Source: an uncultured Coriobacteriaceae bacterium (GTDB lineage: Bacteria; Actinomycetota; Coriobacteriia; Coriobacteriales; Coriobacteriaceae). Taken from it: DNA of 64,000 nucleotides. The notes under the pieces are model-generated. The model did no database searches, was not told the DNA's origin, and worked only from the letters and a program-made list of their open reading frames with translations. The first letter of the stretch is position 1; every line of letters begins with the position of its first letter. The translations under genes were made by a program, and so were the position numbers. Positions 1 to 64,000 of the stretch are shown in pieces. The DNA lies in contig CALUFC010000003.1 in NCBI GenBank assembly GCA_944319885.1, forward strand, positions 62,001 to 126,000, written 5' to 3'.

Positions 1-174
1 CGCCTCGTCGAGCGACGCCATGGCGGCGGCGAGCTTCTCGTTGGTGCGCTCCATGTCGAACGCCTCGGTTGCGTGGAACAGATCGTGGCTCCAGCTGCGC
101 GCGAGCGCGATGGTATCGTCGATCTGCTTGACGCTCATGGCGAGCTGGCTCATGTTCATACCGACGTCGTGCAT
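1..174 (-). CDS. Partial hypothetical protein, N-terminal 58 residues
   Basis: The 5' end of a minus-strand gene that runs off the left edge of the window. An AAGGAGG ribosome binding site lies just upstream of the ATG at 172-174. The visible peptide begins MHDVGMNMSQLAMS and looks helical, with no signal peptide or membrane segment. I do not recognise the family, and nothing visible suggests a function. It is separated from the thioredoxin gene behind it by a terminator-like hairpin, so it is probably transcribed on its own. Confidence 0.6.
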   Translation of the reverse strand, partial: MHDVGMNMSQLAMSVKQIDDTIALARSWSHDLFHATEAFDMERTNEKLAAAMASLDEA

Positions 175-245
175 GGCTCCTCCTTGTGATTGCTGTGTTC
201 GGGGTTAGTGTACTACGCGGAACGGGCAAGCCCCGGCATAAATAA

Positions 246-273
246 GCGGCACCCGGAGCAACCCGGATGCCGC
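246..273 (-). terminator. Rho-independent terminator after thioredoxin gene
   Basis: The arms 246-256 and 263-273 form an 11-bp stem with one G-U pair and a 6-base loop. On the minus strand the stem is followed by TTATTTAT. It sits about 28 bases past the thioredoxin stop codon. Confidence 0.65.
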
Positions 274-300
274 TGCTGTGCGCTGGCTCTGTGCGATGCG

Positions 301-621
301 CTACAGGTACTTCTGCAGCTCCGCGGCGAGCTTTGCCTTGGGCATGGCGCCTACGATGCGGCCAGCTTCCTTGCCCGCCTTCAAGATGACGAGCGTGGGG
401 ATCGACATGACGCCGTACTGCATGGCGATCTCCTGGTTCTCGTCTACGTTGCACTTGGCAACCTTGAGCGAGGAGGCCATCTCGTCTGCCAGCTCGTCGA
501 CAACGGGTGAAAGCATGCGGCACGGGCCGCACCATGGTGCCCAGAAGTCGATGAGGACGGGAAGCTCTTCAGTCATCAGGGCGGGAAGCGACCCTGCGGT
601 AACCTCGGTGATGTTTGCCAT
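301..621 (-). CDS. trxA: Thioredoxin
   Basis: A 106-residue thioredoxin, a cytoplasmic disulfide reductase that keeps protein thiols reduced and normally works with thioredoxin reductase. The active site WCGPC is at about residue 28, preceded by the typical VLIDFWAP strand. The cis-proline loop reads MSIPTLV near residue 72. The length matches the family. The start MANITEV is chosen because GGAGG lies 8 bases upstream; the frame could open 8 codons earlier but without a ribosome site. No thioredoxin reductase is nearby. The gene has its own terminator and appears monocistronic. Confidence 0.95.
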   Translation of the reverse strand: MANITEVTAGSLPALMTEELPVLIDFWAPWCGPCRMLSPVVDELADEMASSLKVAKCNVDENQEIAMQYGVMSIPTLVILKAGKEAGRIVGAMPKAKLAAELQKYL

Positions 622-797
622 TTGTTCCTCCACATGGGTGTGCATAAGCTTGAGCGGTCGGTACGGTGAGGTTATACCCAGTTGCAGCGGGGGATTGCAG
701 CTTGTTTGGTGGCAGTTCGCGCAAGGTGCGTAGAATAGTAGATGCGCCGCATGTGCACGCGGCCTTTGAGCCGCTGGCCTGTTCGAGGAGGGACGCC

Positions 798-1385
798 ATG
801 ACGATTTCCGTGCGAACGATTCGAGACGCCTATCAGGCGGCGGTTCAGCAGGAGCTCGATGCGCTTGCGCAGCGCGGTGTGCTCATGGCTGGCGATGCTT
901 CGTCGGACATCGTGCTGGTGAAGGGCGTGCTCAACGAGCGCGAGCAAGCGGGTGCGGAGCTGCTGTCCGGCTCCGACGGCGATGCGGTGCGCGCTGCGCT
1001 GCTTCGCCTGGGGTATCCGCCCGAGGCGTTCTGCGCGCTCGGCGCGGTGTACGGCGAGGGCGATGCGGGCGTTGTGCCGGTGCGGCCCGCGGGGACGCCG
1101 CTCGAGCCCGCGCTGTTTCGCGAGGCGCTCGAGGCGCTCGATCCCGAGGCCGTGGTGCTGCTCGACGATGTCGCCGCGGGCGCGATGCGGGAGGCCTATG
1201 CCGAGAGCCTGGCGCAGATTGAGCAGTTCGAAGTTGCCATGCTCGAGCCCGGGCTGGTGGCGCATGTGCTGGGCCGGCGCGTGCTGGCGCTCGACGGATT
1301 CGAGGCGGCTTTGGCCGACCCGGCGGCCAAGCAGCGCATGTGGGCCTACCTCAAGCAGCTCCCGCCAGCAGGCGCTCCCTATTAG
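798..1385 (+). CDS. Hypothetical protein, weakly uracil-DNA-glycosylase-like
   Basis: A 195-residue cytoplasmic protein with a GAGGAGGGA ribosome site directly before the ATG. It has no signal peptide or transmembrane segment. The spacing of hydrophobic strands, the segment NEREQAGAELLSGSDG and the segment ALDPEAVVLLDD loosely recall the uracil-DNA glycosylase fold (ligand loop, then a 'P-x-x-V-V-x-L' strand). The catalytic and Fe-S cysteine motifs of active family members are not evident. If the resemblance is real, this is a diverged or non-catalytic relative. It stands alone between divergent thioredoxin and convergent ferredoxin genes, so context adds little. Confidence 0.6.
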   Translation: MTISVRTIRDAYQAAVQQELDALAQRGVLMAGDASSDIVLVKGVLNEREQAGAELLSGSDGDAVRAALLRLGYPPEAFCALGAVYGEGDAGVVPVRPAGTPLEPALFREALEALDPEAVVLLDDVAAGAMREAYAESLAQIEQFEVAMLEPGLVAHVLGRRVLALDGFEAALADPAAKQRMWAYLKQLPPAGAPY

Positions 1386-1431
1386 GGTTGGTTGGGGACG
1401 GGTTCCACCTGACCCATTTCGTCAAAAGAAA

Positions 1432-1453
1432 AAGGCTCCCCGAAGGGAGCCTT
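1432..1453 (-). terminator. Terminator between convergent genes
   Basis: A perfect 9-bp stem (1432-1440 with 1445-1453) and a CGAA tetraloop. Read on the minus strand it is followed by TTTTTCTTTT, a strong intrinsic terminator for the ferredoxin gene. It may also stop plus-strand transcription from the preceding gene. Confidence 0.8.
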
Positions 1454-1492
1454 GCGAGCGAGTGCTCAACGCGCCGTATGGGCTAGATGATG

Positions 1493-1678
1493 CTAGTCCT
1501 CAGCGATCTCGGTGATCGCGCCGGCGGGGCAGGAATCCTGGCAAACGCCGCAGGCGATGCAGGAATCCTCGTCAACCACGGTCGCAACGTCCTGGATCTC
1601 CAGAACGCCCTGGGGGCAGTCGTCAACACAGACGCCGCAGGCGATGCACTCATCGGCATCAATAACTGGATGTGCCAT
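1493..1678 (-). CDS. 2[4Fe-4S] ferredoxin
   Basis: A 61-residue clostridial-type ferredoxin, a soluble low-potential electron carrier. Two cluster motifs are complete: CIACGVCVDDCP (residues about 11-22) and CIACGVCQDSCP (about 40-51). The acidic C-terminus is usual. The start MAHPVID has AGAGGAGG 7 bases upstream; the open frame extends further 5' without a ribosome site. It is a single gene with a strong terminator. It could serve the many flavin and Fe-S enzymes elsewhere in the window, but no partner is adjacent. Confidence 0.95.
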   Translation of the reverse strand: MAHPVIDADECIACGVCVDDCPQGVLEIQDVATVVDEDSCIACGVCQDSCPAGAITEIAED

Positions 1679-1679
1679 A

Positions 1680-2103
1680 GTGGTCCTCCTCTGGTCGTGC
1701 CCGATGCCGTAGGCGAGTGACATCGAGTCGTGTGGCTTCATTATGCCCCCAGAAGCGTTCAATGCAACCCCTTGCACAACTCTTTTCCTACCGTTCGCCG
1801 AGTCAGCTCAAGCGAACTTGGCGGTTAGGTGTCCAGAGGGGGGGCATGTCCACGCGCGGGCTGCGGTGACGGGGCATGCTCATGAACCCTGGAATCGCAC
1901 GGTGAAGCGCGTTCGGCAACCCTAGTTTGAGGCCGCGCAAAAAATCTTATATATGTTGACTTAGATTTTGTGCATCGCAGCGTATAGATTGCAAAGAAAG
2001 CGGTTAAGATAGGAGCGAAACAAAATTCGTGCCGCGCGGTATCCAGGATGAGCGGCGCGGCGACGACCGGATGCCGGGCATCCGGCAGAAGGAGGAACCA
2101 CAG
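1680..2103. other. Intergenic region upstream of dnaK
   Basis: No convincing gene. It separates the divergent ferredoxin and dnaK genes and holds the heat-shock box at 1941-1968. A TATAGA hexamer (1983-1988) and a TTGACT (1956-1961) are present, but their spacing of 21 bases is too long for a confident sigma-70 promoter. I see no CIRCE element. Confidence 0.6.
1941..1968 (+). promoter_or_regulatory. Putative HspR operator upstream of dnaK
   Basis: The site is AAAATCTTATATA, five variable bases, then ACTTAGATTT. The outer parts AAATCT and AGATTT form an inverted repeat. The same 23 fixed bases with the same five-base gap occur before clpB (21614-21641). hspR is the last gene of the operon this site precedes, so HspR is the natural candidate ligand. 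The sequence differs from the Streptomyces/Mycobacterium HAIR consensus, so the assignment is an inference. Confidence 0.7.
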
Positions 2104-4005
<1,902 letters not shown>

Positions 4006-4007
4006 TC

Positions 4008-4868
4008 ATGTCAGCTGAGGAAACTCAAACGGGGGCGGCTGCGACCGCCGCCCCCGCTGACGCTGAGGAGACCGACGTGAAGATCCCCGTAGAGTCGGCT
4101 GACGAAGAGCCGAAGGCGACAGCATCGAGCGATGCCGCCGCGACCGATGAGACGCAACACGAGACCGCGAATGAGGGAGGCGATGCGACCATGACCGAGG
4201 AGGAGATGGTCGAGGCAGCCATCCGCGCGGGTGATGAGGCTGCAGAGAACGACTTCAAGCTCAAGTACGAGCAGACGCAGGCCGAGCTTACCGAGGTGCG
4301 CCGCCAACTTGCCGAGGCAGAGGAGGTACGCGAGGGTGCCGCTGCCCGCGTGCAAGAGGCGCAGGATCGCGTCCAGCGCCTGCAGGCGGATTGGGAGAAC
4401 TATCGCCGCCGCACCGCCGCCGAGCGCCTTGCCGAGCGCGAGCGCGCAACTGAGAAGCTCGTCTGCGCGCTGCTGCCCGTGATCGATGACATCGAGCGCG
4501 CGATCGACCATGCTCGCTCGCAGGAGATGTCCGACGACATGGGCCAGTTCGTGGACGGTGTCGATGCCGTGCATACGAAGATGCTCGATGTGCTGGCGCA
4601 CGAGGGCGTCGAGCCGATTGACCCCAAGGGCGAGGCGTTCGATCCGCTCGAGCACCAGGCGGTTGGCCGCGTTGAGGACCCCGATCAGTACGATGAGACG
4701 GTCAACGACGTATACCAGAAGGGCTATCGCATGGCGGATCGCGTACTGCGTGCCGCCATGGTCACGGTGACGTACGGAGGCGCCAAGCGCCCCGCACCCG
4801 AGCCCGAGGAGGCGGCCGACGAGGACGCCGCCTCGCAGGAGCAGGCGTCATCGGAGCCTCAGGAGTAA
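4008..4868 (+). CDS. grpE: Nucleotide exchange factor GrpE
   Basis: A 286-residue DnaK nucleotide exchange factor. Residues 1 to about 85 are acidic and Ala/Thr-rich. A long coiled coil follows (roughly 85-150). The C-terminal beta domain carries recognisable GrpE text such as YRRRTAAERLAERERA and YQKGYRMADRVLRAAMVTV. The protein is longer than E. coli GrpE because of the disordered N-terminus and a short acidic tail. It starts 2 bases after the dnaK stop codon, so translation is probably coupled. It belongs to the HspR-controlled chaperone operon. Confidence 0.97.
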   Translation: MSAEETQTGAAATAAPADAEETDVKIPVESADEEPKATASSDAAATDETQHETANEGGDATMTEEEMVEAAIRAGDEAAENDFKLKYEQTQAELTEVRRQLAEAEEVREGAAARVQEAQDRVQRLQADWENYRRRTAAERLAERERATEKLVCALLPVIDDIERAIDHARSQEMSDDMGQFVDGVDAVHTKMLDVLAHEGVEPIDPKGEAFDPLEHQAVGRVEDPDQYDETVNDVYQKGYRMADRVLRAAMVTVTYGGAKRPAPEPEEAADEDAASQEQASSEPQE

Positions 4869-4962
4869 CGAACAGGGCCTCGGAGACGGGGCCCTCATCA
4901 TCTAGGGCACCGATCGCGCGATCATGCCACGCGGTGCCAGGACAACGAAAGGGGGCAGTTCG

Positions 4963-5922
4963 ATGCCACAGGCGAAGAATTTCTATGATGTCCTCGGCGT
5001 GAAGCGCGACGCCTCCGACAAAGAGATCAAGACGGCGTTCCGCAAGCTCGCGCAGAAGTATCATCCCGACGCGGGTGGTGACGAGCAAAAGTTCAAGGAG
5101 ATCAGCGAGGCATACGAGACGCTGTCCGATCCCAAGAAGCGCAAAGAATACGACCAGCTGCTCATGTTTGGCGGCATGCCCGGTGCCGGTGGCCCGGGTG
5201 GTGGCACGTATACGTATACCGGCGGCGCCGGCGCCGGCGGCTGGAGCGATATCTTCAGCAGCATCTTTAACGGAGACGGTGCGTTTGGCGGCGATTGGGC
5301 GCAGGGCTTTGGCGGCATGGGCGGTGCCCGTGCGGCGAGTCGGCCTGCCAAGGGCAGCGACCTTTCGCTCACGGTCGACGTGTCTGCCGAGGATGCATTC
5401 CGGGGCACCACGCACAAGGTGACGTACCGCATCCCCTCAACGGGTGAGCAGCAGGTTATTACCGTGTCGGTGCCGGCGGGCGCCGTCGATGGCGGCAAGC
5501 TCCGCTACAAGCGCAAGGGCGAGTATGGACGCAATGGCGGCGAGCGCGGTGACCTCGTGGTGACCACGCACGTCGAGGAGCATCCTATCTTCAAGCGCAA
5601 GGGCGCCGATGTTACGATGACCCTGCCCATCTCGGTTGCCGAGGCGGCGTTGGGCTGCTCGATTGATGTGCCCACGCCAGGGGGCAAGACGGTGCGCCTG
5701 AAGATTCCGGCGGGCACGCAAGCCGGCAAGACCTTCCGCTTTAAGGAGATGGGCGCACCCGACGTGAAGCATCGCGGTCGCACGGGCGCACTGCTGGTGA
5801 CGGTGGAGGTGCGCGTGCCTACGCGCCTGTCTGCTGCTGAGCGCGCGGCGTTTGAGAAGCTGCGCGATCTCGATGAGCGCGACTACCGCGCCGACGTGAA
5901 TCGCTACCACGGAAAGATGTAG
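4963..5922 (+). CDS. dnaJ: J-domain co-chaperone, type B DnaJ (no zinc finger)
   Basis: A 319-residue Hsp40 that stimulates DnaK ATPase and delivers substrates. The J domain covers residues 4-70 with the HPD motif in KYHPDAGG. A Gly-rich linker follows (about 72-130), then two C-terminal substrate-binding beta domains and a dimerisation segment. The four CxxCxGxG zinc repeats of classical DnaJ are absent, so it is a CbpA/DnaJ2-type protein. The ATG is preceded by AAAGGGGG; an upstream in-frame ATG at 4924 lacks a ribosome site. It lies third in dnaK-grpE-dnaJ-hspR, the arrangement known in Streptomyces and Mycobacterium. Confidence 0.95.
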
Positions 5923-6342
5923 GTGACTATGATGGGCAAGGCAGATCGAGACAAGCCGTTGTACATGATCAGCGTGGCTGCGGAGCTTACAGGCATGCAT
6001 CCGCAGACCCTGCGCGTGTACGAGTCGAAGGGTCTCGTGAACCCCAAGCGTTCGGGCGGCAATACGCGTCTATACTCGCGGGCCGATATCGAGCGCTTGG
6101 AGCTCATCAACCAGCTTACCGACGAGGGTATCAACCTTGCGGGTGTGGTGCGCATTCTCGATATGAAGGAGCGCGCGGAGAAGCGCGAGGAGGAGATCGA
6201 GCGGCTGCGCGTGCGCGTGCGCGAGCTTGAGGACCAGGTTGCCGAATACAAGGTGCAAAAGAAGATTACCGCGCTGGTGCCGCGTGGCGGCTCGGCCGAT
6301 CCCGAGCAGGTGCTGCGCGGGCTTTTGGGCGGCGGCATCTAA
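5923..6342 (+). CDS. hspR: Heat shock repressor HspR (MerR family)
   Basis: A 139-residue MerR-type repressor known in Actinobacteria to bind DnaK and shut off chaperone genes. The N-terminal winged helix-turn-helix has YMISVAAELTGMHPQTLRVYE, the usual HspR wording, then RLYSRADIERLELI. A coiled coil follows (about 80-120). The GTG start abuts the dnaJ stop codon with GGAAAG 6 bases upstream; ATG codons 6 and 9 bases later are alternatives. It is the last gene of the operon and probably autoregulates through the box before dnaK, and controls clpB through the matching box at 21614. Confidence 0.95.
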   Translation: MTMMGKADRDKPLYMISVAAELTGMHPQTLRVYESKGLVNPKRSGGNTRLYSRADIERLELINQLTDEGINLAGVVRILDMKERAEKREEEIERLRVRVRELEDQVAEYKVQKKITALVPRGGSADPEQVLRGLLGGGI

Positions 6343-6396
6343 CCGCGGCGGGCGAGGCAGGCAGCCGCTACGCATCATACATATGAGGATGAATCG

Positions 6397-6424
6397 AGAG
6401 GGGCGCGTGCGCGCCCCTCTTTCT
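6397..6424 (+). terminator. Terminator of the dnaK operon
   Basis: A perfect 10-bp stem (6397-6406 with 6411-6420), a GTGC loop and TTTCTGT after it, 54 bases past the hspR stop codon. Confidence 0.85.
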
Positions 6425-6440
6425 GTGCGCTATGTGGCGC

Positions 6441-6580
6441 GGTTTTTCAGTTTTGCAATGGTTTGAGACGGGAGGGTCAAGTACACCGGTTATCCGCCAA
6501 TCGATTATCTGGTGTTTTGCAAAGCGTTGCACCCGGCTACACAAGCATGCGTGTCAAAAGCATTGCATAGCTGCATTTTC
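6441..6580. repeat. Dispersed palindromic repeat, copy A (about 140 bp)
   Basis: The left end, 6441-6464, begins GGTTTTTCAG and ends GCAATGGTTT. The right end (6557-6580) is an inverted, partly decayed version containing CATTGCATAGCTG. Copy B at 26978-27127 shares 22 of 24 bases at the left end and the same 13-base core at the right end. The interior differs between copies. No coding potential is seen. It resembles a REP/MITE-type element in which mainly the ends are conserved. It lies in a 410-base gap (6343-6752) that holds no gene; beyond the dnaK-operon terminator and this repeat I see nothing in that gap. Confidence 0.65.
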
Positions 6581-6752
6581 GCGAATCCCGGTGCCGCAAT
6601 CTGCGCTTGCGTGCCGCAGCGCACGCCTGATCGCATGACCGAGCCCGCGCTGCGCGTGTTTCCGCTTTGCTGATGGTGCGACTCTCGCGCCTGGACGGCC
6701 CGCCATGCGATACAGTTTTGCCACCATGACCTTCAACCCGAAAGGGGAGACG

Positions 6753-7310
6753 ATGACCATCGACACGAAGAAGACCGCGCTGCTTGTTATCGACGCCATC
6801 GAGGCAGTTGCCGATGACGCTCTGTACGATCCCGATGCGGCGACCAAGGCATATCGCGAGAACGTCGCCCGTGCCGTCGCTGCTGCGCATGCAGCCGACG
6901 TGCCGGTCATCTATTGCAACGATGCCCATATTCCCGGTCTCGACCAGGAGCTCGAGCTCTGGGGCGAGCACGGCATCGCCGGTGGTACGCGCGTGTTTCC
7001 CGAGATCGAGCAGGCGGCGAGCGACATCACCATCCCCAAGCGCCGTTACTCGGGTTTCTTCCAGACCGACCTCGACCTCACCTTGCGCGAGTTCGGCGTC
7101 ACGACCGTGATCGCCGTGGGCGCCGACACCAACATCTGCGTCCTGCACACGCTGGCAGACGCCTACTTCAACAACTACGCCTCCATCGTGGTGACTGACG
7201 CCACGATGACCTTCCTCTGCGGCACGCAGGAAGGTGCGCTCGAGCACTGCGAGAAATGCTACGGCTCTAAGCTTATAACCATCGCGGAGCTGGAGGCCGC
7301 GCTCGCGTAG
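6753..7310 (+). CDS. Isochorismatase-family cysteine hydrolase
   Basis: A 185-residue alpha/beta hydrolase of the nicotinamidase/isochorismatase superfamily. The presumed triad is visible: Asp in LLVIDAIEAV, Lys in PKRRYSGFF, and the nucleophile Cys in GADTNICVLHTL. The substrate cannot be told from sequence; nicotinamide or another small amide is possible. AAAGGGGAG precedes the chosen ATG, and an in-frame ATG 16 codons earlier has no ribosome site. It stands just upstream of the xanthine salvage pair but separated by 100 bases, so it may be its own unit. Confidence 0.85.
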   Translation: MTIDTKKTALLVIDAIEAVADDALYDPDAATKAYRENVARAVAAAHAADVPVIYCNDAHIPGLDQELELWGEHGIAGGTRVFPEIEQAASDITIPKRRYSGFFQTDLDLTLREFGVTTVIAVGADTNICVLHTLADAYFNNYASIVVTDATMTFLCGTQEGALEHCEKCYGSKLITIAELEAALA

Positions 7311-7354
7311 CCGGGGATTCCACAAGCGCGTCTCGCATGCTTATTGACGGCGCG

Positions 7355-7360
7355 TATAAT
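7355..7360 (+). promoter_or_regulatory. Possible -10 element for xpt
   Basis: A consensus TATAAT lies 50 bases before the xpt start codon. No good -35 hexamer is found 16-18 bases upstream. I looked for a purine riboswitch in this 100-base leader and saw none. Confidence 0.35.
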
Positions 7361-7409
7361 CGCATCAACAGACGGTGCACGACATGCGGTTCGGAAGGGG
7401 AGAGGACGC

Positions 7410-7988
7410 ATGAAGGAGCTCGAGGACTACATCATCCAGCGCGGCACGGTAAAGGAAGGCGATGTGCTCAAGGTCGATGCCTTCCTGAATCATCAATGCG
7501 ATGTGGGGCTGTTCGATAGGATGGGTGAGGAGTGGGCGCGTCTGTTCGCTGGCAAGCGCGTCGATAAGATCCTGACCATCGAGGCCTCCGGTATTGGCAT
7601 CGCGTGCGTTGCGGCGCGCCATTTTGGCAACGTGCCCGTGGTGTTCGCCAAGAAGTATCAGTCCATCAACCTCGATGGCGAGCAGTATTGCACCACCATT
7701 CATTCCTACACCAAGCAGACCGACTTTCACGTGATCGTGGGTAAGCGCTTTCTCACGGAGGGCGAGCACGTCATCATCATCGATGACTTCCTGGCGAATG
7801 GTTGCGCGCTCAACGGCCTGATCGAGATCTGCGAGGCGGCCGGCGTGGTTATCGAGGGCATTGGCATCGCCATCGAGAAGGGCTTCCAGAACGGTGGTCG
7901 CGAGCTGCGCGAACGAGGCTACGATTTGCAATCGCTCGCCATCGTGGAGTCCATGGACGCTGCGGCCGGCACGATCGAGTTCCGCTGA
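7410..7988 (+). CDS. xpt: Xanthine phosphoribosyltransferase
   Basis: A 192-residue enzyme that makes XMP from xanthine and PRPP, salvaging purine bases in the cytoplasm. It has the Xpt-specific N-terminus MKELEDYI and the text [11 protein letters not shown]. The PRPP-binding loop is [14 protein letters not shown], in which the motif's usual glycine is replaced, as in other Xpt proteins. Length is normal for the family. GGAAGGGGAGAGG precedes the ATG. The stop codon overlaps the start of the permease gene by one base, which makes a salvage operon: uptake by the permease, conversion by Xpt. Confidence 0.95.
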
Positions 7989-9364
7989 TGGCGGTCGAGA
8001 AGCGGACCGGCGCATCCGGTGCGGCGAAGGGCACAGACGCGATGGATATGGCGGCAGCGCTGCGCGACTTCCGGGCGAAGATCCCCATTGCGCAGGGCTT
8101 CCCGTATGGCTTGCAGCACGTGCTCGCCATGTTCGTGGCGAATCTCGCGCCCATCTCCATCGTTGCCGCGGCGGCGGGGATGGATCTTGTTCAGTCTGAG
8201 GCACTCATCCAAAACGCGCTGCTCATGGCGGGCCTTGGCACCATAATCCAGCTCTTTCCGCTGTGGCGCGTGGGCGGTGCGCTGCCCATCGTCACGGGCA
8301 TCAGCTTCACGTACGTTTCTGCCGTGGTTGCCATCGTGGCGGCTCAGGGCTACAACGTGGCGGTTGGCGCCATCATCGCGGGCGGCCTGATCGAGGGCGC
8401 GCTCGGTCTTACGGTGCGCTGGTGGCGGCGGTTCGTGCCGTCCATCGTGTCGGCCGTCGTGGTGACGTCGATCGGCTTCTCGCTGCTTTCGGTGGGTGCG
8501 GAGTCGTTTGGCGGCGGATCGGGTGCCGAGGACTTCGGCAGCTGGCAGAATCTGCTGCTTGCCTGCGTTTCGCTCGTGAGCTGCCTGGCATTCCAATGCC
8601 TTGCCAAGGGAACAAAGAAGCAGCTCTCGGTGCTGTTTGGTCTTGTGGTGGGCTATGTTGTCGCGCTCATCATGGGCAAGGTCGATTTCTCGGCGTTCGC
8701 TGGGCTCGAGATCGTATCCATTCCGCAGGTGATGCCTTTTGCACCCGAGTTCGAGATCGGTGCCATCGTCTCGGTGGGGCTGCTCTATCTCGTGAGCTCC
8801 GTTGAGGTTATGGGCAACACCACGGCCCTTGCCAAGGTGGGATTTGATCGCGAGCCCACCGATCGCGAGATGTCGGGCGCCATCACCGCCGACGGCTTGG
8901 TTTCCTCGGTTGCCGGTGTCTTTGGCTGCCTGCCCATCACGTCGTTCTCGCAAAACGTTGGTCTCGTGGCCATGACCCGCGTCGTGAACCGCCGTGTCAT
9001 TGCCTGCGGTGGCGCCATTCTCATCCTCGCGGCATTCGTGCCGGCAGTCGCCGCGGTATTCAACTCGCTGCCCGAGGCGGTGCTCGGCGGCTGCACAATC
9101 ATGATGTTCGGCAACATCGTGCTTTCGGGCATGCAGATGATTGCCGATGCCGGTTTCACGCAGCGCAACGTGACCATCGCGGCGCTCGCGCTTTCCGCGG
9201 GTATCGGTTTCACGCAGGTGCAGGGCGTGTTCGCGGCGTTCCCGCCGGTGGTGCAGTCGATCTTTGGGTCCAACTGCATCGCTGTGGCGTTTGTCGTGGC
9301 GGTCGTGGCAAACTTCCTGCTCCCACGCGACGAGGAGGAACAAGAGCCCGAGATAGCGGCGTAG
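7988..9364 (+). CDS. pbuX: Xanthine/uracil permease family transporter (NCS2/NAT)
   Basis: A 458-residue polytopic membrane protein of the nucleobase-ascorbate transporter family, with about 12-14 predicted hydrophobic segments. Family hallmarks include GFPYGLQHVLAMF at the first membrane segment, ALPIVTGISFTYV, and SSVEVMGNTTALAKVG, which contains the conserved motif around the Glu in segment 8. The one-base overlap with xpt strongly suggests that xanthine is the substrate. The gene name follows that context rather than a diagnostic residue. The C-terminus is short and acidic. Its end lies 20 bases from the convergent TetR gene, with no room for a terminator. Confidence 0.9.
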   Translation: MAVEKRTGASGAAKGTDAMDMAAALRDFRAKIPIAQGFPYGLQHVLAMFVANLAPISIVAAAAGMDLVQSEALIQNALLMAGLGTIIQLFPLWRVGGALPIVTGISFTYVSAVVAIVAAQGYNVAVGAIIAGGLIEGALGLTVRWWRRFVPSIVSAVVVTSIGFSLLSVGAESFGGGSGAEDFGSWQNLLLACVSLVSCLAFQCLAKGTKKQLSVLFGLVVGYVVALIMGKVDFSAFAGLEIVSIPQVMPFAPEFEIGAIVSVGLLYLVSSVEVMGNTTALAKVGFDREPTDREMSGAITADGLVSSVAGVFGCLPITSFSQNVGLVAMTRVVNRRVIACGGAILILAAFVPAVAAVFNSLPEAVLGGCTIMMFGNIVLSGMQMIADAGFTQRNVTIAALALSAGIGFTQVQGVFAAFPPVVQSIFGSNCIAVAFVVAVVANFLLPRDEEEQEPEIAA

Positions 9365-9384
9365 ATGCCGCGAGATGCTTCCGG

Positions 9385-10026
9385 CTAACGCGTGTAGTGC
9401 GCGAGGCACATGGCAATGAAATCGCGCATAGAGGCGCGGAAGTCCGCCGGCTGGGCGTTCACGCCCAGCTCGGTGAGGGCCTGTGCTACAAGCGGGCTGC
9501 GGAAGCACACGCCTTGAAGCCCCACCGCGTGAAAGAAAACGGCATTGATCAGTGCGTCGGTTGATGCGCGATCGATGCCGAGCATGGTGGCCAGACGGTC
9601 GCCGAGCGCGTCGAGCCCCTGATAATAGTTGCGCTTGAATGCAACAAGGCGATCGATGCCCACATTTGCCTCGATGATGCCGGAGAGAATCTCGCCCAGC
9701 CGGAAGTAGTCACGATGCGCGTTGGCAATGCCGGCCCATATCTCGGCAACGACGTCGGGTGTGAATCCGGCGCCGTCGGGGAGTGCGGTGAGCAGCGCCT
9801 CGAAATAGGCATGGCATTCATCTTGATCGAGCGCGAGGAAGATCTCCTCTTTGGTCGAAACGTACTTGTAGAGGTTCGCGCGCGACCAGCCGAGCGCCTC
9901 CGCGATGGTTGTGAGCGTGATCTCGTGATAGGGGCGCTCGGCGAACTGCCTCTGAGCAGCCAACTTAATCTCTGAAAGGCGTAGCGCCTTCTGTTCGTCG
10001 CTCCGCGCACGAATGAATTCTGCCAT
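9385..10026 (-). CDS. TetR-family transcriptional regulator
   Basis: A 213-residue regulator. The N-terminal helix-turn-helix spans residues about 15-60 (ITLTTIAEALGWSRANLYKYVSTKEEIF). The all-helical C-terminal domain would bind an unknown ligand. It is transcribed away from the Fe-alcohol dehydrogenase gene, and the shared upstream region has two copies of a palindromic element with core GTAACGTTAC, so it most likely represses that operon and itself. The ligand might be an aldehyde or another substrate of the neighbouring reductases, which is a guess from context. GGAGATCACC precedes the ATG. Confidence 0.9.
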   Translation of the reverse strand: MAEFIRARSDEQKALRLSEIKLAAQRQFAERPYHEITLTTIAEALGWSRANLYKYVSTKEEIFLALDQDECHAYFEALLTALPDGAGFTPDVVAEIWAGIANAHRDYFRLGEILSGIIEANVGIDRLVAFKRNYYQGLDALGDRLATMLGIDRASTDALINAVFFHAVGLQGVCFRSPLVAQALTELGVNAQPADFRASMRDFIAMCLAHYTR

Positions 10027-10095
10027 GGTGATCTCCTGCTGTTCCTGTCACTGAGACTATACCATAAGCGAAAAAATGAGCACTAATCTATTTAC

Positions 10096-10153
10096 AAGTA
10101 ACGTTACGTCTCTTATAGTTCTAATCAGCAAAGTAACGTTACGTCGCTTATAG
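10096..10153 (+). promoter_or_regulatory. Tandem operators between tetR and Fe-ADH genes
   Basis: The sequence AAGTAACGTTACGTC, one variable base, then CTTATAG occurs twice, at 10096-10118 and 10131-10153, a period of 35 bases. Each copy contains the perfect palindrome GTAACGTTAC. Palindromes of this length in the space between a tetR gene and its divergent neighbour are typical TetR operators. The TTATAG part of the second copy could also serve as a -10 element. Confidence 0.75.
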
Positions 10154-10178
10154 GCATGTTCTACGAAAGGGGACTATC

Positions 10179-11360
10179 ATGCTCGGCACATTCACATATC
10201 ACAATCCCACGAAGCTCATCTTTGGCACGGAGGCGATGAAGTCTCTTGCGACGGAGCTCGCAGAATACGGGCCCACGATCCAGCTCGTCTATGGCGGTGG
10301 CTCCATCAAGCGCAACGGCATCTACGACCAGGTGATCGCGGCGCTTGAGGTGGCGGGCAAGACCGTCGTCGAGGATGCGGGCGTCATGCCCAACCCCACG
10401 GTCGACAAGCTCAACGAGGGCATCAAGATCGCTCGCGAGCATCACGTGGACTTCCTGCTCGCGGTGGGTGGAGGCTCCTGTATCGACTACGCCAAGGCGG
10501 TTGCCGTCTCTGCCAATCTGCCCGAGGATGTGGATCCTTGGCAGAAGTATTGGGTCGATTTCGACGAGCCGGCGGCGGACCTCGACATCATCCCCGTGGG
10601 CTCGGTCTTAACGATGGTGGGTACCGGCTCGGAGATGAACTGCGGCTCGGTCATCACCAACCATGAGACGAAAATGAAGGTCGGTCACGTTTTCGCCGAT
10701 GCGCGCGTATTCCCCAAGTTCGCGGTGCTCAACCCCGAGTTCACCTACACGCTGCCCAAGTATCAGATGGTGGCTGGTATCTTCGATATCATGAACCATA
10801 TCACCGAGCAGTACTTCTCGGGCGAAGATGACAATACGAGCGACTACCTCTCCGAGGGGCTCATGCGGTCGCTCATCGCCGCCAGCCGCGCCGCCGTGGT
10901 CAACCCGCGCGACTACGAGGCGCGCTCCAACATCATGTGGTGCGCAACTTGGGCGCTTAATACCCTCGTTGCCTGCGGCAAGACCACGGACTGGGAGGTC
11001 CATATGCTCGGCCAGGCTGTGGGTGCGCACACCGACGCCACACATGGCATGACGCTCGCCGCGGTGGCGCTGCCGTATTACCGCCTCATCATGCCGTATG
11101 GCGTTGAGAAATTCGCGCGGTTCGCGACGAACGTGTGGGATGTGGACCCCGCAGGCAAGACGACGGAGGAGCTTGCGACCGCAGGCCTCGATGCGATGGA
11201 GGCGTGGATGCGCGAGATTGGGTGCGTCATGCACACGGGCGAGTTCGGGGTGACCGAGGACATGTTCGAGGGCCTCGCGGACTCAACCCTCGTCATGCAG
11301 GGCGGCTACCACGCGCTCACCCGCGACGAGATCATCCAGATTTTCCGCGAAAGCCTGTAG
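10179..11360 (+). CDS. Iron-containing alcohol dehydrogenase
   Basis: A 393-residue group III metal-dependent alcohol dehydrogenase, closest in style to YqhD/butanol dehydrogenases that reduce aldehydes with NAD(P)H. The nucleotide site is in VYGGGSIKRNG and LAVGGGSCIDYAKAVA. Metal ligands are expected in FDIMNHITEQYF (about residue 200) and in the His-rich stretch EVHMLGQAVGAHTDATHG (about 272-290). AAAGGGG precedes the start. It heads a run of small redox genes and lies behind paired TetR-type operators. Likely role: disposal of reactive or fermentative aldehydes. Confidence 0.93.
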   Translation: MLGTFTYHNPTKLIFGTEAMKSLATELAEYGPTIQLVYGGGSIKRNGIYDQVIAALEVAGKTVVEDAGVMPNPTVDKLNEGIKIAREHHVDFLLAVGGGSCIDYAKAVAVSANLPEDVDPWQKYWVDFDEPAADLDIIPVGSVLTMVGTGSEMNCGSVITNHETKMKVGHVFADARVFPKFAVLNPEFTYTLPKYQMVAGIFDIMNHITEQYFSGEDDNTSDYLSEGLMRSLIAASRAAVVNPRDYEARSNIMWCATWALNTLVACGKTTDWEVHMLGQAVGAHTDATHGMTLAAVALPYYRLIMPYGVEKFARFATNVWDVDPAGKTTEELATAGLDAMEAWMREIGCVMHTGEFGVTEDMFEGLADSTLVMQGGYHALTRDEIIQIFRESL

Positions 11361-11371
11361 GGAGAAATCTC

Positions 11372-11932
11372 ATGAAGAGAAACATCGGATCCAAACCCGC
11401 GCTCTACCCCATGCCCGTTGTGGTGGTGGGCGTCATGAACGGCGACGAGCCCACCTGGACGCTCGTGGCGCACACGGGCATCCCCAGTCACAGCAAGATC
11501 ATGGTGAGCTTGGCCGGCGCGCATTTTATCAATCAGCACATCAAGCAGACCGGTGTGCTCTCCGTGAACGTGGTCGACGAGTCTTGGCTCGATCGAGCGG
11601 ACTTCTGCGGCAGCGTGAGCGGCGCGCGCCAAAGCAAGGCCGACGTCTTCGCTTGGACGGCGGGCGAGGCCGGTGCCCCGCTTATCGACGACGCCAAGCT
11701 CTCCATGGAGTGCCGCGTAGAGGACATCTACGAGATCGACCACTTCGAGAATTTCATCTGCTCGGTCACGAGCACCTATGCGGACGACGCGATCGTGACC
11801 GAGGACGGCAAGGTGGACGTGGCGGCGCTCAGCCCCGTGCTCTTTGAGATGCCTGCTTATACCTACCTTGCTACGGGCGAGAAGATCGCCGATTGCCTGA
11901 GCTTTGCCAGGGCTGCAAAGCGGGGTGCATAA
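11372..11932 (+). CDS. Flavin reductase-like, FMN-binding protein
   Basis: A 186-residue member of the flavin reductase-like domain family (split-barrel FMN binding). The pattern YPMPVVVVGVMN, then VSLAGAHFINQHIKQTGVLSVNVV is typical, as is the 'C.VE....ENFICSVTSTYAD' segment late in the protein. Relatives reduce flavins or simple substrates with NAD(P)H, or act as diflavin electron donors; the true substrate is unknown. It starts 11 bases after the alcohol dehydrogenase stop codon behind AGGGAG, so the two are co-transcribed. Confidence 0.88.
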   Translation: MKRNIGSKPALYPMPVVVVGVMNGDEPTWTLVAHTGIPSHSKIMVSLAGAHFINQHIKQTGVLSVNVVDESWLDRADFCGSVSGARQSKADVFAWTAGEAGAPLIDDAKLSMECRVEDIYEIDHFENFICSVTSTYADDAIVTEDGKVDVAALSPVLFEMPAYTYLATGEKIADCLSFARAAKRGA

Positions 11933-12054
11933 CAAGGGACGTGAGTTGGGGCATGCCATGACAGGCGCGGAGCACATCGCCGATATGGCAGGAACGATCG
12001 AGGTGACGCGCGCATAGAGCACGAGGTGTGGAGCATGCGCAGGCAGGAGGAATC

Positions 12055-12171
12055 ATGCTGACACGAAAGACATTTTTGACGGTTGCGGCAGGCGCGGTCG
12101 CGGCGATGCTCGCCGGCTGCGACGATCGCTCGGATGATGCCGCTGCATGGGCAGAGGGGCTTGGCCTCTAG
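12055..12171 (+). CDS. Small lipoprotein, possibly a truncated relic
   Basis: A 38-codon frame with AGGAGG 4 bases before the ATG. It encodes MLTRKTFLTVAAGAVAAMLAG followed by Cys, a normal lipoprotein signal with the lipobox LAGC and a TRKTFL start that recalls Tat leaders. Only about 17 residues follow the lipid-anchor cysteine before a stop codon. That fits either a tiny lipoprotein or the leftover 5' end of a secreted redox protein whose body has been deleted. The gap before it (11933-12054) holds a 19-codon frame, MTGAEHIADMAGTIEVTRA, with no clear ribosome site. Confidence 0.45.
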   Translation: MLTRKTFLTVAAGAVAAMLAGCDDRSDDAAAWAEGLGL

Positions 12172-12198
12172 AGGCTGCAGTGAGGAGTGGGAGTAACC

Positions 12199-12531
12199 AT
12201 GGCGATCACGGTGAATCTGTATTACACAGGCAAGGATGGCGCGGCGCGCGCCTTTGCGGAGGAGATGGAGGCCACGGGTACGGCGGACGCCATCCGCGCG
12301 GAGGAGGGCAACGTCCGCTATCGCTACTTCCAACCGCTCGATGATTCCGAGACGGTGCTCCTCGTCGACGCTTGGGCAGATCAGGCGGCGCTCGACGCGC
12401 ATCATGCATCGCCCATGATGGCCAAGATCGCGGAGCTGCGCGACAAGTACGACCTGCACATGACCGTGGAGCGCTATATCGCGGACGATGCCGGCGTACC
12501 CCCTCATGATCAGGCGTTTATCCGAGCTTAG
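12199..12531 (+). CDS. Antibiotic biosynthesis monooxygenase (ABM) domain protein
   Basis: A 110-residue single-domain protein with a dimeric ferredoxin-like fold, like YgiN-type putative quinol monooxygenases. The pattern NVRYRYFQPLDDSETVLLVDAWADQAALDAHHASPMM is characteristic: a strand with 'W' and the 'A...H..S' helix. These proteins act on quinols or similar aromatics or serve as small ligand-binding partners; the substrate here is unknown. GGAGTGGGAG precedes the ATG. It belongs to the same run of redox genes as the Fe-alcohol dehydrogenase. Confidence 0.88.
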   Translation: MAITVNLYYTGKDGAARAFAEEMEATGTADAIRAEEGNVRYRYFQPLDDSETVLLVDAWADQAALDAHHASPMMAKIAELRDKYDLHMTVERYIADDAGVPPHDQAFIRA

Positions 12532-12566
12532 CTGGACATTAGCGTGCAATTGAAAGGAGCCGATCG

Positions 12567-13103
12567 ATGAATATCGTGATATTGCAGGGGAGTCCCAATC
12601 GCGATGGCTCTACGGCGATACTTACGGACGAGTTTGCGCGCGGTGCCGCCGAGGTGGGACATGCCGTCCAGCGCATCGACGTGGCACGCGAGGACATTCA
12701 TGCATGTGCGGGATGCGTCGCCTGTGGGTACGGTGCCGGGCCGTGCGTTCAGCGCGACGGTATGGGTGCGATTCTCGATGAGATCCTCAGTGCCGACATG
12801 GTGGTCTTTGCGACGCCGCTTTACTATTACGGCATGACGGCGCAGCTCAAGGTTGTGATCGACCGGTTTTGCTCGGAGAATACCGCCATCAGCTCGCGCA
12901 GGCTCAAGGCGGTGCTTCTCGCCGTGGCGTGGAATGCTGACGACTGGACGTTTGACGCCTTGGTCGCGCATTACGAGACGCTCTGCCGGTACCTCGACAT
13001 GACCGATTGCGGGCAGGTGCTCGGCTACGGTTGCGGCACGCCGAGGATGACGCGCCATACGGATGCTCCGCGGCAAGCGTACGAGCTGGGACGCTCCCTG
13101 TAA
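12567..13103 (+). CDS. NADPH-dependent FMN reductase / flavodoxin-like protein
   Basis: A 178-residue flavodoxin-fold oxidoreductase. The FMN phosphate loop is LQGSPNRDGSTAILTDEF near the N-terminus. The segment HACAGCVACGYGAGPCVQRDGM is the Cys-rich loop common in iron-sulfur-flavoprotein-like and azoreductase-like members of the family. TPLYYYGMTAQLKVVIDRF is the second FMN contact. It probably reduces a small substrate with NAD(P)H in the cytoplasm. GAAAGGAG lies ahead of the ATG. It is the last plus-strand gene before the convergent LysR gene. Confidence 0.9.
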   Translation: MNIVILQGSPNRDGSTAILTDEFARGAAEVGHAVQRIDVAREDIHACAGCVACGYGAGPCVQRDGMGAILDEILSADMVVFATPLYYYGMTAQLKVVIDRFCSENTAISSRRLKAVLLAVAWNADDWTFDALVAHYETLCRYLDMTDCGQVLGYGCGTPRMTRHTDAPRQAYELGRSL

Positions 13104-13216
13104 GGGTTTACTGACGGGGAAACGAGTCCTTATACCTGGACAATCCTGTTTTTATTCCGATAGCATTAGTGATTATATGCCCAGAGCGTAGCGATTCGTC
13201 CGCGCGGCACGGGCGT

Positions 13217-14131
13217 TCAGCTCTCTGCAGGGGCACGCTCGGCCTCATGTCCTTCTCGCATGAAGTCCAAGAAGCGGGCGGCGGCGTTTCCGAGCGGCGC
13301 ATCGCGCTTCCATGCGACATCGATGACCGAGACAAGCGGCGGGAAGAGCAGCCGACTCGTAAGACCGGTTTCAGGCCCCGTGCCGACAAGCCCGTCGAAG
13401 GCGAGCATGCGTCCCACGCCCTCGCGCACGAGCATGCTGCCGTTGAAGGCGAGGTTGACGGTTGCCGCGATCTCGGGCGCCGGAGCGCGATCGCCAAACC
13501 ATGAGGCAAGCTCACCCGCGATATGACCGTCTCGGTAATAGCGCTCCGGCACGATGATCGGGGTCGTGGCAAGATCCTCCGGCCCCACGGTCTCGCGTGA
13601 GGCGAGGGGATCGTCCGTCCGCATGGTGACGCACCAGGCGTCGGTGGGCCGCAGGCGTATGTGCGCATAGCGGTCGATGTTAGGGTGCGACATGAGCACG
13701 GCGAAATCGTCGAGTCCTCGCTCAAGCCGCTCCAAGATGTCGGGGGCGTTGCCGCTGTGGATGTGGAATCGTACGTCATGATATCGCTCGCGAAACGTGC
13801 GGATCTGGGCGGCGACCACGCGCATCCCTTCGGACTCGCCGGCCCCTATGTGCACATCGCCCTCGACGAGCTCGGAGGCCCGTGCGAAGTCCGCTTCGGT
13901 CTGATCGGCGAGCGCGATGATCTCTTGTGCGCGACGTCGCAGATAGAGCCCGGACTCGGTTGGGCTGACATGGCGTGAGCCCCGCTCAAGGAGCGTGGTG
14001 CCGAGCTCGCGTTCAAGTGCGGAGATCTGTCTCGATAGGGCGGGTTGCGTTATGTGGAGCAGTTCGGCGGCGCGCGACATGGTGCCTGCGTCGCACACGG
14101 TCAAGAAGTAGCGGAGCACGCGGATATCCAT
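13217..14131 (-). CDS. LysR-family transcriptional regulator
   Basis: A 304-residue LysR regulator. The N-terminal winged helix-turn-helix is canonical: MDIRVLRYFLTVCDAGTMSRAAELLHITQPALSRQISALE, in the standard position. The C-terminal effector domain (about 90-295) has the usual LysR substrate-binding look. The start MDIRVLR has GGAG 8 bases upstream; two codons with Met lie earlier. It is divergent from the cyclophilin-like/aldo-keto reductase operon, the classic layout for a LysR activator and its target. The effector is unknown. Confidence 0.95.
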   Translation of the reverse strand: MDIRVLRYFLTVCDAGTMSRAAELLHITQPALSRQISALERELGTTLLERGSRHVSPTESGLYLRRRAQEIIALADQTEADFARASELVEGDVHIGAGESEGMRVVAAQIRTFRERYHDVRFHIHSGNAPDILERLERGLDDFAVLMSHPNIDRYAHIRLRPTDAWCVTMRTDDPLASRETVGPEDLATTPIIVPERYYRDGHIAGELASWFGDRAPAPEIAATVNLAFNGSMLVREGVGRMLAFDGLVGTGPETGLTSRLLFPPLVSVIDVAWKRDAPLGNAAARFLDFMREGHEAERAPAES

Positions 14132-14288
14132 GACAGTCTCCAACATCAATATATATGCATGTTAGTAATAGATAGCCATAAAGTATAAGCAATTGTATAT
14201 GAAGCTGGCGCGTATGATACTACAGATGTCAAGAAACCAGGTGCGAAGTGGTTCGTGCTGAGCGGGGCAGAAAGGGGCGCCGGCGACC

Positions 14289-14657
14289 ATGCGGATCGCG
14301 CTGAGATTTGACGATACCTCAATCACAGGCCTGCTCAACGCCAGCGAGACCTCCCGTGCGTTTGCCGGGCGCCTTCCCCTCAGCCTCCATATGAGCGGAT
14401 CGGGTATCGATTTGTGCGGAAGGCTCCCGTTCGATCTGCCGGTCGATGCGGCGCTCGTGCATTGCGGATGGGCCAATGGGGACATCAACTATTGCCCGGG
14501 TGGAGGTTGGCTCGCGGTGTTGTTTGGCGACGAGGAAAACTCCAGACGCTACAGCGGCCAGGTGACCCTGGGGCATGTGGAGTGCCCGCTCGAGGTGCTG
14601 CGCGATCTTTGCGGGCCGTGCGATGTCGAGATAGAGCGCGTAAGCGAAGGGGAATAG
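14289..14657 (+). CDS. Cyclophilin-like fold protein
   Basis: A 122-residue protein that matches the 'cyclophilin-like' domain family, with the pattern MRIALRFDD, G.L......A..FAGRLPLSLHMSGSGIDLCGRLPF, and the DINYCPGGGWLAVLFGD strand. This is a beta-barrel of unknown activity that is often found with aldo-keto reductases, flavodoxins and cupins. It need not be a prolyl isomerase. GAAAGGGGCG lies 12 bases before the ATG. It is first in the plus-strand operon that diverges from lysR. Confidence 0.8.
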   Translation: MRIALRFDDTSITGLLNASETSRAFAGRLPLSLHMSGSGIDLCGRLPFDLPVDAALVHCGWANGDINYCPGGGWLAVLFGDEENSRRYSGQVTLGHVECPLEVLRDLCGPCDVEIERVSEGE

Positions 14658-14685
14658 GTAACCAGCGAAAACGAGGGTGAGTGGC

Positions 14686-15714
14686 ATGAAGCAGACGATG
14701 AGATACACCACGCTTGGACACTCGGGGATAGAGGTGTCGCGCCTGTGCCTCGGCGGCATGAGCTTCGGCGCCCCGTCCGCCGACTTCCACCTCTGGACTA
14801 TCGGCAAGGATGAAACACGCGCGGTCATCAAGCGGGCGCTCGACCAGGGCATCAACTTCATCGATACGGCCAACGGCTACGCGCACGGCACGAGCGAGGA
14901 GTACATCGGCGCGGCGCTCCGCGAGCTCGGCGTCCCGCGCGACAAGGTGGTATTGGCGAGCAAGGTCTACTTCAACGAGGGTCGCCTCTCGCGCGAGGCC
15001 ATCAACCGCGAGATCGAGGGCTCGCTCAAGCGCTTGGGCACGGACTACCTCGACCTCTACATCATCCATCGTTTCGATTACGGCACGCCGATCGAGGAGA
15101 CCATGGAGGCGCTCGACGAGCTCGTGCGCGCCGGCAAGGTGCGTGCGCTCGGTGCAAGCGAGATGTACGCGTACCAGCTGCACAACATGCAGGTCGTGGC
15201 AGAGCAAAACGGTTGGACGACCTTCACGAGCATGCAGTGCCACTACAACCTGCTCTATCGCGAGGACGAGCGCGAGATGATTCCCGTGTGCCGTCAGTTT
15301 GGCATGGCACTCACGCCGTACAGCCCCATGGCGTCGGGACACCTGTGCCGCCCGACCTGGGAGGGGACGAGCCATCGCGCCGAGACCGATGCGACCGTCC
15401 GTAACAAATACGATGCCGACCGTGAGCGCGACATGCCGATCGTCGACCGCGTGGCCGAGCTTGCCCGCCGCCGCGGCGTGTCCATGGCGCAGATCGCGCT
15501 TGCTTGGCACTGGGCGCGCGGTGTCGAGGCTCCCGTCGTGGGCTGCTCCAGACCCGAGCGCGTGGACGACGCGGTGGCGGCGCTTGATGTGGAGCTCACG
15601 TCGGACGAGGTTGACTATCTCGAGGAGCCCTATGTGGCGCACGAGCTGGTTGGCCCTATCGGGCGTCCCGGCGAGAAGGAGCTGGCGGGTACGACCGATC
15701 CGAATAAGAAGTAA
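14686..15714 (+). CDS. Aldo/keto reductase
   Basis: A 342-residue TIM-barrel reductase that reduces aldehydes or ketones with NADPH. The catalytic tetrad is largely visible: Asp and Tyr in FIDTANGYAHG, Lys in LASKVYF, and His in LYIIHRFDYG. The cofactor segment PVVGCSRPERVDDAV is near the C-terminus. It resembles the YajO/Tas subgroup. A Thr/Asp/Lys tail is slightly extended. The ATG with GAGGG upstream is preferred to a GTG three codons earlier. It lies between the cyclophilin-like and carboxymuconolactone decarboxylase-like genes in one direction. Confidence 0.95.
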   Translation: MKQTMRYTTLGHSGIEVSRLCLGGMSFGAPSADFHLWTIGKDETRAVIKRALDQGINFIDTANGYAHGTSEEYIGAALRELGVPRDKVVLASKVYFNEGRLSREAINREIEGSLKRLGTDYLDLYIIHRFDYGTPIEETMEALDELVRAGKVRALGASEMYAYQLHNMQVVAEQNGWTTFTSMQCHYNLLYREDEREMIPVCRQFGMALTPYSPMASGHLCRPTWEGTSHRAETDATVRNKYDADRERDMPIVDRVAELARRRGVSMAQIALAWHWARGVEAPVVGCSRPERVDDAVAALDVELTSDEVDYLEEPYVAHELVGPIGRPGEKELAGTTDPNKK

Positions 15715-15792
15715 CGCGGAGGCTCACGCTTAGGTATCAAGCGGATGGATGCGCGGTGATGCCAACGCATGGCGCCCGAGAGGGGAGACAAG

Positions 15793-16512
15793 ATGGCGGA
15801 TTATCAAGGTGTTGCAGGGCTTGAGGCGACCGATCCCGAGTTCGCGGAGCGTTTCGCCTACTTCGCAGGCGAGGAGGTGCCGGGCGAGGAGGCGGCTGCG
15901 CTGCCCGCACGCGAGCGTTACCTGGCGATTCTCGCGGCGTTGCTCGGCTGTCAGGGTGTGGACGAGTTTCGCGTCATGCTTTCCGAGGCGCTCGATGCGG
16001 CGCTTTCGCCCGTCGAAGTGCGCGAGCTCGTCTACCAGGCGACGGCGTATCTGGGCATCGGTCGTACGCGTCCGTTTTTCTCGGCGCTCAACGAGACGCT
16101 GGCGGAGCGCGGCGTCGAGCTGCCACTCGAGCCGCAAGAAACGACCACGCTCGAGACACGGGGAGCTGCCGGCAACCAGAAGCAGATCGACTACTTCGGC
16201 GAGGGCATGCAGAGGAATTGGGAAACAGGCCCTGAGGATCGCGCGGTGGTCAACCGGTGGCTCGCGGAGAATTGCTTCGGTGATTACTACACGCGCGGCG
16301 GTCTGAGCGACCTCGATCGCGAGCTCGTCACCTTTTGCTACATCGCGGCACAGGGCGGATGCGAGCCGCAGGCCGCGGCGCATGCTGGTGCCAACTTAGG
16401 GCTCGGGCGTTCCAAGGACTTCATGTATCGCGCGGTCATGCAGATGCTGCCCTATATCGGGTATCCCCGCAGCCTAAATGCGCTGACATGTATCGATAAC
16501 GCAGCTAAGTAA
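15793..16512 (+). CDS. Carboxymuconolactone decarboxylase-family protein
   Basis: A 239-residue protein with two helical carboxymuconolactone decarboxylase/AhpD-type units (roughly residues 35-115 and 150-235). The first has ALLGCQGVDEFRVMLSEALDAALSPVEVRELVYQATAYLGIGR; the second has LVTFCYIAAQGGCEPQAAAHAGANLGLGRS. Single cysteines are present rather than a clear CxxC peroxidase pair, so AhpD-like peroxidase activity is doubtful. Such proteins accompany cupins and aldo-keto reductases in many anaerobes, with unknown substrate. AGAGGGGAG precedes the chosen ATG. Confidence 0.9.
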   Translation: MADYQGVAGLEATDPEFAERFAYFAGEEVPGEEAAALPARERYLAILAALLGCQGVDEFRVMLSEALDAALSPVEVRELVYQATAYLGIGRTRPFFSALNETLAERGVELPLEPQETTTLETRGAAGNQKQIDYFGEGMQRNWETGPEDRAVVNRWLAENCFGDYYTRGGLSDLDRELVTFCYIAAQGGCEPQAAAHAGANLGLGRSKDFMYRAVMQMLPYIGYPRSLNALTCIDNAAK

Positions 16513-16586
16513 ACCTGGGGCAAGTATGATGCGCCTGGCTAGGGGAGCCGGGCCAGCGCGTCCCGCTGAGATCAAAAGGAGAGATC

Positions 16587-17006
16587 ATGAGCAACACGGC
16601 CGATTTCACCCCGATGTTTGGCATGGGCAACCCCAACGACGCCTACGCGCAGTACTTCATCGGCAATTCGTATCTCAACCCGCTCACCAACCCTGTGGAG
16701 GCAGGGATTGGCCTCTCAAATGTGACCTTCGAGCCGGGTTGCCGCAACAACTGGCACATCCACCATGCCGACAAGGGCGGCGGGCAGATCCTCATCTGCA
16801 CCGACGGCCACGGCTGGTACCAGGAGTGGGGCAAGTCGCCGCAGGAGCTCACGCCCGGTACCGTCGTGGTGATCCCCGCCGGCGTCAAGCATTGGCATGG
16901 CGCCGCGCGCGACAGCTGGTTTAGCCACATCGCCTTCGAGGCGCCGGGCGAGGGTTGCTCCAATGAGTGGCTCGAGCCCGTTGCAGACGAGGATTATCCT
17001 GCGTAG
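16587..17006 (+). CDS. Cupin-domain protein
   Basis: A 139-residue single cupin barrel. The metal-binding motif 1 is seen as EPGCRNNWHIHHADKGGGQIL, and motif 2 as GTVVVIPAGVKHWHGA, so the His ligands are intact. The protein is small and cytoplasmic, and could be an isomerase, dioxygenase-like enzyme or sensor; the reaction is not predictable. AAAAGGAG precedes the ATG. It follows the carboxymuconolactone decarboxylase-like gene, a pairing seen in many genomes where the two can even be fused. Confidence 0.92.
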   Translation: MSNTADFTPMFGMGNPNDAYAQYFIGNSYLNPLTNPVEAGIGLSNVTFEPGCRNNWHIHHADKGGGQILICTDGHGWYQEWGKSPQELTPGTVVVIPAGVKHWHGAARDSWFSHIAFEAPGEGCSNEWLEPVADEDYPA

Positions 17007-17059
17007 GGACGATATGTGACTCGAGGCAGTCAGTTTAATTGCTAGAAAGGAGAACGGAT

Positions 17060-17524
17060 ATGGGCAAAACGTTGGTAGCGTTTTTCTCGGCAAGTGGCGT
17101 GACCGCTCAAAAGGCGCAGGAAATCGCTGAAGCGACGGGTGCTGACCTGTATGAGATTAAGCCTGCTGAGCGCTACACCGCTGCCGATCTTGACTGGACC
17201 AATAAGCAGAGCCGTAGCTCGCAGGAAATGGAAAACGATGCGTGCCGCCCGGCGATCGCCGGTTCCCCGGTGGACATGCACGCCTACGATACGGTGTTTG
17301 TGGGATTTCCCATTTGGTGGTACGTGGAGCCGCGCATCATCGATACGTTCCTCGAAGCGTATGATTTCTCAGGCAAGACGATGATTCCATTTGCAACCTC
17401 AGGCAGCAGCGGTATTGGCGGAGCCGAGAAGCGCATGCGGGGCATATGCCCTGCCGCTACTTGGAATCCTGGCAAGCTGCTGAATGGTATCGACGCGGGA
17501 ACATGGGCGGCAGCTCAGCAGTAA
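17060..17524 (+). CDS. Flavodoxin
   Basis: A 154-residue flavodoxin-fold electron carrier. The FMN phosphate loop is FFSASGVTAQKAQEIAEATGADLYEI, in which the usual T/S-x-T-G is replaced by SASGVT as in many gut anaerobes. The isoalloxazine contact is VFVGFPIWWYVEPRIIDTFLE. Flavodoxins of this type pair with the aldo-keto reductase/cupin cluster. AGAAAGGAGAAC precedes the ATG; an earlier in-frame codon lacks a ribosome site. It is the last gene of the LysR-linked operon. Confidence 0.93.
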   Translation: MGKTLVAFFSASGVTAQKAQEIAEATGADLYEIKPAERYTAADLDWTNKQSRSSQEMENDACRPAIAGSPVDMHAYDTVFVGFPIWWYVEPRIIDTFLEAYDFSGKTMIPFATSGSSGIGGAEKRMRGICPAATWNPGKLLNGIDAGTWAAAQQ

Positions 17525-17590
17525 CGTCCCGTGCTTGCCATCTAGCGCTTGGCCATGGAATGTGTGAAGGTCGGCCATCCCGGCATTAGC

Positions 17591-17629
17591 ATGCTGGGAC
17601 TCAGGTCTCATTGGCAGGAGTCCCGGCAT
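17591..17629 (+). terminator. Hairpin after flavodoxin gene, possible terminator
   Basis: A 12-bp stem with one G-U pair (17591-17602 with 17618-17629) and a 15-base loop. A run of six T's lies 25 bases beyond it rather than directly adjacent, so termination is uncertain. It sits in the 17525-17938 gap, which has no gene and also holds the inverted-repeat element at 17679-17859. Confidence 0.35.
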
Positions 17630-17678
17630 GACGCGTCCCATGCTCAAAACGAGTTTTTTCTTGCAAACGCCCGATATG

Positions 17679-17859
17679 TGTCATTTAGTTCAGATTCCGG
17701 AGCAATGAGATGAATTCATGGCGCTGTCGGGCTTATCGCGACAGCATATTGCAAGTATGAAGCCATAAAACATGGAACTGTTGTTCTACAACGAGCTGGA
17801 TTATGTCGTTCGGGGTGATGTGCGGCCAAATAATGCTCCGGAATCTGAACTAAATGACA
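17679..17859. mobile_element. MITE-like element with 26-bp perfect inverted repeats
   Basis: A 181-base element. The ends at 17679-17704 and 17834-17859 are perfect inverted repeats of 26 bases, beginning TGTCATTTAGTTCAGATTCC. The interior has no coding potential but contains a small CTGTCG/CGACAG hairpin. There is no transposase and no clear target-site duplication, so it would be a non-autonomous element that depends on a transposase elsewhere, or another kind of palindromic repeat. It lies just upstream of the cysteine-rich small-domain gene. Confidence 0.65.
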
Positions 17860-17938
17860 AAAAGAGGCCGCCATTTTCAAAAAACTCAGGTCGCGCGTAT
17901 CATCATGCGTGAAAAACGGCTTGGACGGTTGGAGCATC

Positions 17939-18235
17939 ATGAACGCAATACCTCGGGAGACGCCCCAGGGGCACTATCGGTTCTTCAACCATGCTGCATG
18001 TGAGTTTTACCCCTGCCACGACATGCCGGCAGACGAGCTCAACTGCCTGTTCTGTTTCTGCCCGCTGTATGCACTCGGTCCTGATTGCGGTGGCAACTTT
18101 ACGTACGTGGGCGAGCACGGCAACATCAAGGACTGCTCCGCGTGTACCGTGCCGCATCGGCGTGAGAACTACGACTACATCATGAACAGGTTTGCCGACA
18201 TCCAGAAGCTGGCGAAACCGCGCGACAAAGCGTGA
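17939..18235 (+). CDS. Cysteine-rich small domain protein
   Basis: A 98-residue protein matching the cysteine-rich small domain family (Pfam PF04071 as I recall it). The pattern is complete: FFNHAACEFYPCHDM, ELNCLFCFCPLYALGPDCGGNF, then a segment ending KDCSACTVPH and ENYDYIMNRF. The ten or so cysteines and conserved His suggest zinc or Fe-S binding. Family members are often found near cobalamin biosynthesis genes, but no such genes are visible here. GGAG lies 6 bases before the ATG. A GTG 10 codons earlier would put the start closer to the adjacent inverted-repeat element. Confidence 0.85.
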   Translation: MNAIPRETPQGHYRFFNHAACEFYPCHDMPADELNCLFCFCPLYALGPDCGGNFTYVGEHGNIKDCSACTVPHRRENYDYIMNRFADIQKLAKPRDKA

Positions 18236-18271
18236 TACCGCACATGCCAGCTGCGAAAAGCGACCGATTGC

Positions 18272-19015
18272 CTACAGCTCGCCGACAAGTGCGTTCTTGG
18301 TAAGGGCAAGGCACTCACGAAGCAGGTTGTTGGGGAGATACCACGGCAGCGAACGAGCCGAGATGCCCCAGACGTTGCGAAGTCCTTGCTTTTCGGCGAT
18401 GTGCAGTGCGCGGTAGAGATGAAAATCGTTGGTGACGATGCCGATGCGGGCGTCGTCATCTCCGATGAGCCGTTTGGAGAATGCAAGGTTCTCCACGGTG
18501 TCCGTAGAGGCTGTTTCCCGGTGGATGCGCCGCGCGTCGATGCCGGTGTTCATGAGCCAGCGTGCCATGGCGTCTGCTTCTGCGCACGGCTCGTTTGGCC
18601 CTTGTCCGCCCGACACAATCACCTGCGTATCGGGATTTTGCTCGAGGTAGTCACGCGCCGCCTCAAGGCGAAAGCGCAAGCTGTTTGCAGGGGCTCTATC
18701 GGGTTTTACCTGTGCGCCGAGAACAATGAGGTAGTCGAGGTTGCGTGGGGGCGCGGCGCGCGTTGAGTTCATGATGATGGCGCTGACTGCAATCGTGCCT
18801 ATGAGCCCGAGCACAAAGCATGCGCTGATCGCAATGCGCATGGCTTTGATTGCGGGGTGTTCGGGCAGCGCGATGCCCGCTGCGCCCGAGCCGGCGAGCA
18901 CGACGCCCATGACATACCACACAAGGAAAAACGACGTGCCCGAGCTCGCCGCCATGATGGTGAAACCATAGCCGGCGCATGCGGCGCCCGCCAGAATCAA
19001 AATGATGTTGAGCAT
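18272..19015 (-). CDS. YdcF-family membrane protein (DUF218)
   Basis: A 247-residue protein with two or three N-terminal membrane segments (about residues 1-85), then a DUF218/YdcF domain. That domain has LDYLIVLGAQVKPDRAPANSL, VIVSGGQGPNEPCAEADAMA and IGIVTNDFHLYRALHIAEKQG, all standard for the family. Relatives such as SanA and ElyC affect envelope integrity, and YdcF binds S-adenosylmethionine; the exact activity here is unknown. AAGGAG precedes the ATG. The open frame extends far upstream but only this start has a ribosome site. Confidence 0.88.
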   Translation of the reverse strand: MLNIILILAGAACAGYGFTIMAASSGTSFFLVWYVMGVVLAGSGAAGIALPEHPAIKAMRIAISACFVLGLIGTIAVSAIIMNSTRAAPPRNLDYLIVLGAQVKPDRAPANSLRFRLEAARDYLEQNPDTQVIVSGGQGPNEPCAEADAMARWLMNTGIDARRIHRETASTDTVENLAFSKRLIGDDDARIGIVTNDFHLYRALHIAEKQGLRNVWGISARSLPWYLPNNLLRECLALTKNALVGEL

Positions 19016-19123
19016 TTCGAACTCCTTCACGGCTCGTCGCGCGTCGGCTTCATTATCGGGCAACGTCGTACGAGGTTGCGCATGGGTATAAGAACAACAT
19101 TGCCCCCGGGGGAAGGAGTGGTC

Positions 19124-19267
19124 GTGTATCCAGTTGGTTTTGAATGGATTGTCCTGGTATCCCCGCTGTTTTTCCTGGCTATCGTCGCAATTGTGGGGTA
19201 TTTCGTGATCAAACAGGCAGTGCTCGCAGCCCTGCGCGAGCATGATCGCACGCGAGAACCCCGATAA
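19124..19267 (+). CDS. Small single-pass membrane protein
   Basis: A 47-residue protein with one hydrophobic segment (FEWIVLVSPLFFLAIVAIVGYFV) and a charged tail ending REHDRTREPR. The GTG start is chosen because AAGGAG lies 5 bases upstream; an ATG at 19082 in the same frame is an alternative with a weaker GAGG site. It is divergent from the ydcF-like gene and upstream of the alpha-galactosidase gene. I do not recognise a family. Confidence 0.5.
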   Translation: MYPVGFEWIVLVSPLFFLAIVAIVGYFVIKQAVLAALREHDRTREPR

Positions 19268-19342
19268 GCCATACAGGGCCGTGCGATAGTGCGGCATCGA
19301 GATTCAGATACAGGTCCGCATGCGAGGCAAAGAGGAGATTCC

Positions 19343-21592
19343 ATGCCCATCAGCGTACATGCCGAAACCAGCACGTTCCATCTGTACAACGACGAGATGA
19401 GCTACATCTTCACGGTGCGCGAGGGCTATCCGTTCCATCTGTATTTTGGTGCCCGCGTGCCCGATGAGCAGGAGTTTGATTATCTGCTGGGAGAGGCATG
19501 GATGCCCTCGTCGGTGGGCCTTTCTGCGGCGTGCCCGCATATGAGCTTCGAGCATCTTCGCTGCGAGCTGCCCTTTTCTGGCGCAGGCGACATGCGTCTG
19601 CCTGCGCTCGAGGCGGTTTTGGCAACGGGTAGCCGCGTGCTCAATCTGACATACCGCGAGCATACGGTGGTGCCGGGCAAGCCCGCGCTTTCCGGGTTAC
19701 CGGCAACGTATGTAGAACGCGATGACGAGGCCGATACGCTCGTGCTCACGCTTGCCGATGATGTGGCGGGCATTGCGGTGAGTCTGCTGTATACCGTGTT
19801 TGCCGGGCGCGCGGCTATCGCGCGCAGTATGCAGGTGCGCAACACGGGCGCCGCGCCGCTCGTTCTCGAGCGCGCCATGAGCGGATGCTTCGGGCTCGAG
19901 CGAGACGATCTCGAGCTCATCGAGCTTGCAGGTTCCTGGGCTCGTGAGCGCTCGGTGGTTCGCGCTCCGCTGCATCCCGGCATCCAGGGCGTCTATTCGT
20001 TGCGCGGTCATTCAAGCCATCAGTTCAACCCGTTCATCGCGCTAGCGGAGCCCGGGTGCACAGAGCAGGCGGGTGAGGTATACGGATTCAGCCTGGTCTA
20101 CAGCGGCAACCACGCCATGACCGTCGATGTCGATACGTATCACAGCACCCGCGTGCTCGCCGGCATCAGCCCGGAGGGTTTCTCGTGGCCGCTTGCTCCC
20201 GGCGAAACGTTTCAAACGCCCGAGGTGGTTGCGGTGTACAGCGCCCACGGCCTCGGTGACATGTCGCGCACGTTTCATGGGCTGTACCGCGAGCGGCTGG
20301 CGCGTGGCGCGTGGCGCGATCGCCCGCGGCCCATCCTCATCAATAACTGGGAGGCAACGTACTTCGATTTCAACGAGGAGAAGCTTGTCGAGGTGGCTCG
20401 CGCGGCGGGCGATCTTGGCATCGAGCTGTTCGTGCTCGATGACGGATGGTTCACCAACCGCGACGACGACCATGGCGGCTTGGGGGATTGGGAGGTCAAC
20501 ACGGTAAAACTGCCGAGCAGTCTTGCGGGTCTCGCCCGCCGCATCAACGAGCTGGGCATGGAGTTCGGCCTATGGATCGAGCCGGAAATGGTGAATCCCG
20601 AAACGCGCGTGTGGCGAGAGCATCCAGAGTGGGTGCTGCACGCCCCGGGCCAGCCGCTGCGCCCCTGCCGCCATCAATACGTGCTCGACCTTTCGAATCC
20701 CGATGTTGTCGAGTACCTCTACGATCGTCTTGAGCGCGTGATATCGTCTGCGAACATCGCCTACATCAAATGGGATATGAACCGGTCGCTCGCCGATGTG
20801 TATTCCCAAACAACGAAGCCGGAAGATCAGGGGCGCGTGTGGCACGCATTCATATTGGGCGTGTATGAGTTGTACCAGCGTCTGACGGCGCGTTTCCCGC
20901 ATATTCTGTTCGAATCGTGCGCGGGCGGCGGCGGACGTTTCGATCCGGGGATGCTGGCGTATGCGCCCCAGGCATGGACAAGCGACGACACCGATGCTGT
21001 TGAGCGCCTCAAGATCCAGTGGGGTACGTCGCTGGTCTATCCGGTGAGCTCCATGGGGAGCCATGTCTCGGCGGTGCCCAATCATCAGGTGTTTCGCATC
21101 ACGCCGCTCAAGATGCGAGCAGATGTCGCCTATTTTGGTACGTTTGGCTACGAGCTCGACGCGACGAAGCTTACCGAAGAGGAGCGTGCGGCGGTGCGGG
21201 CGCAGGTTGCCTTTATGAAGCAGCATCGTGCGTTAATCCAATATGGCGAACAGTATCGCCTCAAGAGCCCGTTTGCGGGACGTGGGAACGAATGCGCGTG
21301 GATGGTGGTGGACGAGGAGTCTCGCGAAGCGCTTGTTGCCTACTATCGCGTGCTGCAGGAGGCAAACGTTGGACGCCGCAGCGTCCGGCTGGCAGGGCTC
21401 GATCCGTCGGCGTGGTATGAGGTGTGCGAGTTGCGAGCGGATGCCTCGTCCTCCCGTCTGTACGGGCGCCCCGCCTCGGGTGCCGAGCTCATGCGCATTG
21501 GCCTCGATCTTACCGACGAGTCTGCCGGGCAGATCGTTTCCGGCCAGGGCGACTTTTTGTCCAGGCTCTTCAAGCTCGTCCGGGTTTCGTGA
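19343..21592 (+). CDS. Alpha-galactosidase, GH36
   Basis: A 749-residue glycoside hydrolase family 36 enzyme that removes terminal alpha-galactose, for example from raffinose or melibiose. It has the N-terminal beta-sandwich, the (beta/alpha)8 barrel and a C-terminal sheet domain. Barrel landmarks include LINNWEATYFDFNEEKL and LFVLDDGWF, and GLWIEPEMVNP. The nucleophile is the Asp of YIKWDMNR (about residue 478), and the acid/base is in WTSDDTDAVERLKIQWG (about 547). No signal peptide is present, so it acts in the cytoplasm on imported oligosaccharide. AAAGAGGAG precedes the ATG. No sugar transporter or regulator adjoins it. Confidence 0.96.
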   Translation: MPISVHAETSTFHLYNDEMSYIFTVREGYPFHLYFGARVPDEQEFDYLLGEAWMPSSVGLSAACPHMSFEHLRCELPFSGAGDMRLPALEAVLATGSRVLNLTYREHTVVPGKPALSGLPATYVERDDEADTLVLTLADDVAGIAVSLLYTVFAGRAAIARSMQVRNTGAAPLVLERAMSGCFGLERDDLELIELAGSWARERSVVRAPLHPGIQGVYSLRGHSSHQFNPFIALAEPGCTEQAGEVYGFSLVYSGNHAMTVDVDTYHSTRVLAGISPEGFSWPLAPGETFQTPEVVAVYSAHGLGDMSRTFHGLYRERLARGAWRDRPRPILINNWEATYFDFNEEKLVEVARAAGDLGIELFVLDDGWFTNRDDDHGGLGDWEVNTVKLPSSLAGLARRINELGMEFGLWIEPEMVNPETRVWREHPEWVLHAPGQPLRPCRHQYVLDLSNPDVVEYLYDRLERVISSANIAYIKWDMNRSLADVYSQTTKPEDQGRVWHAFILGVYELYQRLTARFPHILFESCAGGGGRFDPGMLAYAPQAWTSDDTDAVERLKIQWGTSLVYPVSSMGSHVSAVPNHQVFRITPLKMRADVAYFGTFGYELDATKLTEEERAAVRAQVAFMKQHRALIQYGEQYRLKSPFAGRGNECAWMVVDEESREALVAYYRVLQEANVGRRSVRLAGLDPSAWYEVCELRADASSSRLYGRPASGAELMRIGLDLTDESAGQIVSGQGDFLSRLFKLVRVS

Positions 21593-21613
21593 GGGCACAT
21601 CAAGGTGACTTAG

Positions 21614-21641
21614 AAAATCTTATATAGAGACACTTAGATTT
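21614..21641 (+). promoter_or_regulatory. Putative HspR operator upstream of clpB
   Basis: The same AAAATCTTATATA, five-base gap, ACTTAGATTT as before dnaK. An extra GACTTAGA lies immediately upstream (21607-21614), which may be a further half site. A TATAGG preceded by TGTG (21641-21650) is the only -10-like candidate downstream. Sharing this box places clpB in the same heat-shock regulon as the dnaK operon. Confidence 0.7.
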
Positions 21642-21781
21642 GTGTATAGGGTCGCATGTGACGGGAACAATAGTGCCGAACACATGCGACCCGCCCCGTA
21701 GGGCGGCAGCAGGGCGACTGGATGACGACAGTTTGCGGTGCGTCATCCGCGTGGCCCTGCGACACAAGAGAGGTGATTCTC

Positions 21782-24403
21782 ATGAGAATCGACAAGCTGG
21801 CGATGACCTCGCGCGAAGCGCTCCAGGCCGCAATCGGCATCGCGGGCGATGCCGAGGCGGGGGCGGTTGAGCCCATCCATCTGCTTTCGGCGCTGCTTAC
21901 CGGTGGCGAGCGCAACATCTCCGTCATCATCGAGCGCATCGGGGCCGACCCGGCCCAGCTCGCGCGCGCGACGGCAGATGCAATCGAGCGCGCCCCGAAG
22001 GTGTCGGGCGAAGGCCGCGAGATCGGGCTCTCGCGCGATTTGGTGCGCGTGCTCGAGCGCGCCGAGAAGCAGGCATCCAAGATGGAAGACAACTTCGTGG
22101 TGACCGAGCACCTGCTCATGGTGCTTGCCGAGGACAAGGGCGACGCCGGGCGCGTCCTCAAGGATGCGGGCGTCACGCGCGAGCGCATCGAGGAGGTCTA
22201 CCAGGAGCTTCGTGGCGACGATCGCGTCACCTCGGCCGATGCCAAGCCGCAGTACGAGGCGCTCGAGCAGTATGGCCGCAACGTGTGCGATTTGGCGCGC
22301 GCCGGCAAGCTCGACCCCATCATTGGCCGCAACGACGAGATTCGCCGCACCATCCAGGTGCTCAGCCGTCGTACCAAGAACAACCCCGTGCTCATCGGCG
22401 AGCCCGGCGTGGGTAAGACCGCCATCGTCGAGGGCATCGCCCAGCGCATCGTAGCGGGCGACGTTCCCTCAACCTTGAAGGATCGCGACCTCATCGAGCT
22501 CGATATGAGCGCGCTCGTGGCGGGTGCCAAGTATCGTGGCGAGTTCGAGGATCGTCTGAAGGCGGTGCTCAAGGAGGTCGAGAAGTCCGACGGCAAGGTC
22601 ATCTTGTTCATCGACGAGCTGCATACCATCGTGGGCGCTGGTGCCACCGAGGGCTCTATGGACGCAGGCAATATCTTGAAGCCCGCGCTCGCTCGCGGCA
22701 CGTTGCACGCCATTGGTGCGACCACGCTCGACGAGTATCGCAAATACATCGAGAAGGATGCGGCGCTCGCACGGCGTTTCCAAACGGTCTTCGTGGGCGA
22801 ACCTTCTGTTGAGGACACTATCTCGATCTTGCGCGGCTTGAAGGAGAAGTACGAGATCTTCCACGGCGTGCACATCACCGACGGCGCGCTTGTGGCGGCG
22901 GCGGATCTCTCCGACCGCTATATCGCCGACCGCTTCCTGCCCGATAAGGCCATCGACCTCGTCGATGAGGCGGCAAGTCGCCTGCGCATGGAGCTCGATT
23001 CCATGCCGGTGGAGATCGACCAGACCCAGCGCAAGCTCACGCAGATGCAGATCGAGGAGCAGGCGCTCATGAAGGAGACCGACGAGGCCTCCGCTGAGCG
23101 GCTGGAAGCGCTCCGCCAGGAGATCGCCGAGATCCAGGAGAAGCTCAATGTCGAGAAGGCCGGCTGGCTCAACCAGAAGAACGCCATCGACCACGTGCAG
23201 GATCTCAAAGGGCAGCTCGATGACGCTCGCGGCGAACTCGAGCGCGCAACGCGCGATGGCAACTTCGAGCGCGCGGGCGAGCTGCGCTTCTCGGTAATCC
23301 CCGGGCTCGAGCAGCAGGTGCGTGACGGCGAGGCGGCCATCGAGGCCCAGAAGACCGAAGGCGGTTTGCAGGAGCAGGTTACCTCAGACGAGATTGCCGA
23401 GGTCGTGTCGTCGTGGACGGGCGTGCCGGTTGCCAAGATGATGCAGGGTGAGCTCGAGAAGCTTCAGGGCCTCGAGACCGAGCTGCACAAGCGCGTCGTC
23501 GGCCAGGACGAGGCGGTGCGTGCCGTTGCCTCGGCAGTTCGCCGCAGCCGCGCGGGCCTCGCCGACCCGGATCAGCCTATCGGCAGCTTCTTCTTCCTCG
23601 GCCCCACCGGCGTGGGCAAGACCGAGCTCGCCAAGGCGCTCGCGGAATGCCTCTTCGATGATGAGCGCGCGCTCGTGCGCATCGACATGTCCGAGTACAT
23701 GGAGAAGTTCTCGGTCCAGCGTCTCATCGGTGCTCCTCCGGGATACGTGGGCTACGACGAGGGCGGCCAGCTCACCGAGGCGGTGCGTCGGCGTCCGTAC
23801 AGCGTCATTCTGCTCGACGAGATGGAGAAGGCGCACCCCGATGTCTTCAACGTGCTGCTGCAGGTGCTCGATGACGGCCGGCTGACCGATGGCCAGGGTC
23901 GCCAGGTTTCGTTCAAGAACACGATCATCATCATGACCTCGAACGTGGGCAGCCAGGCAATCGCCGAGTACTCCGGCAAGGATGAGGAGGCCATGCGCCG
24001 CGCCGTTGACGAGGCCATGCGCGCCACGTTCCGCCCGGAGTTCCTGAATCGTATCGACGACATCGTGGTCTTCCACCCGCTCAGCATGACGCAGATCGAG
24101 CAGATCGTCGATATCCAGCTCGAGCACGTGCGCGAGCGTCTGGCGAAGAACCGCATGACGCTTACGATCACGCCCGGTGCCAAGCAGATGCTCGCCGTGG
24201 GTGGCCTCGATCCGGTCTTCGGTGCACGTCCGCTGAAGCGCCTTATCCAGAGCGAGGTCGTGGACTGCATCGCGCGCGCCATCATCGACGGCACGGTGCG
24301 CGAGGGCGATCAGGTGACGGTGGACGTCGATGCCAACGGCGCGTTCTTCGTTGTCGCCGACGCCACGGGCCCCGCGCCTACCTACGAGGTGCCTGAGGAG
24401 TAG
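21782..24403 (+). CDS. clpB: ATP-dependent disaggregase ClpB
   Basis: An 873-residue Hsp100 that threads aggregated proteins through its hexamer with help from DnaK. It has the N domain (residues 1 to about 145), AAA-1 with Walker A GEPGVGKT near 206, the long coiled-coil M domain (about 400-530, which distinguishes ClpB from ClpA and ClpC), and AAA-2 with Walker A GPTGVGKT near 606. The pore loops and the [17 protein letters not shown] region are intact. GAGAGGTGA precedes the ATG. It is transcribed alone under the putative HspR box. Confidence 0.98.
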
Positions 24404-24468
24404 CGCCGATTCTTATCGAGGAGCGTGCGCCTGTGAGACGGCTCGCAGGCGGCAGGTGCCGTAGAGCA

Positions 24469-24508
24469 GCCGGCCGCACAGCATAATCGCTGTGCGGCCG
24501 GCTTATTC
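24469..24508 (+). terminator. Terminator of clpB
   Basis: A perfect 14-bp stem (24469-24482 with 24489-24502), a 6-base loop, and TTATTC after it, 65 bases past the clpB stop codon. Confidence 0.8.
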
Positions 24509-24554
24509 ATGCGGCCGTTGATCCGGCTGCCCTTCATGCTCGGCAGCTGCTTTC

Positions 24555-24681
24555 CCCGCCACCGGCTTGTCTGTGCAGCGCACGGCGTTTCTCTGTGCAT
24601 CAAAATGATGTTTGGGCGCTGGAAACATCATTTTGGTGCACAGAAGCTCTCAGTTGACTGCACAAACAAGCCGGTGGCGGG
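24555..24681. repeat. Long bipartite hairpin between convergent genes
   Basis: The outer arms, 24555-24577 and 24659-24681, pair over 23 bases with one mismatch. The inner arms, 24592-24613 and 24623-24644, pair over 22 bases with one G-T pair, and the loop is 9 bases. The two stems are separated by a 14-base internal loop on each side, and TGTGCA or its complement recurs in all four arms. This region is part of the gene-free gap 24404-24755. A GC-rich hairpin at 24702-24741 lies next to the aguA end but lacks a T run. Confidence 0.65.
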
Positions 24682-24755
24682 TGCCAGAGGGCGCCGGCGG
24701 TGGGCGGTCGCATGGCCGGCCGCTGCCGCCGGCGACCGCCCGCGCCCCGGAAGCC

Positions 24756-25877
24756 TTACTTTACGCGCGCCTTGGGCTGCTGCTGCGTGATGCAGTGGAT
24801 GTTGCCGCCGCCGTAGATCACCTCGCGCGTCATGATGCCGATGACCTCGCGATCGGGATAGGCGGCCTGGATGTCGCGCAGCGCCTGCTCGTCGTTCACG
24901 TCGCCAAACTGCGGCACCAGCACGGCGCCGTTGATGGGCAGGAAGTTGAGGTAGCTGGGCTCAAACGCATCGTCCGGCGTGCGCGGCAGGCTGCCTTCGA
25001 CCAGATCGATCGTCGACGCCTCCTCTTCGGTCATATAGATCGACTGGCTCGGCATGATCACCTTGTGAATCTTCAGCTTGCGTCCGCGTGCGTCTGTTGC
25101 CCCGGAGAGCGTCTTATAGGCCTCCTGGCATTCCTTATAGAACTTGTGGTTGGGATCGTCGGTCCACATGCAGCACACCTCGCCGGGGGCGCAGAAGCAC
25201 GCTACATCGTCCACATGACCGTTGGTCTCATACGGATCGATGCCGTCCTTGATCCAGATGACCTTTTCGATGCCGAGGTACGCGCCGAGCAGCTCTTCGA
25301 TCTGCTCCTTGGTGTACTGCGGGTTGCGGTCTTCATTCAAGAGGCACATCTCGGTGGTCACCACGGTGCCCTGGCCATCGCAGTTGAACGAGCCGCCTTC
25401 AAGGATGTAGTCATCGGGGCGATACCGCGTGACGCCCTCGATCTGGCTGATCTGCAGGCCCAGCGAGGCGTCCTTGTCCCATGGGAAGTAGAGACCGTCG
25501 ATGAAGCCGCCGTAGGCGTTGAAGTGGAAGTGCGAGAGTGCGACCTCGCCGTTGTCGTTGACGAGAAACGCCGGACCCGGATCGCGAATCCAGGAGTCGT
25601 TGTACTCCATGAGCAGCACGCGCACGTTATCAACGTGGTCGAAAAGCTCGCATACCGCCGGATAATCCTCGGAGTTTACGCCCACGGTGATGGGCTGGAA
25701 GCGCGCCACGGTACGGATGATCTCGGCGAAGACCTTCTGTGCGGGCTTGGCACCGTTGCGCCAGACATCAGAGCGATGCGGCCACAGAATCCAGGTGCGT
25801 TCCTGTTCCTCATACTCGCCAGGCATGTAGAAGCCATCGGCTTTGGGCGTGGACTGTGACTGGTAGATGGTGCTCAT
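24756..25877 (-). CDS. aguA: Agmatine deiminase
   Basis: A 373-residue enzyme that hydrolyses agmatine to N-carbamoylputrescine and ammonia. It belongs to the guanidino-modifying fold. The family text is strong: YMPGEYEEQERTWILWPHR at the N-terminus, NDSWIRDPGPAF, then a loop with EGGSFNCDG. NGHVDDVACF carries the catalytic His and Asp. The nucleophile Cys is in GGGNIHCITQQQP at the C-terminus. AGGAAAGG precedes the start. In bacteria with a full pathway it works with putrescine carbamoyltransferase and carbamate kinase to make ATP, but those genes are not in the window. It is a single gene convergent with clpB. Confidence 0.97.
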   Translation of the reverse strand: MSTIYQSQSTPKADGFYMPGEYEEQERTWILWPHRSDVWRNGAKPAQKVFAEIIRTVARFQPITVGVNSEDYPAVCELFDHVDNVRVLLMEYNDSWIRDPGPAFLVNDNGEVALSHFHFNAYGGFIDGLYFPWDKDASLGLQISQIEGVTRYRPDDYILEGGSFNCDGQGTVVTTEMCLLNEDRNPQYTKEQIEELLGAYLGIEKVIWIKDGIDPYETNGHVDDVACFCAPGEVCCMWTDDPNHKFYKECQEAYKTLSGATDARGRKLKIHKVIMPSQSIYMTEEEASTIDLVEGSLPRTPDDAFEPSYLNFLPINGAVLVPQFGDVNDEQALRDIQAAYPDREVIGIMTREVIYGGGNIHCITQQQPKARVK

Positions 25878-26101
25878 GGCTGCATCCTTTCCTCGCTGGC
25901 GAAGCGCGGCGACACGACGCATCGGCCTCCCGTGGGGTGTCCGCTGGGGTGCGGGCCGCGATGTTCGCACGATGACCATGGCTTCATCTTGCACCCGGGA
26001 GGCTGCAAGCACAATTGTCCCATGCGATATTTCGATACCCATCTGTTCTGGCAACCTGACCAAAAGTTCTATTCATCGGCTGTGTGGGATGTACTGCTGG
26101 G

Positions 26102-26135
26102 TATACTCACCTCGGCGCATGTCTGCGCCGAGGTG
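26102..26135 (+). promoter_or_regulatory. -10 element and 11-bp palindrome before luxR gene
   Basis: TATACT at 26102-26107 is directly followed by a perfect inverted repeat, 26108-26118 with 26125-26135 (CACCTCGGCGC and its complement, 6-base loop). If the -10 is real, transcription would begin inside the dyad. It could then be an operator over the start site, or a 5' RNA hairpin hiding the GAGG at 26130-26133. Confidence 0.45.
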
Positions 26136-26164
26136 TTGAGCAGATGGATCGAGCGGAGCGGCGC

Positions 26165-26929
26165 ATGGGCGAGCCATTGAGCAGCGAGATGTGGGAGCGC
26201 TTGAACGAGCTGGCGCTTTGGATCCATGCGCAAGATGAGGTGGGCAAGATACAGCGCGGCGTTGCCGATGCGCTCGCATTGCTCGTGCCGCATCGGGGCT
26301 CGATGTTCGATTTGTGCCGTCAGCGCGATGGCCACATCGAGTGCTTCGATCCCGTGAGCGCCACGATCGCACCCGAAGCGCTTGCAGCCTACTACCGCAC
26401 CTATGCCGCGCAGGACTACACAACCTGGAGCTTCACCTCTGAACACGCGGTGACATACCGCGATTTCGATTTCATTGACCCTGCGGTTCGTGACACTACG
26501 CCCATCTACAAAGAATGGCTTGAGCCGCTTGGGTTCTACTACGGTATGGGTTGCACCGTTGTCGAGCGGGGTGTGATCTTTGGATCCATCACGCTGTTTC
26601 GCGGGCAGGGTGACGGGGATTTTTCAGCAGCTGAGCTGCGCGTTCTTGCCGAGTTGGGCCGGCATATCGGTATTCGCTTCTCGCAGCTGAGCCCCGAGGG
26701 GTTCACAGATGACTCCGCGGGCGATGCACTTGCCCGGTGGGCGCACGAGCACGGCATCACGGGGCGCGAGGAAGAGGTGCTTCGCTTGATGGCTGCCGGC
26801 GCTACTAATCGCGACATGGCACGGCAGCTATTCATATCGGAGTCGACGCTGAAAAAGCATGTCAATGCGGTGTATCGCAAGCTTGGCGTGAAGAATCGCG
26901 TGCAGTTCGCGCACACGCTCCTTGAGTAG
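26165..26929 (+). CDS. LuxR-family transcriptional regulator
   Basis: A 254-residue regulator. The C-terminal DNA-binding helix-turn-helix is canonical LuxR: GREEEVLRLMAAGATNRDMARQLFISESTLKKHVNAVYRKLGVKNRVQF (about 195-245). The N-terminal 170 residues look like a GAF/PAS-type sensor with an aromatic pocket (FTSEHAVTYRDFDFIDP, GFYYGMGCTVVERGVIFGSITLF). The signal is unknown. The ATG with GGAG 6 bases upstream is used; in-frame ATGs at 26144 and 26084 are possible. It is divergent from aguA and may regulate it. Confidence 0.92.
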   Translation: MGEPLSSEMWERLNELALWIHAQDEVGKIQRGVADALALLVPHRGSMFDLCRQRDGHIECFDPVSATIAPEALAAYYRTYAAQDYTTWSFTSEHAVTYRDFDFIDPAVRDTTPIYKEWLEPLGFYYGMGCTVVERGVIFGSITLFRGQGDGDFSAAELRVLAELGRHIGIRFSQLSPEGFTDDSAGDALARWAHEHGITGREEEVLRLMAAGATNRDMARQLFISESTLKKHVNAVYRKLGVKNRVQFAHTLLE

Positions 26930-26977
26930 GCTCGCCTTTCGCGACCTTACGGGTCCGGTCAACAGATTGATGCTTCG

Positions 26978-27127
26978 GGTTTTTCAGTTGCGCAATGGTT
27001 TTTACCCCTATAGTCGAGTAGCCCTTCATAGCTAAAATGAAACATGCAGGTAGTAGGGTTGCGCTGCATGGCGTTTTACTACGGCTACTTGAGAGAGCCG
27101 TTATAAACCATTGCATAGCTGAAAAAC
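26978..27127. repeat. Dispersed palindromic repeat, copy B (about 150 bp)
   Basis: The left end, 26978-27001, begins GGTTTTTCAG and ends GCAATGGTTT. The right end (27105-27127) is its inverse, matching 19 of 23 bases, with the differences confined to the four bases between the two conserved blocks. Inner segments near TCGAGTAGCC and GGCTACTTGA also pair, so the whole element could form one long imperfect hairpin. Copy A is at 6441-6580. It fills most of the 265-base gap between the luxR gene and the convergent membrane-protein gene. Confidence 0.7.
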
Positions 27128-27155
27128 GCGGCGGCCCGAAGCTCGTTCGGACCGC
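27122..27155 (-). terminator. Terminator of the minus-strand membrane-protein gene
   Basis: A 10-bp stem with one G-U pair (27131-27140 with 27146-27155). On the minus strand it is followed by CGCGTTTTTC, so the T run is supplied by the end of repeat copy B. Confidence 0.65.
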
Positions 27156-27194
27156 CGCATGCGGGATTTGCGACTCGTGTTCGTGCCTGCCGTG

Positions 27195-28169
27195 TTACTC
27201 GGCGCGTGCCATGGCCTGCTCGAAATCGCGCGTGCCGCGGAAAACCTCCTGTTTATAGGGATTCACGCCGAGTTTCTTGGCGCGGTAGATGATGTAGATG
27301 AGGGCCGCGATATTCGCCACGAGCGCAGCGATGGAAACCGCGAGGTTCACGGCGGGATCGTTGACCGAATTGGTCGAGAATACCGAATAATCCTGGAACA
27401 TGGGGAAGACCTGCGCGAACATGCACCAGAGCGCGAGCGTGTTGGCGCGATTCTGGATCCAGCCGCCCTTGTTCCAGAAGAAGTTCGCCACGGTGGGGGC
27501 GAGCAGCAGCGCTAGGCCGCAGTACCACGCGTGCGTGGGCAGGCAATTGTAGGTGTAGCAGAAGTTCCAGATGTCATACGCGATGATATAGACCCAGGTC
27601 ATATCGGGCCAGAGCATGTCCCGCTTATCGCGCGACACGTAGATGCCCCACCAGCCGGTCATGCAGAAGATGTTGATGATGCCGGCCAGGCCGTTGAACA
27701 CGTTGTGCCATCCGCCCATGAGGGTAATGCCCTCGCTCGAGACCCATGTGGTGCCCCATGCGTTGATGGCGCTCTCGAAGTCAGACGCCACGGCGATCAG
27801 GATGTTGATGGCTACGATCACGAACGGATACGCCTTGAACCAATGGCTCTTGCCGATGGATCCCCAGCGATATTTGAGCACCATGAAGCCAATGCACCCG
27901 GCTGTCGCCGCGTAGAGCTTAGCGTAGTGGAACCATCCGTTCATATGAATATACGTGGGATTGTTGAGGGCCCACTCCATGCCGGCGCCCGCGCAGACGT
28001 AGATGGCGATGAAGTAGGCGGTGAGCATCGCCGGGATCACGAAGAAGCACAGGATTCCGCCTGCTTTTGAACGGCGCGCAACCTCATTTGCGAGGATGAG
28101 GCAGACAAACACCGCGATCCAACCGATCCATTGGTAGGCCGCGTTGGGACCATAGACATCGAACAGCAT
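27195..28169 (-). CDS. Polytopic membrane protein, DUF5692-like
   Basis: A 324-residue protein with about 9-10 hydrophobic segments, rich in Trp and Tyr (for example WHNVFNGLAGIINIFCMTGWWGIYV). I believe it belongs to the DUF5692 family seen in Coriobacteriia, from memory and without a search. It does not look like a known NiCoT or HupE nickel carrier, since HX4DH-type motifs are absent. The start MLFDVYG is chosen because GGGAGGA lies 5 bases upstream; the frame extends 23 codons further without a ribosome site. It is divergent from hypB across paired 19-base operator-like repeats, so the two may be co-regulated. Confidence 0.75.
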   Translation of the reverse strand: MLFDVYGPNAAYQWIGWIAVFVCLILANEVARRSKAGGILCFFVIPAMLTAYFIAIYVCAGAGMEWALNNPTYIHMNGWFHYAKLYAATAGCIGFMVLKYRWGSIGKSHWFKAYPFVIVAINILIAVASDFESAINAWGTTWVSSEGITLMGGWHNVFNGLAGIINIFCMTGWWGIYVSRDKRDMLWPDMTWVYIIAYDIWNFCYTYNCLPTHAWYCGLALLLAPTVANFFWNKGGWIQNRANTLALWCMFAQVFPMFQDYSVFSTNSVNDPAVNLAVSIAALVANIAALIYIIYRAKKLGVNPYKQEVFRGTRDFEQAMARAE

Positions 28170-28222
28170 GGTTCCTCCCATCGATGCGAACAGCCAGTTC
28201 ACCGATTTCAGTCTTGTATAGT

Positions 28223-28263
28223 ATTGATGGAGCGTCAATATGTAATTGATGAAGCGTCAATAT
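28223..28263. promoter_or_regulatory. Tandem 19-bp dyads between membrane-protein gene and hypB
   Basis: ATTGATG, one variable base, then AGCGTCAATAT... occurs twice, at 28223-28241 and 28245-28263, a period of 22 bases or two helical turns. The exact form is ATTGATG, G or A, AGCGTCAATAT. Each copy is itself an inverted repeat (ATTGAYG against CGTCAAT). The half sites recall Crp/Fnr-type TTGAT/ATCAA but with different spacing. It is probably the operator for one or both divergent genes. Confidence 0.65.
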
Positions 28264-28326
28264 CAGTCGATGAACGGCGGCCGGCGACTGCGTAGCGGGC
28301 CGCCGGGCGAGGGGAAGGTGGCCGCG

Positions 28327-29010
28327 GTGGCGGATATTCGCGTGATCGAGGTGAAGGAAAGCGTCTTTGCAGACAACGATCGCAGGGCAGACGAGCTGCG
28401 CGTCCGTTTGCGTCGCGAGGGCATGTTCCTGCTCAATCTCATGTCGAGCCCGGGGTCGGGCAAGACCACCACGCTGCTGCGCACCGCCGAGGCGCTGCGC
28501 GACGAGCTGACGCTGGCGGTCATGGAGGCCGACATCGACTCCGATGTCGATGCACGTACCATGGTAGATGCCGACGTGCGTTCCATACAGATCCATACCG
28601 GCGGCATGTGCCACCTCGATGCCGCGATGACCGAGCAGGGGCTTGATGCGCTCGTGGCGGCGGGCGGACCGGTTGACCTCGCGATTCTCGAGAACGTGGG
28701 CAATTTGGTGTGCCCGGCGGAATTCGACACCGGTGCCTCGGCGAACGCCATGATCCTCTCGGTGCCCGAGGGTGACGACAAGCCGCTCAAGTATCCGCTC
28801 ATGTTCTCGATCTGCGATGTCGTGCTCATCAACAAGATCGATGCCCTGCCCATCTTCGATTTCGATCTCGACCGCGCAACGGAGAACATCCATCGGCGCA
28901 ATCCACGGGCCGAGGTCATTCCCGTCTGCGCTAAAACCGGCGAGGGCATCGAGGCGTGGGCCGCATGGCTGCGTCGCGCCGTCGCGGCGTGGAAGGGCGA
29001 AGTCGCGTAA
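28327..29010 (+). CDS. hypB: Nickel incorporation GTPase HypB
   Basis: A 227-residue SIMIBI-class GTPase that drives nickel delivery during hydrogenase maturation, with HypA. Walker A is LNLMSSPGSGKTTTLL (about residue 42), followed by the metal and switch regions MEADIDSDVDARTM and QIHTGGMCHLDAAM, and INKIDAL as the base-recognition motif. The His-rich nickel-storage N-terminus of some HypBs is absent. The GTG with GGGGAAGG upstream is preferred to TTG/ATG codons near 28246, which lie inside the operator repeats. No hydrogenase genes are in the window; hypA lies two genes downstream. Confidence 0.93.
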   Translation: MADIRVIEVKESVFADNDRRADELRVRLRREGMFLLNLMSSPGSGKTTTLLRTAEALRDELTLAVMEADIDSDVDARTMVDADVRSIQIHTGGMCHLDAAMTEQGLDALVAAGGPVDLAILENVGNLVCPAEFDTGASANAMILSVPEGDDKPLKYPLMFSICDVVLINKIDALPIFDFDLDRATENIHRRNPRAEVIPVCAKTGEGIEAWAAWLRRAVAAWKGEVA

Positions 29011-29058
29011 GAGGCGAGGCGCACGCACGCTCTGCCATTCGGATCCAGAGGAGGACCC

Positions 29059-31851
29059 ATGGATATCAACGCCCCCGGCCTATCGTACGCCGAACCCGAC
29101 ATCGGCGCGGAGTTCGTCCCGCCGCTGCCCGAGCATCCGCGCGAGAAGATCGTGGCGCTCTGCAAGCACCTCACGAACCGCACGCTGGGCAAAGGCAACC
29201 TGCTGGCCTATGAGTACTGGGCCTTCGAGAGCGTCACGACCGACGAGATGGCCGACGTGCTGCTCAAGCTCAAGGTGCGTCGACCCTACACGTTCGAGGA
29301 GGCGCAAAAGGCAACGGGCGTGCCGGCGAAGCGACTGCAAGAGCTGCTCGACGAGATGTCGGTTATCGGGCTTTTGGAATACAACTGGGAGAACCCCACG
29401 CGCACCAAGCAGTGGGTGAGCCCCATTCTGGTGCCGGGATCGGCCGAGTTCCTCAACATGCGCTGGAGCCAGATGAACGAGCATCCGGCCACGGCGAAGT
29501 TCTTCGAGCAGGCGTCGAAGGGACCACTCTCGCGCATCACGCCCATGGTGCCGCCCGGCGGCGCGGGGATCGGCATGCACGTCATCCCCGTCGAGCAGGC
29601 CATCGAGACCGAGAACCAGAGCGTATCGATCGAGCATATCAGCCACTGGCTCGACAAATACGACGGCAAGTTCGCCGCAAGCCCCTGTAGTTGCCGCATG
29701 AGCCGTGCCGTGCTGGGCGAGGCCTGCGGCGACGACCCGGCAGACTGGTGCATCGCGGTGGGCGACATGGCCGACTACGTGGTGGAGACCGATAAGGGCG
29801 GTCGTTACATCACGCGCGAAGAGGCGCTCGAGATCCTGCAGCGCGCCGAGGATAACGGCTTCGTGCACCAGATCACCAACATCGACGGCGAGCATAAGAT
29901 CTTCGCCATCTGCAACTGCAACGTGAACGTGTGCTACGCGCTGCGTACCTCGCAGCTGTTCAACACACCTAATCTCTCGCGGTCGGCCTACGTGGCACGC
30001 ACCGAGGCCGAGAAATGCGTGGCGTGCGGCCGCTGCGTCGAGGTCTGCCCGGCTGGTGCCGTCAAGCTGGGGCAGAAGCTCTGTCTGGCGGACGGCTCGT
30101 CGGTTGCGTATCCCAAGCAGGAGCTGCCCGACGCCGTGAGCTGGGGTCCCGAGAAGTGGTCGCCGGATTACCGCAACAAGAACCGCATCGAGACCTACGA
30201 TACCGGCACGGCGCCCTGCAAGACGGCGTGCCCGGCCCATATTGCCGTGCAGGGCTACCTCAAGCTGGCGGTGCAGGGCCGCTATACCGAGGCGCTGGCG
30301 CTCATCAAGCGCGAGAACCCGCTGCCGGCCATCTGCGGGCGCATCTGCAACCGCCGGTGCGAGGACGCCTGTACGCGCGGGCGCGTCGACCGCGCGGTGG
30401 CCATCGATGAAGTGAAGAAGTTCATTGCCGAGCGCGATCTCGATGCCGCGACGCGCTACATTCCGCCGAAGGTCGTGCCGCGCGTGCAAGGCGAGTTCGA
30501 CGAGAAGATCGCGGTGATCGGCGCCGGTCCCGCCGGCCTATCCTGTGCGTTCTACCTTGCCGAGAAGGGGTACCGTCCGGTCGTGTTCGAGCGCAACGCG
30601 CGTCCGGGCGGCATGCTTGCCTACGGTGTGCCCGCCTACAAGCTCTCGCGCGCGGTCATCCAGGCCGAGGTCGACGTCATCGAGGCCATGGGCGTCGAGT
30701 TTCGCTACGGCGTCGAGGTGGGTCGCGATGTGACGCTCGATAAGCTGCGCGGCGAGGGCTTCCGTGCGTTCTATCTGGCGATTGGTTGCCAAGCGGGCCG
30801 TCTGCCCGGCATCCCGGGCGAGGATGCGCCCGGTGTCGAGACGGCCGTCTCGTTCCTGGGCCGGGTCGCCGAGGAGGAGGCAGCGGGCGCGGTGGCTCCG
30901 CTCGCGGGCCGCACCATCGTGGTGGGCGGCGGCAACGTGGCCATCGACGCGGCGCGCACCGCAGCGCGTTTGGGTTCGCCGCATGTCGAGATGTTCTGTC
31001 TCGAGCGTGAGGCGGAGATGCCGGCGAGTGCCGAGGAGGTGCGCGAAGCCACCGAGGACGGCGTGCATATCAGCCATGGTTGGGGCCCCGTCGAGGTGCG
31101 CTGCGACGAGGACGGCCGCGCGCGCGAGATCGTATTCAAGCGCTGTGTGAGCGTGTTTGATAGCGAAGGGCGATTCGCGCCGGTCTATGACGAGGGCGAG
31201 ACGCGCACCGTCGCTGCCGATCGCGTGATCTTCTCCATCGGGCAGGCGGTTCGATGGGGCGATCTGCTCGCGGGCAGCGCGGTTAAACTCGGTGCCGGCC
31301 AGGGCGCTGTCGCGGATCCCGTAACGTACCAAACCGCCGAGCCCGACATCTTCGTGGGCGGCGATGTGTATACCGGCCCCAAGTTCGCCATCGACGCCAT
31401 CGCCGCCGGCCATGAGGCAGCGATCTCGATCCATCGCTTCGTGCAGGGGGCGACGCTCACCATCGGGCGCAACCCGCGCCGCTACCGCGAGCTCGACAAG
31501 GAGAACCTTTCGCTGGCGAGCTACGATACCGCCTCGCGCCAGGAGCCGGCCGTCGATGCGGACATGGGCCGCGCATCGGCGCCGTTTGCCGAGTACGTGC
31601 GCACCTTGACCGAGGAGCAGGTACGCGCCGAAACCGCCCGTTGCCTGGGGTGCGGTGCCAGCGTGGTGGACGAGAACAAGTGCATCGGTTGCGGCCTGTG
31701 CACCACGAAGTGCGCGTTCGACGCCATCCATCTGCATCGCGAGCATCCCGAGGCGAGCACGATGATCAAGTACGAGGACAAACTTCCCGCCATCGGCAAA
31801 TATGCGCTCAAACGCGCCATCAAGATCAAGTTCGGAGGCAAGGGGAACTAA
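29059..31851 (+). CDS. Large Fe-S/FAD oxidoreductase, GltD-like
   Basis: A 930-residue multidomain protein. Residues 1 to about 130 are a helical, winged-helix-like region. Cysteine-rich segments follow: SPCSCRMSRAVLGEAC, ICNCNVNVCYALR, and a ferredoxin motif CVACGRCVEVCPAG (about 320-335). Then a GltD-type module starts with CKTACPAHIAVQGYLKL and ICGRICNRRCEDAC, leading into the FAD fold IAVIGAGPAGLSCAFYLAEK and NAD(P) fold GRTIVVGGGNVAIDAA. The C-terminus has another cluster motif, CIGCGLCTTKCAFDAI. GAGGAGG precedes the ATG. Electron partners are unknown. It lies between hypB and hypA on the same strand. Confidence 0.9.
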   Translation: MDINAPGLSYAEPDIGAEFVPPLPEHPREKIVALCKHLTNRTLGKGNLLAYEYWAFESVTTDEMADVLLKLKVRRPYTFEEAQKATGVPAKRLQELLDEMSVIGLLEYNWENPTRTKQWVSPILVPGSAEFLNMRWSQMNEHPATAKFFEQASKGPLSRITPMVPPGGAGIGMHVIPVEQAIETENQSVSIEHISHWLDKYDGKFAASPCSCRMSRAVLGEACGDDPADWCIAVGDMADYVVETDKGGRYITREEALEILQRAEDNGFVHQITNIDGEHKIFAICNCNVNVCYALRTSQLFNTPNLSRSAYVARTEAEKCVACGRCVEVCPAGAVKLGQKLCLADGSSVAYPKQELPDAVSWGPEKWSPDYRNKNRIETYDTGTAPCKTACPAHIAVQGYLKLAVQGRYTEALALIKRENPLPAICGRICNRRCEDACTRGRVDRAVAIDEVKKFIAERDLDAATRYIPPKVVPRVQGEFDEKIAVIGAGPAGLSCAFYLAEKGYRPVVFERNARPGGMLAYGVPAYKLSRAVIQAEVDVIEAMGVEFRYGVEVGRDVTLDKLRGEGFRAFYLAIGCQAGRLPGIPGEDAPGVETAVSFLGRVAEEEAAGAVAPLAGRTIVVGGGNVAIDAARTAARLGSPHVEMFCLEREAEMPASAEEVREATEDGVHISHGWGPVEVRCDEDGRAREIVFKRCVSVFDSEGRFAPVYDEGETRTVAADRVIFSIGQAVRWGDLLAGSAVKLGAGQGAVADPVTYQTAEPDIFVGGDVYTGPKFAIDAIAAGHEAAISIHRFVQGATLTIGRNPRRYRELDKENLSLASYDTASRQEPAVDADMGRASAPFAEYVRTLTEEQVRAETARCLGCGASVVDENKCIGCGLCTTKCAFDAIHLHREHPEASTMIKYEDKLPAIGKYALKRAIKIKFGGKGN

Positions 31852-31949
31852 GACATACGCCCCTCACCATCCGGGCGGGCAGCGTTTCGTCTCCTTCGCG
31901 CCGCCCGCCCGGATGCACGCTCCGGTGCCTCTCATGAAGGAGGGTGTCG

Positions 31950-32477
31950 ATGCACGAGCTCGGCATCGTGTTCTATATCATCCGCCGCGTCGAAGGTGTC
32001 GCGCGGGACAACATGGTAAGCGGCGTTTCAGCCGTGACGATCCAGCTCGGCGAGGTGTCCGGCGTTATCCCGCGGTATCTGCAGGATGCATGGCGCTGGG
32101 CGGCCGACAAGCACGAGCTCACGCATGGCGCGGAGCTTATTGTCGAGGAGATTCCCGCGGTCACGCGCTGCGAGGCGTGCGGCGTGCAGTATGGTACCGT
32201 TGAGCACGGACGCATCTGTCCTGCGTGCGGAAGCGAGCGGACGGTGCTTATGCAGGGGCAGGAAGTGCTGATTAAGGAGATCGCCGTGCCAGATGAGAAA
32301 CCCGAAAAGCGCCATGAGACTTCGGCGCCCGCGGCGCGCGTCAAGCCGGTTCAGGCGGCTCGACCCACAGACGACCCGTATCTTCGTGCCGAGAACGAGG
32401 ATGATGATGGCTACGACCCCTATTCCGATCGTCGTCCCGAGCCGGAGCCCCTGTTCGAGCGCGATCCCTGGCGTTAG
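31950..32477 (+). CDS. hypA: Hydrogenase nickel insertion protein HypA
   Basis: A 175-residue nickel metallochaperone that hands Ni to hydrogenase (or urease in some bacteria) with HypB. The Ni site is the N-terminal MHELGI, and the zinc site is formed by CEACGVQYG and CPACGSE (about residues 75-100). The family is normally about 115 residues; the extra 60 form an acidic, Pro-rich tail (from about DEKPEKRHE onward) of no known domain. AAGGAGGG precedes the ATG that gives MHELG; an ATG two codons earlier would displace the Ni-binding N-terminus. It closes the hypB operon. Confidence 0.93.
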   Translation: MHELGIVFYIIRRVEGVARDNMVSGVSAVTIQLGEVSGVIPRYLQDAWRWAADKHELTHGAELIVEEIPAVTRCEACGVQYGTVEHGRICPACGSERTVLMQGQEVLIKEIAVPDEKPEKRHETSAPAARVKPVQAARPTDDPYLRAENEDDDGYDPYSDRRPEPEPLFERDPWR

Positions 32478-32546
32478 GCGCGTCCATGAGCGCCACGGTG
32501 CGCTCCATGCGCCGGGGCGCGTGGCCGAATGCCGCGGGCGGGGCGT

Positions 32547-33179
32547 TTACCGATCGGGCCGGCGCTCGGGATACTTGCTCGTATAACCCTCGATATGCAG
32601 CGTGCTTGCGATGATGTCCTTGATGACCGCCGTCTTGACGGTGGGATGCTCGCGGATGTAGAGAATCAGGCCGCTGATGAGCACATAGAACGTCTCGAAA
32701 ACATGGTCGATAAGAATCTCGTGGTAGCGGGCGAAATCGATGACCGTCGACTCGCACATGTAGCGCGCGCAGCGCTCGGCGACGCGGTGGACGAAAGCGC
32801 TGTACAGCACGGCATCGCCATCGGCGGCGATGGACTTGGGCAGGTCGGGCGTCTCGAGCACCATGGAGCGCAGCAAAACCGAGATGCTGTCGAGCGCGCC
32901 CTCGATATCGCCCAGCACGCGGTTGGCGTTCCATTCGCGCAGCCGCTCGATAAACGCATCGATGGTGTAGTCGAGCGCCGCTTCGAGCGCGGCCTCCTTG
33001 TTGGGAAAGTAGTGGTAGAACAGCGAGCGCGTACAGCCTACGCGATCGGTGATGCCCGAAACCGAGAGGCGGCTGATGCCCTCCTCCGAGCACACGGAGA
33101 TCACGGCATGGAGAATCTCTTCGCGGCGGTGATCGTGTGTATGGCGTTCGCGAGGAGCGGGGGTGTGTACGTCTGCCAT
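32547..33179 (-). CDS. TetR-family transcriptional regulator
   Basis: A 210-residue TetR regulator. The helix-turn-helix is ILHAVISVCSEEGISRLSVSGITDRVGCTRSLFYHYFPNKEAAL (about 18-62). The C-terminal ligand domain is helical with no diagnostic features. The start MADVHTP has GAGGT 6 bases upstream. It is convergent with hypA, so it may control distant targets or the hyp operon. It is followed by the tRNA-Arg gene on the other strand. Confidence 0.9.
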   Translation of the reverse strand: MADVHTPAPRERHTHDHRREEILHAVISVCSEEGISRLSVSGITDRVGCTRSLFYHYFPNKEAALEAALDYTIDAFIERLREWNANRVLGDIEGALDSISVLLRSMVLETPDLPKSIAADGDAVLYSAFVHRVAERCARYMCESTVIDFARYHEILIDHVFETFYVLISGLILYIREHPTVKTAVIKDIIASTLHIEGYTSKYPERRPDR

Positions 33180-33323
33180 GGGGTACCTCGTTTCGCGTAC
33201 GGGCACGTGGGCGGGTAGTGCAAGTGTTTCCTATGGTGCCGGCTGCGTCAATGGTGTGCTTACATAATACCCAGATTAACCCTCAACCCTTACCGTATGG
33301 TTCATGCTAAAATCTATCAACGC

Positions 33324-33399
33324 GCCTCCGTAGCTCAGGGGATAGAGCACCGCTCTCCTAAAGCGGGTGTCGATGGTTCGAATCCATTCGGGGGCACCA
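33324..33399 (+). tRNA. tRNA-Arg (anticodon CCU)
   Basis: A 76-base cloverleaf. The acceptor GCCTCCG pairs with CGGGGGC (one G-U), the D stem is GCTC/GAGC, the anticodon stem CCGCT/AGCGG holds loop CTCCTAA with anticodon CCT, and the T arm has TTCGAAT. CCA is encoded. A TAAAAT that could be a -10 element lies 11 bases upstream. It reads AGG codons. Confidence 0.97.
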
Positions 33400-33409
33400 G
33401 CGATTATTG

Positions 33410-33439
33410 CGGGCCGGCAGCATATGCGCTGTCGGCCCG
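33410..33439 (+). terminator. Hairpin after tRNA-Arg
   Basis: A 12-bp stem with one G-U pair (33410-33421 with 33428-33439) starting 11 bases after the tRNA. No T run follows, so it may work as a processing boundary rather than a strong terminator. Confidence 0.5.
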
Positions 33440-33482
33440 TGTTGCGTTGAGGGAGCGCCCCGTGCGGAGCCGTGAACAAGAA

Positions 33483-33516
33483 GAGCCCCGAACGGCCGTG
33501 TTACCGTTCGGGGCTC
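33483..33516 (-). terminator. Terminator of the kinase/cell-wall operon
   Basis: A perfect 13-bp stem (33483-33495 with 33504-33516) with an 8-base loop. On the minus strand it is followed by TTCTTGTTC. It lies 38 bases past the stop codon of the PASTA kinase gene. Confidence 0.8.
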
Positions 33517-33553
33517 GCGCTGTATGCGGAAAGCTTGGCCTATCCCGGCTCTG

Positions 33554-35509
33554 TTACTCGGTATCGCCTTCCTCAGGGGTGTTGCCGGCGCTTGCACCGG
33601 GGCCGCCCGAGATGACGAGCTTGATCGTGGTGCCTTGAATCTGCTCGCCATTGGGGGAGTACGAGATGACCTCGCCCTCGGGCACGGTGCTGCTCGACTG
33701 TACGACGCTGTTGTAGCGGAAGCCGGCGTTGGCGATCTCCTGCTCGGCGGCCGACTGCTCCATACCAATTACGTTGGGCACCTTTGCGGTGGGCTCGGGC
33801 TCGGGGCCGAGCGAGATGACAAGGCCGATCTCGGTGCCGAGCTTCTGGTGGCCTGCGGGATCGTAGCTAATCACGCAGCCCTCATCGATCGAGTCGCTGT
33901 AGCTGCTGCCGGTAACGGTGACGCCAAAGCCAGCCTCGGAAAGGATGCTCGTCGCGCGCGTCTGGGTGTAGCCGGTGACATTGGGCACTTCCTCCGTGCC
34001 GGGGCCGGTGGACACCTTGTACTCAACGGTGCCGCCTGCCTCGATCTGCTCGCCGGCCTTCGGGGACTGGTCGAAGACCGTGCCCTCGTCGGCGTCGTTC
34101 TCCTCTTCGGTGGCAGAGCCGGTAAGGCCGAGCTCGGCAAGCGCTGCCTCGGCTTCATCGGCGGTCATGCCGGAGAGGTTGGGGACTTCCTTGTATTCGA
34201 TGGGCTGCGGACCGCGCGAGATCACGATATCGATCTCGGTGCCCTTGGCCTCCATGCTGCCGCCCTGCGGGGTCTGGTCCATAACCTCGCCCTCGTCGAA
34301 CTCATCGGAGTAGTTGGGCGTGATGTCGCCCACCTTGAAGCCGGCGTCCTCGATAGCTGAGACGGCCTCTTCCTGCGCCTGGCCAATCACGTTGGGCACC
34401 TGGGTCTGGTCGCCGCCGGTGAGCATGCCGGAGGCGAAGACGGCCACGGCCGCGATCACGGCGATCACGGCGATTACCGCGGCAACGATCTTGCCCTTGC
34501 CGCTGCCCTTATCCTCCTCGTCGGTGTTGTACGAGCCGGTGCTGCCCGAGATGCTCGTGCGCTGCGCGCGCTTCGTGTCGACCGCGGGACGCACCATGGC
34601 CTGCGTGGCGTCGCTCATAACACGCGTCTCGGTGGCGCCCGTACCGGTGCCGCCCGCGCTGATCACGCGCGTGGGCTCGGGGACATCGACCGTGTGGCCC
34701 GAGAGGTAGCTGTTGAGCACCTGGCGCAGCTCATCGGCCGTCTGGAAGCGGTTGGCAGGGTCCTTCTCCATGCAGCGTAGGATGATGCGCTCAAGATCGG
34801 CGTCGACGTTCGGGTTGATCTGGCTCGGCGGAACGGGGATCTCGTTCACCTGCTTGAGTGCCACGGAGATGGCGTCGTCGCCATCGAAGGGCACCTGGCC
34901 CGTGGCGCACTCGTACATCACCACGCCGAGCGAGTAGATATCGGAGGTAGGGCCGAGCTCCTGGCCGCGGGTCTGCTCGGGGCTCACGTAGTGGGCGGTG
35001 CCGAGCACGTTGTTATCTTGCGTGAGGTGGCTGTTCTTCGCGCGCGCGATGCCAAAGTCCATCACCTTGATGTTGCCGTCGGGCAGCACCATGATGTTCT
35101 GCGGCTTGATGTCGCGGTGGATGATCTCGTGCTTGTGCGCCACCGAGAGCGCGCCGCAAATCTGACTGCCAATCTGCGCGACCTTCTTGGGGTCGAGCGC
35201 GCCATGGCTGCGAATGCCGCTCTTGAGGTCGGTGCCGCGCAGGTACTCCATGACGATGTAGTACGTGTCGCCGTCCTTGCCCCAATCGTAGACGCCCACG
35301 ATATACGGGCTCGACAGACCAGCTGCAGCCTGCGCCTCCTGCTTGAAGCGCGCGGCAAACGTGGCATCCGCCGCATACTGCGGCAGCATGATCTTCACCG
35401 CCACCGTGCGGTCGAGAACTTGGTCCTGGGCGCGGTACACGGTTGCCATGCCACCGGAACCCACCTTATCCCTGAGGAGGTACCTTCCCCCGAGGACGCG
35501 TTGATCCAT
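33554..35509 (-). CDS. pknB: PASTA-domain Ser/Thr protein kinase PknB
   Basis: A 651-residue membrane kinase that senses muropeptides or lipid II and phosphorylates cell-wall and division proteins. The N-terminal kinase domain (about 1-275) has GSGGMATVY, VAVKIM (catalytic Lys), HRDIKPQN and VMDFGIA. A linker leads to a membrane helix at about 340-360. Four extracellular PASTA repeats follow, each starting VPNV/L (about 368, 438, 505, 575). The tail is Gly/Glu-rich. It is the last gene of a minus-strand operon with a SEDS-PBP fusion, PP2C phosphatase, FHA proteins and a second kinase. The gap of 114 bases upstream may carry an internal promoter. Confidence 0.97.
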   Translation of the reverse strand: MDQRVLGGRYLLRDKVGSGGMATVYRAQDQVLDRTVAVKIMLPQYAADATFAARFKQEAQAAAGLSSPYIVGVYDWGKDGDTYYIVMEYLRGTDLKSGIRSHGALDPKKVAQIGSQICGALSVAHKHEIIHRDIKPQNIMVLPDGNIKVMDFGIARAKNSHLTQDNNVLGTAHYVSPEQTRGQELGPTSDIYSLGVVMYECATGQVPFDGDDAISVALKQVNEIPVPPSQINPNVDADLERIILRCMEKDPANRFQTADELRQVLNSYLSGHTVDVPEPTRVISAGGTGTGATETRVMSDATQAMVRPAVDTKRAQRTSISGSTGSYNTDEEDKGSGKGKIVAAVIAVIAVIAAVAVFASGMLTGGDQTQVPNVIGQAQEEAVSAIEDAGFKVGDITPNYSDEFDEGEVMDQTPQGGSMEAKGTEIDIVISRGPQPIEYKEVPNLSGMTADEAEAALAELGLTGSATEEENDADEGTVFDQSPKAGEQIEAGGTVEYKVSTGPGTEEVPNVTGYTQTRATSILSEAGFGVTVTGSSYSDSIDEGCVISYDPAGHQKLGTEIGLVISLGPEPEPTAKVPNVIGMEQSAAEQEIANAGFRYNSVVQSSSTVPEGEVISYSPNGEQIQGTTIKLVISGGPGASAGNTPEEGDTE

Positions 35510-35623
35510 CTTAGTGCTCCCTCACAAACGCTGCTCTTTCAATCTCACTGCTACCCGCGAGGCTTCGCCTGCGGAATCGTTGCCTTGTTGCGGCTGGTGC
35601 CGCACCTCGTCGTTGCACCCGCA

Positions 35624-38530
35624 TCACGACCCTTGTGCGGAGAGCGCGGCCTGGATGACCGTCCCCGCAATCTCGGCTGCCGAGATCTCGTGGTCGTAGT
35701 AGTTCTCGATCACGACCGAGATCGCGACCGTGGGGGTGTCATAGGGGGCGAACCCGATAAACGTCGAGTTGGCGTTCTCCTTCGAGGTCTCGCCGGTGCC
35801 GGTCTTGCCCGCCACCTCGACGCCGCGAATCTGGGCGTGGTAGCCCGAGCCGTTCTCGACGACCTCGAGCATGGCCTCCTTGACCTGCTCGGCCACCTCG
35901 GCGCTCACAGCCTGGCCAAGTGCGCGCGGCTCGGTCTGCTTCACCATGGTGCCATCGGGCGCCAGGATCTGCGAGACCACATACGGGTTCATGGCGATGC
36001 CGCCGTTGGCGATCGCGCCGGCAATGACCGCACCCTGCATGCAGGTGACCTGCGGGCCAGGCTCGTGGCCCTGGCCTACCGGCTGACCGGCGCCCGCCCA
36101 GGCGAGCTCCCATTCGGTCATCTCGGCAGGGTCGGGCATGTACGACGGCGTGGTGGAGAAGTCGAGGCCGAGCGACTGCCCAAAGCCGAAGGCGCGCGCG
36201 TACTGCACGAGTGTATCTGCCCCTAGCTGCGTGGCAACCTGGCCAAACGCCACGTTCGAAGACTGCGCGAAGGCCTCCATGAGGCTGATGTCGCCGAAGT
36301 TGATGTCTTCGACGTTGGTGACGTCGGCACCGCCGATCTCCATGCTGGACGGTGCGGAGTAGACGCTATCGAGCGAGGCGGTTCCGGTCTCGAGCGCGGC
36401 GGAGAGCGTCACGGTCTTGAAGATGGAGCCGGGGGTGTAGAGCGCCTGGGTAGCGCGATCATAGAGCCCCGAACCCGAGCCGTCGGCAAGGGCCGCCTCG
36501 GCATTGGCGTTGTCGTATGAGGGCGAGCTCGCCTTGGCGAGTACGGCACCGGTGCGCGGGTCGGTGACCACGATGGCGCCGGAGAGCCCGTTGCTCTCGA
36601 GGGCGTTCTCAGCTGCCGTCTGGATGCGCGAATCGATGGTGAGCATGACCGAGTTGCCCGGCTGCGACACGCCGGCGAGCGACTGCAGCGCGTTCTCCCA
36701 GCTCGAGTAATCCTCGGAGCCGGTGAGCGTGTCGTTTTGCGAGTTCTCGATGCCCGTCGAGCCATAGCGCTGCGAGTAGTAGCCCACGGTGTGCGCCGCG
36801 AGGTTGCCGTTGGGGTAGGAGCGGGTGTAGGTGCCGTCCTCCTGGCGCACGGATTCGGCGAGCGTGAGGCCGTCGGAGGTGATGATCGAGCCGCGCTGGA
36901 TGTACGCCTGGCGCGCGATCGTGTGGTTGTTCGACGGCATGTGCTGGTACTCGTCGGCCACGATCACCTGCAGATAGGTGAGGTTGCCGATGAGCACGGC
37001 GAAGAGCGCCGTGAACAGAAACACCATGCGGGTGAGGCGCTTGGCGAGCGCCACGCGGCCGAGCACGCCGCTTTCGGGCGTGTCGAGCAGGCGGCGACGC
37101 ATGCGCGAGCCGGGGCGCGCGTGGCTGCCACCGGTGGCGTTGCGGCCGCCGACGCCCTTGAGCGCACCCGAGAAGATGCGCGTGCCCACCGCGGTGAGGC
37201 TCGGGGCGGCCGCGGACTCGCCGTCCGGCAGCGCGGTCATGACGCCGGTGCCGGTGAGCTCGGTGCTGCGGCCCGTTGCCTCGTCGCCGGCGCGCAGCAG
37301 GAGCGCCACCACGATGAAGCTCGCCAGCAGCGACGAGCCGCCCTGGCTCATGAAGGGCAGGGTCACGCCGGTGAGCGGGATGAGGCGCGTCACACCGCCC
37401 ACGATGAGGAACGCCTGGAACGAGATGGACGCGGTCAGGCCGGTTGCCGAGAACGCGGCAAGATCGGACTTGGCGCGTGCGGCGGTGGTGAGGCCGCGCA
37501 CCGCGAAGAGCATGAACAGCAGCAGCACCGCCGAGGCGCCGAGCAGGCCCATCTCCTCGCCGATGGTGGCGAAGATGAAGTCGGACTCCACGACGGGGAT
37601 GCTATCGGACATGCCGCGCCCGATGCCCGTGCCCGCAAGGCCGCCGTCTGCCAGCGAGTACAGGGACTGCACGAGCTGGTAGCCCGAGCCCTGCGCATCG
37701 GCAAACGGGTCCATCCAGATCTGGAAGCGCGTGCGCACGTGCGCCATGACCTGGTAGGCGCCGAAGCCGCCGATGGCAAGAAGCGCGATGCCGATGATCA
37801 CATACGAGATGCGGCCCGTGGCCACATAGAGCATGATGAGGAAGATCGTGTAGAACAACAGGGCGCTGCCCAGGTCGCGCTCGAACGCCACGATGATGAG
37901 GCAGATGCCCCACACCACGAACAGCGGCGCCAGCAGGCGCAGGCGCGGAACCTTGAATCCAAGGATGTTGTGGTTGGAGATGGAGAGCAGCTCGCGGTTC
38001 TCGGCCAGATATCCGGCGAGGAACAGCACGATGAGCACCTTGGCGAACTCACCGGGCTGAATGCTGAACAGGCCGAAGAAATTGATCCAGAGCTTGGAGC
38101 CACTCTGCTCGGTGCCGATGAAGATGGGCAGGATGAGCAGGATGATGCCCGCCAGCCCCAACGTGTACTTGTAGCGCCTCACGACGTCGAGGTTCTTCAC
38201 AAGGGCGAGCGTGCCAACCATGAGTGCGACCGCGATGAACAGGTACACGAGCTGGTTGATGGCGAGGTTGGCGTTGAGCCTGGTGACGAAGGTGATGCCG
38301 ATGCCCGACAGCACGAAGACCACCGGGAGGATGGCTGGGTCGGCGCCGGGGGCCAGGAAGCGCACGGCGATGTGAGCCGCCGCGAAGGCCGCGAACAGGC
38401 CCAGCGGCACGGCGAGCGTGGTGAACGAGAGCGCTGCGCCCGTGGTGACGACATAGAGCGCGTAGAGCAGCGTTACGGGGAACGCGGACGCGATCAAGAG
38501 CATGAGCTCGGTATTGCGGCGACTGCTCAT
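35624..38530 (-). CDS. Natural SEDS (FtsW/RodA)-class B PBP fusion
   Basis: A 968-residue protein joining a peptidoglycan glycosyltransferase to a transpeptidase. Residues 1 to about 430 form about 10-12 membrane segments with SEDS landmarks ([30 protein letters not shown]-like [29 protein letters not shown]). After a linker and a further membrane helix (about 490-520), the PBP half has the three penicillin-binding motifs: PGSIFKTV (Ser about 700), SSNVAFGQ (about 755) and AGKTGTGE (about 912). In most Actinobacteria these are separate adjacent genes, rodA and pbpA. Its ATG overlaps the phosphatase stop codon by 4 bases. Confidence 0.95.
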
Positions 38531-40191
38531 GAGGCATCGCCTCCTTCGGTTGGAGCGACGGTGTCGGCGAGGCTTCCGCCGGTGGTCGCGGGATCAGCTG
38601 CCGGGGCAGCGGGATTGGCGGCGGGATCTGCCGGAGTGTCCGCCACGGCGCCGCCCGCCTCGCCCTCTTGGGTGCTGTTGCGGATGGCCTCGGCGTTTTC
38701 TACCTGCTGGGTCTGCTCGGCATCGATCTGCCGGCGGTACTGGGTCACGGTGTCGCGCGCGCTGTCGAGGCTCTGCTGGGGGATGCCCGCGCGCAGGCGG
38801 TTCTGGGTGTCCTCGGGAAGGTCGTCGAGCGAGATGGTGGTCTCGTCGCGCACCCAATGCAGGTTGAGTCCGAGCACCGATTCGGGAATGCCGGTGTAGA
38901 TGGCCACGCAGTCGTTGTAGACGCCGAGGTAGAACGAGTTGGTAATCGAGATGGCGCCGGCCGCGACGGCGATCACGAGCGCGGCGACGAGCGTTGCCGC
39001 CGCGATGATGATGTTGCGCTTGTGGCGGCGCACCGTCTCGCGCATGCGGCCGTCGTCTACGAGGTCGACCACCACCACGGTCACGTTGTCGCCGCCGCCG
39101 GCGGCGAGCGCCGCATCGACGAGGTTGTCGGTGCAGATCTGCGCGGTGGAGGATTGCTGGGCGATGGTCTCGATCTCGCTGTCGGGAATCATGCTCGACA
39201 GGCCGTCCGAGCAGAGGATGAGGCGGTCGCCCTCTTCGATGTTGAGCTGGAAGTGGTCGGCGTACATGGCCGGATCGGAGCCCAGCGCGCGGGTGATAAC
39301 CGAGCGGTTGGGGTGCACGCGGGCCTCGTCGGCGGTGATCTCGCCGGCATCGACGAGCTCCTCCACATAGGAGTGGTCGCGCGTGACGCGGATGAGCGTG
39401 CCCTCGTGCACGAGGTACGCGCGCGAATCGCCCACGTGCGCGATGGCCACCTTATCGCCCTCGATGTAGGCGCAAGTTGCCGTGCAGCCCATGCCGGGCT
39501 TGCCCAGGCCGTTCGCCGCCGCTTCGATGATGGCGGCGTTAGCCGCCTCGACCGAGCGCGCCAGCAGCGCCGGATCGGCCGATTTGGGCCCGAGCTTCGC
39601 GATGGTCTCGACCGCGATGGACGAGGCGACCTCGCCCGCGGCATGGCCGCCCATGCCGTCGCAGACGCAGAACAAGGGCGATTGTACGAGATAGGAGTCC
39701 TCGTTGTGCTCGCGCACGCAGCCCACATCGGAGCGCGCGCCCCACATGAGCATCGTGGTGGTTCCCGCATCGTAGGTCGAATCGGTGTCGATGCGTTCCT
39801 CGGGCAGCGCTTCGAAGCTCTGGGTGGAGCCGGGGTCGCTGAGCTGCGCCTCGATGGCATCGACGTCGATCTCTGCCGTGGTGGCAGGGGAGGTTGCGCC
39901 CTCGGGCGCCGGCGCGTTTCCTGCCGGCTCGTTGTCAGGCGCGGCGACCGCATCTGCGGGTTGCTCGGGCGTCATGGCGGCGGGCAGCGTGTCCTCGTTG
40001 TCGCCGCGCGCCTCGGCAACCGTGTCGGACTGCGGCTCGGTGTCGGCCGGTGCCGCGGCAGGCGCCGCGTGCGCACCGAGCGGCTCGGCGACAGGTTCCG
40101 CGGCATGCTGCAGGGGCTCCGCCGCTTCCGATGTCTCGGGCTGCGCGGGTGCTGCGTGCGCCGGTACGAAGGTGTTCTCTTCGCCCGTCAT
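38527..40191 (-). CDS. pstP: PP2C-family Ser/Thr phosphatase with membrane anchor
   Basis: A 554-residue PP2C phosphatase that reverses kinase signalling. The N-terminal 145 residues are an Ala/Pro/Glu-rich low-complexity region, unusual for PstP. The catalytic domain (about 150-390) has [32 protein letters not shown] and [13 protein letters not shown], with all metal-binding Asp residues. A membrane helix lies at about 395-418, then an extracellular region and a Pro/Ala-rich tail. Its ends overlap both neighbours by 4 bases (fhaB before, SEDS-PBP after), which is strong evidence of one operon. Confidence 0.95.
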
Positions 40192-40601
40192 CGGCGATTC
40201 ACTTTCATCACGACGTCGCCAATCTGTACCTCGTCGCCCTCACGCAGCGTCGCGGGCTCCACGAGCATGCGTCCGTTCACGAGCGTGCCGTTAAGCGAGT
40301 TGAGGTCTTCGATCACGAGCGCCGGCCCCTGCAGCGAGAAGCGCGCGTGGGAGGCCGAGACGAAGGGCTCGTTGATGCAGATGTCCGACGAGGGTGAGCG
40401 GCCCACGATCACGGGGCCGAGCATGTCGACATGGATGCCGCGGATGCCGCGGGGGCCCTTGTCGACGTCGATGGTCCAGATGGCCGAGTCGCGGCGCTGG
40501 CCGCGCACGAGCCCTACGCCGGTCTTCATGACGGCGAACAGGAAGATGTACAGCAGCACCACTAAAACGATGCGACCTATGAACAAGACGATATCGATCA
40601 C
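40188..40601 (-). CDS. fhaB: FHA-domain protein FhaB
   Basis: A 137-residue protein with an N-terminal membrane helix (VLFIGRIVLVVLLYIFLFAVM) and a C-terminal forkhead-associated domain that reads phosphothreonine. FHA signatures are present: VIVGRSPSSDICI, VSASHARFSL and DLNSLNGTLVNG. In Mycobacterium FhaB binds phosphorylated cell-division and wall proteins. Its stop codon overlaps the phosphatase start. Only 5 bases separate it from the upstream fhaA gene. Confidence 0.95.
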   Translation of the reverse strand: MIDIVLFIGRIVLVVLLYIFLFAVMKTGVGLVRGQRRDSAIWTIDVDKGPRGIRGIHVDMLGPVIVGRSPSSDICINEPFVSASHARFSLQGPALVIEDLNSLNGTLVNGRMLVEPATLREGDEVQIGDVVMKVNRR

Positions 40602-40606
40602 GTGGA

Positions 40607-41623
40607 TCAGCCCCTAAACTCGAAGGTGGAGAGGCCAAAGGTGAGCAGGTCGCCGTCGCGTAGCGGGCAGCGCGTGATGCGGCGGTTGTTGACCATGGTA
40701 CCGTTGGTGGAGCGCAGGTCTTCGATCGACCAGTCCTGGCCGGTGAAGGTGAGCTGTGCGTGGCGGCGCGAGACGTTGGGATCGTGCAGCACCACGTCGG
40801 ATGCGGCGCGCTCGCGGCCGATGATGCACTGCGAGCCCGTTACCTCGTGCACGTCGCCCGTCACCACGTCGACAAGCTGGGCGTGCGGCTGCGCCGGCGT
40901 GGCGTTGCGCGTGCCCGCCATGTTCGAGGCGATGCTTGCGGCGGCGCCCAGAGCGGCACCCGTGGCGGCCGCCCCGCCCACGCCGGCAATTTGCTCGCGC
41001 GTGATGGTCTTGGGCACCGGGATGGGCGCCGCGGCGGGATCGGGCATGTTGGGGGCGAAGGGATCGGCCACGGCATCATCTGCGGCGTCCGCAGCCACGG
41101 CGGGCACGCGGCTGCTCGCGAGCTGCGCGCTTGCGCGCGGCGCGGGCTCTGGCTGGTTGGGAACCGAGATGGGCATGGGGGCCGACTGGCGGCGCGACTG
41201 CGCGGGCATGCTCTGCGAGAGGCCCTGCTGGTAGGCGCGCTCCTCCTCGTACAGACGGCCCAGCGTGGGGGCGTCGACGTTTTCGGCGAACACCGAGAAC
41301 TTGCCGCCCTTGAGCGACGGGTCGATCATGAAGCGCACGAGCGGCTCGCCCACAAAGACATAGCGCTTCTTCTCGGCCTGGGCCTTCACGAACTCGCTGA
41401 TCTCGCGCGAGAGCTCCGGGTAGTAGGGGGCCATAAGCGGGTCGTCGTCGTTGGCGATGAGGATGGTGTAGAGGGCCGGCGCGGTGTTGACTCCATTGAT
41501 CACCAGCGTCTGATCCTCCATCTCCCGCGCCGCCTGCTTGGCGAGCTTCTTAAAGGAGAACGGGGCTCGGGTAGCACCGAAGATGCCCGCCACGTGGTCC
41601 TCAAAGATATTCAGGAAATTCAC
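40607..41623 (-). CDS. fhaA: FHA-domain protein FhaA (DUF3662 plus FHA)
   Basis: A 338-residue cytoplasmic protein. The N-terminus (about 1-115) matches the DUF3662 domain typical of FhaA (FEDHVAGIFGATRAPFSFKKLAKQAAREMEDQ). A Pro/Ala-rich linker spans about 120-240. The C-terminal FHA domain has CIIGRERAASDVVLHD, VSRRHAQLTF and DLRSTNGTMVNN. In mycobacteria FhaA binds the phosphorylated MviN pseudokinase and helps restrain peptidoglycan synthesis. Its start overlaps the stop codon of the kinase gene before it by 4 bases. Confidence 0.95.
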   Translation of the reverse strand: MNFLNIFEDHVAGIFGATRAPFSFKKLAKQAAREMEDQTLVINGVNTAPALYTILIANDDDPLMAPYYPELSREISEFVKAQAEKKRYVFVGEPLVRFMIDPSLKGGKFSVFAENVDAPTLGRLYEEERAYQQGLSQSMPAQSRRQSAPMPISVPNQPEPAPRASAQLASSRVPAVAADAADDAVADPFAPNMPDPAAAPIPVPKTITREQIAGVGGAAATGAALGAAASIASNMAGTRNATPAQPHAQLVDVVTGDVHEVTGSQCIIGRERAASDVVLHDPNVSRRHAQLTFTGQDWSIEDLRSTNGTMVNNRRITRCPLRDGDLLTFGLSTFEFRG

Positions 41624-43461
41624 GAACGATCAGCCTCCGCTAGTTCTTTTCTATATCCGAGCAATTTTACACATATACAGAGCAGTATAGAGGAAAGGGC
41701 TCCCACGCCGAGAGCTATGGCGGGCGTCGGGCTGCTCACGCTGGCAATTTCCATAGGGTTTGCAAGACAGAGCAGCAAAACAACCATAATTCCCGGAACG
41801 AGGCAGCACACGGGGAGAAGCTTGGTTCCACGGGCGTCGAGCACGTTGCGCCAGAGGCGTCTGAGCAACATGCTCGCTGCTATGGCGGTGAGGATGGCAC
41901 CGACGGCGCCCGCGATGAAACGCGGGCTCCCCACGGCGGAGAGGGCCGCGAGCGAGTCGAGCTCGCCGCCGGCTCCGACGGCCGTCTCGAGCAGGCGCGA
42001 GAAGATGAGGCCTGCCGCCATGGAGGCTGCGGCGCTTACCGGGGAGAGGAAGTAGCCCGCGACCGCGGCGATGGGGCCGGCGAGCAGGATGGTGTCGCCG
42101 GTGAGCACGCCGGCCGCCGCGCAGGCCGCCATCAGGGCGCTCGCCGCCGGATTGGTGCGGCCCCATGCATACCACCACCCCGCCATGCCGGCGAGGAAAA
42201 GCGACGCGATGGCCAGCACGCTCAGAAAATCGGTGGATGTGAGGATCATCATCATGAAGCCCGTGGCGATAAGCGCCGAGCCCAGCTGCGGCGCCACCCC
42301 GGCCGCCGCGCCAATCGCGAGCGCGGCGATAACGCCGCCGAGCACTCCCGAAAGTCCCATCGTCTCGAGCAGCGCATATGCCCCTACGGCGACGGATGCT
42401 CCGCCGAGCACCCCCACCGCGATGCGGCGCGCCTGCGCGCACCGGCTGCCCAGATAGCCCTCTGCGGGGTCGAGTTCCCACACGTGTCCGTGGCCGGTGG
42501 CGCCATCAGTGTCTTCGGCGAGATCGTCGGCGGTGAGCTCGGCGATGATGCGCGCAAGGCTCGCCCGTCCCGCGCGCGGGCTGCCCAGCCGCTCGAGAAA
42601 GCGGTCGCCAAACTCGTCGACGGAGGCGGGGCGATCGTCGGGGTGGGGCGCGAGGGCCGCCTCGAGCGCGAGCTCGGAGAGCTCGGGCATGTCGGGGAGC
42701 AGCAGCGATGGCTGGATGACGCCCTTATCGATGCGCTTGATCGAATCGGCCGGGGTGCCGGCGCGGAAGGGCGCGGTGCCGCAGAGCGATTCGTAGAGCA
42801 CGGCGCCCAGGGAGAAGATGTCGGTGCGCTCATCTACCGCGGCGCCGATGATCTGCTCGGGCGGCATGTATCCCACGGTGCCGCCGCGCGCGTCGCCGTA
42901 GCCCGCCGCCATGCTGAGCGTTGCCATGCCGAAGTCGGTGAGCTTGACATGCCCATTGTGGTCGATGAGCACGTTGGCGGGTTTGATATCGAGGTGGAGC
43001 ACGCCGTTCTCGTGCGCGAAGGAGAGCGCCTGAACGAGCGCATCGCCAATGCAGGCGGCCTCGTCGTAGGTGAGCGAGTGACCGTCCACCTGCGCCAGAA
43101 ACTCCTCGAGCGACATGCCGTCCACGTATTCCATAACGAGGTAGGCATACGCGTCGTCGTAGGTGAAGTCGATGACGGAGACGATGTTGGGATGCTGCAG
43201 CATGCTCGCGGTGCGCGCCTCTGCCAGTGCGGTCTCGCGCGTCTCGGCGGGCTGGGTGCTCGTGGGCGTGGCGAGTGGCATGCGCTTGATGGCGACGCGC
43301 CGCTGCAGCCGCGCATCGAGGCAGATCTCCACGCTGCCGAAGCCGCCGGTGGCACGCGTCTCGAGCGGACGGTACCGCTTGAGCAGGATGGCGCCGGTTG
43401 ACCCGTGCGCTGGTGTGCCCGGGCGCGACGAGCTCGGGATATGTTGCGAGAACAACGGCAT
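41620..43461 (-). CDS. Membrane Ser/Thr protein kinase, non-RD type
   Basis: A 613-residue kinase that heads the operon. The kinase domain (about 25-300) has ATGGFGSVEI, VAIKRMP, DFGMA and a GT-Y/F-MPPEQ activation end. The catalytic loop reads VLHLDIKPANVL, so the usual Arg of HRD is Leu. The C-terminal half (about 370-600) contains about 7-8 hydrophobic segments and no PASTA or other extracellular sensor. In mycobacterial operons the second kinase is PknA, with a single membrane helix, so this is a different architecture in an equivalent setting. AAGGA precedes the ATG. Confidence 0.92.
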   Translation of the reverse strand: MPLFSQHIPSSSRPGTPAHGSTGAILLKRYRPLETRATGGFGSVEICLDARLQRRVAIKRMPLATPTSTQPAETRETALAEARTASMLQHPNIVSVIDFTYDDAYAYLVMEYVDGMSLEEFLAQVDGHSLTYDEAACIGDALVQALSFAHENGVLHLDIKPANVLIDHNGHVKLTDFGMATLSMAAGYGDARGGTVGYMPPEQIIGAAVDERTDIFSLGAVLYESLCGTAPFRAGTPADSIKRIDKGVIQPSLLLPDMPELSELALEAALAPHPDDRPASVDEFGDRFLERLGSPRAGRASLARIIAELTADDLAEDTDGATGHGHVWELDPAEGYLGSRCAQARRIAVGVLGGASVAVGAYALLETMGLSGVLGGVIAALAIGAAAGVAPQLGSALIATGFMMMILTSTDFLSVLAIASLFLAGMAGWWYAWGRTNPAASALMAACAAAGVLTGDTILLAGPIAAVAGYFLSPVSAAASMAAGLIFSRLLETAVGAGGELDSLAALSAVGSPRFIAGAVGAILTAIAASMLLRRLWRNVLDARGTKLLPVCCLVPGIMVVLLLCLANPMEIASVSSPTPAIALGVGALSSILLCICVKLLGYRKELAEADRS

Positions 43462-43593
43462 GGCGGTCCTTGGGTGCGATTATGGTTCGTGTGCGCGATG
43501 CCCAGCGCCGGGCGCGCCTTCACCCGGATGGGCTGATGCGACGCGCAGCCGATGCTGTGCATATCATGGTATCACGTGGGGCACGCGCCTGGC

Positions 43594-44109
43594 TCACGAG
43601 CTGCGCGTCGACAAAAACGCTTCGAAATCCTCGGCGGTTCCCTGGATGAAGGATGCGCGCGGCACCACGAGCCCCTCATCGCCAAAGATGAGGACAAACA
43701 TGAGGTCATCGGCAAGCACGCGATCGAGCCGCTCGAATGGGAAGTACCGCGAGCGCCCGTCGCGCGCGAACACCATAGCGCCGTCCGACGATACGGCGAC
43801 GCGGCGGAACCGGTTGCCAAAGCTGCCCGTGTCCTGCTCGATGGCATCGATGTAGTGGCGGGCGAGGCGATGGTGCAGGCCTTGCTGGTACCACAGACAG
43901 AACAGCCCCACGGCCGCCAGTAGCACGCCCGTCCATCCAAAGGCGTGCCCCGATACCGCGATGGCGGCCCCTACCAGCATGAATGCGATGCCCGCAGCAA
44001 TGATGGTCTTGCGCTGGCCTGATTGCGCCTGAAGCCGCGCGAAGTTGGTGAGCAGATCGTTCTCATAGAGGTATTCGCTCATGAACAGGATGTCGTTGGA
44101 AGGTTCCAT
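43594..44109 (-). CDS. YcxB-like membrane protein
   Basis: A 171-residue protein with two membrane helices (about 33-75) and a C-terminal YcxB-like domain. The latter is recognised from RRVAVSSDGAMVFARDGRSRYFPFERLDRVLADDLMFVLIFGDEGLVVPRASF followed by EDFEAFL. Its role is not known. AGGAGG precedes the chosen ATG; the open frame extends 21 codons further upstream without support. It is separated from the kinase operon by 132 bases on the same strand. Confidence 0.8.
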   Translation of the reverse strand: MEPSNDILFMSEYLYENDLLTNFARLQAQSGQRKTIIAAGIAFMLVGAAIAVSGHAFGWTGVLLAAVGLFCLWYQQGLHHRLARHYIDAIEQDTGSFGNRFRRVAVSSDGAMVFARDGRSRYFPFERLDRVLADDLMFVLIFGDEGLVVPRASFIQGTAEDFEAFLSTRSS

Positions 44110-44425
44110 CGCGTGCCTCCTGGCGGGATTGGTTACCGCAATTGTACGCTTTCGGGCTTCCTGCGGCCCCATTTGCCGTCGCGTTGCAAATGTGGAGCAG
44201 TTTTATCGGGACCCGCGAAGTATATCGACATGTGATCATTAAGAAACCTGCAGGTAGAACGTGTGCGGATCACGCCTGTCTACTTGGTAGGGCGGCAAAA
44301 AAGTGCTCCGGATTTTAGATGGCTGCGCGAAACCTGCGGAATAGCGAAGACCGAGCGCCGCCGCGGGCGCAGAAGGTATCATAGGCATACCGGTTTGAGG
44401 TGCTGGTGCAGCAGGGGGGGCGTCG
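44110..44425. other. Intergenic gap between YcxB-like gene and small coiled-coil gene
   Basis: I looked for a signal recognition particle RNA or a tRNA-Ser here, as often found before dnaX, and found neither. A perfect ACCTGCAGGT palindrome (44247-44256) and a stretch TGCTCCGGATTTTAGATG are present, the latter sharing only TGCTCCGG with the inverted-repeat element at 17834. Nothing else is evident. Confidence 0.5.
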
Positions 44426-44620
44426 ATGAGCGACGCTGAGCGTTTGAAATCATACGAGGCGTTCGCTGCGGAGACGCGCGCCGAGCTAGCCGACATCACG
44501 CGGCGCATGGATGCGCTTCGCGCCGAGAACAAGGTGAAGACCGCCACGTACCGCCAGCTGTTTGCAGCGCGCATGACGCTTAAGGAGATTGATCGGCGCC
44601 TTGCCGAGCATGGGCTGTGA
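44426..44620 (+). CDS. Small coiled-coil protein upstream of dnaX
   Basis: A 64-residue, highly charged, probably all-helical protein (SYEAFAAETRAELADITRRMDAL, then MTLKEIDRRLAEHGL). It has no signal or membrane segment. A G-rich ribosome site (AGGGGGGG) precedes the ATG. It lies 77 bases upstream of dnaX on the same strand and may be co-transcribed. I do not recognise a family. Confidence 0.65.
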   Translation: MSDAERLKSYEAFAAETRAELADITRRMDALRAENKVKTATYRQLFAARMTLKEIDRRLAEHGL

Positions 44621-44697
44621 GGGGTGTCGCGATCGCCGGGCGTCAGGCAGGCCGTCTGCTTCGTGCGTAGGTGAATGATTCGATAGCGAGGAGACAT

Positions 44698-47142
44698 ATG
44701 GAATCGCTCTATAGGAAATACCGCCCGCTTACGTTTGAGAGCGTCGTGGGCCAGCAGCATATCGTCTCCACCCTCGAGCATGCGGTGACCGAAGGGCGGC
44801 TTTCACACGCGTACCTGTTCTGCGGTCCGCGCGGTACGGGCAAGACCACCATGGCGCGCATTCTTGCGAAGGCGCTGCTGTGCGAGCGCGCCGCCGCTGC
44901 TCGCGCCGAGGGCGCGGCCGGCTGCATGCCCGACGGCACCTGCGCCGAGTGCGAGCAGATCGCCGAAGGCACGCATCCAGACGTCTATGAGCTCGACGCC
45001 GCGAGCCGCACCGGTGTGGACAACGTCCGCGAGGAGATCATCGGGTCGGTGAACTTCGCCCCGGTGCGCGGCGCGTACAAGATCTATATCATCGACGAGG
45101 TGCACATGCTTACCACGGCGGCGTTCAACGCGCTGCTCAAGACGCTCGAGGAGCCGCCGAGCCACGTGGTGTTCGTGCTGTGCACCACCGATCCCCAAAA
45201 GATTCCCGAGACCATCCTGAGCCGTTGCCAGCGCTTTGATTTCCACCGCATCGGCAACGACGACATCGTGGGCAGGCTTGCCTACATCTGCGCGCAAGAG
45301 GGCTTCGACTACGACGACGAGGCGCTTCAGATTGTCGCCAAGCATGCCCGTGGCGGTATGCGCGATGCGCTTTCCACGCTCGAGCAGCTTTCGGTGTTCG
45401 GCAACGGCGCGGTGCACACCGACGACGCGCGGTCGCTTTTGGGCGAGGTGGCCGGATCGGTGCTTGCCGAGTTTAGCCGCGGAATCGCCGCACGCGATGT
45501 GGCGGGCCTGTTTGGGCTGGTGCGCACGCAGGTCGAAGACGGCGGCGACCTTATGGAGCTCACCCGAGATCTCGTTGCGCATATGCGCGATGTCTATATG
45601 GTGCGCGTGGCGGGTGCCCGCCGCGAGGTGATCGATGCCACGCCGGAAGAGCTGGCGCAGCTCGAAGAGGAGGCGGCGCGGTTCGAGGGCGCCGATCGCT
45701 TGGCGCGGATTCTCACGGTGCTCGACGATGCGGCGCTCGAGATGCGCTCCGCGGCCGATACGCGCCTGGTGCTCGAGATCGCGCTCACGCGTCTCGCTCG
45801 TCCCGAGGCCGATCTCACGCTCGAGGCGCTGGCGGAGCGTTTGGACCGCATCGAGGCGCAGCTTGCGGCCGGGGTGCCCTCGGCACCGATGAGCGCACAT
45901 GACATCGCTGCCATGACGGGGGCGAAGACGGCTGCCGCTCGGCCCGCTGTTCAGGCGACGCCCACTGTAGCCTCGCCCGTTGCTTCTGCTGCGTCTGCGG
46001 CCTCTGCCCCCAAGCGGGCTGAGGCAACACCGGCGAACGAGCATGCGGCGGCACCCGCGGCATCTTCGAGCACCGCCGCCGCTCCGGGGGCGCCGAAGCC
46101 TGGTTCCGAGGTATCCGCTTCCGCGTCACGCCCCGTAGCCGCACAGCCGGCGGTTGCAGCATCCGCGGCTTCGTCGCCGGCGCCGGCGAAGCCGGCTGCT
46201 GAGCAGCCCGTGCCGAGCAGCGCTCCCGCGCCTGCGCGGTCCGCATCCCCGCAGTCTGCCCCTGCGCGTCCTGAGGCAAGCGCTGTCTCCGAGCCCGTAC
46301 AGCCCGAAGCCGCCTCGCCTGCGGCGCACGCCCCGGTGACCGATCAGGGCGATTTGCAGCGCAAGTGGGCGGAGGTTGTGAAGCACGTCACCGCGGCACA
46401 GCCTTCGCGCGGCGCGTTGCTGCAGAGCGCGCGGGCCCAGCGCGACGATGGTGACACCCTTACGATCGCGTTTCCCGCTGGTTCTAGTTTTGCCATCAAG
46501 ATGCTCGGCCGCGCCGACTCGCAGGCGGTGGTGCTCCCGCAGGTGGCGGCGGTCTTTGGCCATCGTTCGCTTGCCTATGTGATGGGTGATGCGCCGGCAT
46601 CGCAGCCCGCGGCTCCGGCGCCGCAGCCCGCAGCTCCGGTAACGCCCAAGCCCGAGCCTTCTGCCCGCGTATCCACAGCTCCGGCTGAATCTGCTTCCCA
46701 GGTAGGTGCCGCGCCGGTCCCTCAGCCCCAGCCCGCGCCCATGCCTGCGCCGCAAGCGCCCGCGCCGGTCGACCAAACGAGCGGGCCCACCGTGGTGCCC
46801 GAGGCCGATGTCGAGGCGGATCGTCGCGCTTGGGAAGACGAGGTCGTGCCGTATGACGATGCGTTCATCGCGACGTATGCTGAGGAGGACGACGCACCGC
46901 CGTTTGATATGCCAGACGAGGGCGGTGTCGCTGAGGCGCCGGGCGTCGCACCGGCCCCGGCACATACCGCTCAAGCAGCGTCGCCCGCAGCTGCCGCTCC
47001 TGTGGCTCCCGCCTTCAATGCGACGCCGTTCGGTACGCCCGATGCCAGCGAGGCGATCCCGCAGACAAGCGAGGAGCAGAAGGAGATGCTCTCCAACATC
47101 TTCGGGGCGACCACCGTCTTCAAGATGGAGGGTGGTCAATAG
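44698..47142 (+). CDS. dnaX: DNA polymerase III subunit gamma/tau
   Basis: An 814-residue clamp-loader ATPase that assembles the polymerase III holoenzyme. The AAA+ core (about 1-370) has QHIVSTLEHAV, Walker A GPRGTGKTTMARILAKAL, a zinc module CERAAAARAEGAAGCMPDG with TCAECEQI, DEVHMLTTAAFNALLKTLEEPP and the SRCQRFDF arginine finger. Residues about 430-560 are Ala/Pro-rich and low complexity, then a short conserved tau-like domain (DLQRKWAEVVKHVTAAQPSRGALLQSARA), then another Pro/Ala-rich tail. I saw no A-rich slippery site with downstream pairing. GCGAGGAG precedes the ATG. ybaB and recR follow, split from it by a gene relic. Confidence 0.97.
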   Translation: MESLYRKYRPLTFESVVGQQHIVSTLEHAVTEGRLSHAYLFCGPRGTGKTTMARILAKALLCERAAAARAEGAAGCMPDGTCAECEQIAEGTHPDVYELDAASRTGVDNVREEIIGSVNFAPVRGAYKIYIIDEVHMLTTAAFNALLKTLEEPPSHVVFVLCTTDPQKIPETILSRCQRFDFHRIGNDDIVGRLAYICAQEGFDYDDEALQIVAKHARGGMRDALSTLEQLSVFGNGAVHTDDARSLLGEVAGSVLAEFSRGIAARDVAGLFGLVRTQVEDGGDLMELTRDLVAHMRDVYMVRVAGARREVIDATPEELAQLEEEAARFEGADRLARILTVLDDAALEMRSAADTRLVLEIALTRLARPEADLTLEALAERLDRIEAQLAAGVPSAPMSAHDIAAMTGAKTAAARPAVQATPTVASPVASAASAASAPKRAEATPANEHAAAPAASSSTAAAPGAPKPGSEVSASASRPVAAQPAVAASAASSPAPAKPAAEQPVPSSAPAPARSASPQSAPARPEASAVSEPVQPEAASPAAHAPVTDQGDLQRKWAEVVKHVTAAQPSRGALLQSARAQRDDGDTLTIAFPAGSSFAIKMLGRADSQAVVLPQVAAVFGHRSLAYVMGDAPASQPAAPAPQPAAPVTPKPEPSARVSTAPAESASQVGAAPVPQPQPAPMPAPQAPAPVDQTSGPTVVPEADVEADRRAWEDEVVPYDDAFIATYAEEDDAPPFDMPDEGGVAEAPGVAPAPAHTAQAASPAAAAPVAPAFNATPFGTPDASEAIPQTSEEQKEMLSNIFGATTVFKMEGGQ

Positions 47143-47187
47143 GCCGCTGCGCACCGTTTCGAGGGCATGAAAGCATGTTGCATGCTG

Positions 47188-47232
47188 CAGCGTCGTGTCG
47201 CGTGGATACGACACGTCTGCGCTGGCATTTTT
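47188..47232 (+). terminator. Terminator after dnaX
   Basis: A CGTGTCG/CGACACG stem (47194-47200 with 47209-47215), extended by a CAGCG/CGCTG pair further out, with ATTTTT at 47228-47232 just downstream. Confidence 0.6.
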
Positions 47233-47290
47233 CGGTCGAGTAATTGGTGCATTATGACGAATAGCTCACAAGAACTACATAGGAACGTCT

Positions 47291-47736
47291 ATGCCACTCG
47301 TCGACCGCAACATCAAAGTCCCGCTGCATTACCAGATGTATCTCGATCTGCTGAAGCGCATCCAGTCTGGCGCGCTCGCACCCGGCGATAAGCTCCCGCC
47401 CGAGCCCCAGCTCGAATCTACGAGGTGCACGGCACCCCCATCTGCCCCAAGCCCGTCGACGCGGCGGCGTGGGAGTGCGTGCACGAGGCGTTTGCCGACG
47501 GCCTCTTCATGTCGGGCAAGACCCCCGAGGAGAGCATCGAGATGGTCGAGGCGGCGCGCAAGCGCGTTCCCGACACGCCCATCTTCCTGGGCGGCGGCGC
47601 CACCGGCGACAACGTTCGCGAGCTCATGAAGTACTACGATGGCGTCTCGGTTGCCACCTGGATCAAGAACGGCGACATGAAGAACCCCATCGACCCCGAG
47701 CGTGCCCGCATCTTCCTGGAGCAGGCAAAGGGCTAG
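47291..47736 (+). pseudogene. GntR-regulator 5' end joined out of frame to BtpA/SgcQ-family 3' end
   Basis: The first 42 codons encode MPLVDRNIKVPLHYQMYLDLLKRIQSGALAPGDKLPPEPQLE, the N-terminus of a GntR/UbiC-type regulator, cut within its winged helix. From about 47413 a different frame encodes YEVHGTPICPKPVDAAAWECVHEAF and then TPIFLGGGATGDNVRELM, VSVATWIKNGDMKNPIDPERARIF, the C-terminal half of a BtpA/SgcQ-family protein. The two halves are in different frames. A deletion between a GntR gene and its downstream operon explains this. Neither part should be functional, though the last 104 codons remain open behind a GTG at 47425. Confidence 0.75.
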
Positions 47737-47782
47737 CGTTTCCCGGGCACCACGCTGGTGTTCAGATCCACCTTTCCGAGTG

Positions 47783-47809
47783 CGCCCCGGTTCCACGCGA
47801 GCCGGGGCG
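47783..47809 (+). terminator. Terminator after the GntR/BtpA relic
   Basis: An 8-bp GC stem (47783-47790 with 47802-47809) followed by TTCTGCGTTG. It is probably the terminator of the lost operon. Confidence 0.5.
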
Positions 47810-47850
47810 TTCTGCGTTGTGTCCACAGCCGTCAAAGTAAAAGCTCCGGA

Positions 47851-47930
47851 GGAGGGGCATAACCCTCCGCGCGCAGTTCCGCAGCGCGAAGCGCGAGGAC
47901 CTCTTTGAGCACGGAGGGCTATGCCCCTCC
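47851..47930. repeat. Palindromic element with 19-bp arms
   Basis: The arms are 47851-47869 (GGAGGGGCATAACCCTCCG) and 47912-47930, its inverse with one mismatch. The 42-base loop holds a small GCGCG/CGCGC hairpin. It occupies the gap 47737-48044, which has no gene. It looks like a REP-type element or a folded RNA ahead of ybaB. Confidence 0.55.
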
Positions 47931-48044
47931 GCCCACATGCGGTTTTCACTTGAGCGAATGCCCACACAGCCCTGCCGTGCGCTATCGGGTATCATGGACC
48001 CCGGAATACCCGTCGCGACACCCGCGCAATCAAGGAGACCTTCC

Positions 48045-48365
48045 ATGGCAAACATGAACATGCAGCAGATGATGAAGCAGGCCCGCAAGATGCAGGAGCA
48101 GCTTGCCGCCGTGCAGGAGAACCTCGCCGAGACCACCGTCGACGCCTCTGCCGGTGGCGGCATGGTCAAGGTGACCGCTCGCGGCGATATGCAGATCACC
48201 TCGCTCAAGATCGACCCCGAGGCCATCGATCCCGAGGACGTCGAGATGCTCGAGGACATGGTTATGGCTGCGGTGAACGAGGCCATTCGCGGCATCATGG
48301 ATGTCACCAACCGCCAGATGGGCGCCATCACCGGCGGTCTCAACATCCCGGGCATGCCGTTCTAG
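48045..48365 (+). CDS. ybaB: YbaB/EbfC family nucleoid-associated protein
   Basis: A 106-residue DNA-binding protein that bridges DNA and is almost always encoded between dnaX and recR, as here. Family text is clear: MKQARKMQEQLAAVQENLAETTVDASAGGGMVKVTARGDMQITSLKIDPE. The start is set by AAGGAG 8 bases upstream; an in-frame start 36 codons earlier is unsupported. It ends 26 bases before recR. Confidence 0.96.
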   Translation: MANMNMQQMMKQARKMQEQLAAVQENLAETTVDASAGGGMVKVTARGDMQITSLKIDPEAIDPEDVEMLEDMVMAAVNEAIRGIMDVTNRQMGAITGGLNIPGMPF

Positions 48366-48391
48366 CGCGTCCCGCGTGAACCGAGGCTATT

Positions 48392-48988
48392 GTGGCAACC
48401 GATCACGACTTGCAGCGCCTGCTCGATGAGCTTGGGAGACTCCCGGGCATCGGGCCAAAATCCGCGCAGCGCATCGCCTATCACCTGCTCGAGGCGGATG
48501 CCGAGGAGGCGCGCCGCCTGGCGCAGGCCATTCTGGACGTGAAGGAGCACGTGCACTTTTGCCGTCGCTGTTTTAACTACGCCACGGCCGAGGAATGCCC
48601 CATCTGTCGCGACGGCTCGCGCGACCATAGGCGCATCTGCGTGGTCTCCGAGCCGCGCGACGTAACCGCCATCGAGCGTACCGGCTCGTACCATGGGCTC
48701 TACCATGTGCTCGGCGGCGTGATCAGCCCCATGGATAAGATCGGGCCGGAGCAGCTCCACGTGCGCGAACTGCTCGCGCGCCTAGCGGAGGAGGGCACCG
48801 AGGAGGTCATCCTCGCCACGAATCCTAACGTGGAGGGTGAGGCCACGGCGAGCTATCTCGCCCTCACCATCAAGCCGCTCGGCGTTGCCGTGAGCCGCCT
48901 GGCGAGCGGCCTTCCCGTGGGCGGCGATTTGGAGTACGCCGACGAGCTCACGCTCGGCCGTGCGATCGAGGCACGCCGCACGCTGTAG
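48392..48988 (+). CDS. recR: Recombination mediator RecR
   Basis: A 198-residue RecFOR component that helps load RecA at gaps. It has the helix-hairpin-helix [20 protein letters not shown], the zinc finger [18 protein letters not shown], and a Toprim domain ([16 protein letters not shown], then [19 protein letters not shown]) with the C-terminal Walker-B-like end. Length is typical. The GTG start has GAGG 5-8 bases upstream. It follows ybaB closely as one operon. Confidence 0.98.
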
Positions 48989-49006
48989 CAATCTCGATAT
49001 ATCGCA

Positions 49007-49045
49007 TGCGGGGGAGGCTGCTCATCATGAACTGCCTCCCCCGCA
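49007..49045. terminator. Bidirectional terminator between recR and amylase genes
   Basis: A perfect 12-bp stem (49007-49018 with 49034-49045) with a 15-base loop lying between two convergent genes. T-rich sequence follows on the plus strand (TTCGTTCG). Confidence 0.6.
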
Positions 49046-49066
49046 TTCGTTCGATGGATGTGCGGT

Positions 49067-50587
49067 CTACGCGCGCATTTCCTCGGTATCCTCGGCAATC
49101 TCGCGCACGATCGCGTGCAGCTGACGGTCGTGCTCCAAGGCGTCGGCTGTCTTCTCCGGCAGGTACACCGAGAGACGCCCGCCCAGCGTATGGAATGTGC
49201 CCCAGCCCTCGGCATCGATGACCACGTCATCTTGCTCGCCGATGACGCAGCTCCAGGTCTCGCCGGCATGAGCCGCACCCGCGAACATGCGCTTCTCGCC
49301 GCCGTCGCGATCGGTGAGGACTACGGCCACGCCGCTGCCTGCGTGCTCGGCATCGCCCTCGCGCGTCCAACCGATCACATCCGGCGCGTCGAGGTAATCG
49401 CGCTGCGCGCCATAGGAAAAGCGGCGGCGGATTTCCATGAGCAGCGGGAGCTCTGCCACCGCGGGGATGTTGCCGTCGTTGGGCATGCCGTAGAGGTCGC
49501 CGTAGAAGACGCACGGATAGCCCGCTTCGCGCAGTAAGATGAGCGCGTAGGCGGCCGGCTTGAACCATGTTTGCACGAACGACTGCAGGGCCTGGCCGGG
49601 CTGCGTGTCGTGGTTCTCGGCAAAGGTCACGGCATGCGCGGGATCGTGCTCCACGAGCGTGCCGGCGAAGATCTTCGAGAGGTCCACGTCGCCGTTGGAG
49701 CAGCTGGCGCGGTAGAGGTTGTAGTGCAGCGGCACATCGAAGAGCGACATGGCGCGCTCCTGACCCAGGTAGCCATCGAGCTCCTTGACCGTGCGGCCCC
49801 AGTACTCGCCGACCGTGAAGAGCTCCTTGCCCGTATGCTTACGTAGCGCCTCAAGCCAGCGCGGGTAGAAGCCGCGGTCGATATGCTTGAGCGCGTCCAG
49901 GCGGAAGCCATCGAGCTTGCAGGCGTCGACGTACCACTGGCCCCAGCGCACGAGTTCGTCGAAGACGCGCGGATCGTTCACGTCGACGTCGGCGCCCATG
50001 AGGTAGTCGTAGTTGCCGTTTTCCGTGCGATCGACGGCGTCGTCCCAGCGTTTGCCGTCAAAGAGGAAGACGGCCTTGCGCTTGGTCCTGTCGTCCCAGT
50101 CCACACCGTGGAAGCAAGTCCAATCCCAGGTGAAATCTGAGTGGACGCCGGCGCGGCCGGGGAAGGTGAAACGCGTCCAGGCGGAGATGGTTTGCTTGGT
50201 GCCCGTGAGCTCGCCGCGGTTTGCGCCCAAGACCTCCTGTGCCACGACGTCCTCGCAACCATCGGCACCAAGCCGCTGGTTGAGCACGATGTCGGCGAGC
50301 GCCTGGATGCCGTTGGCATGTAGCGCTTCGATAGCCGCCTCGTACTCCGCGCGCGTGCCGTACTTGGTGCCTATGGTGCCCTTTTGGTCGAATTCACCCA
50401 GGTCATAGGTATCGTAGACGCCATATCCCACGTCCTCGACGCCCTTCTCTCCCTTGTAGGCGGGCGGCATCCACACCGCGGTGATACCCTCGTAGGCAAA
50501 GCTGGGCGCCTGCTCGGCGAGGCGGCGCCAATGCGAGCCATCCGACGGCAAATACCAGGAGAATCCCTGCAGAATCGTTCCGTTCAT
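49067..50587 (-). CDS. Cytoplasmic alpha-amylase, GH13
   Basis: A 506-residue alpha-amylase of the type found inside cells (GH13 subfamily 5-like), cutting maltodextrins or glycogen. It begins MNGTILQGFSWYLPSDG with no signal peptide. Conserved regions: ALADIVLNQRLGADG (region I), GFRLDALKHI with the nucleophile Asp (about 230), VGEYWG with the acid Glu (about 258) and FAENHDTQPGQ with the third Asp (about 326). AAAGGA precedes the ATG; a start 20 codons earlier lacks a ribosome site. It is transcribed alone, convergent with recR. Confidence 0.95.
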   Translation of the reverse strand: MNGTILQGFSWYLPSDGSHWRRLAEQAPSFAYEGITAVWMPPAYKGEKGVEDVGYGVYDTYDLGEFDQKGTIGTKYGTRAEYEAAIEALHANGIQALADIVLNQRLGADGCEDVVAQEVLGANRGELTGTKQTISAWTRFTFPGRAGVHSDFTWDWTCFHGVDWDDRTKRKAVFLFDGKRWDDAVDRTENGNYDYLMGADVDVNDPRVFDELVRWGQWYVDACKLDGFRLDALKHIDRGFYPRWLEALRKHTGKELFTVGEYWGRTVKELDGYLGQERAMSLFDVPLHYNLYRASCSNGDVDLSKIFAGTLVEHDPAHAVTFAENHDTQPGQALQSFVQTWFKPAAYALILLREAGYPCVFYGDLYGMPNDGNIPAVAELPLLMEIRRRFSYGAQRDYLDAPDVIGWTREGDAEHAGSGVAVVLTDRDGGEKRMFAGAAHAGETWSCVIGEQDDVVIDAEGWGTFHTLGGRLSVYLPEKTADALEHDRQLHAIVREIAEDTEEMRA

Positions 50588-51172
50588 TGAGTTCCTTTCT
50601 GGCGAGTGCGCCGCAGAGGTGCTATGCGTGGCGGCGTGCCCGTACAATGGTGCTGCGATTGATGTACGTTAAAGGTGCCGCGTCATCTCTGGACGGCATG
50701 CGGCCCGGCATATGATACCCGAGCAGCGTCGCACGCAAGGTATCCGCATGTTTGTCGGGGCTGTCTTGAACGTTGCGTTGAGGTGCTGCCGCATCTCCCC
50801 GTGTCATGTGCCGCAAGGTGGGCACGGGAAAATGTTACCGGCCAAGAATCATATGCGAAGTGTGGACGTTTTGGCGGATATGCCGCCGACACATGCAAGG
50901 CGCCTCATTGAAAGCGCTGGTAGATGATATAGCCTCAGCTTCAGTTATCGTTGTTGGGGCGCGAACGCGGCACAAACAACCACACTTCGAATATGTTACT
51001 TATACGGTGGCAATTATAGATGGCCTTTGCTCGGGATGTTTGAGCGCAAAAGGTGAGGTCTTATATGCTCTGGTGCCGCCTCATTGCGCAAGTGGATTTT
51101 GACGCGTCCATAGACTGGGAATTGCTAGGAAGACGCACCTGCTCAAGGCAGGTGTCCAGGAAAGGACGCATC
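50588..51172. other. 585-base gap between amylase and lipoprotein genes
   Basis: No gene that I can support; several short frames on both strands lack ribosome sites and sensible composition. It must contain the promoters of the two divergent genes. TGAAAGCGCTGGTA at 50909-50922 is near the cre consensus for CcpA/LacI-type repressors, which would suit the amylase, but this is weak. A GCACCTGC/GCAGGTG hairpin (51136-51154) lies just before the lipoprotein ribosome site. Confidence 0.4.
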
Positions 51173-51985
51173 ATGAAAAAGACAATGGTTTTGATGGCAG
51201 CAGCGGCGATGCTCTCGATGGCGGCTTGCTCGTCGGGCGGCGCGGGTGCCACGGGGACGACGCTCGGCACGGGGGACGCGGGCGACTCCGATGCCGCCAT
51301 TGAGACCCCGGGTGAAAACATTGAGGCAACAACGCTGGATCCGCTGGTGACCGAGGATGATGTGAATGGGTCGTACAGCTCCGATTCCACCAGTTCGGTG
51401 GACTCGTACGGCACTGCATCCTCGGCGGGGGCACAGGATTCTGCGGGCGTCACGCGCATGGATGTTGAGCCCATTCCCGCGTTTGAGGCGTTTAGCACCA
51501 AGAGCATCTGGTTCAGTGTGAACGAGAACTTTGCAAAGTATTCGCTCGTGTGGGCGGTGTTCGCATTTGATGGCAACGGTAACGTGACGGTTTATAGCCA
51601 TGTTGACCAGTTTGATTTCTCGATGATTAATGCCAGCATGAGCGACGATGAGGTACTGGAGGTTGTGAAATCGGTTGAGATGGAGGAGCGCAGCTATCTA
51701 GGCATTGATGGTGAGCCGCAGCCGCAGCCCATTAACCTGCGGGTATTCACTGACGATTCGGGCAACATCACCGAAGAAGAGCAGATCGGTTACATCAACG
51801 ACGACAAGGGGCTTACCGATGGGGCAACGATTTGGACCGATCTGGTGACGGATTATGAGATCCAGCCGATTTACGACATGCAGTTCGCGGGCTACACCAC
51901 ATTTAAGCGCCGCATCACCGATGCCGATAGCAACGTGGGCTACAACCTGGACGCGGCGAACACCGCGGGTATCACGGTGTACTAA
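51173..51985 (+). CDS. Lipoprotein of unknown function
   Basis: A 270-residue secreted lipoprotein. The signal is MKKTMVLMAAAAMLSMAAC with the lipobox LSMAAC, so the mature protein starts at Cys19 on the outer membrane face. A Gly/Ser/Thr/Asp-rich spacer runs to about residue 95. The folded part (about 95-270) has an acidic composition with many beta-prone segments (IWFSVNENFAKYSLVWAVFAFDGNGNVTVY). I do not recognise the domain. AGGAAAGGA precedes the ATG. It is upstream of a membrane protein, kinase and FHA gene, which suggests but does not prove a shared signalling role. Confidence 0.85.
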   Translation: MKKTMVLMAAAAMLSMAACSSGGAGATGTTLGTGDAGDSDAAIETPGENIEATTLDPLVTEDDVNGSYSSDSTSSVDSYGTASSAGAQDSAGVTRMDVEPIPAFEAFSTKSIWFSVNENFAKYSLVWAVFAFDGNGNVTVYSHVDQFDFSMINASMSDDEVLEVVKSVEMEERSYLGIDGEPQPQPINLRVFTDDSGNITEEEQIGYINDDKGLTDGATIWTDLVTDYEIQPIYDMQFAGYTTFKRRITDADSNVGYNLDAANTAGITVY

Positions 51986-52036
51986 GACGGCTGGATTCTG
52001 ACGGCGCTTCGATGCGTGCTGCAAGCGAGCGACGCG

Positions 52037-52067
52037 CGGGCCGGAAGGAGAGCATCCTTCCGGCCCG
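52037..52067 (+). terminator. Terminator after lipoprotein gene
   Basis: A perfect 12-bp stem (52037-52048 with 52056-52067) with a 7-base loop, 51 bases after the stop codon. The T run is poor (GTTGCTC). Confidence 0.6.
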
Positions 52068-52113
52068 CCGTTGCTCAGAGCTTTCCACGGCGCTTCAAAT
52101 GTTAGTGTGCAAG

Positions 52114-52263
52114 TATCATATGAGGTTAGGCAATTGTACATCGCCTTGCTGGCAGCAGCGCGCTGTCCCTAATTTGCACGGTGCCGTTTATCTGCGGAAA
52201 TGTAAACGGTGAATTTGGATGTCGAGCCAAGCCGTCGTTAAAATTGCCTAACCCCATATGATA
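52114..52263. mobile_element. MITE-like element with 22-bp inverted repeats
   Basis: The ends, 52114-52135 and 52242-52263, are inverted repeats with 21 of 22 positions matching (left end TATCATATGAGGTTAGGCAA). The outermost TA on each side could be a TA target duplication, as made by IS630/Tc1-type transposases. The interior has a CCGTTTA/TAAACGG hairpin (52184-52209) and no coding potential. It lies in the gene-free gap 51986-52362. Further on, 52329-52351 holds an imperfect palindrome (CCATTT...AAATGG) near the start of the next gene. Confidence 0.65.
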
Positions 52264-52362
52264 GTAGCTGGGTAACACATTATAGGCCCCTGGCGCGTTG
52301 GCAAAACGCGCCTCAGGACGCCGCCCATTTTGTAGTACAACAAATGGTGTCCCCCGCCTGAT

Positions 52363-53352
52363 ATGATAAAAACGCTGCGTCGGTTCGAGAAGAATGGATT
52401 GACTGCCGTGAGCGGGGCGAAGGCAAAGGCATGGTTGCGGCGTTTCAGGTACAAACTGGCGCTTCCTTCCGTCTTGATGGGTCTCGTAGTTTTCTCGTTC
52501 ACGCTCCTTGGATTCGGAGCAGTTGTCTACACAACGGCGTTGCCCTCGCTGGTTGCGGTTGCTGAGCAGGATGACGGAGCCTACTCCCAGCTAACGCATA
52601 GTATCGAAAACGCCGTGAATGGCGGGCTTGCAACGGGAGAGACGGCTGCGAATGAAGAGTCGGCTTCCGGGTCAAACGCCAGCGCATCGCGGCCTACGGT
52701 AACATCATCTGGCCTTACGCTTGGAAATCTTGCAGATGTATCGGGGGTCACGCAGCCCGAAGCCAACGCACAAGACCAAGGCGAAGACCAAGACGCACAA
52801 GATGATGCGGCCGAAGATAATGACGAGGAAGTCGAAGGCAGTGATCAGGATGCTGCCAATCCTGCTCCGCCTGCCGAGGATGAGCCAACCCAGCCAGATA
52901 CGCCAACCGGTCCCGATCCAGAGGCGGAGCAGGCTGCATATGACCATCTGCTAAGCGAGTTCCAGGCCATCGAAGGCTACATGGGCCAAGTCAACGCGTG
53001 CGTCCAGGCCTTCAACAACGATAACCAGGCGAATCTCGACACGCGCCTTGCCCACCAACGCGAAAACGCCGCGCTCTACGCGATGTTGCATTCGCACTAC
53101 GCCGGGCTTTTGGGCTATGCGCTGCCCGAGGGTAGTCAATACGGCTCCGCTCGCGGCAGTCTCATTGCTATGTATCGTTGCCTATCCAGCTATGTGGGGG
53201 TAATCGATAGCGCCTGGACGCTCAATGTGCGGTTCGAAGATCCCGAGAACCATGTCGATGAATACATGGTTCCCATTCGCGGGTCAGAGGTTGACGGGGT
53301 GAATAAGTATCTTGCCGAGTTTTACTCCCGCTACGAGGGGTTTGTGCTGTGA
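52363..53352 (+). CDS. Single-pass membrane protein with acidic linker
   Basis: A 329-residue protein. A basic N-terminus (residues 1-32) is followed by one strong membrane helix (LPSVLMGLVVFSFTLLGFGAVVYTTALPSLVAV). Residues about 75-200 are a disordered, very acidic Gln/Asp/Glu/Pro-rich linker. The last 130 residues are helical and mostly charged (QAIEGYMGQVNACVQAFNNDNQANLD..., then VDEYMVPIRGSEVDGVNKYLAEFYSRYEGF). No known domain is recognised. The ribosome site before the ATG is weak. The kinase gene starts inside its last codons, so the two are translationally coupled; it may be the kinase's partner or substrate. Confidence 0.8.
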   Translation: MIKTLRRFEKNGLTAVSGAKAKAWLRRFRYKLALPSVLMGLVVFSFTLLGFGAVVYTTALPSLVAVAEQDDGAYSQLTHSIENAVNGGLATGETAANEESASGSNASASRPTVTSSGLTLGNLADVSGVTQPEANAQDQGEDQDAQDDAAEDNDEEVEGSDQDAANPAPPAEDEPTQPDTPTGPDPEAEQAAYDHLLSEFQAIEGYMGQVNACVQAFNNDNQANLDTRLAHQRENAALYAMLHSHYAGLLGYALPEGSQYGSARGSLIAMYRCLSSYVGVIDSAWTLNVRFEDPENHVDEYMVPIRGSEVDGVNKYLAEFYSRYEGFVL

Positions 53353-55367
53353 GCTGGTTGATGGCGCAGGGTGGAGACGAGATCGAGACGCCCGACAGCG
53401 AAAAGGCGCCCGCGGCACGTCGCGTACCGCTGCACATGGTTCGTCTAGAACAGTTTGAAGAGGCGGTCGCGCTTTCGCAGGATGAGCGCACTGTATACCG
53501 CCGGCGGTTCGTCACCTTGTTTGCGGATGATTCACACGTACGTCGCGGCGGATTTGGCCGTGTAACGCGTGTGACAAACGCGTTGGGCGAGACGCTTGCG
53601 CTCAAAACACTCATCATCCCTCAGCGTGACGAACTTGAGCAGGAAGACCGCTATGCTGCGCGCGTGGATCGGCTCAAGAAATCATTCCGACGCGAATACG
53701 AGGATCATCGTGCCCTGTCGGGGCTTCGTGGCTTTCCGCGGCTCTACGGGTATGGGTTGGCAAACGGCGTACCCGCAATTGTCATGGAGTGGGTCGAGGG
53801 CATGACGCTCGAGGCGGTGCGCCGCCAGCTTGCGGTTGATGATGCCGGCAGGATGTCGCCGCTCGATGCGGCGCGTATCGGCAGCGCGCTGTTTGATTTG
53901 CTTGCCAACATGGACCTTATTGGCGGAGGCTTCGTGCACCGCGATATATCGCCCGCAAACATTATGGTGCGAACGGTTCGCTTGCCAATCGAGCAGCAGG
54001 CCGAAGAGGGTTCATTCGATCTCTGCCTCATTGACTTTGGTTCCGCGGCACTATTGGATCCATCAGAACATACTTCATTTACCGCGCAGGGCGGCTCGCT
54101 GCGTATGGCTACGGCGGCGTATGCTCCGCCCGAGATGCTTACGCAGGACTTGCCCCATATCGAGCGCTTGCGCAAATCGCCCGCCATCGATGTTTACGAG
54201 GCGGCGAGCGTGGTGTACGAGCTCGTCTGCGGATACCCGCCGTTTTGCATCGCGTCGCAAGAATCGCGAGGAACTGCTGGGCAGCCGCGAGGGGAGCGGG
54301 AAGGCGCCGGCGCAAAGAACCCTGCCAAAGAGAGGACACCAACGGATGCCTCATCGGCGAGTTCACCTTCGCCGTTCCGCATCAAGATGGACCAAAGGCC
54401 TCGACCCATACAATGCGTGCACGGTGCATGCCGGCTTGAAAACCTTGCCGATGTACTGGTCAAGGAGCCCGAGATTGCACTCGCAGCGGGCAAGGCGGCA
54501 CTCGATTTGCAGCTCAAGCCCACATCGCCCCAGGTAAAAGGTGCGCTCGAGATGGTCGATGAACAGCTGGCAGAACTGCTCATGCCGTGCTTTGCCACAG
54601 CTCAGCATAAGCGTCCCACCGCCCAGGCCATCTATGATGGACTCGATGCGTTTTGTGCTTACTACACCCAAAACATCGGCCGAGCGATGCGCGGGGAGGC
54701 GCTCATTCCGTGCACCGGATCTTCCTCCTGGCTCGATGCAACATCGCCGTTCGCGTTGCGCCGGCTCGTGCGTACGGTGGGCAAAGCGATTGCGGCGGCG
54801 GTGTTTGTCGTGGTGGTAGTCGCCACGGCTCTGCTCATCGACGGTGCCCCTGCAACGTTCGCTGCGGGCCCGATTGCGTGGCAGGGAAGGATAAGCGGTT
54901 TTGTCATCGCGGCCATGCTCGTCGTCCCGGCGCTGTGCGCATATCCTGCGCGCGGCAAACGAACGGGTACGAGCGTTGGTTTTGCGCGCGGCACGTTGAT
55001 GTTGCTGTGCGCTTCCGGGCTGGTCGCGGTGGCGATGTCCTGTTTGCACCTGGAGCAACCCGAACGAGCACGCGGTCTGCTTGCTGCGTTGTTTGCTGCC
55101 GAGAGTGCGGCGTGGTGCCCCATCGTGCTCGATTTCGCCATGACGGTCGTGCCGTCGCTCATTGCCGAGGCACGTCGCCGTCTGGCGTCGGGCATTGCCG
55201 GTGCAATCGAGGCTCCAGAAGAGGAACCGCTTCTGCCAGATGGCGACGGGGTAGATGCTGCCGAGACGGGCATCAGCGAGATCAACGACGCCGAAGCGGG
55301 CGACGTGGTGGCGCAGGAGCCTGCGGAACTCCATCCAGATACGGAAGGGGATGATCCCCGTGAGTGA
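53349..55367 (+). CDS. Membrane Ser/Thr protein kinase
   Basis: A 672-residue kinase. The kinase domain (about 55-440) has a glycine-rich loop RRGGFGRVTRV, ETLALKTL (catalytic Lys), VHRDISPANIMV and LIDFGSA. A roughly 110-residue insert lies late in the domain (SQESRGTAGQPRGEREG to ENLADVLVKEPEIAL), which is unusual. The C-terminal part has about four membrane helices (about 475-610) and an acidic tail. It starts at a GTG that overlaps the stop codon of the previous gene by 4 bases, and is followed at once by an FHA gene that could read its phosphorylation. Confidence 0.9.
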   Translation: MSWLMAQGGDEIETPDSEKAPAARRVPLHMVRLEQFEEAVALSQDERTVYRRRFVTLFADDSHVRRGGFGRVTRVTNALGETLALKTLIIPQRDELEQEDRYAARVDRLKKSFRREYEDHRALSGLRGFPRLYGYGLANGVPAIVMEWVEGMTLEAVRRQLAVDDAGRMSPLDAARIGSALFDLLANMDLIGGGFVHRDISPANIMVRTVRLPIEQQAEEGSFDLCLIDFGSAALLDPSEHTSFTAQGGSLRMATAAYAPPEMLTQDLPHIERLRKSPAIDVYEAASVVYELVCGYPPFCIASQESRGTAGQPRGEREGAGAKNPAKERTPTDASSASSPSPFRIKMDQRPRPIQCVHGACRLENLADVLVKEPEIALAAGKAALDLQLKPTSPQVKGALEMVDEQLAELLMPCFATAQHKRPTAQAIYDGLDAFCAYYTQNIGRAMRGEALIPCTGSSSWLDATSPFALRRLVRTVGKAIAAAVFVVVVVATALLIDGAPATFAAGPIAWQGRISGFVIAAMLVVPALCAYPARGKRTGTSVGFARGTLMLLCASGLVAVAMSCLHLEQPERARGLLAALFAAESAAWCPIVLDFAMTVVPSLIAEARRRLASGIAGAIEAPEEEPLLPDGDGVDAAETGISEINDAEAGDVVAQEPAELHPDTEGDDPRE

Positions 55368-56295
55368 TCTCACGCCTTGTGGGGCGATGTTCGCCATGTT
55401 CAAGCGCAAGGGAGGCATGTCAAACCGCGAGGTGGCGGGACTCGTGCTCTCTGCCCGCCCACTATCCGATGGCAAGAGCCCTGTAAGCCGGATAAGCGAC
55501 CGCACATGGGTGTCGCGCTTCATCGTCCATGCGCCAACAGGTTCGCTGCAGGAGCGGTACTTCCGTGATTACGGTAGCGCAGCGCAGCGGCTGTTCGATC
55601 GCATTCGGTCGAGCCATCGCAGGTTGAGCAATCAGCAGGTCATCGACTTCGTGCTCGATGAGCAAGAGCATCTCATGGAGCAGGCGCTCGAGGCGCAGCA
55701 TCAAAGCGCCGCGCTGTACCGCAACGCCATGGAGCGCATCGCAACGCTTCCGGGTAACTCCCCCGGCGAGCGCGCGGAAATGCTCATGGTGCTGCTCGTG
55801 GCAACGGGGTGTTCCGGGCAGGTGCGTGCTGCCGTCGCCTATACCATGGACTACGCGCGCAAGATGTTTGACGCGCGGCCCAGTACGCCGCCTTCGGTCG
55901 AGTGGGATGCCCAGGCAGAGGCGTCCGCGTCAGAAGCGCCGCACGCCATGGGGTTGCTGCGCCTCAAAGACGCGCTGGTAACGGGCGGTCCCTATTGGAT
56001 TGAGCCTGCGGGCGAGGGTGCTCAGATCGGCGCGCTTGCAACGGGCGAGCACGATGTCACCGATGTCGAGGACGATGTCTCTGGTCTGCATCTGCGCATC
56101 TGGCACGATGCCGAGTGCGGGTGGCTCGTCGAAGACCTTGACTCCACGAATGGCACGCAGCTTGTCGATGGGGCGGACGGTACGGTGCAGAGGCTCGCGC
56201 CGAACGCGCCTGAATCGCTGCATCCGGGCGATGAGATCCGCTTGGGCGCGGCAACAGCCTTTGCCCTCATCGAGGGCGAGGCGCAACCGGTATAG
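55360..56295 (+). CDS. FHA-domain protein
   Basis: A 311-residue cytoplasmic protein. The N-terminal 190 residues are helical and of unknown family (MFAMFKRKGGMSNREVAGLVLS, RISDRTWVSRFIVHAPTG). The C-terminus is a forkhead-associated domain (about 215-305) with the conserved core VSGLHLRIWHD and VEDLDSTNGTQLVDG; the first GR of classical FHA domains is replaced. The GTG start has GGAAGGGG 9 bases upstream and overlaps the kinase stop codon by 8 bases; an ATG at 55351 is too close to the ribosome site. It probably binds phosphothreonine made by the kinase encoded just before. Confidence 0.88.
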   Translation: MSDLTPCGAMFAMFKRKGGMSNREVAGLVLSARPLSDGKSPVSRISDRTWVSRFIVHAPTGSLQERYFRDYGSAAQRLFDRIRSSHRRLSNQQVIDFVLDEQEHLMEQALEAQHQSAALYRNAMERIATLPGNSPGERAEMLMVLLVATGCSGQVRAAVAYTMDYARKMFDARPSTPPSVEWDAQAEASASEAPHAMGLLRLKDALVTGGPYWIEPAGEGAQIGALATGEHDVTDVEDDVSGLHLRIWHDAECGWLVEDLDSTNGTQLVDGADGTVQRLAPNAPESLHPGDEIRLGAATAFALIEGEAQPV

Positions 56296-56326
56296 CCTGC
56301 GTAAACGCCAGCAGCATCTATCGCGA

Positions 56327-56370
56327 CGGGATGGGCGACGAGGCCGGATAAGGCGCTGCAGCCCATCCCG
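56327..56370. terminator. Bidirectional terminator between FHA gene and brxL
   Basis: A perfect 10-bp stem (56327-56336 with 56361-56370) with a 24-base loop between convergent genes. The stop codon of brxL begins 8 bases beyond it. Confidence 0.55.
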
Positions 56371-56377
56371 TACGCCT

Positions 56378-58549
56378 CTACACGCCGAGCGCCTTCTTGG
56401 CGGCCGCCACGGCATCGCCACTCTCGTAGAATTCAGGACTTACCGAGCCAATGAGCTCGGGTGAGATGCCCTGCAAGTCGACAATCGAGCTCATGGGCAG
56501 CAAGATGCGCTTGGCGCCGGCGTTTTTGGCTACACGCATGACATCCTCGAGGTTCGCCACAGGTTCCAACGTGCCCGAGATGCGCAGGATGCCCGGGATA
56601 GCGAGTCCCGCCATGACGGGGCGGTTCGCAGCGGCCGAGCACAACCCGATAAACTCGGCGAGCGAGAGCTCGGCCGAGAGGCCTTTACTCTGGATGTCGT
56701 TGTAATACAGCAGATAGTCCTTATTGGAGATGTGCATGCCGCTCGCAAGTCGCGATGCGTTCTGCTTGAACTGCTGGAAGGCGGCGTCCATCGAATCGTT
56801 TACGGCTTTGTTGTAGCCAACGCCCTCGGTGCGGAACTTCATATCGCCCGCGATGGCCTTGTTTTCAAGCCGGTACACGGCGGTCTCATCGTTCATCGAG
56901 GTGCCAATGGCAAAGACGTGCCCCGGCAGCAGGGAGGCGTCGGGGATGAGCGTGTCGTCGGCTTGCTCGGGTACGCGCGCGATCACCGACTCGGTGGGGT
57001 TCTCCGCGTCAACATAGCCCAGGTTGACGTCGATAAACTCGATGCCCGCCATAATCTTGAGCTGCTCTTTCACGCGGCGGCGCCCCTCGATGGCATATTC
57101 GAGCAGCATGCGCACGTCTTCTTTATCCATGTTGCCGTCGGGGAAGACGAGCTTCGCCAGGCCCGAGAAGGTTTTGCGCACGCCGATCTCATCGCGGCGG
57201 TTGAAGTCGCCGTTCAGGCGGAAGCACTGGTCGAGATAGTGCGTGAAGTCACGTCGGCGCATCTCGTGGCAGAACTCCGAGAGACAATCGGTGATGAGGC
57301 TGTAGCGCCCGGTGATGAGGTCCGAACGCATCTTGGGAACTTCCCAACCGGGCAGATAGCAGTGGATGCGGTCGAAGAACGCGCTGTCGTTGTTAAACTC
57401 CGGCGGGAACGGCTCGAAGAGGTGCGTGGTTTTGAGGATGTTCTGCACGCTGTCGTTGATGTTGCCCTCGAAGACCATCGACGCCTCGGCATTGAACAGC
57501 TCGCGTCCGCGGCCGAAGGTGCCGTTGGCCATATAGCCCTTCATGATCTGGATGGCGTTGGCGTCCTTGTAGTGCATGCCCGCAACCTCGTCGAAGGCGA
57601 TGCAGTCCCAGTGGCCCACCAAGCCGATGCCGCCCGTGCGCGCCACGTTATTGGCAAACAGCATCGCGGTGGTTGCCTGTCCGCCGGAGAGCAGGTAGGA
57701 ATAGGGCGATACCTCGGTATAGATATGCGATTTGCCCGTGCCGCGCGGCCCCAGTTCGCAGAGGTTGTAGTTGAGCTCGATGAGCGGAACCATGCGGATG
57801 AGGAAGTGCATGCGCTCGCGCGGGGAGAGCGCGCTGGCTTCGTAACCGGCGGAGCGCAGGACGAGCGCGATCCATTCATCGGTGGAGAACTCACAGCGCC
57901 GGGAGATGATCTGGTCGACATCGAGGTTGGGCATCTGGATAGGCGTGAGGTCGATGATGTGGAATGGCGAGTTCTCCGGACCCTTGCCGTTTTTCGAGGG
58001 CCTGGGCTTGATGGTGGCGGCTGGATCCTCGCCAAAGACATCGGAAAGCGGGTCTTCGGCAACGTCTTCGGGACGCAGGTATTGGATGCGCGCGATGCAC
58101 CAAATGCCGCCGGTGAGCATCTTGGTGTACTGGCGCACATACTCGTCGGGCATGATGAACGGCTCGATGGCGAGGTTGGCGAGGTTCGCCACGTAGATAT
58201 CGCGGCGCTCGTCGAGATAGGCGCTCACCTTGTCGATGATGGTGTACTGCCCCAGCTCGCGAATACGCGACTTGATGACCTCGCTCTCCTCGGTGCGAAC
58301 GTAGTTTTCGGCAAGGATCTTGCGGATGCGCGCGAGCCCCTCGTCAAGCGCGGTGGGGTCATCGGTGGCGCAATAGGTGCCCAGCAGGTACTCCAGGACG
58401 AACGTGGGGATGCCCGCGCCGCGCTTCATGAGGGCGGTGAGGTCTTTGCGAACGATAAGTCCGGGGAAGTTGCGCACGATTTTGCGGTCGAGTTCGTCCT
58501 TCTCGTAGGCGGGGGCGGCGATTGCGGTGTTGTCGCTCATGGTTACCAT
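56378..58549 (-). CDS. brxL: BREX system protein BrxL
   Basis: A 723-residue AAA+ protein of type 1 BREX phage defence. The central ATPase domain has Walker A ELGPRGTGKSHIYT (about residue 270) and Walker B-like DCIAFDEVAGMHYKD. The C-terminal Lon-like domain (about 540-723) includes LSLAEFIGLCSAAANRPVMAGLAIPGILRISG; the usual PSAG Ser motif is not conserved, so protease action is doubtful. In published work BrxL forms DNA-encircling hexameric rings. The start overlaps the pglZ stop codon; an ATG 3 codons later (58540) is as plausible. It is last in the operon. Confidence 0.95.
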   Translation of the reverse strand: MVTMSDNTAIAAPAYEKDELDRKIVRNFPGLIVRKDLTALMKRGAGIPTFVLEYLLGTYCATDDPTALDEGLARIRKILAENYVRTEESEVIKSRIRELGQYTIIDKVSAYLDERRDIYVANLANLAIEPFIMPDEYVRQYTKMLTGGIWCIARIQYLRPEDVAEDPLSDVFGEDPAATIKPRPSKNGKGPENSPFHIIDLTPIQMPNLDVDQIISRRCEFSTDEWIALVLRSAGYEASALSPRERMHFLIRMVPLIELNYNLCELGPRGTGKSHIYTEVSPYSYLLSGGQATTAMLFANNVARTGGIGLVGHWDCIAFDEVAGMHYKDANAIQIMKGYMANGTFGRGRELFNAEASMVFEGNINDSVQNILKTTHLFEPFPPEFNNDSAFFDRIHCYLPGWEVPKMRSDLITGRYSLITDCLSEFCHEMRRRDFTHYLDQCFRLNGDFNRRDEIGVRKTFSGLAKLVFPDGNMDKEDVRMLLEYAIEGRRRVKEQLKIMAGIEFIDVNLGYVDAENPTESVIARVPEQADDTLIPDASLLPGHVFAIGTSMNDETAVYRLENKAIAGDMKFRTEGVGYNKAVNDSMDAAFQQFKQNASRLASGMHISNKDYLLYYNDIQSKGLSAELSLAEFIGLCSAAANRPVMAGLAIPGILRISGTLEPVANLEDVMRVAKNAGAKRILLPMSSIVDLQGISPELIGSVSPEFYESGDAVAAAKKALGV

Positions 58550-61152
58550 CCAAAGTCAATCGAAGGGGCAAAGGCAACGCGGATGTGGAGGTCGCAGAGT
58601 GCTTGGACCTCACGCGTGGCGGTGTTGCGTGTATAGAGGCGATACAGCTCCTGTTCCGAGGTTGCGGCGCCCGGCTTTAAGGACAGCGAGACACGGTGCC
58701 GGCGTGCGGTGGCATCAGAGGCGGTGCGGTCGGCAACCACGCGGGCGATATCGGTGACGGGCTCGTGAGCAACATCGCCTACGAAGACCTCGTACTCCGC
58801 CGGGAGCACCTTGCCGCCCACGGGCTCTTCTTGCAAGAACTCCAGGGTGAACAGCGAGTTGGTAATCGTATCGATACGCGAGACAAGCGAGATGCTCGCC
58901 GGCGTGCTCTCAACGTAGCCCTTGCTGCCGGCGCGTTTGTTGGTAAAGCGCAGCACGGGGACGCAGAACTCTTGCAGCGAGATGCCACCATGCACGTAGT
59001 TCTCTCCGCCGCCCGCCATGCGCAGGCGCACGCATTCGCGAGGCGCAAGGCCCACAAGCGATTCCTGCTCGGGTGCCGTGGGGAGTGCCACGCTCATGAG
59101 CGGCCCGGCTTGCACGCCATCCAGGGCAACGGCATAGCGCCTGCCTGCCTCAACAATGGTTCCCGCGATATCGGAGACCGAGATGTGCTCTGATTCCATC
59201 AAGGGGCGATCGGTGTAGAGGAAGCCGTGGTCGGCGGTAATGGTGATGTTGGATGCGCCGAATTCGCGCACGATGAGCTGCGTGCACGCGGTGAGCTCGT
59301 CGACCGCTTCCGTGCACGCGGTGAACACCTTGCGTTCGGTGGGCTCCTTGTCGCCGAGCGCGTCGATGGTGTTGTGGTAAATGTAGACAACCTCGGCATC
59401 GGCCACCAGCTCGCGCCGCTCGGCGCGGCCCATCTCGTTGAAGAAGTCGTCGTAGCGCACCGCAACGGCGGCTCCCGCGCGTCGTTGCAGCGCCTGCTGG
59501 CGCGCATCGGTGGTTTGAGCTTCTGCTCCGTCTACGAGCACCGAGAGCCGCTGCTTGCCTGGTGTGCCCGCAGCTGCGTAGGTGAACGTGCCAAAGGGGA
59601 GCAGCGCCGCCATGCCCGCTTTGGTGATAGAGGGGAAGACCGCCTGCGCGGAGCGCAGGTCGCAGACGCCCTTGGTTTCACGCTCGAGACGCTCGGCAAG
59701 CTCGGCGGCAACTTCGAAGCGCAACGCATCTGAGACGACCACCCAGGCACGCTTTTTAGTGTGGAGCACCGGTTCCACTTCGGCCAGATAGAAATCGAGC
59801 TGGCGCGGTATGTTGTTCACGTAGCCCACGTTCGCAAGATCCGTCTCGCAGGCTTCTGCCCATCGACGCGAGAGCTCTTTTAAGAACCAACCTTTATAGA
59901 GGTCTTCAAGAGCGTTGCAGCAGGTGCGGAAATCCTCATCGAGCGCATAGGCGCCCAAGCGAAGCGACTGACCAAACGCGGTATACAGCTCGCGATACCA
60001 GCGGTCCATGTGCCACCATGACTGCGTGTAGTGCTTCCAAAGGGCCTCGGCGTTTCCCGCGGGAAGCGTTGGGCCATATTCATGGTAGAAGCTCTGCATG
60101 AGTGCCGCGTGGCGCACGCCCTCGTAGTAGCAGGCGAAGTGCGCGCTCCACAGACAGCTTCGCCGCTCGTTAGCAAGTTCGGCGGCGGTATCTGCGCCGT
60201 TGGGTTCCGCGACGGCGGCGAACAGCTTGCGGAGGATGATGGCATCGATGCAGGGGAAGATGTCGGCGCGGGCAAGCTCTGCGGGATCGACGTGCGAAAG
60301 CAGCCCCTCGATGTTTGATGAATCCTCAACCGTGCAGCAGAGTTCGAGCAGCTCGTCGGCAAGGTTGCCGCGTGCCCACTCGTGCACAAGCGTCCGGCAG
60401 AAAGGTGCATGTGCAAGCGAGTAGCACGAGGCAAGCGGCACCAGGGCGCTCTCGGGAACCGAGGGAGCGAGCGCGGTGAGCAGCACGTGCTGCGCGAGCG
60501 CCGTAAGGTCGCAAATATCACCCGTGAATCCGGTCCAACTGGCAACAGCCCGCGTGAAGGCTTCTGCCACCTTTGCCTTTTCGAGAGCGCTTTGAGCTTC
60601 GGGTGCCCCCTCGCTTGCTGCCATGACGAGGTAGCCAATGAGCACGTGCTCGGCATCAGCCTGTTTTGCACCCAGCGCGCAGGCCATGATAGCAAGTTCG
60701 AGCTGCTGCGGCGTCTCATAGCGCTCCTGGAGGCGCGCAAGCTTCTTAAGGTTGGTCTTCTTGGTAAGAAATGCTTTGTGGGCCGTAAAGGCATTGCGCA
60801 TCTGTGATGTGTCGATACCGTTGAGCTCGCGCATCTGAACAGAGACATAGTCTGCCGAGAACTGCTGCGCACGAGCCTCGATATCGGCAAGCCAATCGCC
60901 GGAGAGGTTGCGCTGGCGTTGCCGGTACAGCAGGATGCGCCTACCAGCAAGGTTGCCGTTAAGTTCGCGCTTGAGTGCGAACCGCGAGCCTGGCTGCTCG
61001 CGTATCACTTCAACGCCGGGAAGCTCGAAGCTATCGAGCGTGTCCGAGAACTCACCGTCTGGGTCATGCCAGATAACGATGGTTTCTCCTGCCTGCATGT
61101 TTGAGTTGTCGAAGCATCGCTTCAATTCGTTTGAAATGTCCGTCGTCCTCAT
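58543..61152 (-). CDS. pglZ: BREX phosphatase PglZ
   Basis: An 869-residue PglZ of the alkaline-phosphatase superfamily, a core BREX component. The N-terminal half is the BREX-specific region beginning ELKRCFDNSNMQAGETIVIWHDPDGEF. The phosphatase-like domain has WVVVSDALRFEVAAELAERL (metal Asp) and ITITADHGFLYTDRPL (metal Asp/His). The C-terminus includes GGISLQEFCVPVLRF, typical of PglZ. The full length is open, with no frameshift. AAGG lies 7 bases upstream of the ATG. It starts 9 bases after the pglX remnant ends and runs into brxL, the usual type 1 order. Confidence 0.95.
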   Translation of the reverse strand: MRTTDISNELKRCFDNSNMQAGETIVIWHDPDGEFSDTLDSFELPGVEVIREQPGSRFALKRELNGNLAGRRILLYRQRQRNLSGDWLADIEARAQQFSADYVSVQMRELNGIDTSQMRNAFTAHKAFLTKKTNLKKLARLQERYETPQQLELAIMACALGAKQADAEHVLIGYLVMAASEGAPEAQSALEKAKVAEAFTRAVASWTGFTGDICDLTALAQHVLLTALAPSVPESALVPLASCYSLAHAPFCRTLVHEWARGNLADELLELCCTVEDSSNIEGLLSHVDPAELARADIFPCIDAIILRKLFAAVAEPNGADTAAELANERRSCLWSAHFACYYEGVRHAALMQSFYHEYGPTLPAGNAEALWKHYTQSWWHMDRWYRELYTAFGQSLRLGAYALDEDFRTCCNALEDLYKGWFLKELSRRWAEACETDLANVGYVNNIPRQLDFYLAEVEPVLHTKKRAWVVVSDALRFEVAAELAERLERETKGVCDLRSAQAVFPSITKAGMAALLPFGTFTYAAAGTPGKQRLSVLVDGAEAQTTDARQQALQRRAGAAVAVRYDDFFNEMGRAERRELVADAEVVYIYHNTIDALGDKEPTERKVFTACTEAVDELTACTQLIVREFGASNITITADHGFLYTDRPLMESEHISVSDIAGTIVEAGRRYAVALDGVQAGPLMSVALPTAPEQESLVGLAPRECVRLRMAGGGENYVHGGISLQEFCVPVLRFTNKRAGSKGYVESTPASISLVSRIDTITNSLFTLEFLQEEPVGGKVLPAEYEVFVGDVAHEPVTDIARVVADRTASDATARRHRVSLSLKPGAATSEQELYRLYTRNTATREVQALCDLHIRVAFAPSIDFGW

Positions 61153-61161
61153 TTGTATGCC

Positions 61162-62136
61162 TTACTTAATCATTGCCAGCACATCACCGAATTTGGGGTA
61201 GTTCATCTTCACGCCGTCGTCGAGGTCGATCGCAATCATCTGATCGGCGAGCCGATGGATCTTCTCCTCGAACAGGCGAATCTCGTCCATCTGGCTGCTG
61301 ATGCGTTTGTATTCCTTGGTGAGTGCAGCCTTTTGGCGGCCAGCGGCGGTTTCAAGCGACGCTTCGATGCCAGCCAACCGGCTGCGGTAGCGCTCCTGCT
61401 GTGGATGCACGTACTCTGTACGGATGCGCGCCATAAGGTCGGGCCGGTAACGGTGCATATAGAAGAGCGCTTTGAAGCTGTTCTTCTTGCCAGCGTCGAG
61501 CAACCAGTAAATGGGGCGTTTCTTGTATGTCTTGCAATGGTCTTTGAAAAACTCCTTGAGGAAATACTGGCGGATGACCTCGCGGGCAGTGCACTTGGCG
61601 GCGGAGTCGAGCGCGTCGGCCACGTATTGGAGGTTCTCTTCGAGTGTTTCTGACCCATATGCTGCGATAACGAACTGTTCGAACCGCGCAACGATGTCGT
61701 CGCCAAAGTACTCGTCATCAGTAATGGGGAGGACATTATCCGCATCGGGCATAAAGGTCACGTGCTCAGGGTCGGGCATCTTGGCGAGGTACTCGGCTAC
61801 GGTGTCGCCCTGGTTGGCAAGCACCAGCCCATCCACATCGAGCGAATAGCGGCCGAACATGCACCCCACGGCGTAGCTTATAAACGAGACAATCTCGTCG
61901 CGGCGGGTGCGCACATAATTGTTGCCCTTGAAGCTTTCCGGGATCTCCTCTTTGGTATCGAAGATTCGCGCGACCGAGACGTACTTGTCCTCGACCTCAA
62001 TGGGAACCTCACCCACCATGTTGTAGATTTCCGCAAAGATGCGGTTGAGCTCCTCCTCGTTGGCTTTGAGCTGGTCAAAGCGCTCGTTGACCTCCGTCTT
62101 GTGCGCTTCGTATTTGTCGCGTATGAGAGTTGCCAT
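61162..62136 (-). CDS. pglX: BREX PglX, C-terminal remnant without methyltransferase domain
   Basis: A 324-residue protein that aligns by eye with the last quarter of PglX, the adenine methyltransferase of type 1 BREX (normally about 1,150-1,250 residues). Diagnostic segments: ANEEELNRIFAEIY, SFISYAVGCMFGRYSLDVDGL, DDEYFGDDIVARFEQF, CKTYKKRPIYWLLDAGKKN and LADQMIAIDLDDGVKMNY. The S-adenosylmethionine and NPPY motifs and the recognition region are absent, and upstream DNA encodes nothing PglX-like. The frame is open from an ATG with AAAGG upstream. It looks like a 5' deletion that kept or acquired a start, and it cannot methylate DNA by itself. Confidence 0.9.
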   Translation of the reverse strand: MATLIRDKYEAHKTEVNERFDQLKANEEELNRIFAEIYNMVGEVPIEVEDKYVSVARIFDTKEEIPESFKGNNYVRTRRDEIVSFISYAVGCMFGRYSLDVDGLVLANQGDTVAEYLAKMPDPEHVTFMPDADNVLPITDDEYFGDDIVARFEQFVIAAYGSETLEENLQYVADALDSAAKCTAREVIRQYFLKEFFKDHCKTYKKRPIYWLLDAGKKNSFKALFYMHRYRPDLMARIRTEYVHPQQERYRSRLAGIEASLETAAGRQKAALTKEYKRISSQMDEIRLFEEKIHRLADQMIAIDLDDGVKMNYPKFGDVLAMIK

Positions 62137-62158
62137 GCTATGCCGCCTTTCGATATGT

Positions 62159-62172
62159 AGAACGCGTGTTCG
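62159..62172 (-). promoter_or_regulatory. LexA-like box 1 upstream of pglX remnant
   Basis: On the minus strand the site reads CGAACACGCGTTCT, close to the Gram-positive/actinobacterial LexA consensus CGAAC-N4-GTTCG. It lies 23 bases upstream of the pglX-remnant start codon. Confidence 0.6.
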
Positions 62173-62184
62173 TCTCTATAATGG

Positions 62185-62198
62185 AGAACATGTGTTCG
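62185..62198 (-). promoter_or_regulatory. LexA-like box 2 upstream of pglX remnant
   Basis: On the minus strand the site reads CGAACACATGTTCT, a near-perfect LexA box. Its centre is 26 bases from that of box 1, in the same orientation. The sequence between them contains an AT-rich TATAAT/ATTATA that could be a -10 element in either direction. Confidence 0.65.
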
Positions 62199-62211
62199 AA
62201 ATTTGATATGA

Positions 62212-62241
62212 TTGAATGGACGAACCGGCACGTGGTATAAA
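62212..62241 (+). promoter_or_regulatory. Promoter of the DUF3800 leader RNA
   Basis: TTGAAT (62212-62217) and TATAAA (62236-62241) with an 18-base spacer make a good sigma-70-type promoter. Transcription would start about at 62248, exactly where the first hairpin of the leader begins. Confidence 0.55.
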
Positions 62242-62247
62242 TAAGGT

Positions 62248-62303
62248 GGTCTTCCCCACAAGGAGGGCCTCCGACAGCCGGGGGTTTTCCCCCGGCATTT
62301 TTG
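62248..62303 (+). ncRNA. Structured leader RNA of the DUF3800 gene
   Basis: Hairpin 1 pairs 62248-62255 with 62262-62269 (8 bp, two G-U pairs, loop CCACAA). Hairpin 2 pairs GCCGGGGG (62277-62284) with CCCCCGGC (62289-62296) around a TTTT loop and is followed by ATTTTTG, an intrinsic terminator. The DUF3800 start codon is 21 bases further on. Structured RNAs upstream of DUF3800 genes have been catalogued as the 'DUF3800' motif families by comparative genomics. Whether this one belongs to a named class needs a covariance-model search. Confidence 0.6.
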
Positions 62304-62323
62304 TTATAGGGGGCGTGGGGACT

Positions 62324-63007
62324 ATGAAAGATCTTTCCATATTCGTTGATGAATCCGGCGACCCCGGCACCGAGTCCAAGTACTACCTCATCGCCCTTGT
62401 ATTTCATGATCAAAGTGATGGGTTCGAGCGGTATGAAGCCGATTATCTCCAGGCGCTGCGGACAAAGGGGTTGAGGGACATTCCCCTCCATCTTTCTCCT
62501 CTGCTCAACGGCAACGATAGATACAGGGGTATGGACGTGGAGGAACGTAAGAGGTATCTCGCGGCGTTCCGCGTCTTCCTGCAGTATCTCCCGTTCACGT
62601 ATGCGGTGTTTGCATACAAGAAATCCGAGCTGGATGTCGACTTGCTCGCCCCTCGGGGCGCCATCCAGCGCATTAGACGAGATCTCGCCATTTACCTGTT
62701 GGATCATCTCGAGTATCTGCAGCAATTCGACGAGGTGAAGATTTACTACGACAACGGTCAATCTTTGGTCACGGAAACGTTGCACGATGCTGTGGAGTTC
62801 GCGTTGTCTAAGGAGGCGATTATTTACCGGGATGCCTCTCCTCAGCGTTATCGTCTTTCTCAGGTCGCTGACTATATCTGCACACTCGAGCTTGAAGCGA
62901 TCAAGTATGCAAACTCCGAGACGGGGGGCACCGATCAGCTTTTCTTTGGTATGCGCAAACGCTTTGAAAAGGACTTTTTGAAGAAGCTTCAGAAGCATCG
63001 CTTGTAA
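62324..63007 (+). CDS. DUF3800 domain protein
   Basis: A 227-residue protein with the DUF3800 signature: the N-terminal SIFVDESGDPG strand-turn, and the late SPQRYRLSQVADYICTLELEAIKY with the conserved Asp and aromatic residues. The fold is thought to be RNase H-like, which makes a nuclease role possible but unproven. Members occur in mobile and defence islands, often with structured leader RNAs as here. GTGGGG lies 3 bases before the ATG. It is divergent from the BREX remnant and upstream of a toxin-antitoxin pair. Confidence 0.85.
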   Translation: MKDLSIFVDESGDPGTESKYYLIALVFHDQSDGFERYEADYLQALRTKGLRDIPLHLSPLLNGNDRYRGMDVEERKRYLAAFRVFLQYLPFTYAVFAYKKSELDVDLLAPRGAIQRIRRDLAIYLLDHLEYLQQFDEVKIYYDNGQSLVTETLHDAVEFALSKEAIIYRDASPQRYRLSQVADYICTLELEAIKYANSETGGTDQLFFGMRKRFEKDFLKKLQKHRL

Positions 63008-63094
63008 CACATATACGAGGCTCGAGGCTGTACGTATGAAAGGAGAAAGGGAGGCCATCGCTAAGCGGCGGGCATTTCTCGGCCAAATCAAACT

Positions 63095-63130
63095 GTGCTG
63101 CCTGAGGTTGTAATCACAGGTAGCAGCTGG
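63095..63130. repeat. 36-bp imperfect direct repeat, left copy
   Basis: The repeat begins GTGCTGCCTGAGGTTG and ends GCTGG. It matches 27 of 36 bases of the copy at 63892-63927 in the same orientation. The two copies enclose the toxin-antitoxin genes. Read on the minus strand both copies encode the peptide NLRQH, so they look like members of a dispersed repeat family. Confidence 0.5.
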
Positions 63131-63224
63131 CTTCGATACAGCATGTTCTGGCGAGCGAAGATATCCATCCTTGTCACGATTTCCCAGCACTGCAACCCGG
63201 TATGCCCGTGTAAGGGAGGCATCA

Positions 63225-63482
63225 ATGGTATCGATACACGTTGACGATGCATTGTACGCAAAAATCGCCGAGGCATACGAGCGGGCCAAGGGCCCGTTCG
63301 TGCTTACTCGAGAAGGATATCCGAGCCCCATCATCATGCGCCCCTCCGATCTTGAAGAAGAAGCGCCGCTGAGTGATGCTGGGAAAGCATCTCTTTTAGC
63401 CGGTTACAAAGAGTATCTGAATGGCGATGTCGTTGAAGCCCATGAAGTGATCTCCGAGATCCGGAACAAATATGGGCTATAA
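63225..63482 (+). CDS. Type II antitoxin, Phd/RelB-like
   Basis: An 85-residue protein with a short N-terminal DNA-binding region (MVSIHVDDALYAKIAEAYERAKGPFVLTREGYPSPIIMRPSDLEE), in the style of Phd/YefM or RelB antitoxins. A helical C-terminus (GYKEYLNGDVVEAHEVISEIRNKYGL) would wrap the toxin. AAGGGAGG precedes the ATG. Its last codons overlap the toxin gene by 11 bases, so the pair is translationally coupled and probably autorepressed. Confidence 0.85.
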   Translation: MVSIHVDDALYAKIAEAYERAKGPFVLTREGYPSPIIMRPSDLEEEAPLSDAGKASLLAGYKEYLNGDVVEAHEVISEIRNKYGL

Positions 63483-63849
63483 GGTTTACGCTACGCATAC
63501 CGCGCGAAATGGATTCGAAAACTCGGTTGAGTACATTTTCCAAATCTTGCGCACTCTGCGTACGGCCGCGCGTTTGATTCACGCGTTCGGTGCCATTGTC
63601 GATGATTTCGAGAAGAATTCGGCGTTTTATCCAAAGAGCATTAGCGCAGCAAAGCCCATCGGTAGGGACGTCTATTATCGGAATATAGACTCGTATCGAG
63701 TGTATTTCGTTGTCGACCCCGAGTGTAGCGCTGCGACGGTTTTCTCGTTCCTTCACAAGCGACAAGACCTGAGCATGAGCCTCCGCGAAGATTGTCTTAG
63801 TGCTATGGCGTGGCCTTCCCTCTTGCAGAAAAGGAGACTTAGTTTTTAG
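63472..63849 (+). CDS. Type II toxin, RelE/ParE family
   Basis: A 125-residue toxin-like protein of the RelE/ParE superfamily, with the fold pattern YKVYATHTARNGFENSVEYIFQILRTLRTAARLIHAF, then GRDVYYRNIDSYRVYFVVDPECSAATVFSFLHKRQDL. RelE members cut mRNA at the ribosome and ParE members block gyrase; the family split cannot be made here. It is longer than most (about 95-105) because of a helical end. It lies directly after its antitoxin. Confidence 0.85.
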   Translation: MGYKVYATHTARNGFENSVEYIFQILRTLRTAARLIHAFGAIVDDFEKNSAFYPKSISAAKPIGRDVYYRNIDSYRVYFVVDPECSAATVFSFLHKRQDLSMSLREDCLSAMAWPSLLQKRRLSF

Positions 63850-63891
63850 TCTCTGGGATACCGCCTGTGTCCATCCGCTAGCGCTCTCACG

Positions 63892-63927
63892 GTGCTGTCT
63901 GAGGTTGAAATTGTCGGCAGTTGCTGG
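63892..63927. repeat. 36-bp imperfect direct repeat, right copy
   Basis: The right-hand copy of the repeat at 63095-63130, with 9 differences. It begins 42 bases after the toxin stop codon. The sequence beyond it to the window edge shows no gene start that I can support. Confidence 0.5.
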
Positions 63928-64000
63928 ATTTATGATGGTATGCCTCATAGTGATAAGTGAGTCAGCTCTATTGTTTGCAGGGCGGCCATCTATAGAGCTT

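What the first reader, a model, noticed from the sequence alone, without database searches (positions are those of the whole stretch)
51173..56295. Second kinase/FHA set: lipoprotein, membrane protein with acidic linker, kinase with insert, FHA protein
Three genes overlap in tandem and the first lies just upstream. No member apart from the kinase and FHA domains is recognisable. The set looks like a complete signalling unit with an outside lipoprotein, a membrane partner, a kinase and an intracellular phosphothreonine reader. I know of no description of it.
Basis: partly seen in the sequence, partly recalled or inferred. Interest (0 to 1): 0.55.

Follow-up and report, generated by a model that had tools for sequence, protein, structure and literature searches.

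The report
Three-gene membrane kinase-FHA receptor module
Three overlapping genes in a gut bacterium encode a probable split membrane receptor (a sensor protein, a kinase and its dedicated partner) that recurs together in many Coriobacteriales but appears undescribed; the neighbouring lipoprotein gene is not part of it.

Summary
A single-pass membrane protein (MEM, 52363-53352), a Hanks-type kinase with four C-terminal TM segments (KIN, 53349-55367) and an FHA protein (about 55351-56295) recur together. Of 21 named loci found with the FHA protein, 20 have KIN beside it and 19 have a MEM-type ORF directly upstream of KIN. MEM and KIN overlap by four bases in 18 of 20 loci checked. The lipoprotein is in none of the 21 and is followed by a strong hairpin. 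In the family the usual order is dnaX-ybaB-recR-MEM-KIN-FHA-nifJ; here a BREX-1 system lies between FHA and nifJ, but most sets lack BREX. MEM's ectodomain and the FHA protein's N-terminal domain match no Pfam family. Sister two-gene FHA-kinase loci carry fused WG-repeat or DUF6273 ectodomains, so MEM looks like a split-off sensor. The FHA domain lacks the phosphate-binding Arg in 21 of 21, and the kinases lack the catalytic-loop Lys. Best reading: a split receptor kinase with a dedicated, possibly non-phospho-reading partner. Signal and output unknown.

The parts
52363..53352 (+). MEM: 329-aa single-pass membrane protein; basic N-terminus, TM at residues 37-55 (52471-52527), acidic low-complexity linker, helical ectodomain of about 150 aa (52900-53349)
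   Evidence: ectodomain AlphaFold2 pLDDT 97.1, three long helices; no Pfam family above cut-off
53349..55367 (+). KIN: 672-aa Hanks-type kinase (domain residues 63-428, 53535-54632), four TM segments (residues 480-594, 54786-55130), acidic C-terminal tail; GTG start overlaps MEM stop
   Evidence: HRDISPAN catalytic loop
55351..56295 (+). FHA protein: N-terminal helical domain (55369-55890) + linker + FHA domain (56053-56247); overlaps the KIN stop
   Evidence: pocket residues
52036..52068 (+). strong hairpin between the lipoprotein and MEM (probable boundary of transcription units)
51173..51985 (+). lipoprotein: neighbour, NOT part of the module
56378..62136 (-). brxL, pglZ and 3' part of pglX of a BREX-1 system between FHA and nifJ: neighbour, NOT part of the module

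Best explanation
MEM-KIN-FHA is a split transmembrane Ser/Thr receptor-kinase module specific to Coriobacteriales. Shown: three co-oriented, overlapping genes kept together across the order; MEM has one TM segment and a helical-bundle domain on a low-complexity linker; KIN has a kinase domain and four TM segments; the FHA protein has a highly conserved N-terminal module. Inferred: MEM senses something outside the membrane through its helical domain and controls KIN through TM contacts, doing the job that fused WG-repeat or DUF6273 ectodomains do in the sister two-gene FHA-kinase systems. The FHA protein is the dedicated cytoplasmic partner; its N-terminal module of about 60 residues (the most conserved part of that protein) is probably the output or kinase-docking surface, while its FHA domain binds its partner by an altered, perhaps phosphate-independent, mode.
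For: Linkage: KIN next to FHA in 20 of 21 named loci and a MEM-type ORF directly upstream of KIN in 19 of 21; four-base MEM/KIN overlap in 18 of 20 loci checked. Sensor exchange: 12 two-gene FHA-KIN loci examined; of 10 kinases scanned, 4 carry WG repeats and 6 DUF6273 C-terminal to a TM segment. MEM ectodomain model pLDDT 97. Conservation: residues 8-70 of the FHA protein 69% mean pairwise identity, against 44% for 71-175 and 48% for the FHA domain. Order-specific: 73 of 296 genomes of the class and 8 of 296 of the phylum matched, all in the same order.
Against: No interaction, phosphorylation or ligand is shown. MEM need not be a sensor; its helical-bundle matches (best Z 11.4, BAG domains) are within what common bundles give. 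HRDxSPxN lacks the usual catalytic-loop Lys, so kinase activity is not assured. In L107 a MEM-like gene lies about 2 kb upstream of KIN, and L109 has the FHA gene without KIN or MEM. Some members have broken frames (L096 MEM, L099 and L108 KIN).
Confidence: 0.6

Rival explanations
1. The FHA protein is a kinase-controlled transcription regulator (EmbR-like logic): the conserved N-terminal module binds DNA and the module is a direct membrane-to-promoter pathway.
For: The most conserved stretch has two short helices joined by a conserved basic loop; EmbR's FHA domain is among the structural matches.
Against: No helix-turn-helix family matched the N-terminal domain in Pfam, PHROGs or PDB sequences beyond stray weak hits, one of them MerR_1 at E 0.019 in 1 of 21 members; the fold of this part alone was not searched.
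Confidence: 0.18
2. The set is an anti-phage or BREX accessory module.
For: BREX-1 lies directly beyond FHA in 4 genomes, whose BrxL form one group; a DruE-like gene in a fifth and a GIY-YIG helicase in a sixth; BrxL and the set co-occur among 65 family genomes (BrxL in 15 of 32 with the set, 4 of 33 without; Fisher p 0.003, not corrected for kinship).
Against: Of the 21 loci only three (L090, L093, L097) show brxL beside FHA. PglZ and KIN identities disagree (G015-G005 84% against 52%; G000-G020 74% against 64%), so the histories differ. The FHA-nifJ gap is short or holds unrelated genes elsewhere. No relative was found in viral contigs or phage records.
Confidence: 0.1
3. It is an adjunct of the housekeeping PknB/FhaA envelope-growth pathway encoded about 9-20 kb away.
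For: In the family the set and kin1-fhaA bracket dnaX-ybaB-recR.
Against: Patchy presence (FHA match of 400 bits or more in 32 of 65 family genomes) and other contexts outside the family.
Confidence: 0.1
4. Four-gene unit with the lipoprotein as outside component, as first read.
For: Adjacency and same strand in this window.
Against: Lipoprotein homologue absent from 21 of 21 set loci; present by the amylase in G003, where no FHA match of this family was found; strong hairpin between.
Confidence: 0.02

Closest known systems
PknB/Stk1-type PASTA receptor kinases with FhaA/FhaB (present in the same window, 33554-35509 and 40607-43461)
   Same: transmembrane Ser/Thr kinase with an FHA partner encoded close by
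   Different: no PASTA repeats; putative sensor on a separate protein; four TM segments; HRDxSPxN; FHA without the Gly-Arg; different N-terminal domain
PknQ-MupFHA pair of Mycobacterium ulcerans (PMC4238996, passages read)
   Same: kinase gene with a neighbouring FHA gene whose products interact
   Different: MupFHA has and needs the conserved Arg (R41A disrupts binding); here that Arg is absent
EmbR (FHA-bearing DNA-binding regulator; architecture recalled)
   Same: FHA domain at the C-terminus of a helical protein, under kinase control (the latter inferred here)
   Different: no DNA-binding family recognised in the N-terminal domain
Two-gene FHA-kinase loci of Coriobacteriales with WG-repeat or DUF6273 ectodomains (found here)
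   Same: related FHA-protein N-terminal domain and kinase, HRDxS loop
   Different: ectodomain fused to the kinase, no MEM seen; the Arg after the FHA Ser is kept

Membership tests
PASTA kinase (PknB/Stk1) | NCBIfam NF033483 score at or above 450 bits | tested here: not met
   42.9 bits
PASTA kinase (PknB/Stk1) | extracellular PASTA repeats | tested here: not met
   no PASTA match in KIN or MEM
Hanks-type protein kinase | Pkinase domain above Pfam cut-off with HRD and DFG | tested here: met
   67.3 bits against 31.7; HRD and DFG
Hanks-type Ser/Thr kinase | catalytic-loop Lys (HRDxKxxN; rule recalled) | tested here: not met
   Ser at that place in 19 of 20 kinases (the 20th has a broken frame); PknB of the same window has HRDIKPQN
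Canonical pThr-binding FHA domain | FHA fold | tested here: met
   Pfam FHA in 21 of 21; Foldseek best E 4.9e-6; VIA Z 14.4, rmsd 2.2, 104 aligned
Canonical pThr-binding FHA domain | conserved Gly-Arg, Ser, His, Asn (list in PMC4238996) | tested here: not met
   Arg 0 of 21 (Ala 17, Ser 2, Cys 1, Ile 1); Ser, His and Asn-Gly-Thr 21 of 21; the Arg is also absent in 12 of 12 two-gene relatives
FhaB/FipA | NCBIfam NF049868 score at or above 125 bits | tested here: not met
   30.7 bits
MADS kinase MAD6 | NCBIfam NF047741 score at or above 460 bits | tested here: not met
   38.9 bits; PADLOC mad6 83 bits over the kinase part only
BREX kinase PglW | NCBIfam NF033442 score at or above 990 bits | tested here: not met
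   15.9 bits
BREX-1 component | constant linkage with BREX | tested here: not met
   brxL beside the set in 4 genomes only; other sets without it
EmbR-like regulator | DNA-binding domain | tested here: inconclusive
   no family match; fold of the part alone not searched

The most novel reading that the evidence does not exclude
A lineage-specific class of modular receptor kinases in Coriobacteriales in which the outside sensor is exchangeable (separate helical-bundle MEM, fused WG repeats, fused DUF6273) and the output is an FHA protein that has given up canonical phosphothreonine reading: kinase state is read through an altered FHA pocket and passed on by a new N-terminal domain, perhaps directly to DNA.
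Probability: 0.3. Interest if true: 0.65.

Novelty: new variant of a known kind. Interest (0 to 1): 0.42.

Why it matters
It would be a signalling system of common gut bacteria (Collinsella, Slackia, Adlercreutzia relatives) for which no description was found in the searches made, with two protein domains that have no Pfam model and an FHA domain lacking a residue that partner binding needs in a studied FHA protein. Natural exchange of ectodomains on one kinase/FHA chassis would make sensor function testable by comparing intact natural systems.

Tried and rejected
Rejected: lipoprotein membership. Rejected: BREX component; the four adjacent BREX systems form one group (BrxL 85-92% among themselves, 78% or less to the others), but kinase and PglZ identities do not run in parallel, and other sets lie beside other genes or nothing. 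Rejected: phage or plasmid origin as a rule; no relatives among viral contigs (9 pattern stretches, none confirmed) or phage records, and one weak hit in a 900-kb 'plasmid' record of Collinsella aerofaciens, 27% identical, at the place of a second, more distant FHA gene of G046.

Led nowhere: Foldseek for the MEM ectodomain gave no match at E 0.001 or better; VIA's best rows were BAG-domain and other bundles, Z about 11. In the FHA model the listed rows covered the FHA domain only, so the fold of the N-terminal domain remains untested. PDB-sequence matches of the N-terminal domain were mainly designed helical repeats. Papers: Collinsella + FHA domain gave one unrelated listing; the BREX/FHA/kinase listing and the BREX survey PMC12839542 (passages; 'FHA', 'forkhead', 'Coriobacteri', 'Collinsella' 0 occurrences) gave nothing on this set; two searches gave none; one search listed one unrelated paper; one search gave only general reviews. 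Not done: co-occurrence test corrected for kinship; MEM and KIN were inspected in 17 family loci, not in all 32 family genomes that have a strong FHA match.
Full report
What is there. Three genes run in tandem: MEM 52363-53352, KIN 53349-55367 and FHA about 55351-56295. MEM and KIN share four bases. The lipoprotein 51173-51985 lies 377 nt upstream; a perfect 14-bp-stem hairpin at 52036-52068 (stretch folds at -38.6 kcal/mol, z -5.4) lies between it and MEM. Beyond FHA, on the other strand, lies a BREX-1 system: brxL, pglZ, a pglX in two pieces, and, outside the window, brxC, brxB and brxA. Then comes nifJ.

Which genes belong together. A scan of one genome each of 84,980 species with the FHA-protein alignment gave 21 loci, in Enorma, Collinsella, Senegalimassilia, Slackia, Adlercreutzia, Candidatus Aphodovivens and unnamed Coriobacteriia. 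KIN is next to FHA in 20 of 21 (not L109). A MEM-type ORF is directly upstream of KIN in 19 of 21; of these, the one in L096 is frame-broken and about 235 nt from KIN. In L107 a MEM-like ORF lies about 2 kb further upstream, and L109 has neither gene. The four-base MEM/KIN overlap is kept in 18 of 20 loci tested (17 of the 21, the window and two Collinsella-type loci; not in L108 and L110). No lipoprotein homologue is in any of the 21. Among 40 relatives the lipoprotein is in 5. In G003, of the same genus, it lies by the same amylase, and no FHA match of this family was found in that genome.

Locus and spread. Of 17 family loci inspected (the window, L018-L022, L072-L081, L089), 13 have recR on the upstream side in the fetched stretch, in the order ybaB-recR-MEM-KIN-FHA with dnaX beyond where the stretch reaches, and 12 have nifJ downstream. 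In the window and G020 other genes stand between recR and MEM (amylase; in the window also the lipoprotein). So the set is a resident of the recR-nifJ interval, and BREX has entered between FHA and nifJ. In other genomes that gap is short, or holds a GIY-YIG helicase (G019), SPFH/TPR-like genes (G065), sugar genes (G064) or radical-SAM-like and ABC-transporter-like genes with a partial FHA copy (G057) (apart from the helicase these names are read from sequence and were not tested). Within 65 family genomes a strong FHA match (400 bits or more) occurs in 32. The N-terminal domain was found in 73 of 296 genomes of the class and 8 of 296 of the phylum, every match inside the order.

BREX. BrxL is in 19 of 65 family genomes and beside the set in four: G000, G005, G015, G020. 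The BrxL proteins of those four are one group (85-92% identical; 78% or less to the others). But the set and BREX do not share one history: G015 and G005 have 84% identical PglZ and 52% identical KIN, whereas G000 and G020 have 74% and 64%. Co-occurrence is 15 of 32 with the set against 4 of 33 without (Fisher p 0.003, kinship not corrected), and in 11 of those 15 BrxL is not beside the set. A functional tie is not excluded but is not needed.

Protein anatomy. MEM: basic N-terminus, one TM segment, low-complexity linker, and a C-terminal domain modelled as three long helices with pLDDT 97.1; no Pfam family (scattered hits in single members only). The catalytic loop reads HRDxSPxN in 19 of 20 kinases (the 20th is frame-broken), against HRDIKPQN in this window's PknB. 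FHA protein: ten helices, then an FHA domain (mean pLDDT 86.3). Residues 8-70 are its most conserved part: 69% mean pairwise identity, against 44% for 71-175 and 48% for the FHA domain. The FHA domain keeps Ser, His and Asn-Gly-Thr in 21 of 21 but has no Arg after the conserved Gly in any of 21. The window's FhaA has that Arg. In MupFHA its mutation R41A disrupts partner binding (PMC4238996, passages), and in kanadaptin it belongs to the Arg-Ser-Arg triplet that contacts the phosphate (PMC4157861, passages). Twelve of 12 two-gene relatives also lack the first Arg but keep the second.

Sister systems. Twelve FHA-KIN loci without a MEM match were examined. Of 10 kinases scanned with Pfam, 4 carry WG repeats and 6 DUF6273 C-terminal to a TM segment. 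L085 was not scanned but ends alike; L087 has a 420-aa kinase ORF without a TM segment. The same kinase/FHA pair thus appears with three kinds of putative outside part, which is the main support for MEM being a sensor.

Mechanism and limits. Shown by sequence: linkage, overlaps, domain make-up, pocket and loop residues. Inferred: orientation in the membrane, sensing, kinase control by MEM, and the role of the FHA protein. Activity of the kinase and any phosphate-dependence of the FHA domain are open, since both depart from the canonical residues.

Literature. Searches found no description of this set; the held library lacks most subscription papers, so this is weak evidence of absence.

Noticed in passing
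window 61162-62136 and L036:6055-8640: pglX of the BREX-1 system is in two pieces (C-terminal 324 aa, N-terminal 861 aa), with a DUF3800 gene (62324-63004) and a toxin-antitoxin-like gene pair (63225-63846, no Pfam match; label by eye) between.
   Followed up: partly
window 52100-52277: Inverted repeat with 39-nt arms (79% complementary) upstream of MEM; a 22-nt part recurs at G000:C4:38951. Possibly a small transposon relic.
   Followed up: partly
L079:9990-20000: Between FHA and nifJ: ABC-transporter-like and radical-SAM-like genes, then a 157-aa copy of the FHA domain 81-84% identical to Collinsella-type FHA tails; partial FHA copies of the same extent or similar also in other genomes. Suggests insertion with duplication at the FHA 3' end.
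   Followed up: partly
L024-L030, L083-L087: Two-gene FHA-kinase systems with WG-repeat or DUF6273 ectodomains fused to the kinase.
   Followed up: yes
L019:10739-15640: Druantia DruE-like helicase beside the set in G012.
   Followed up: no
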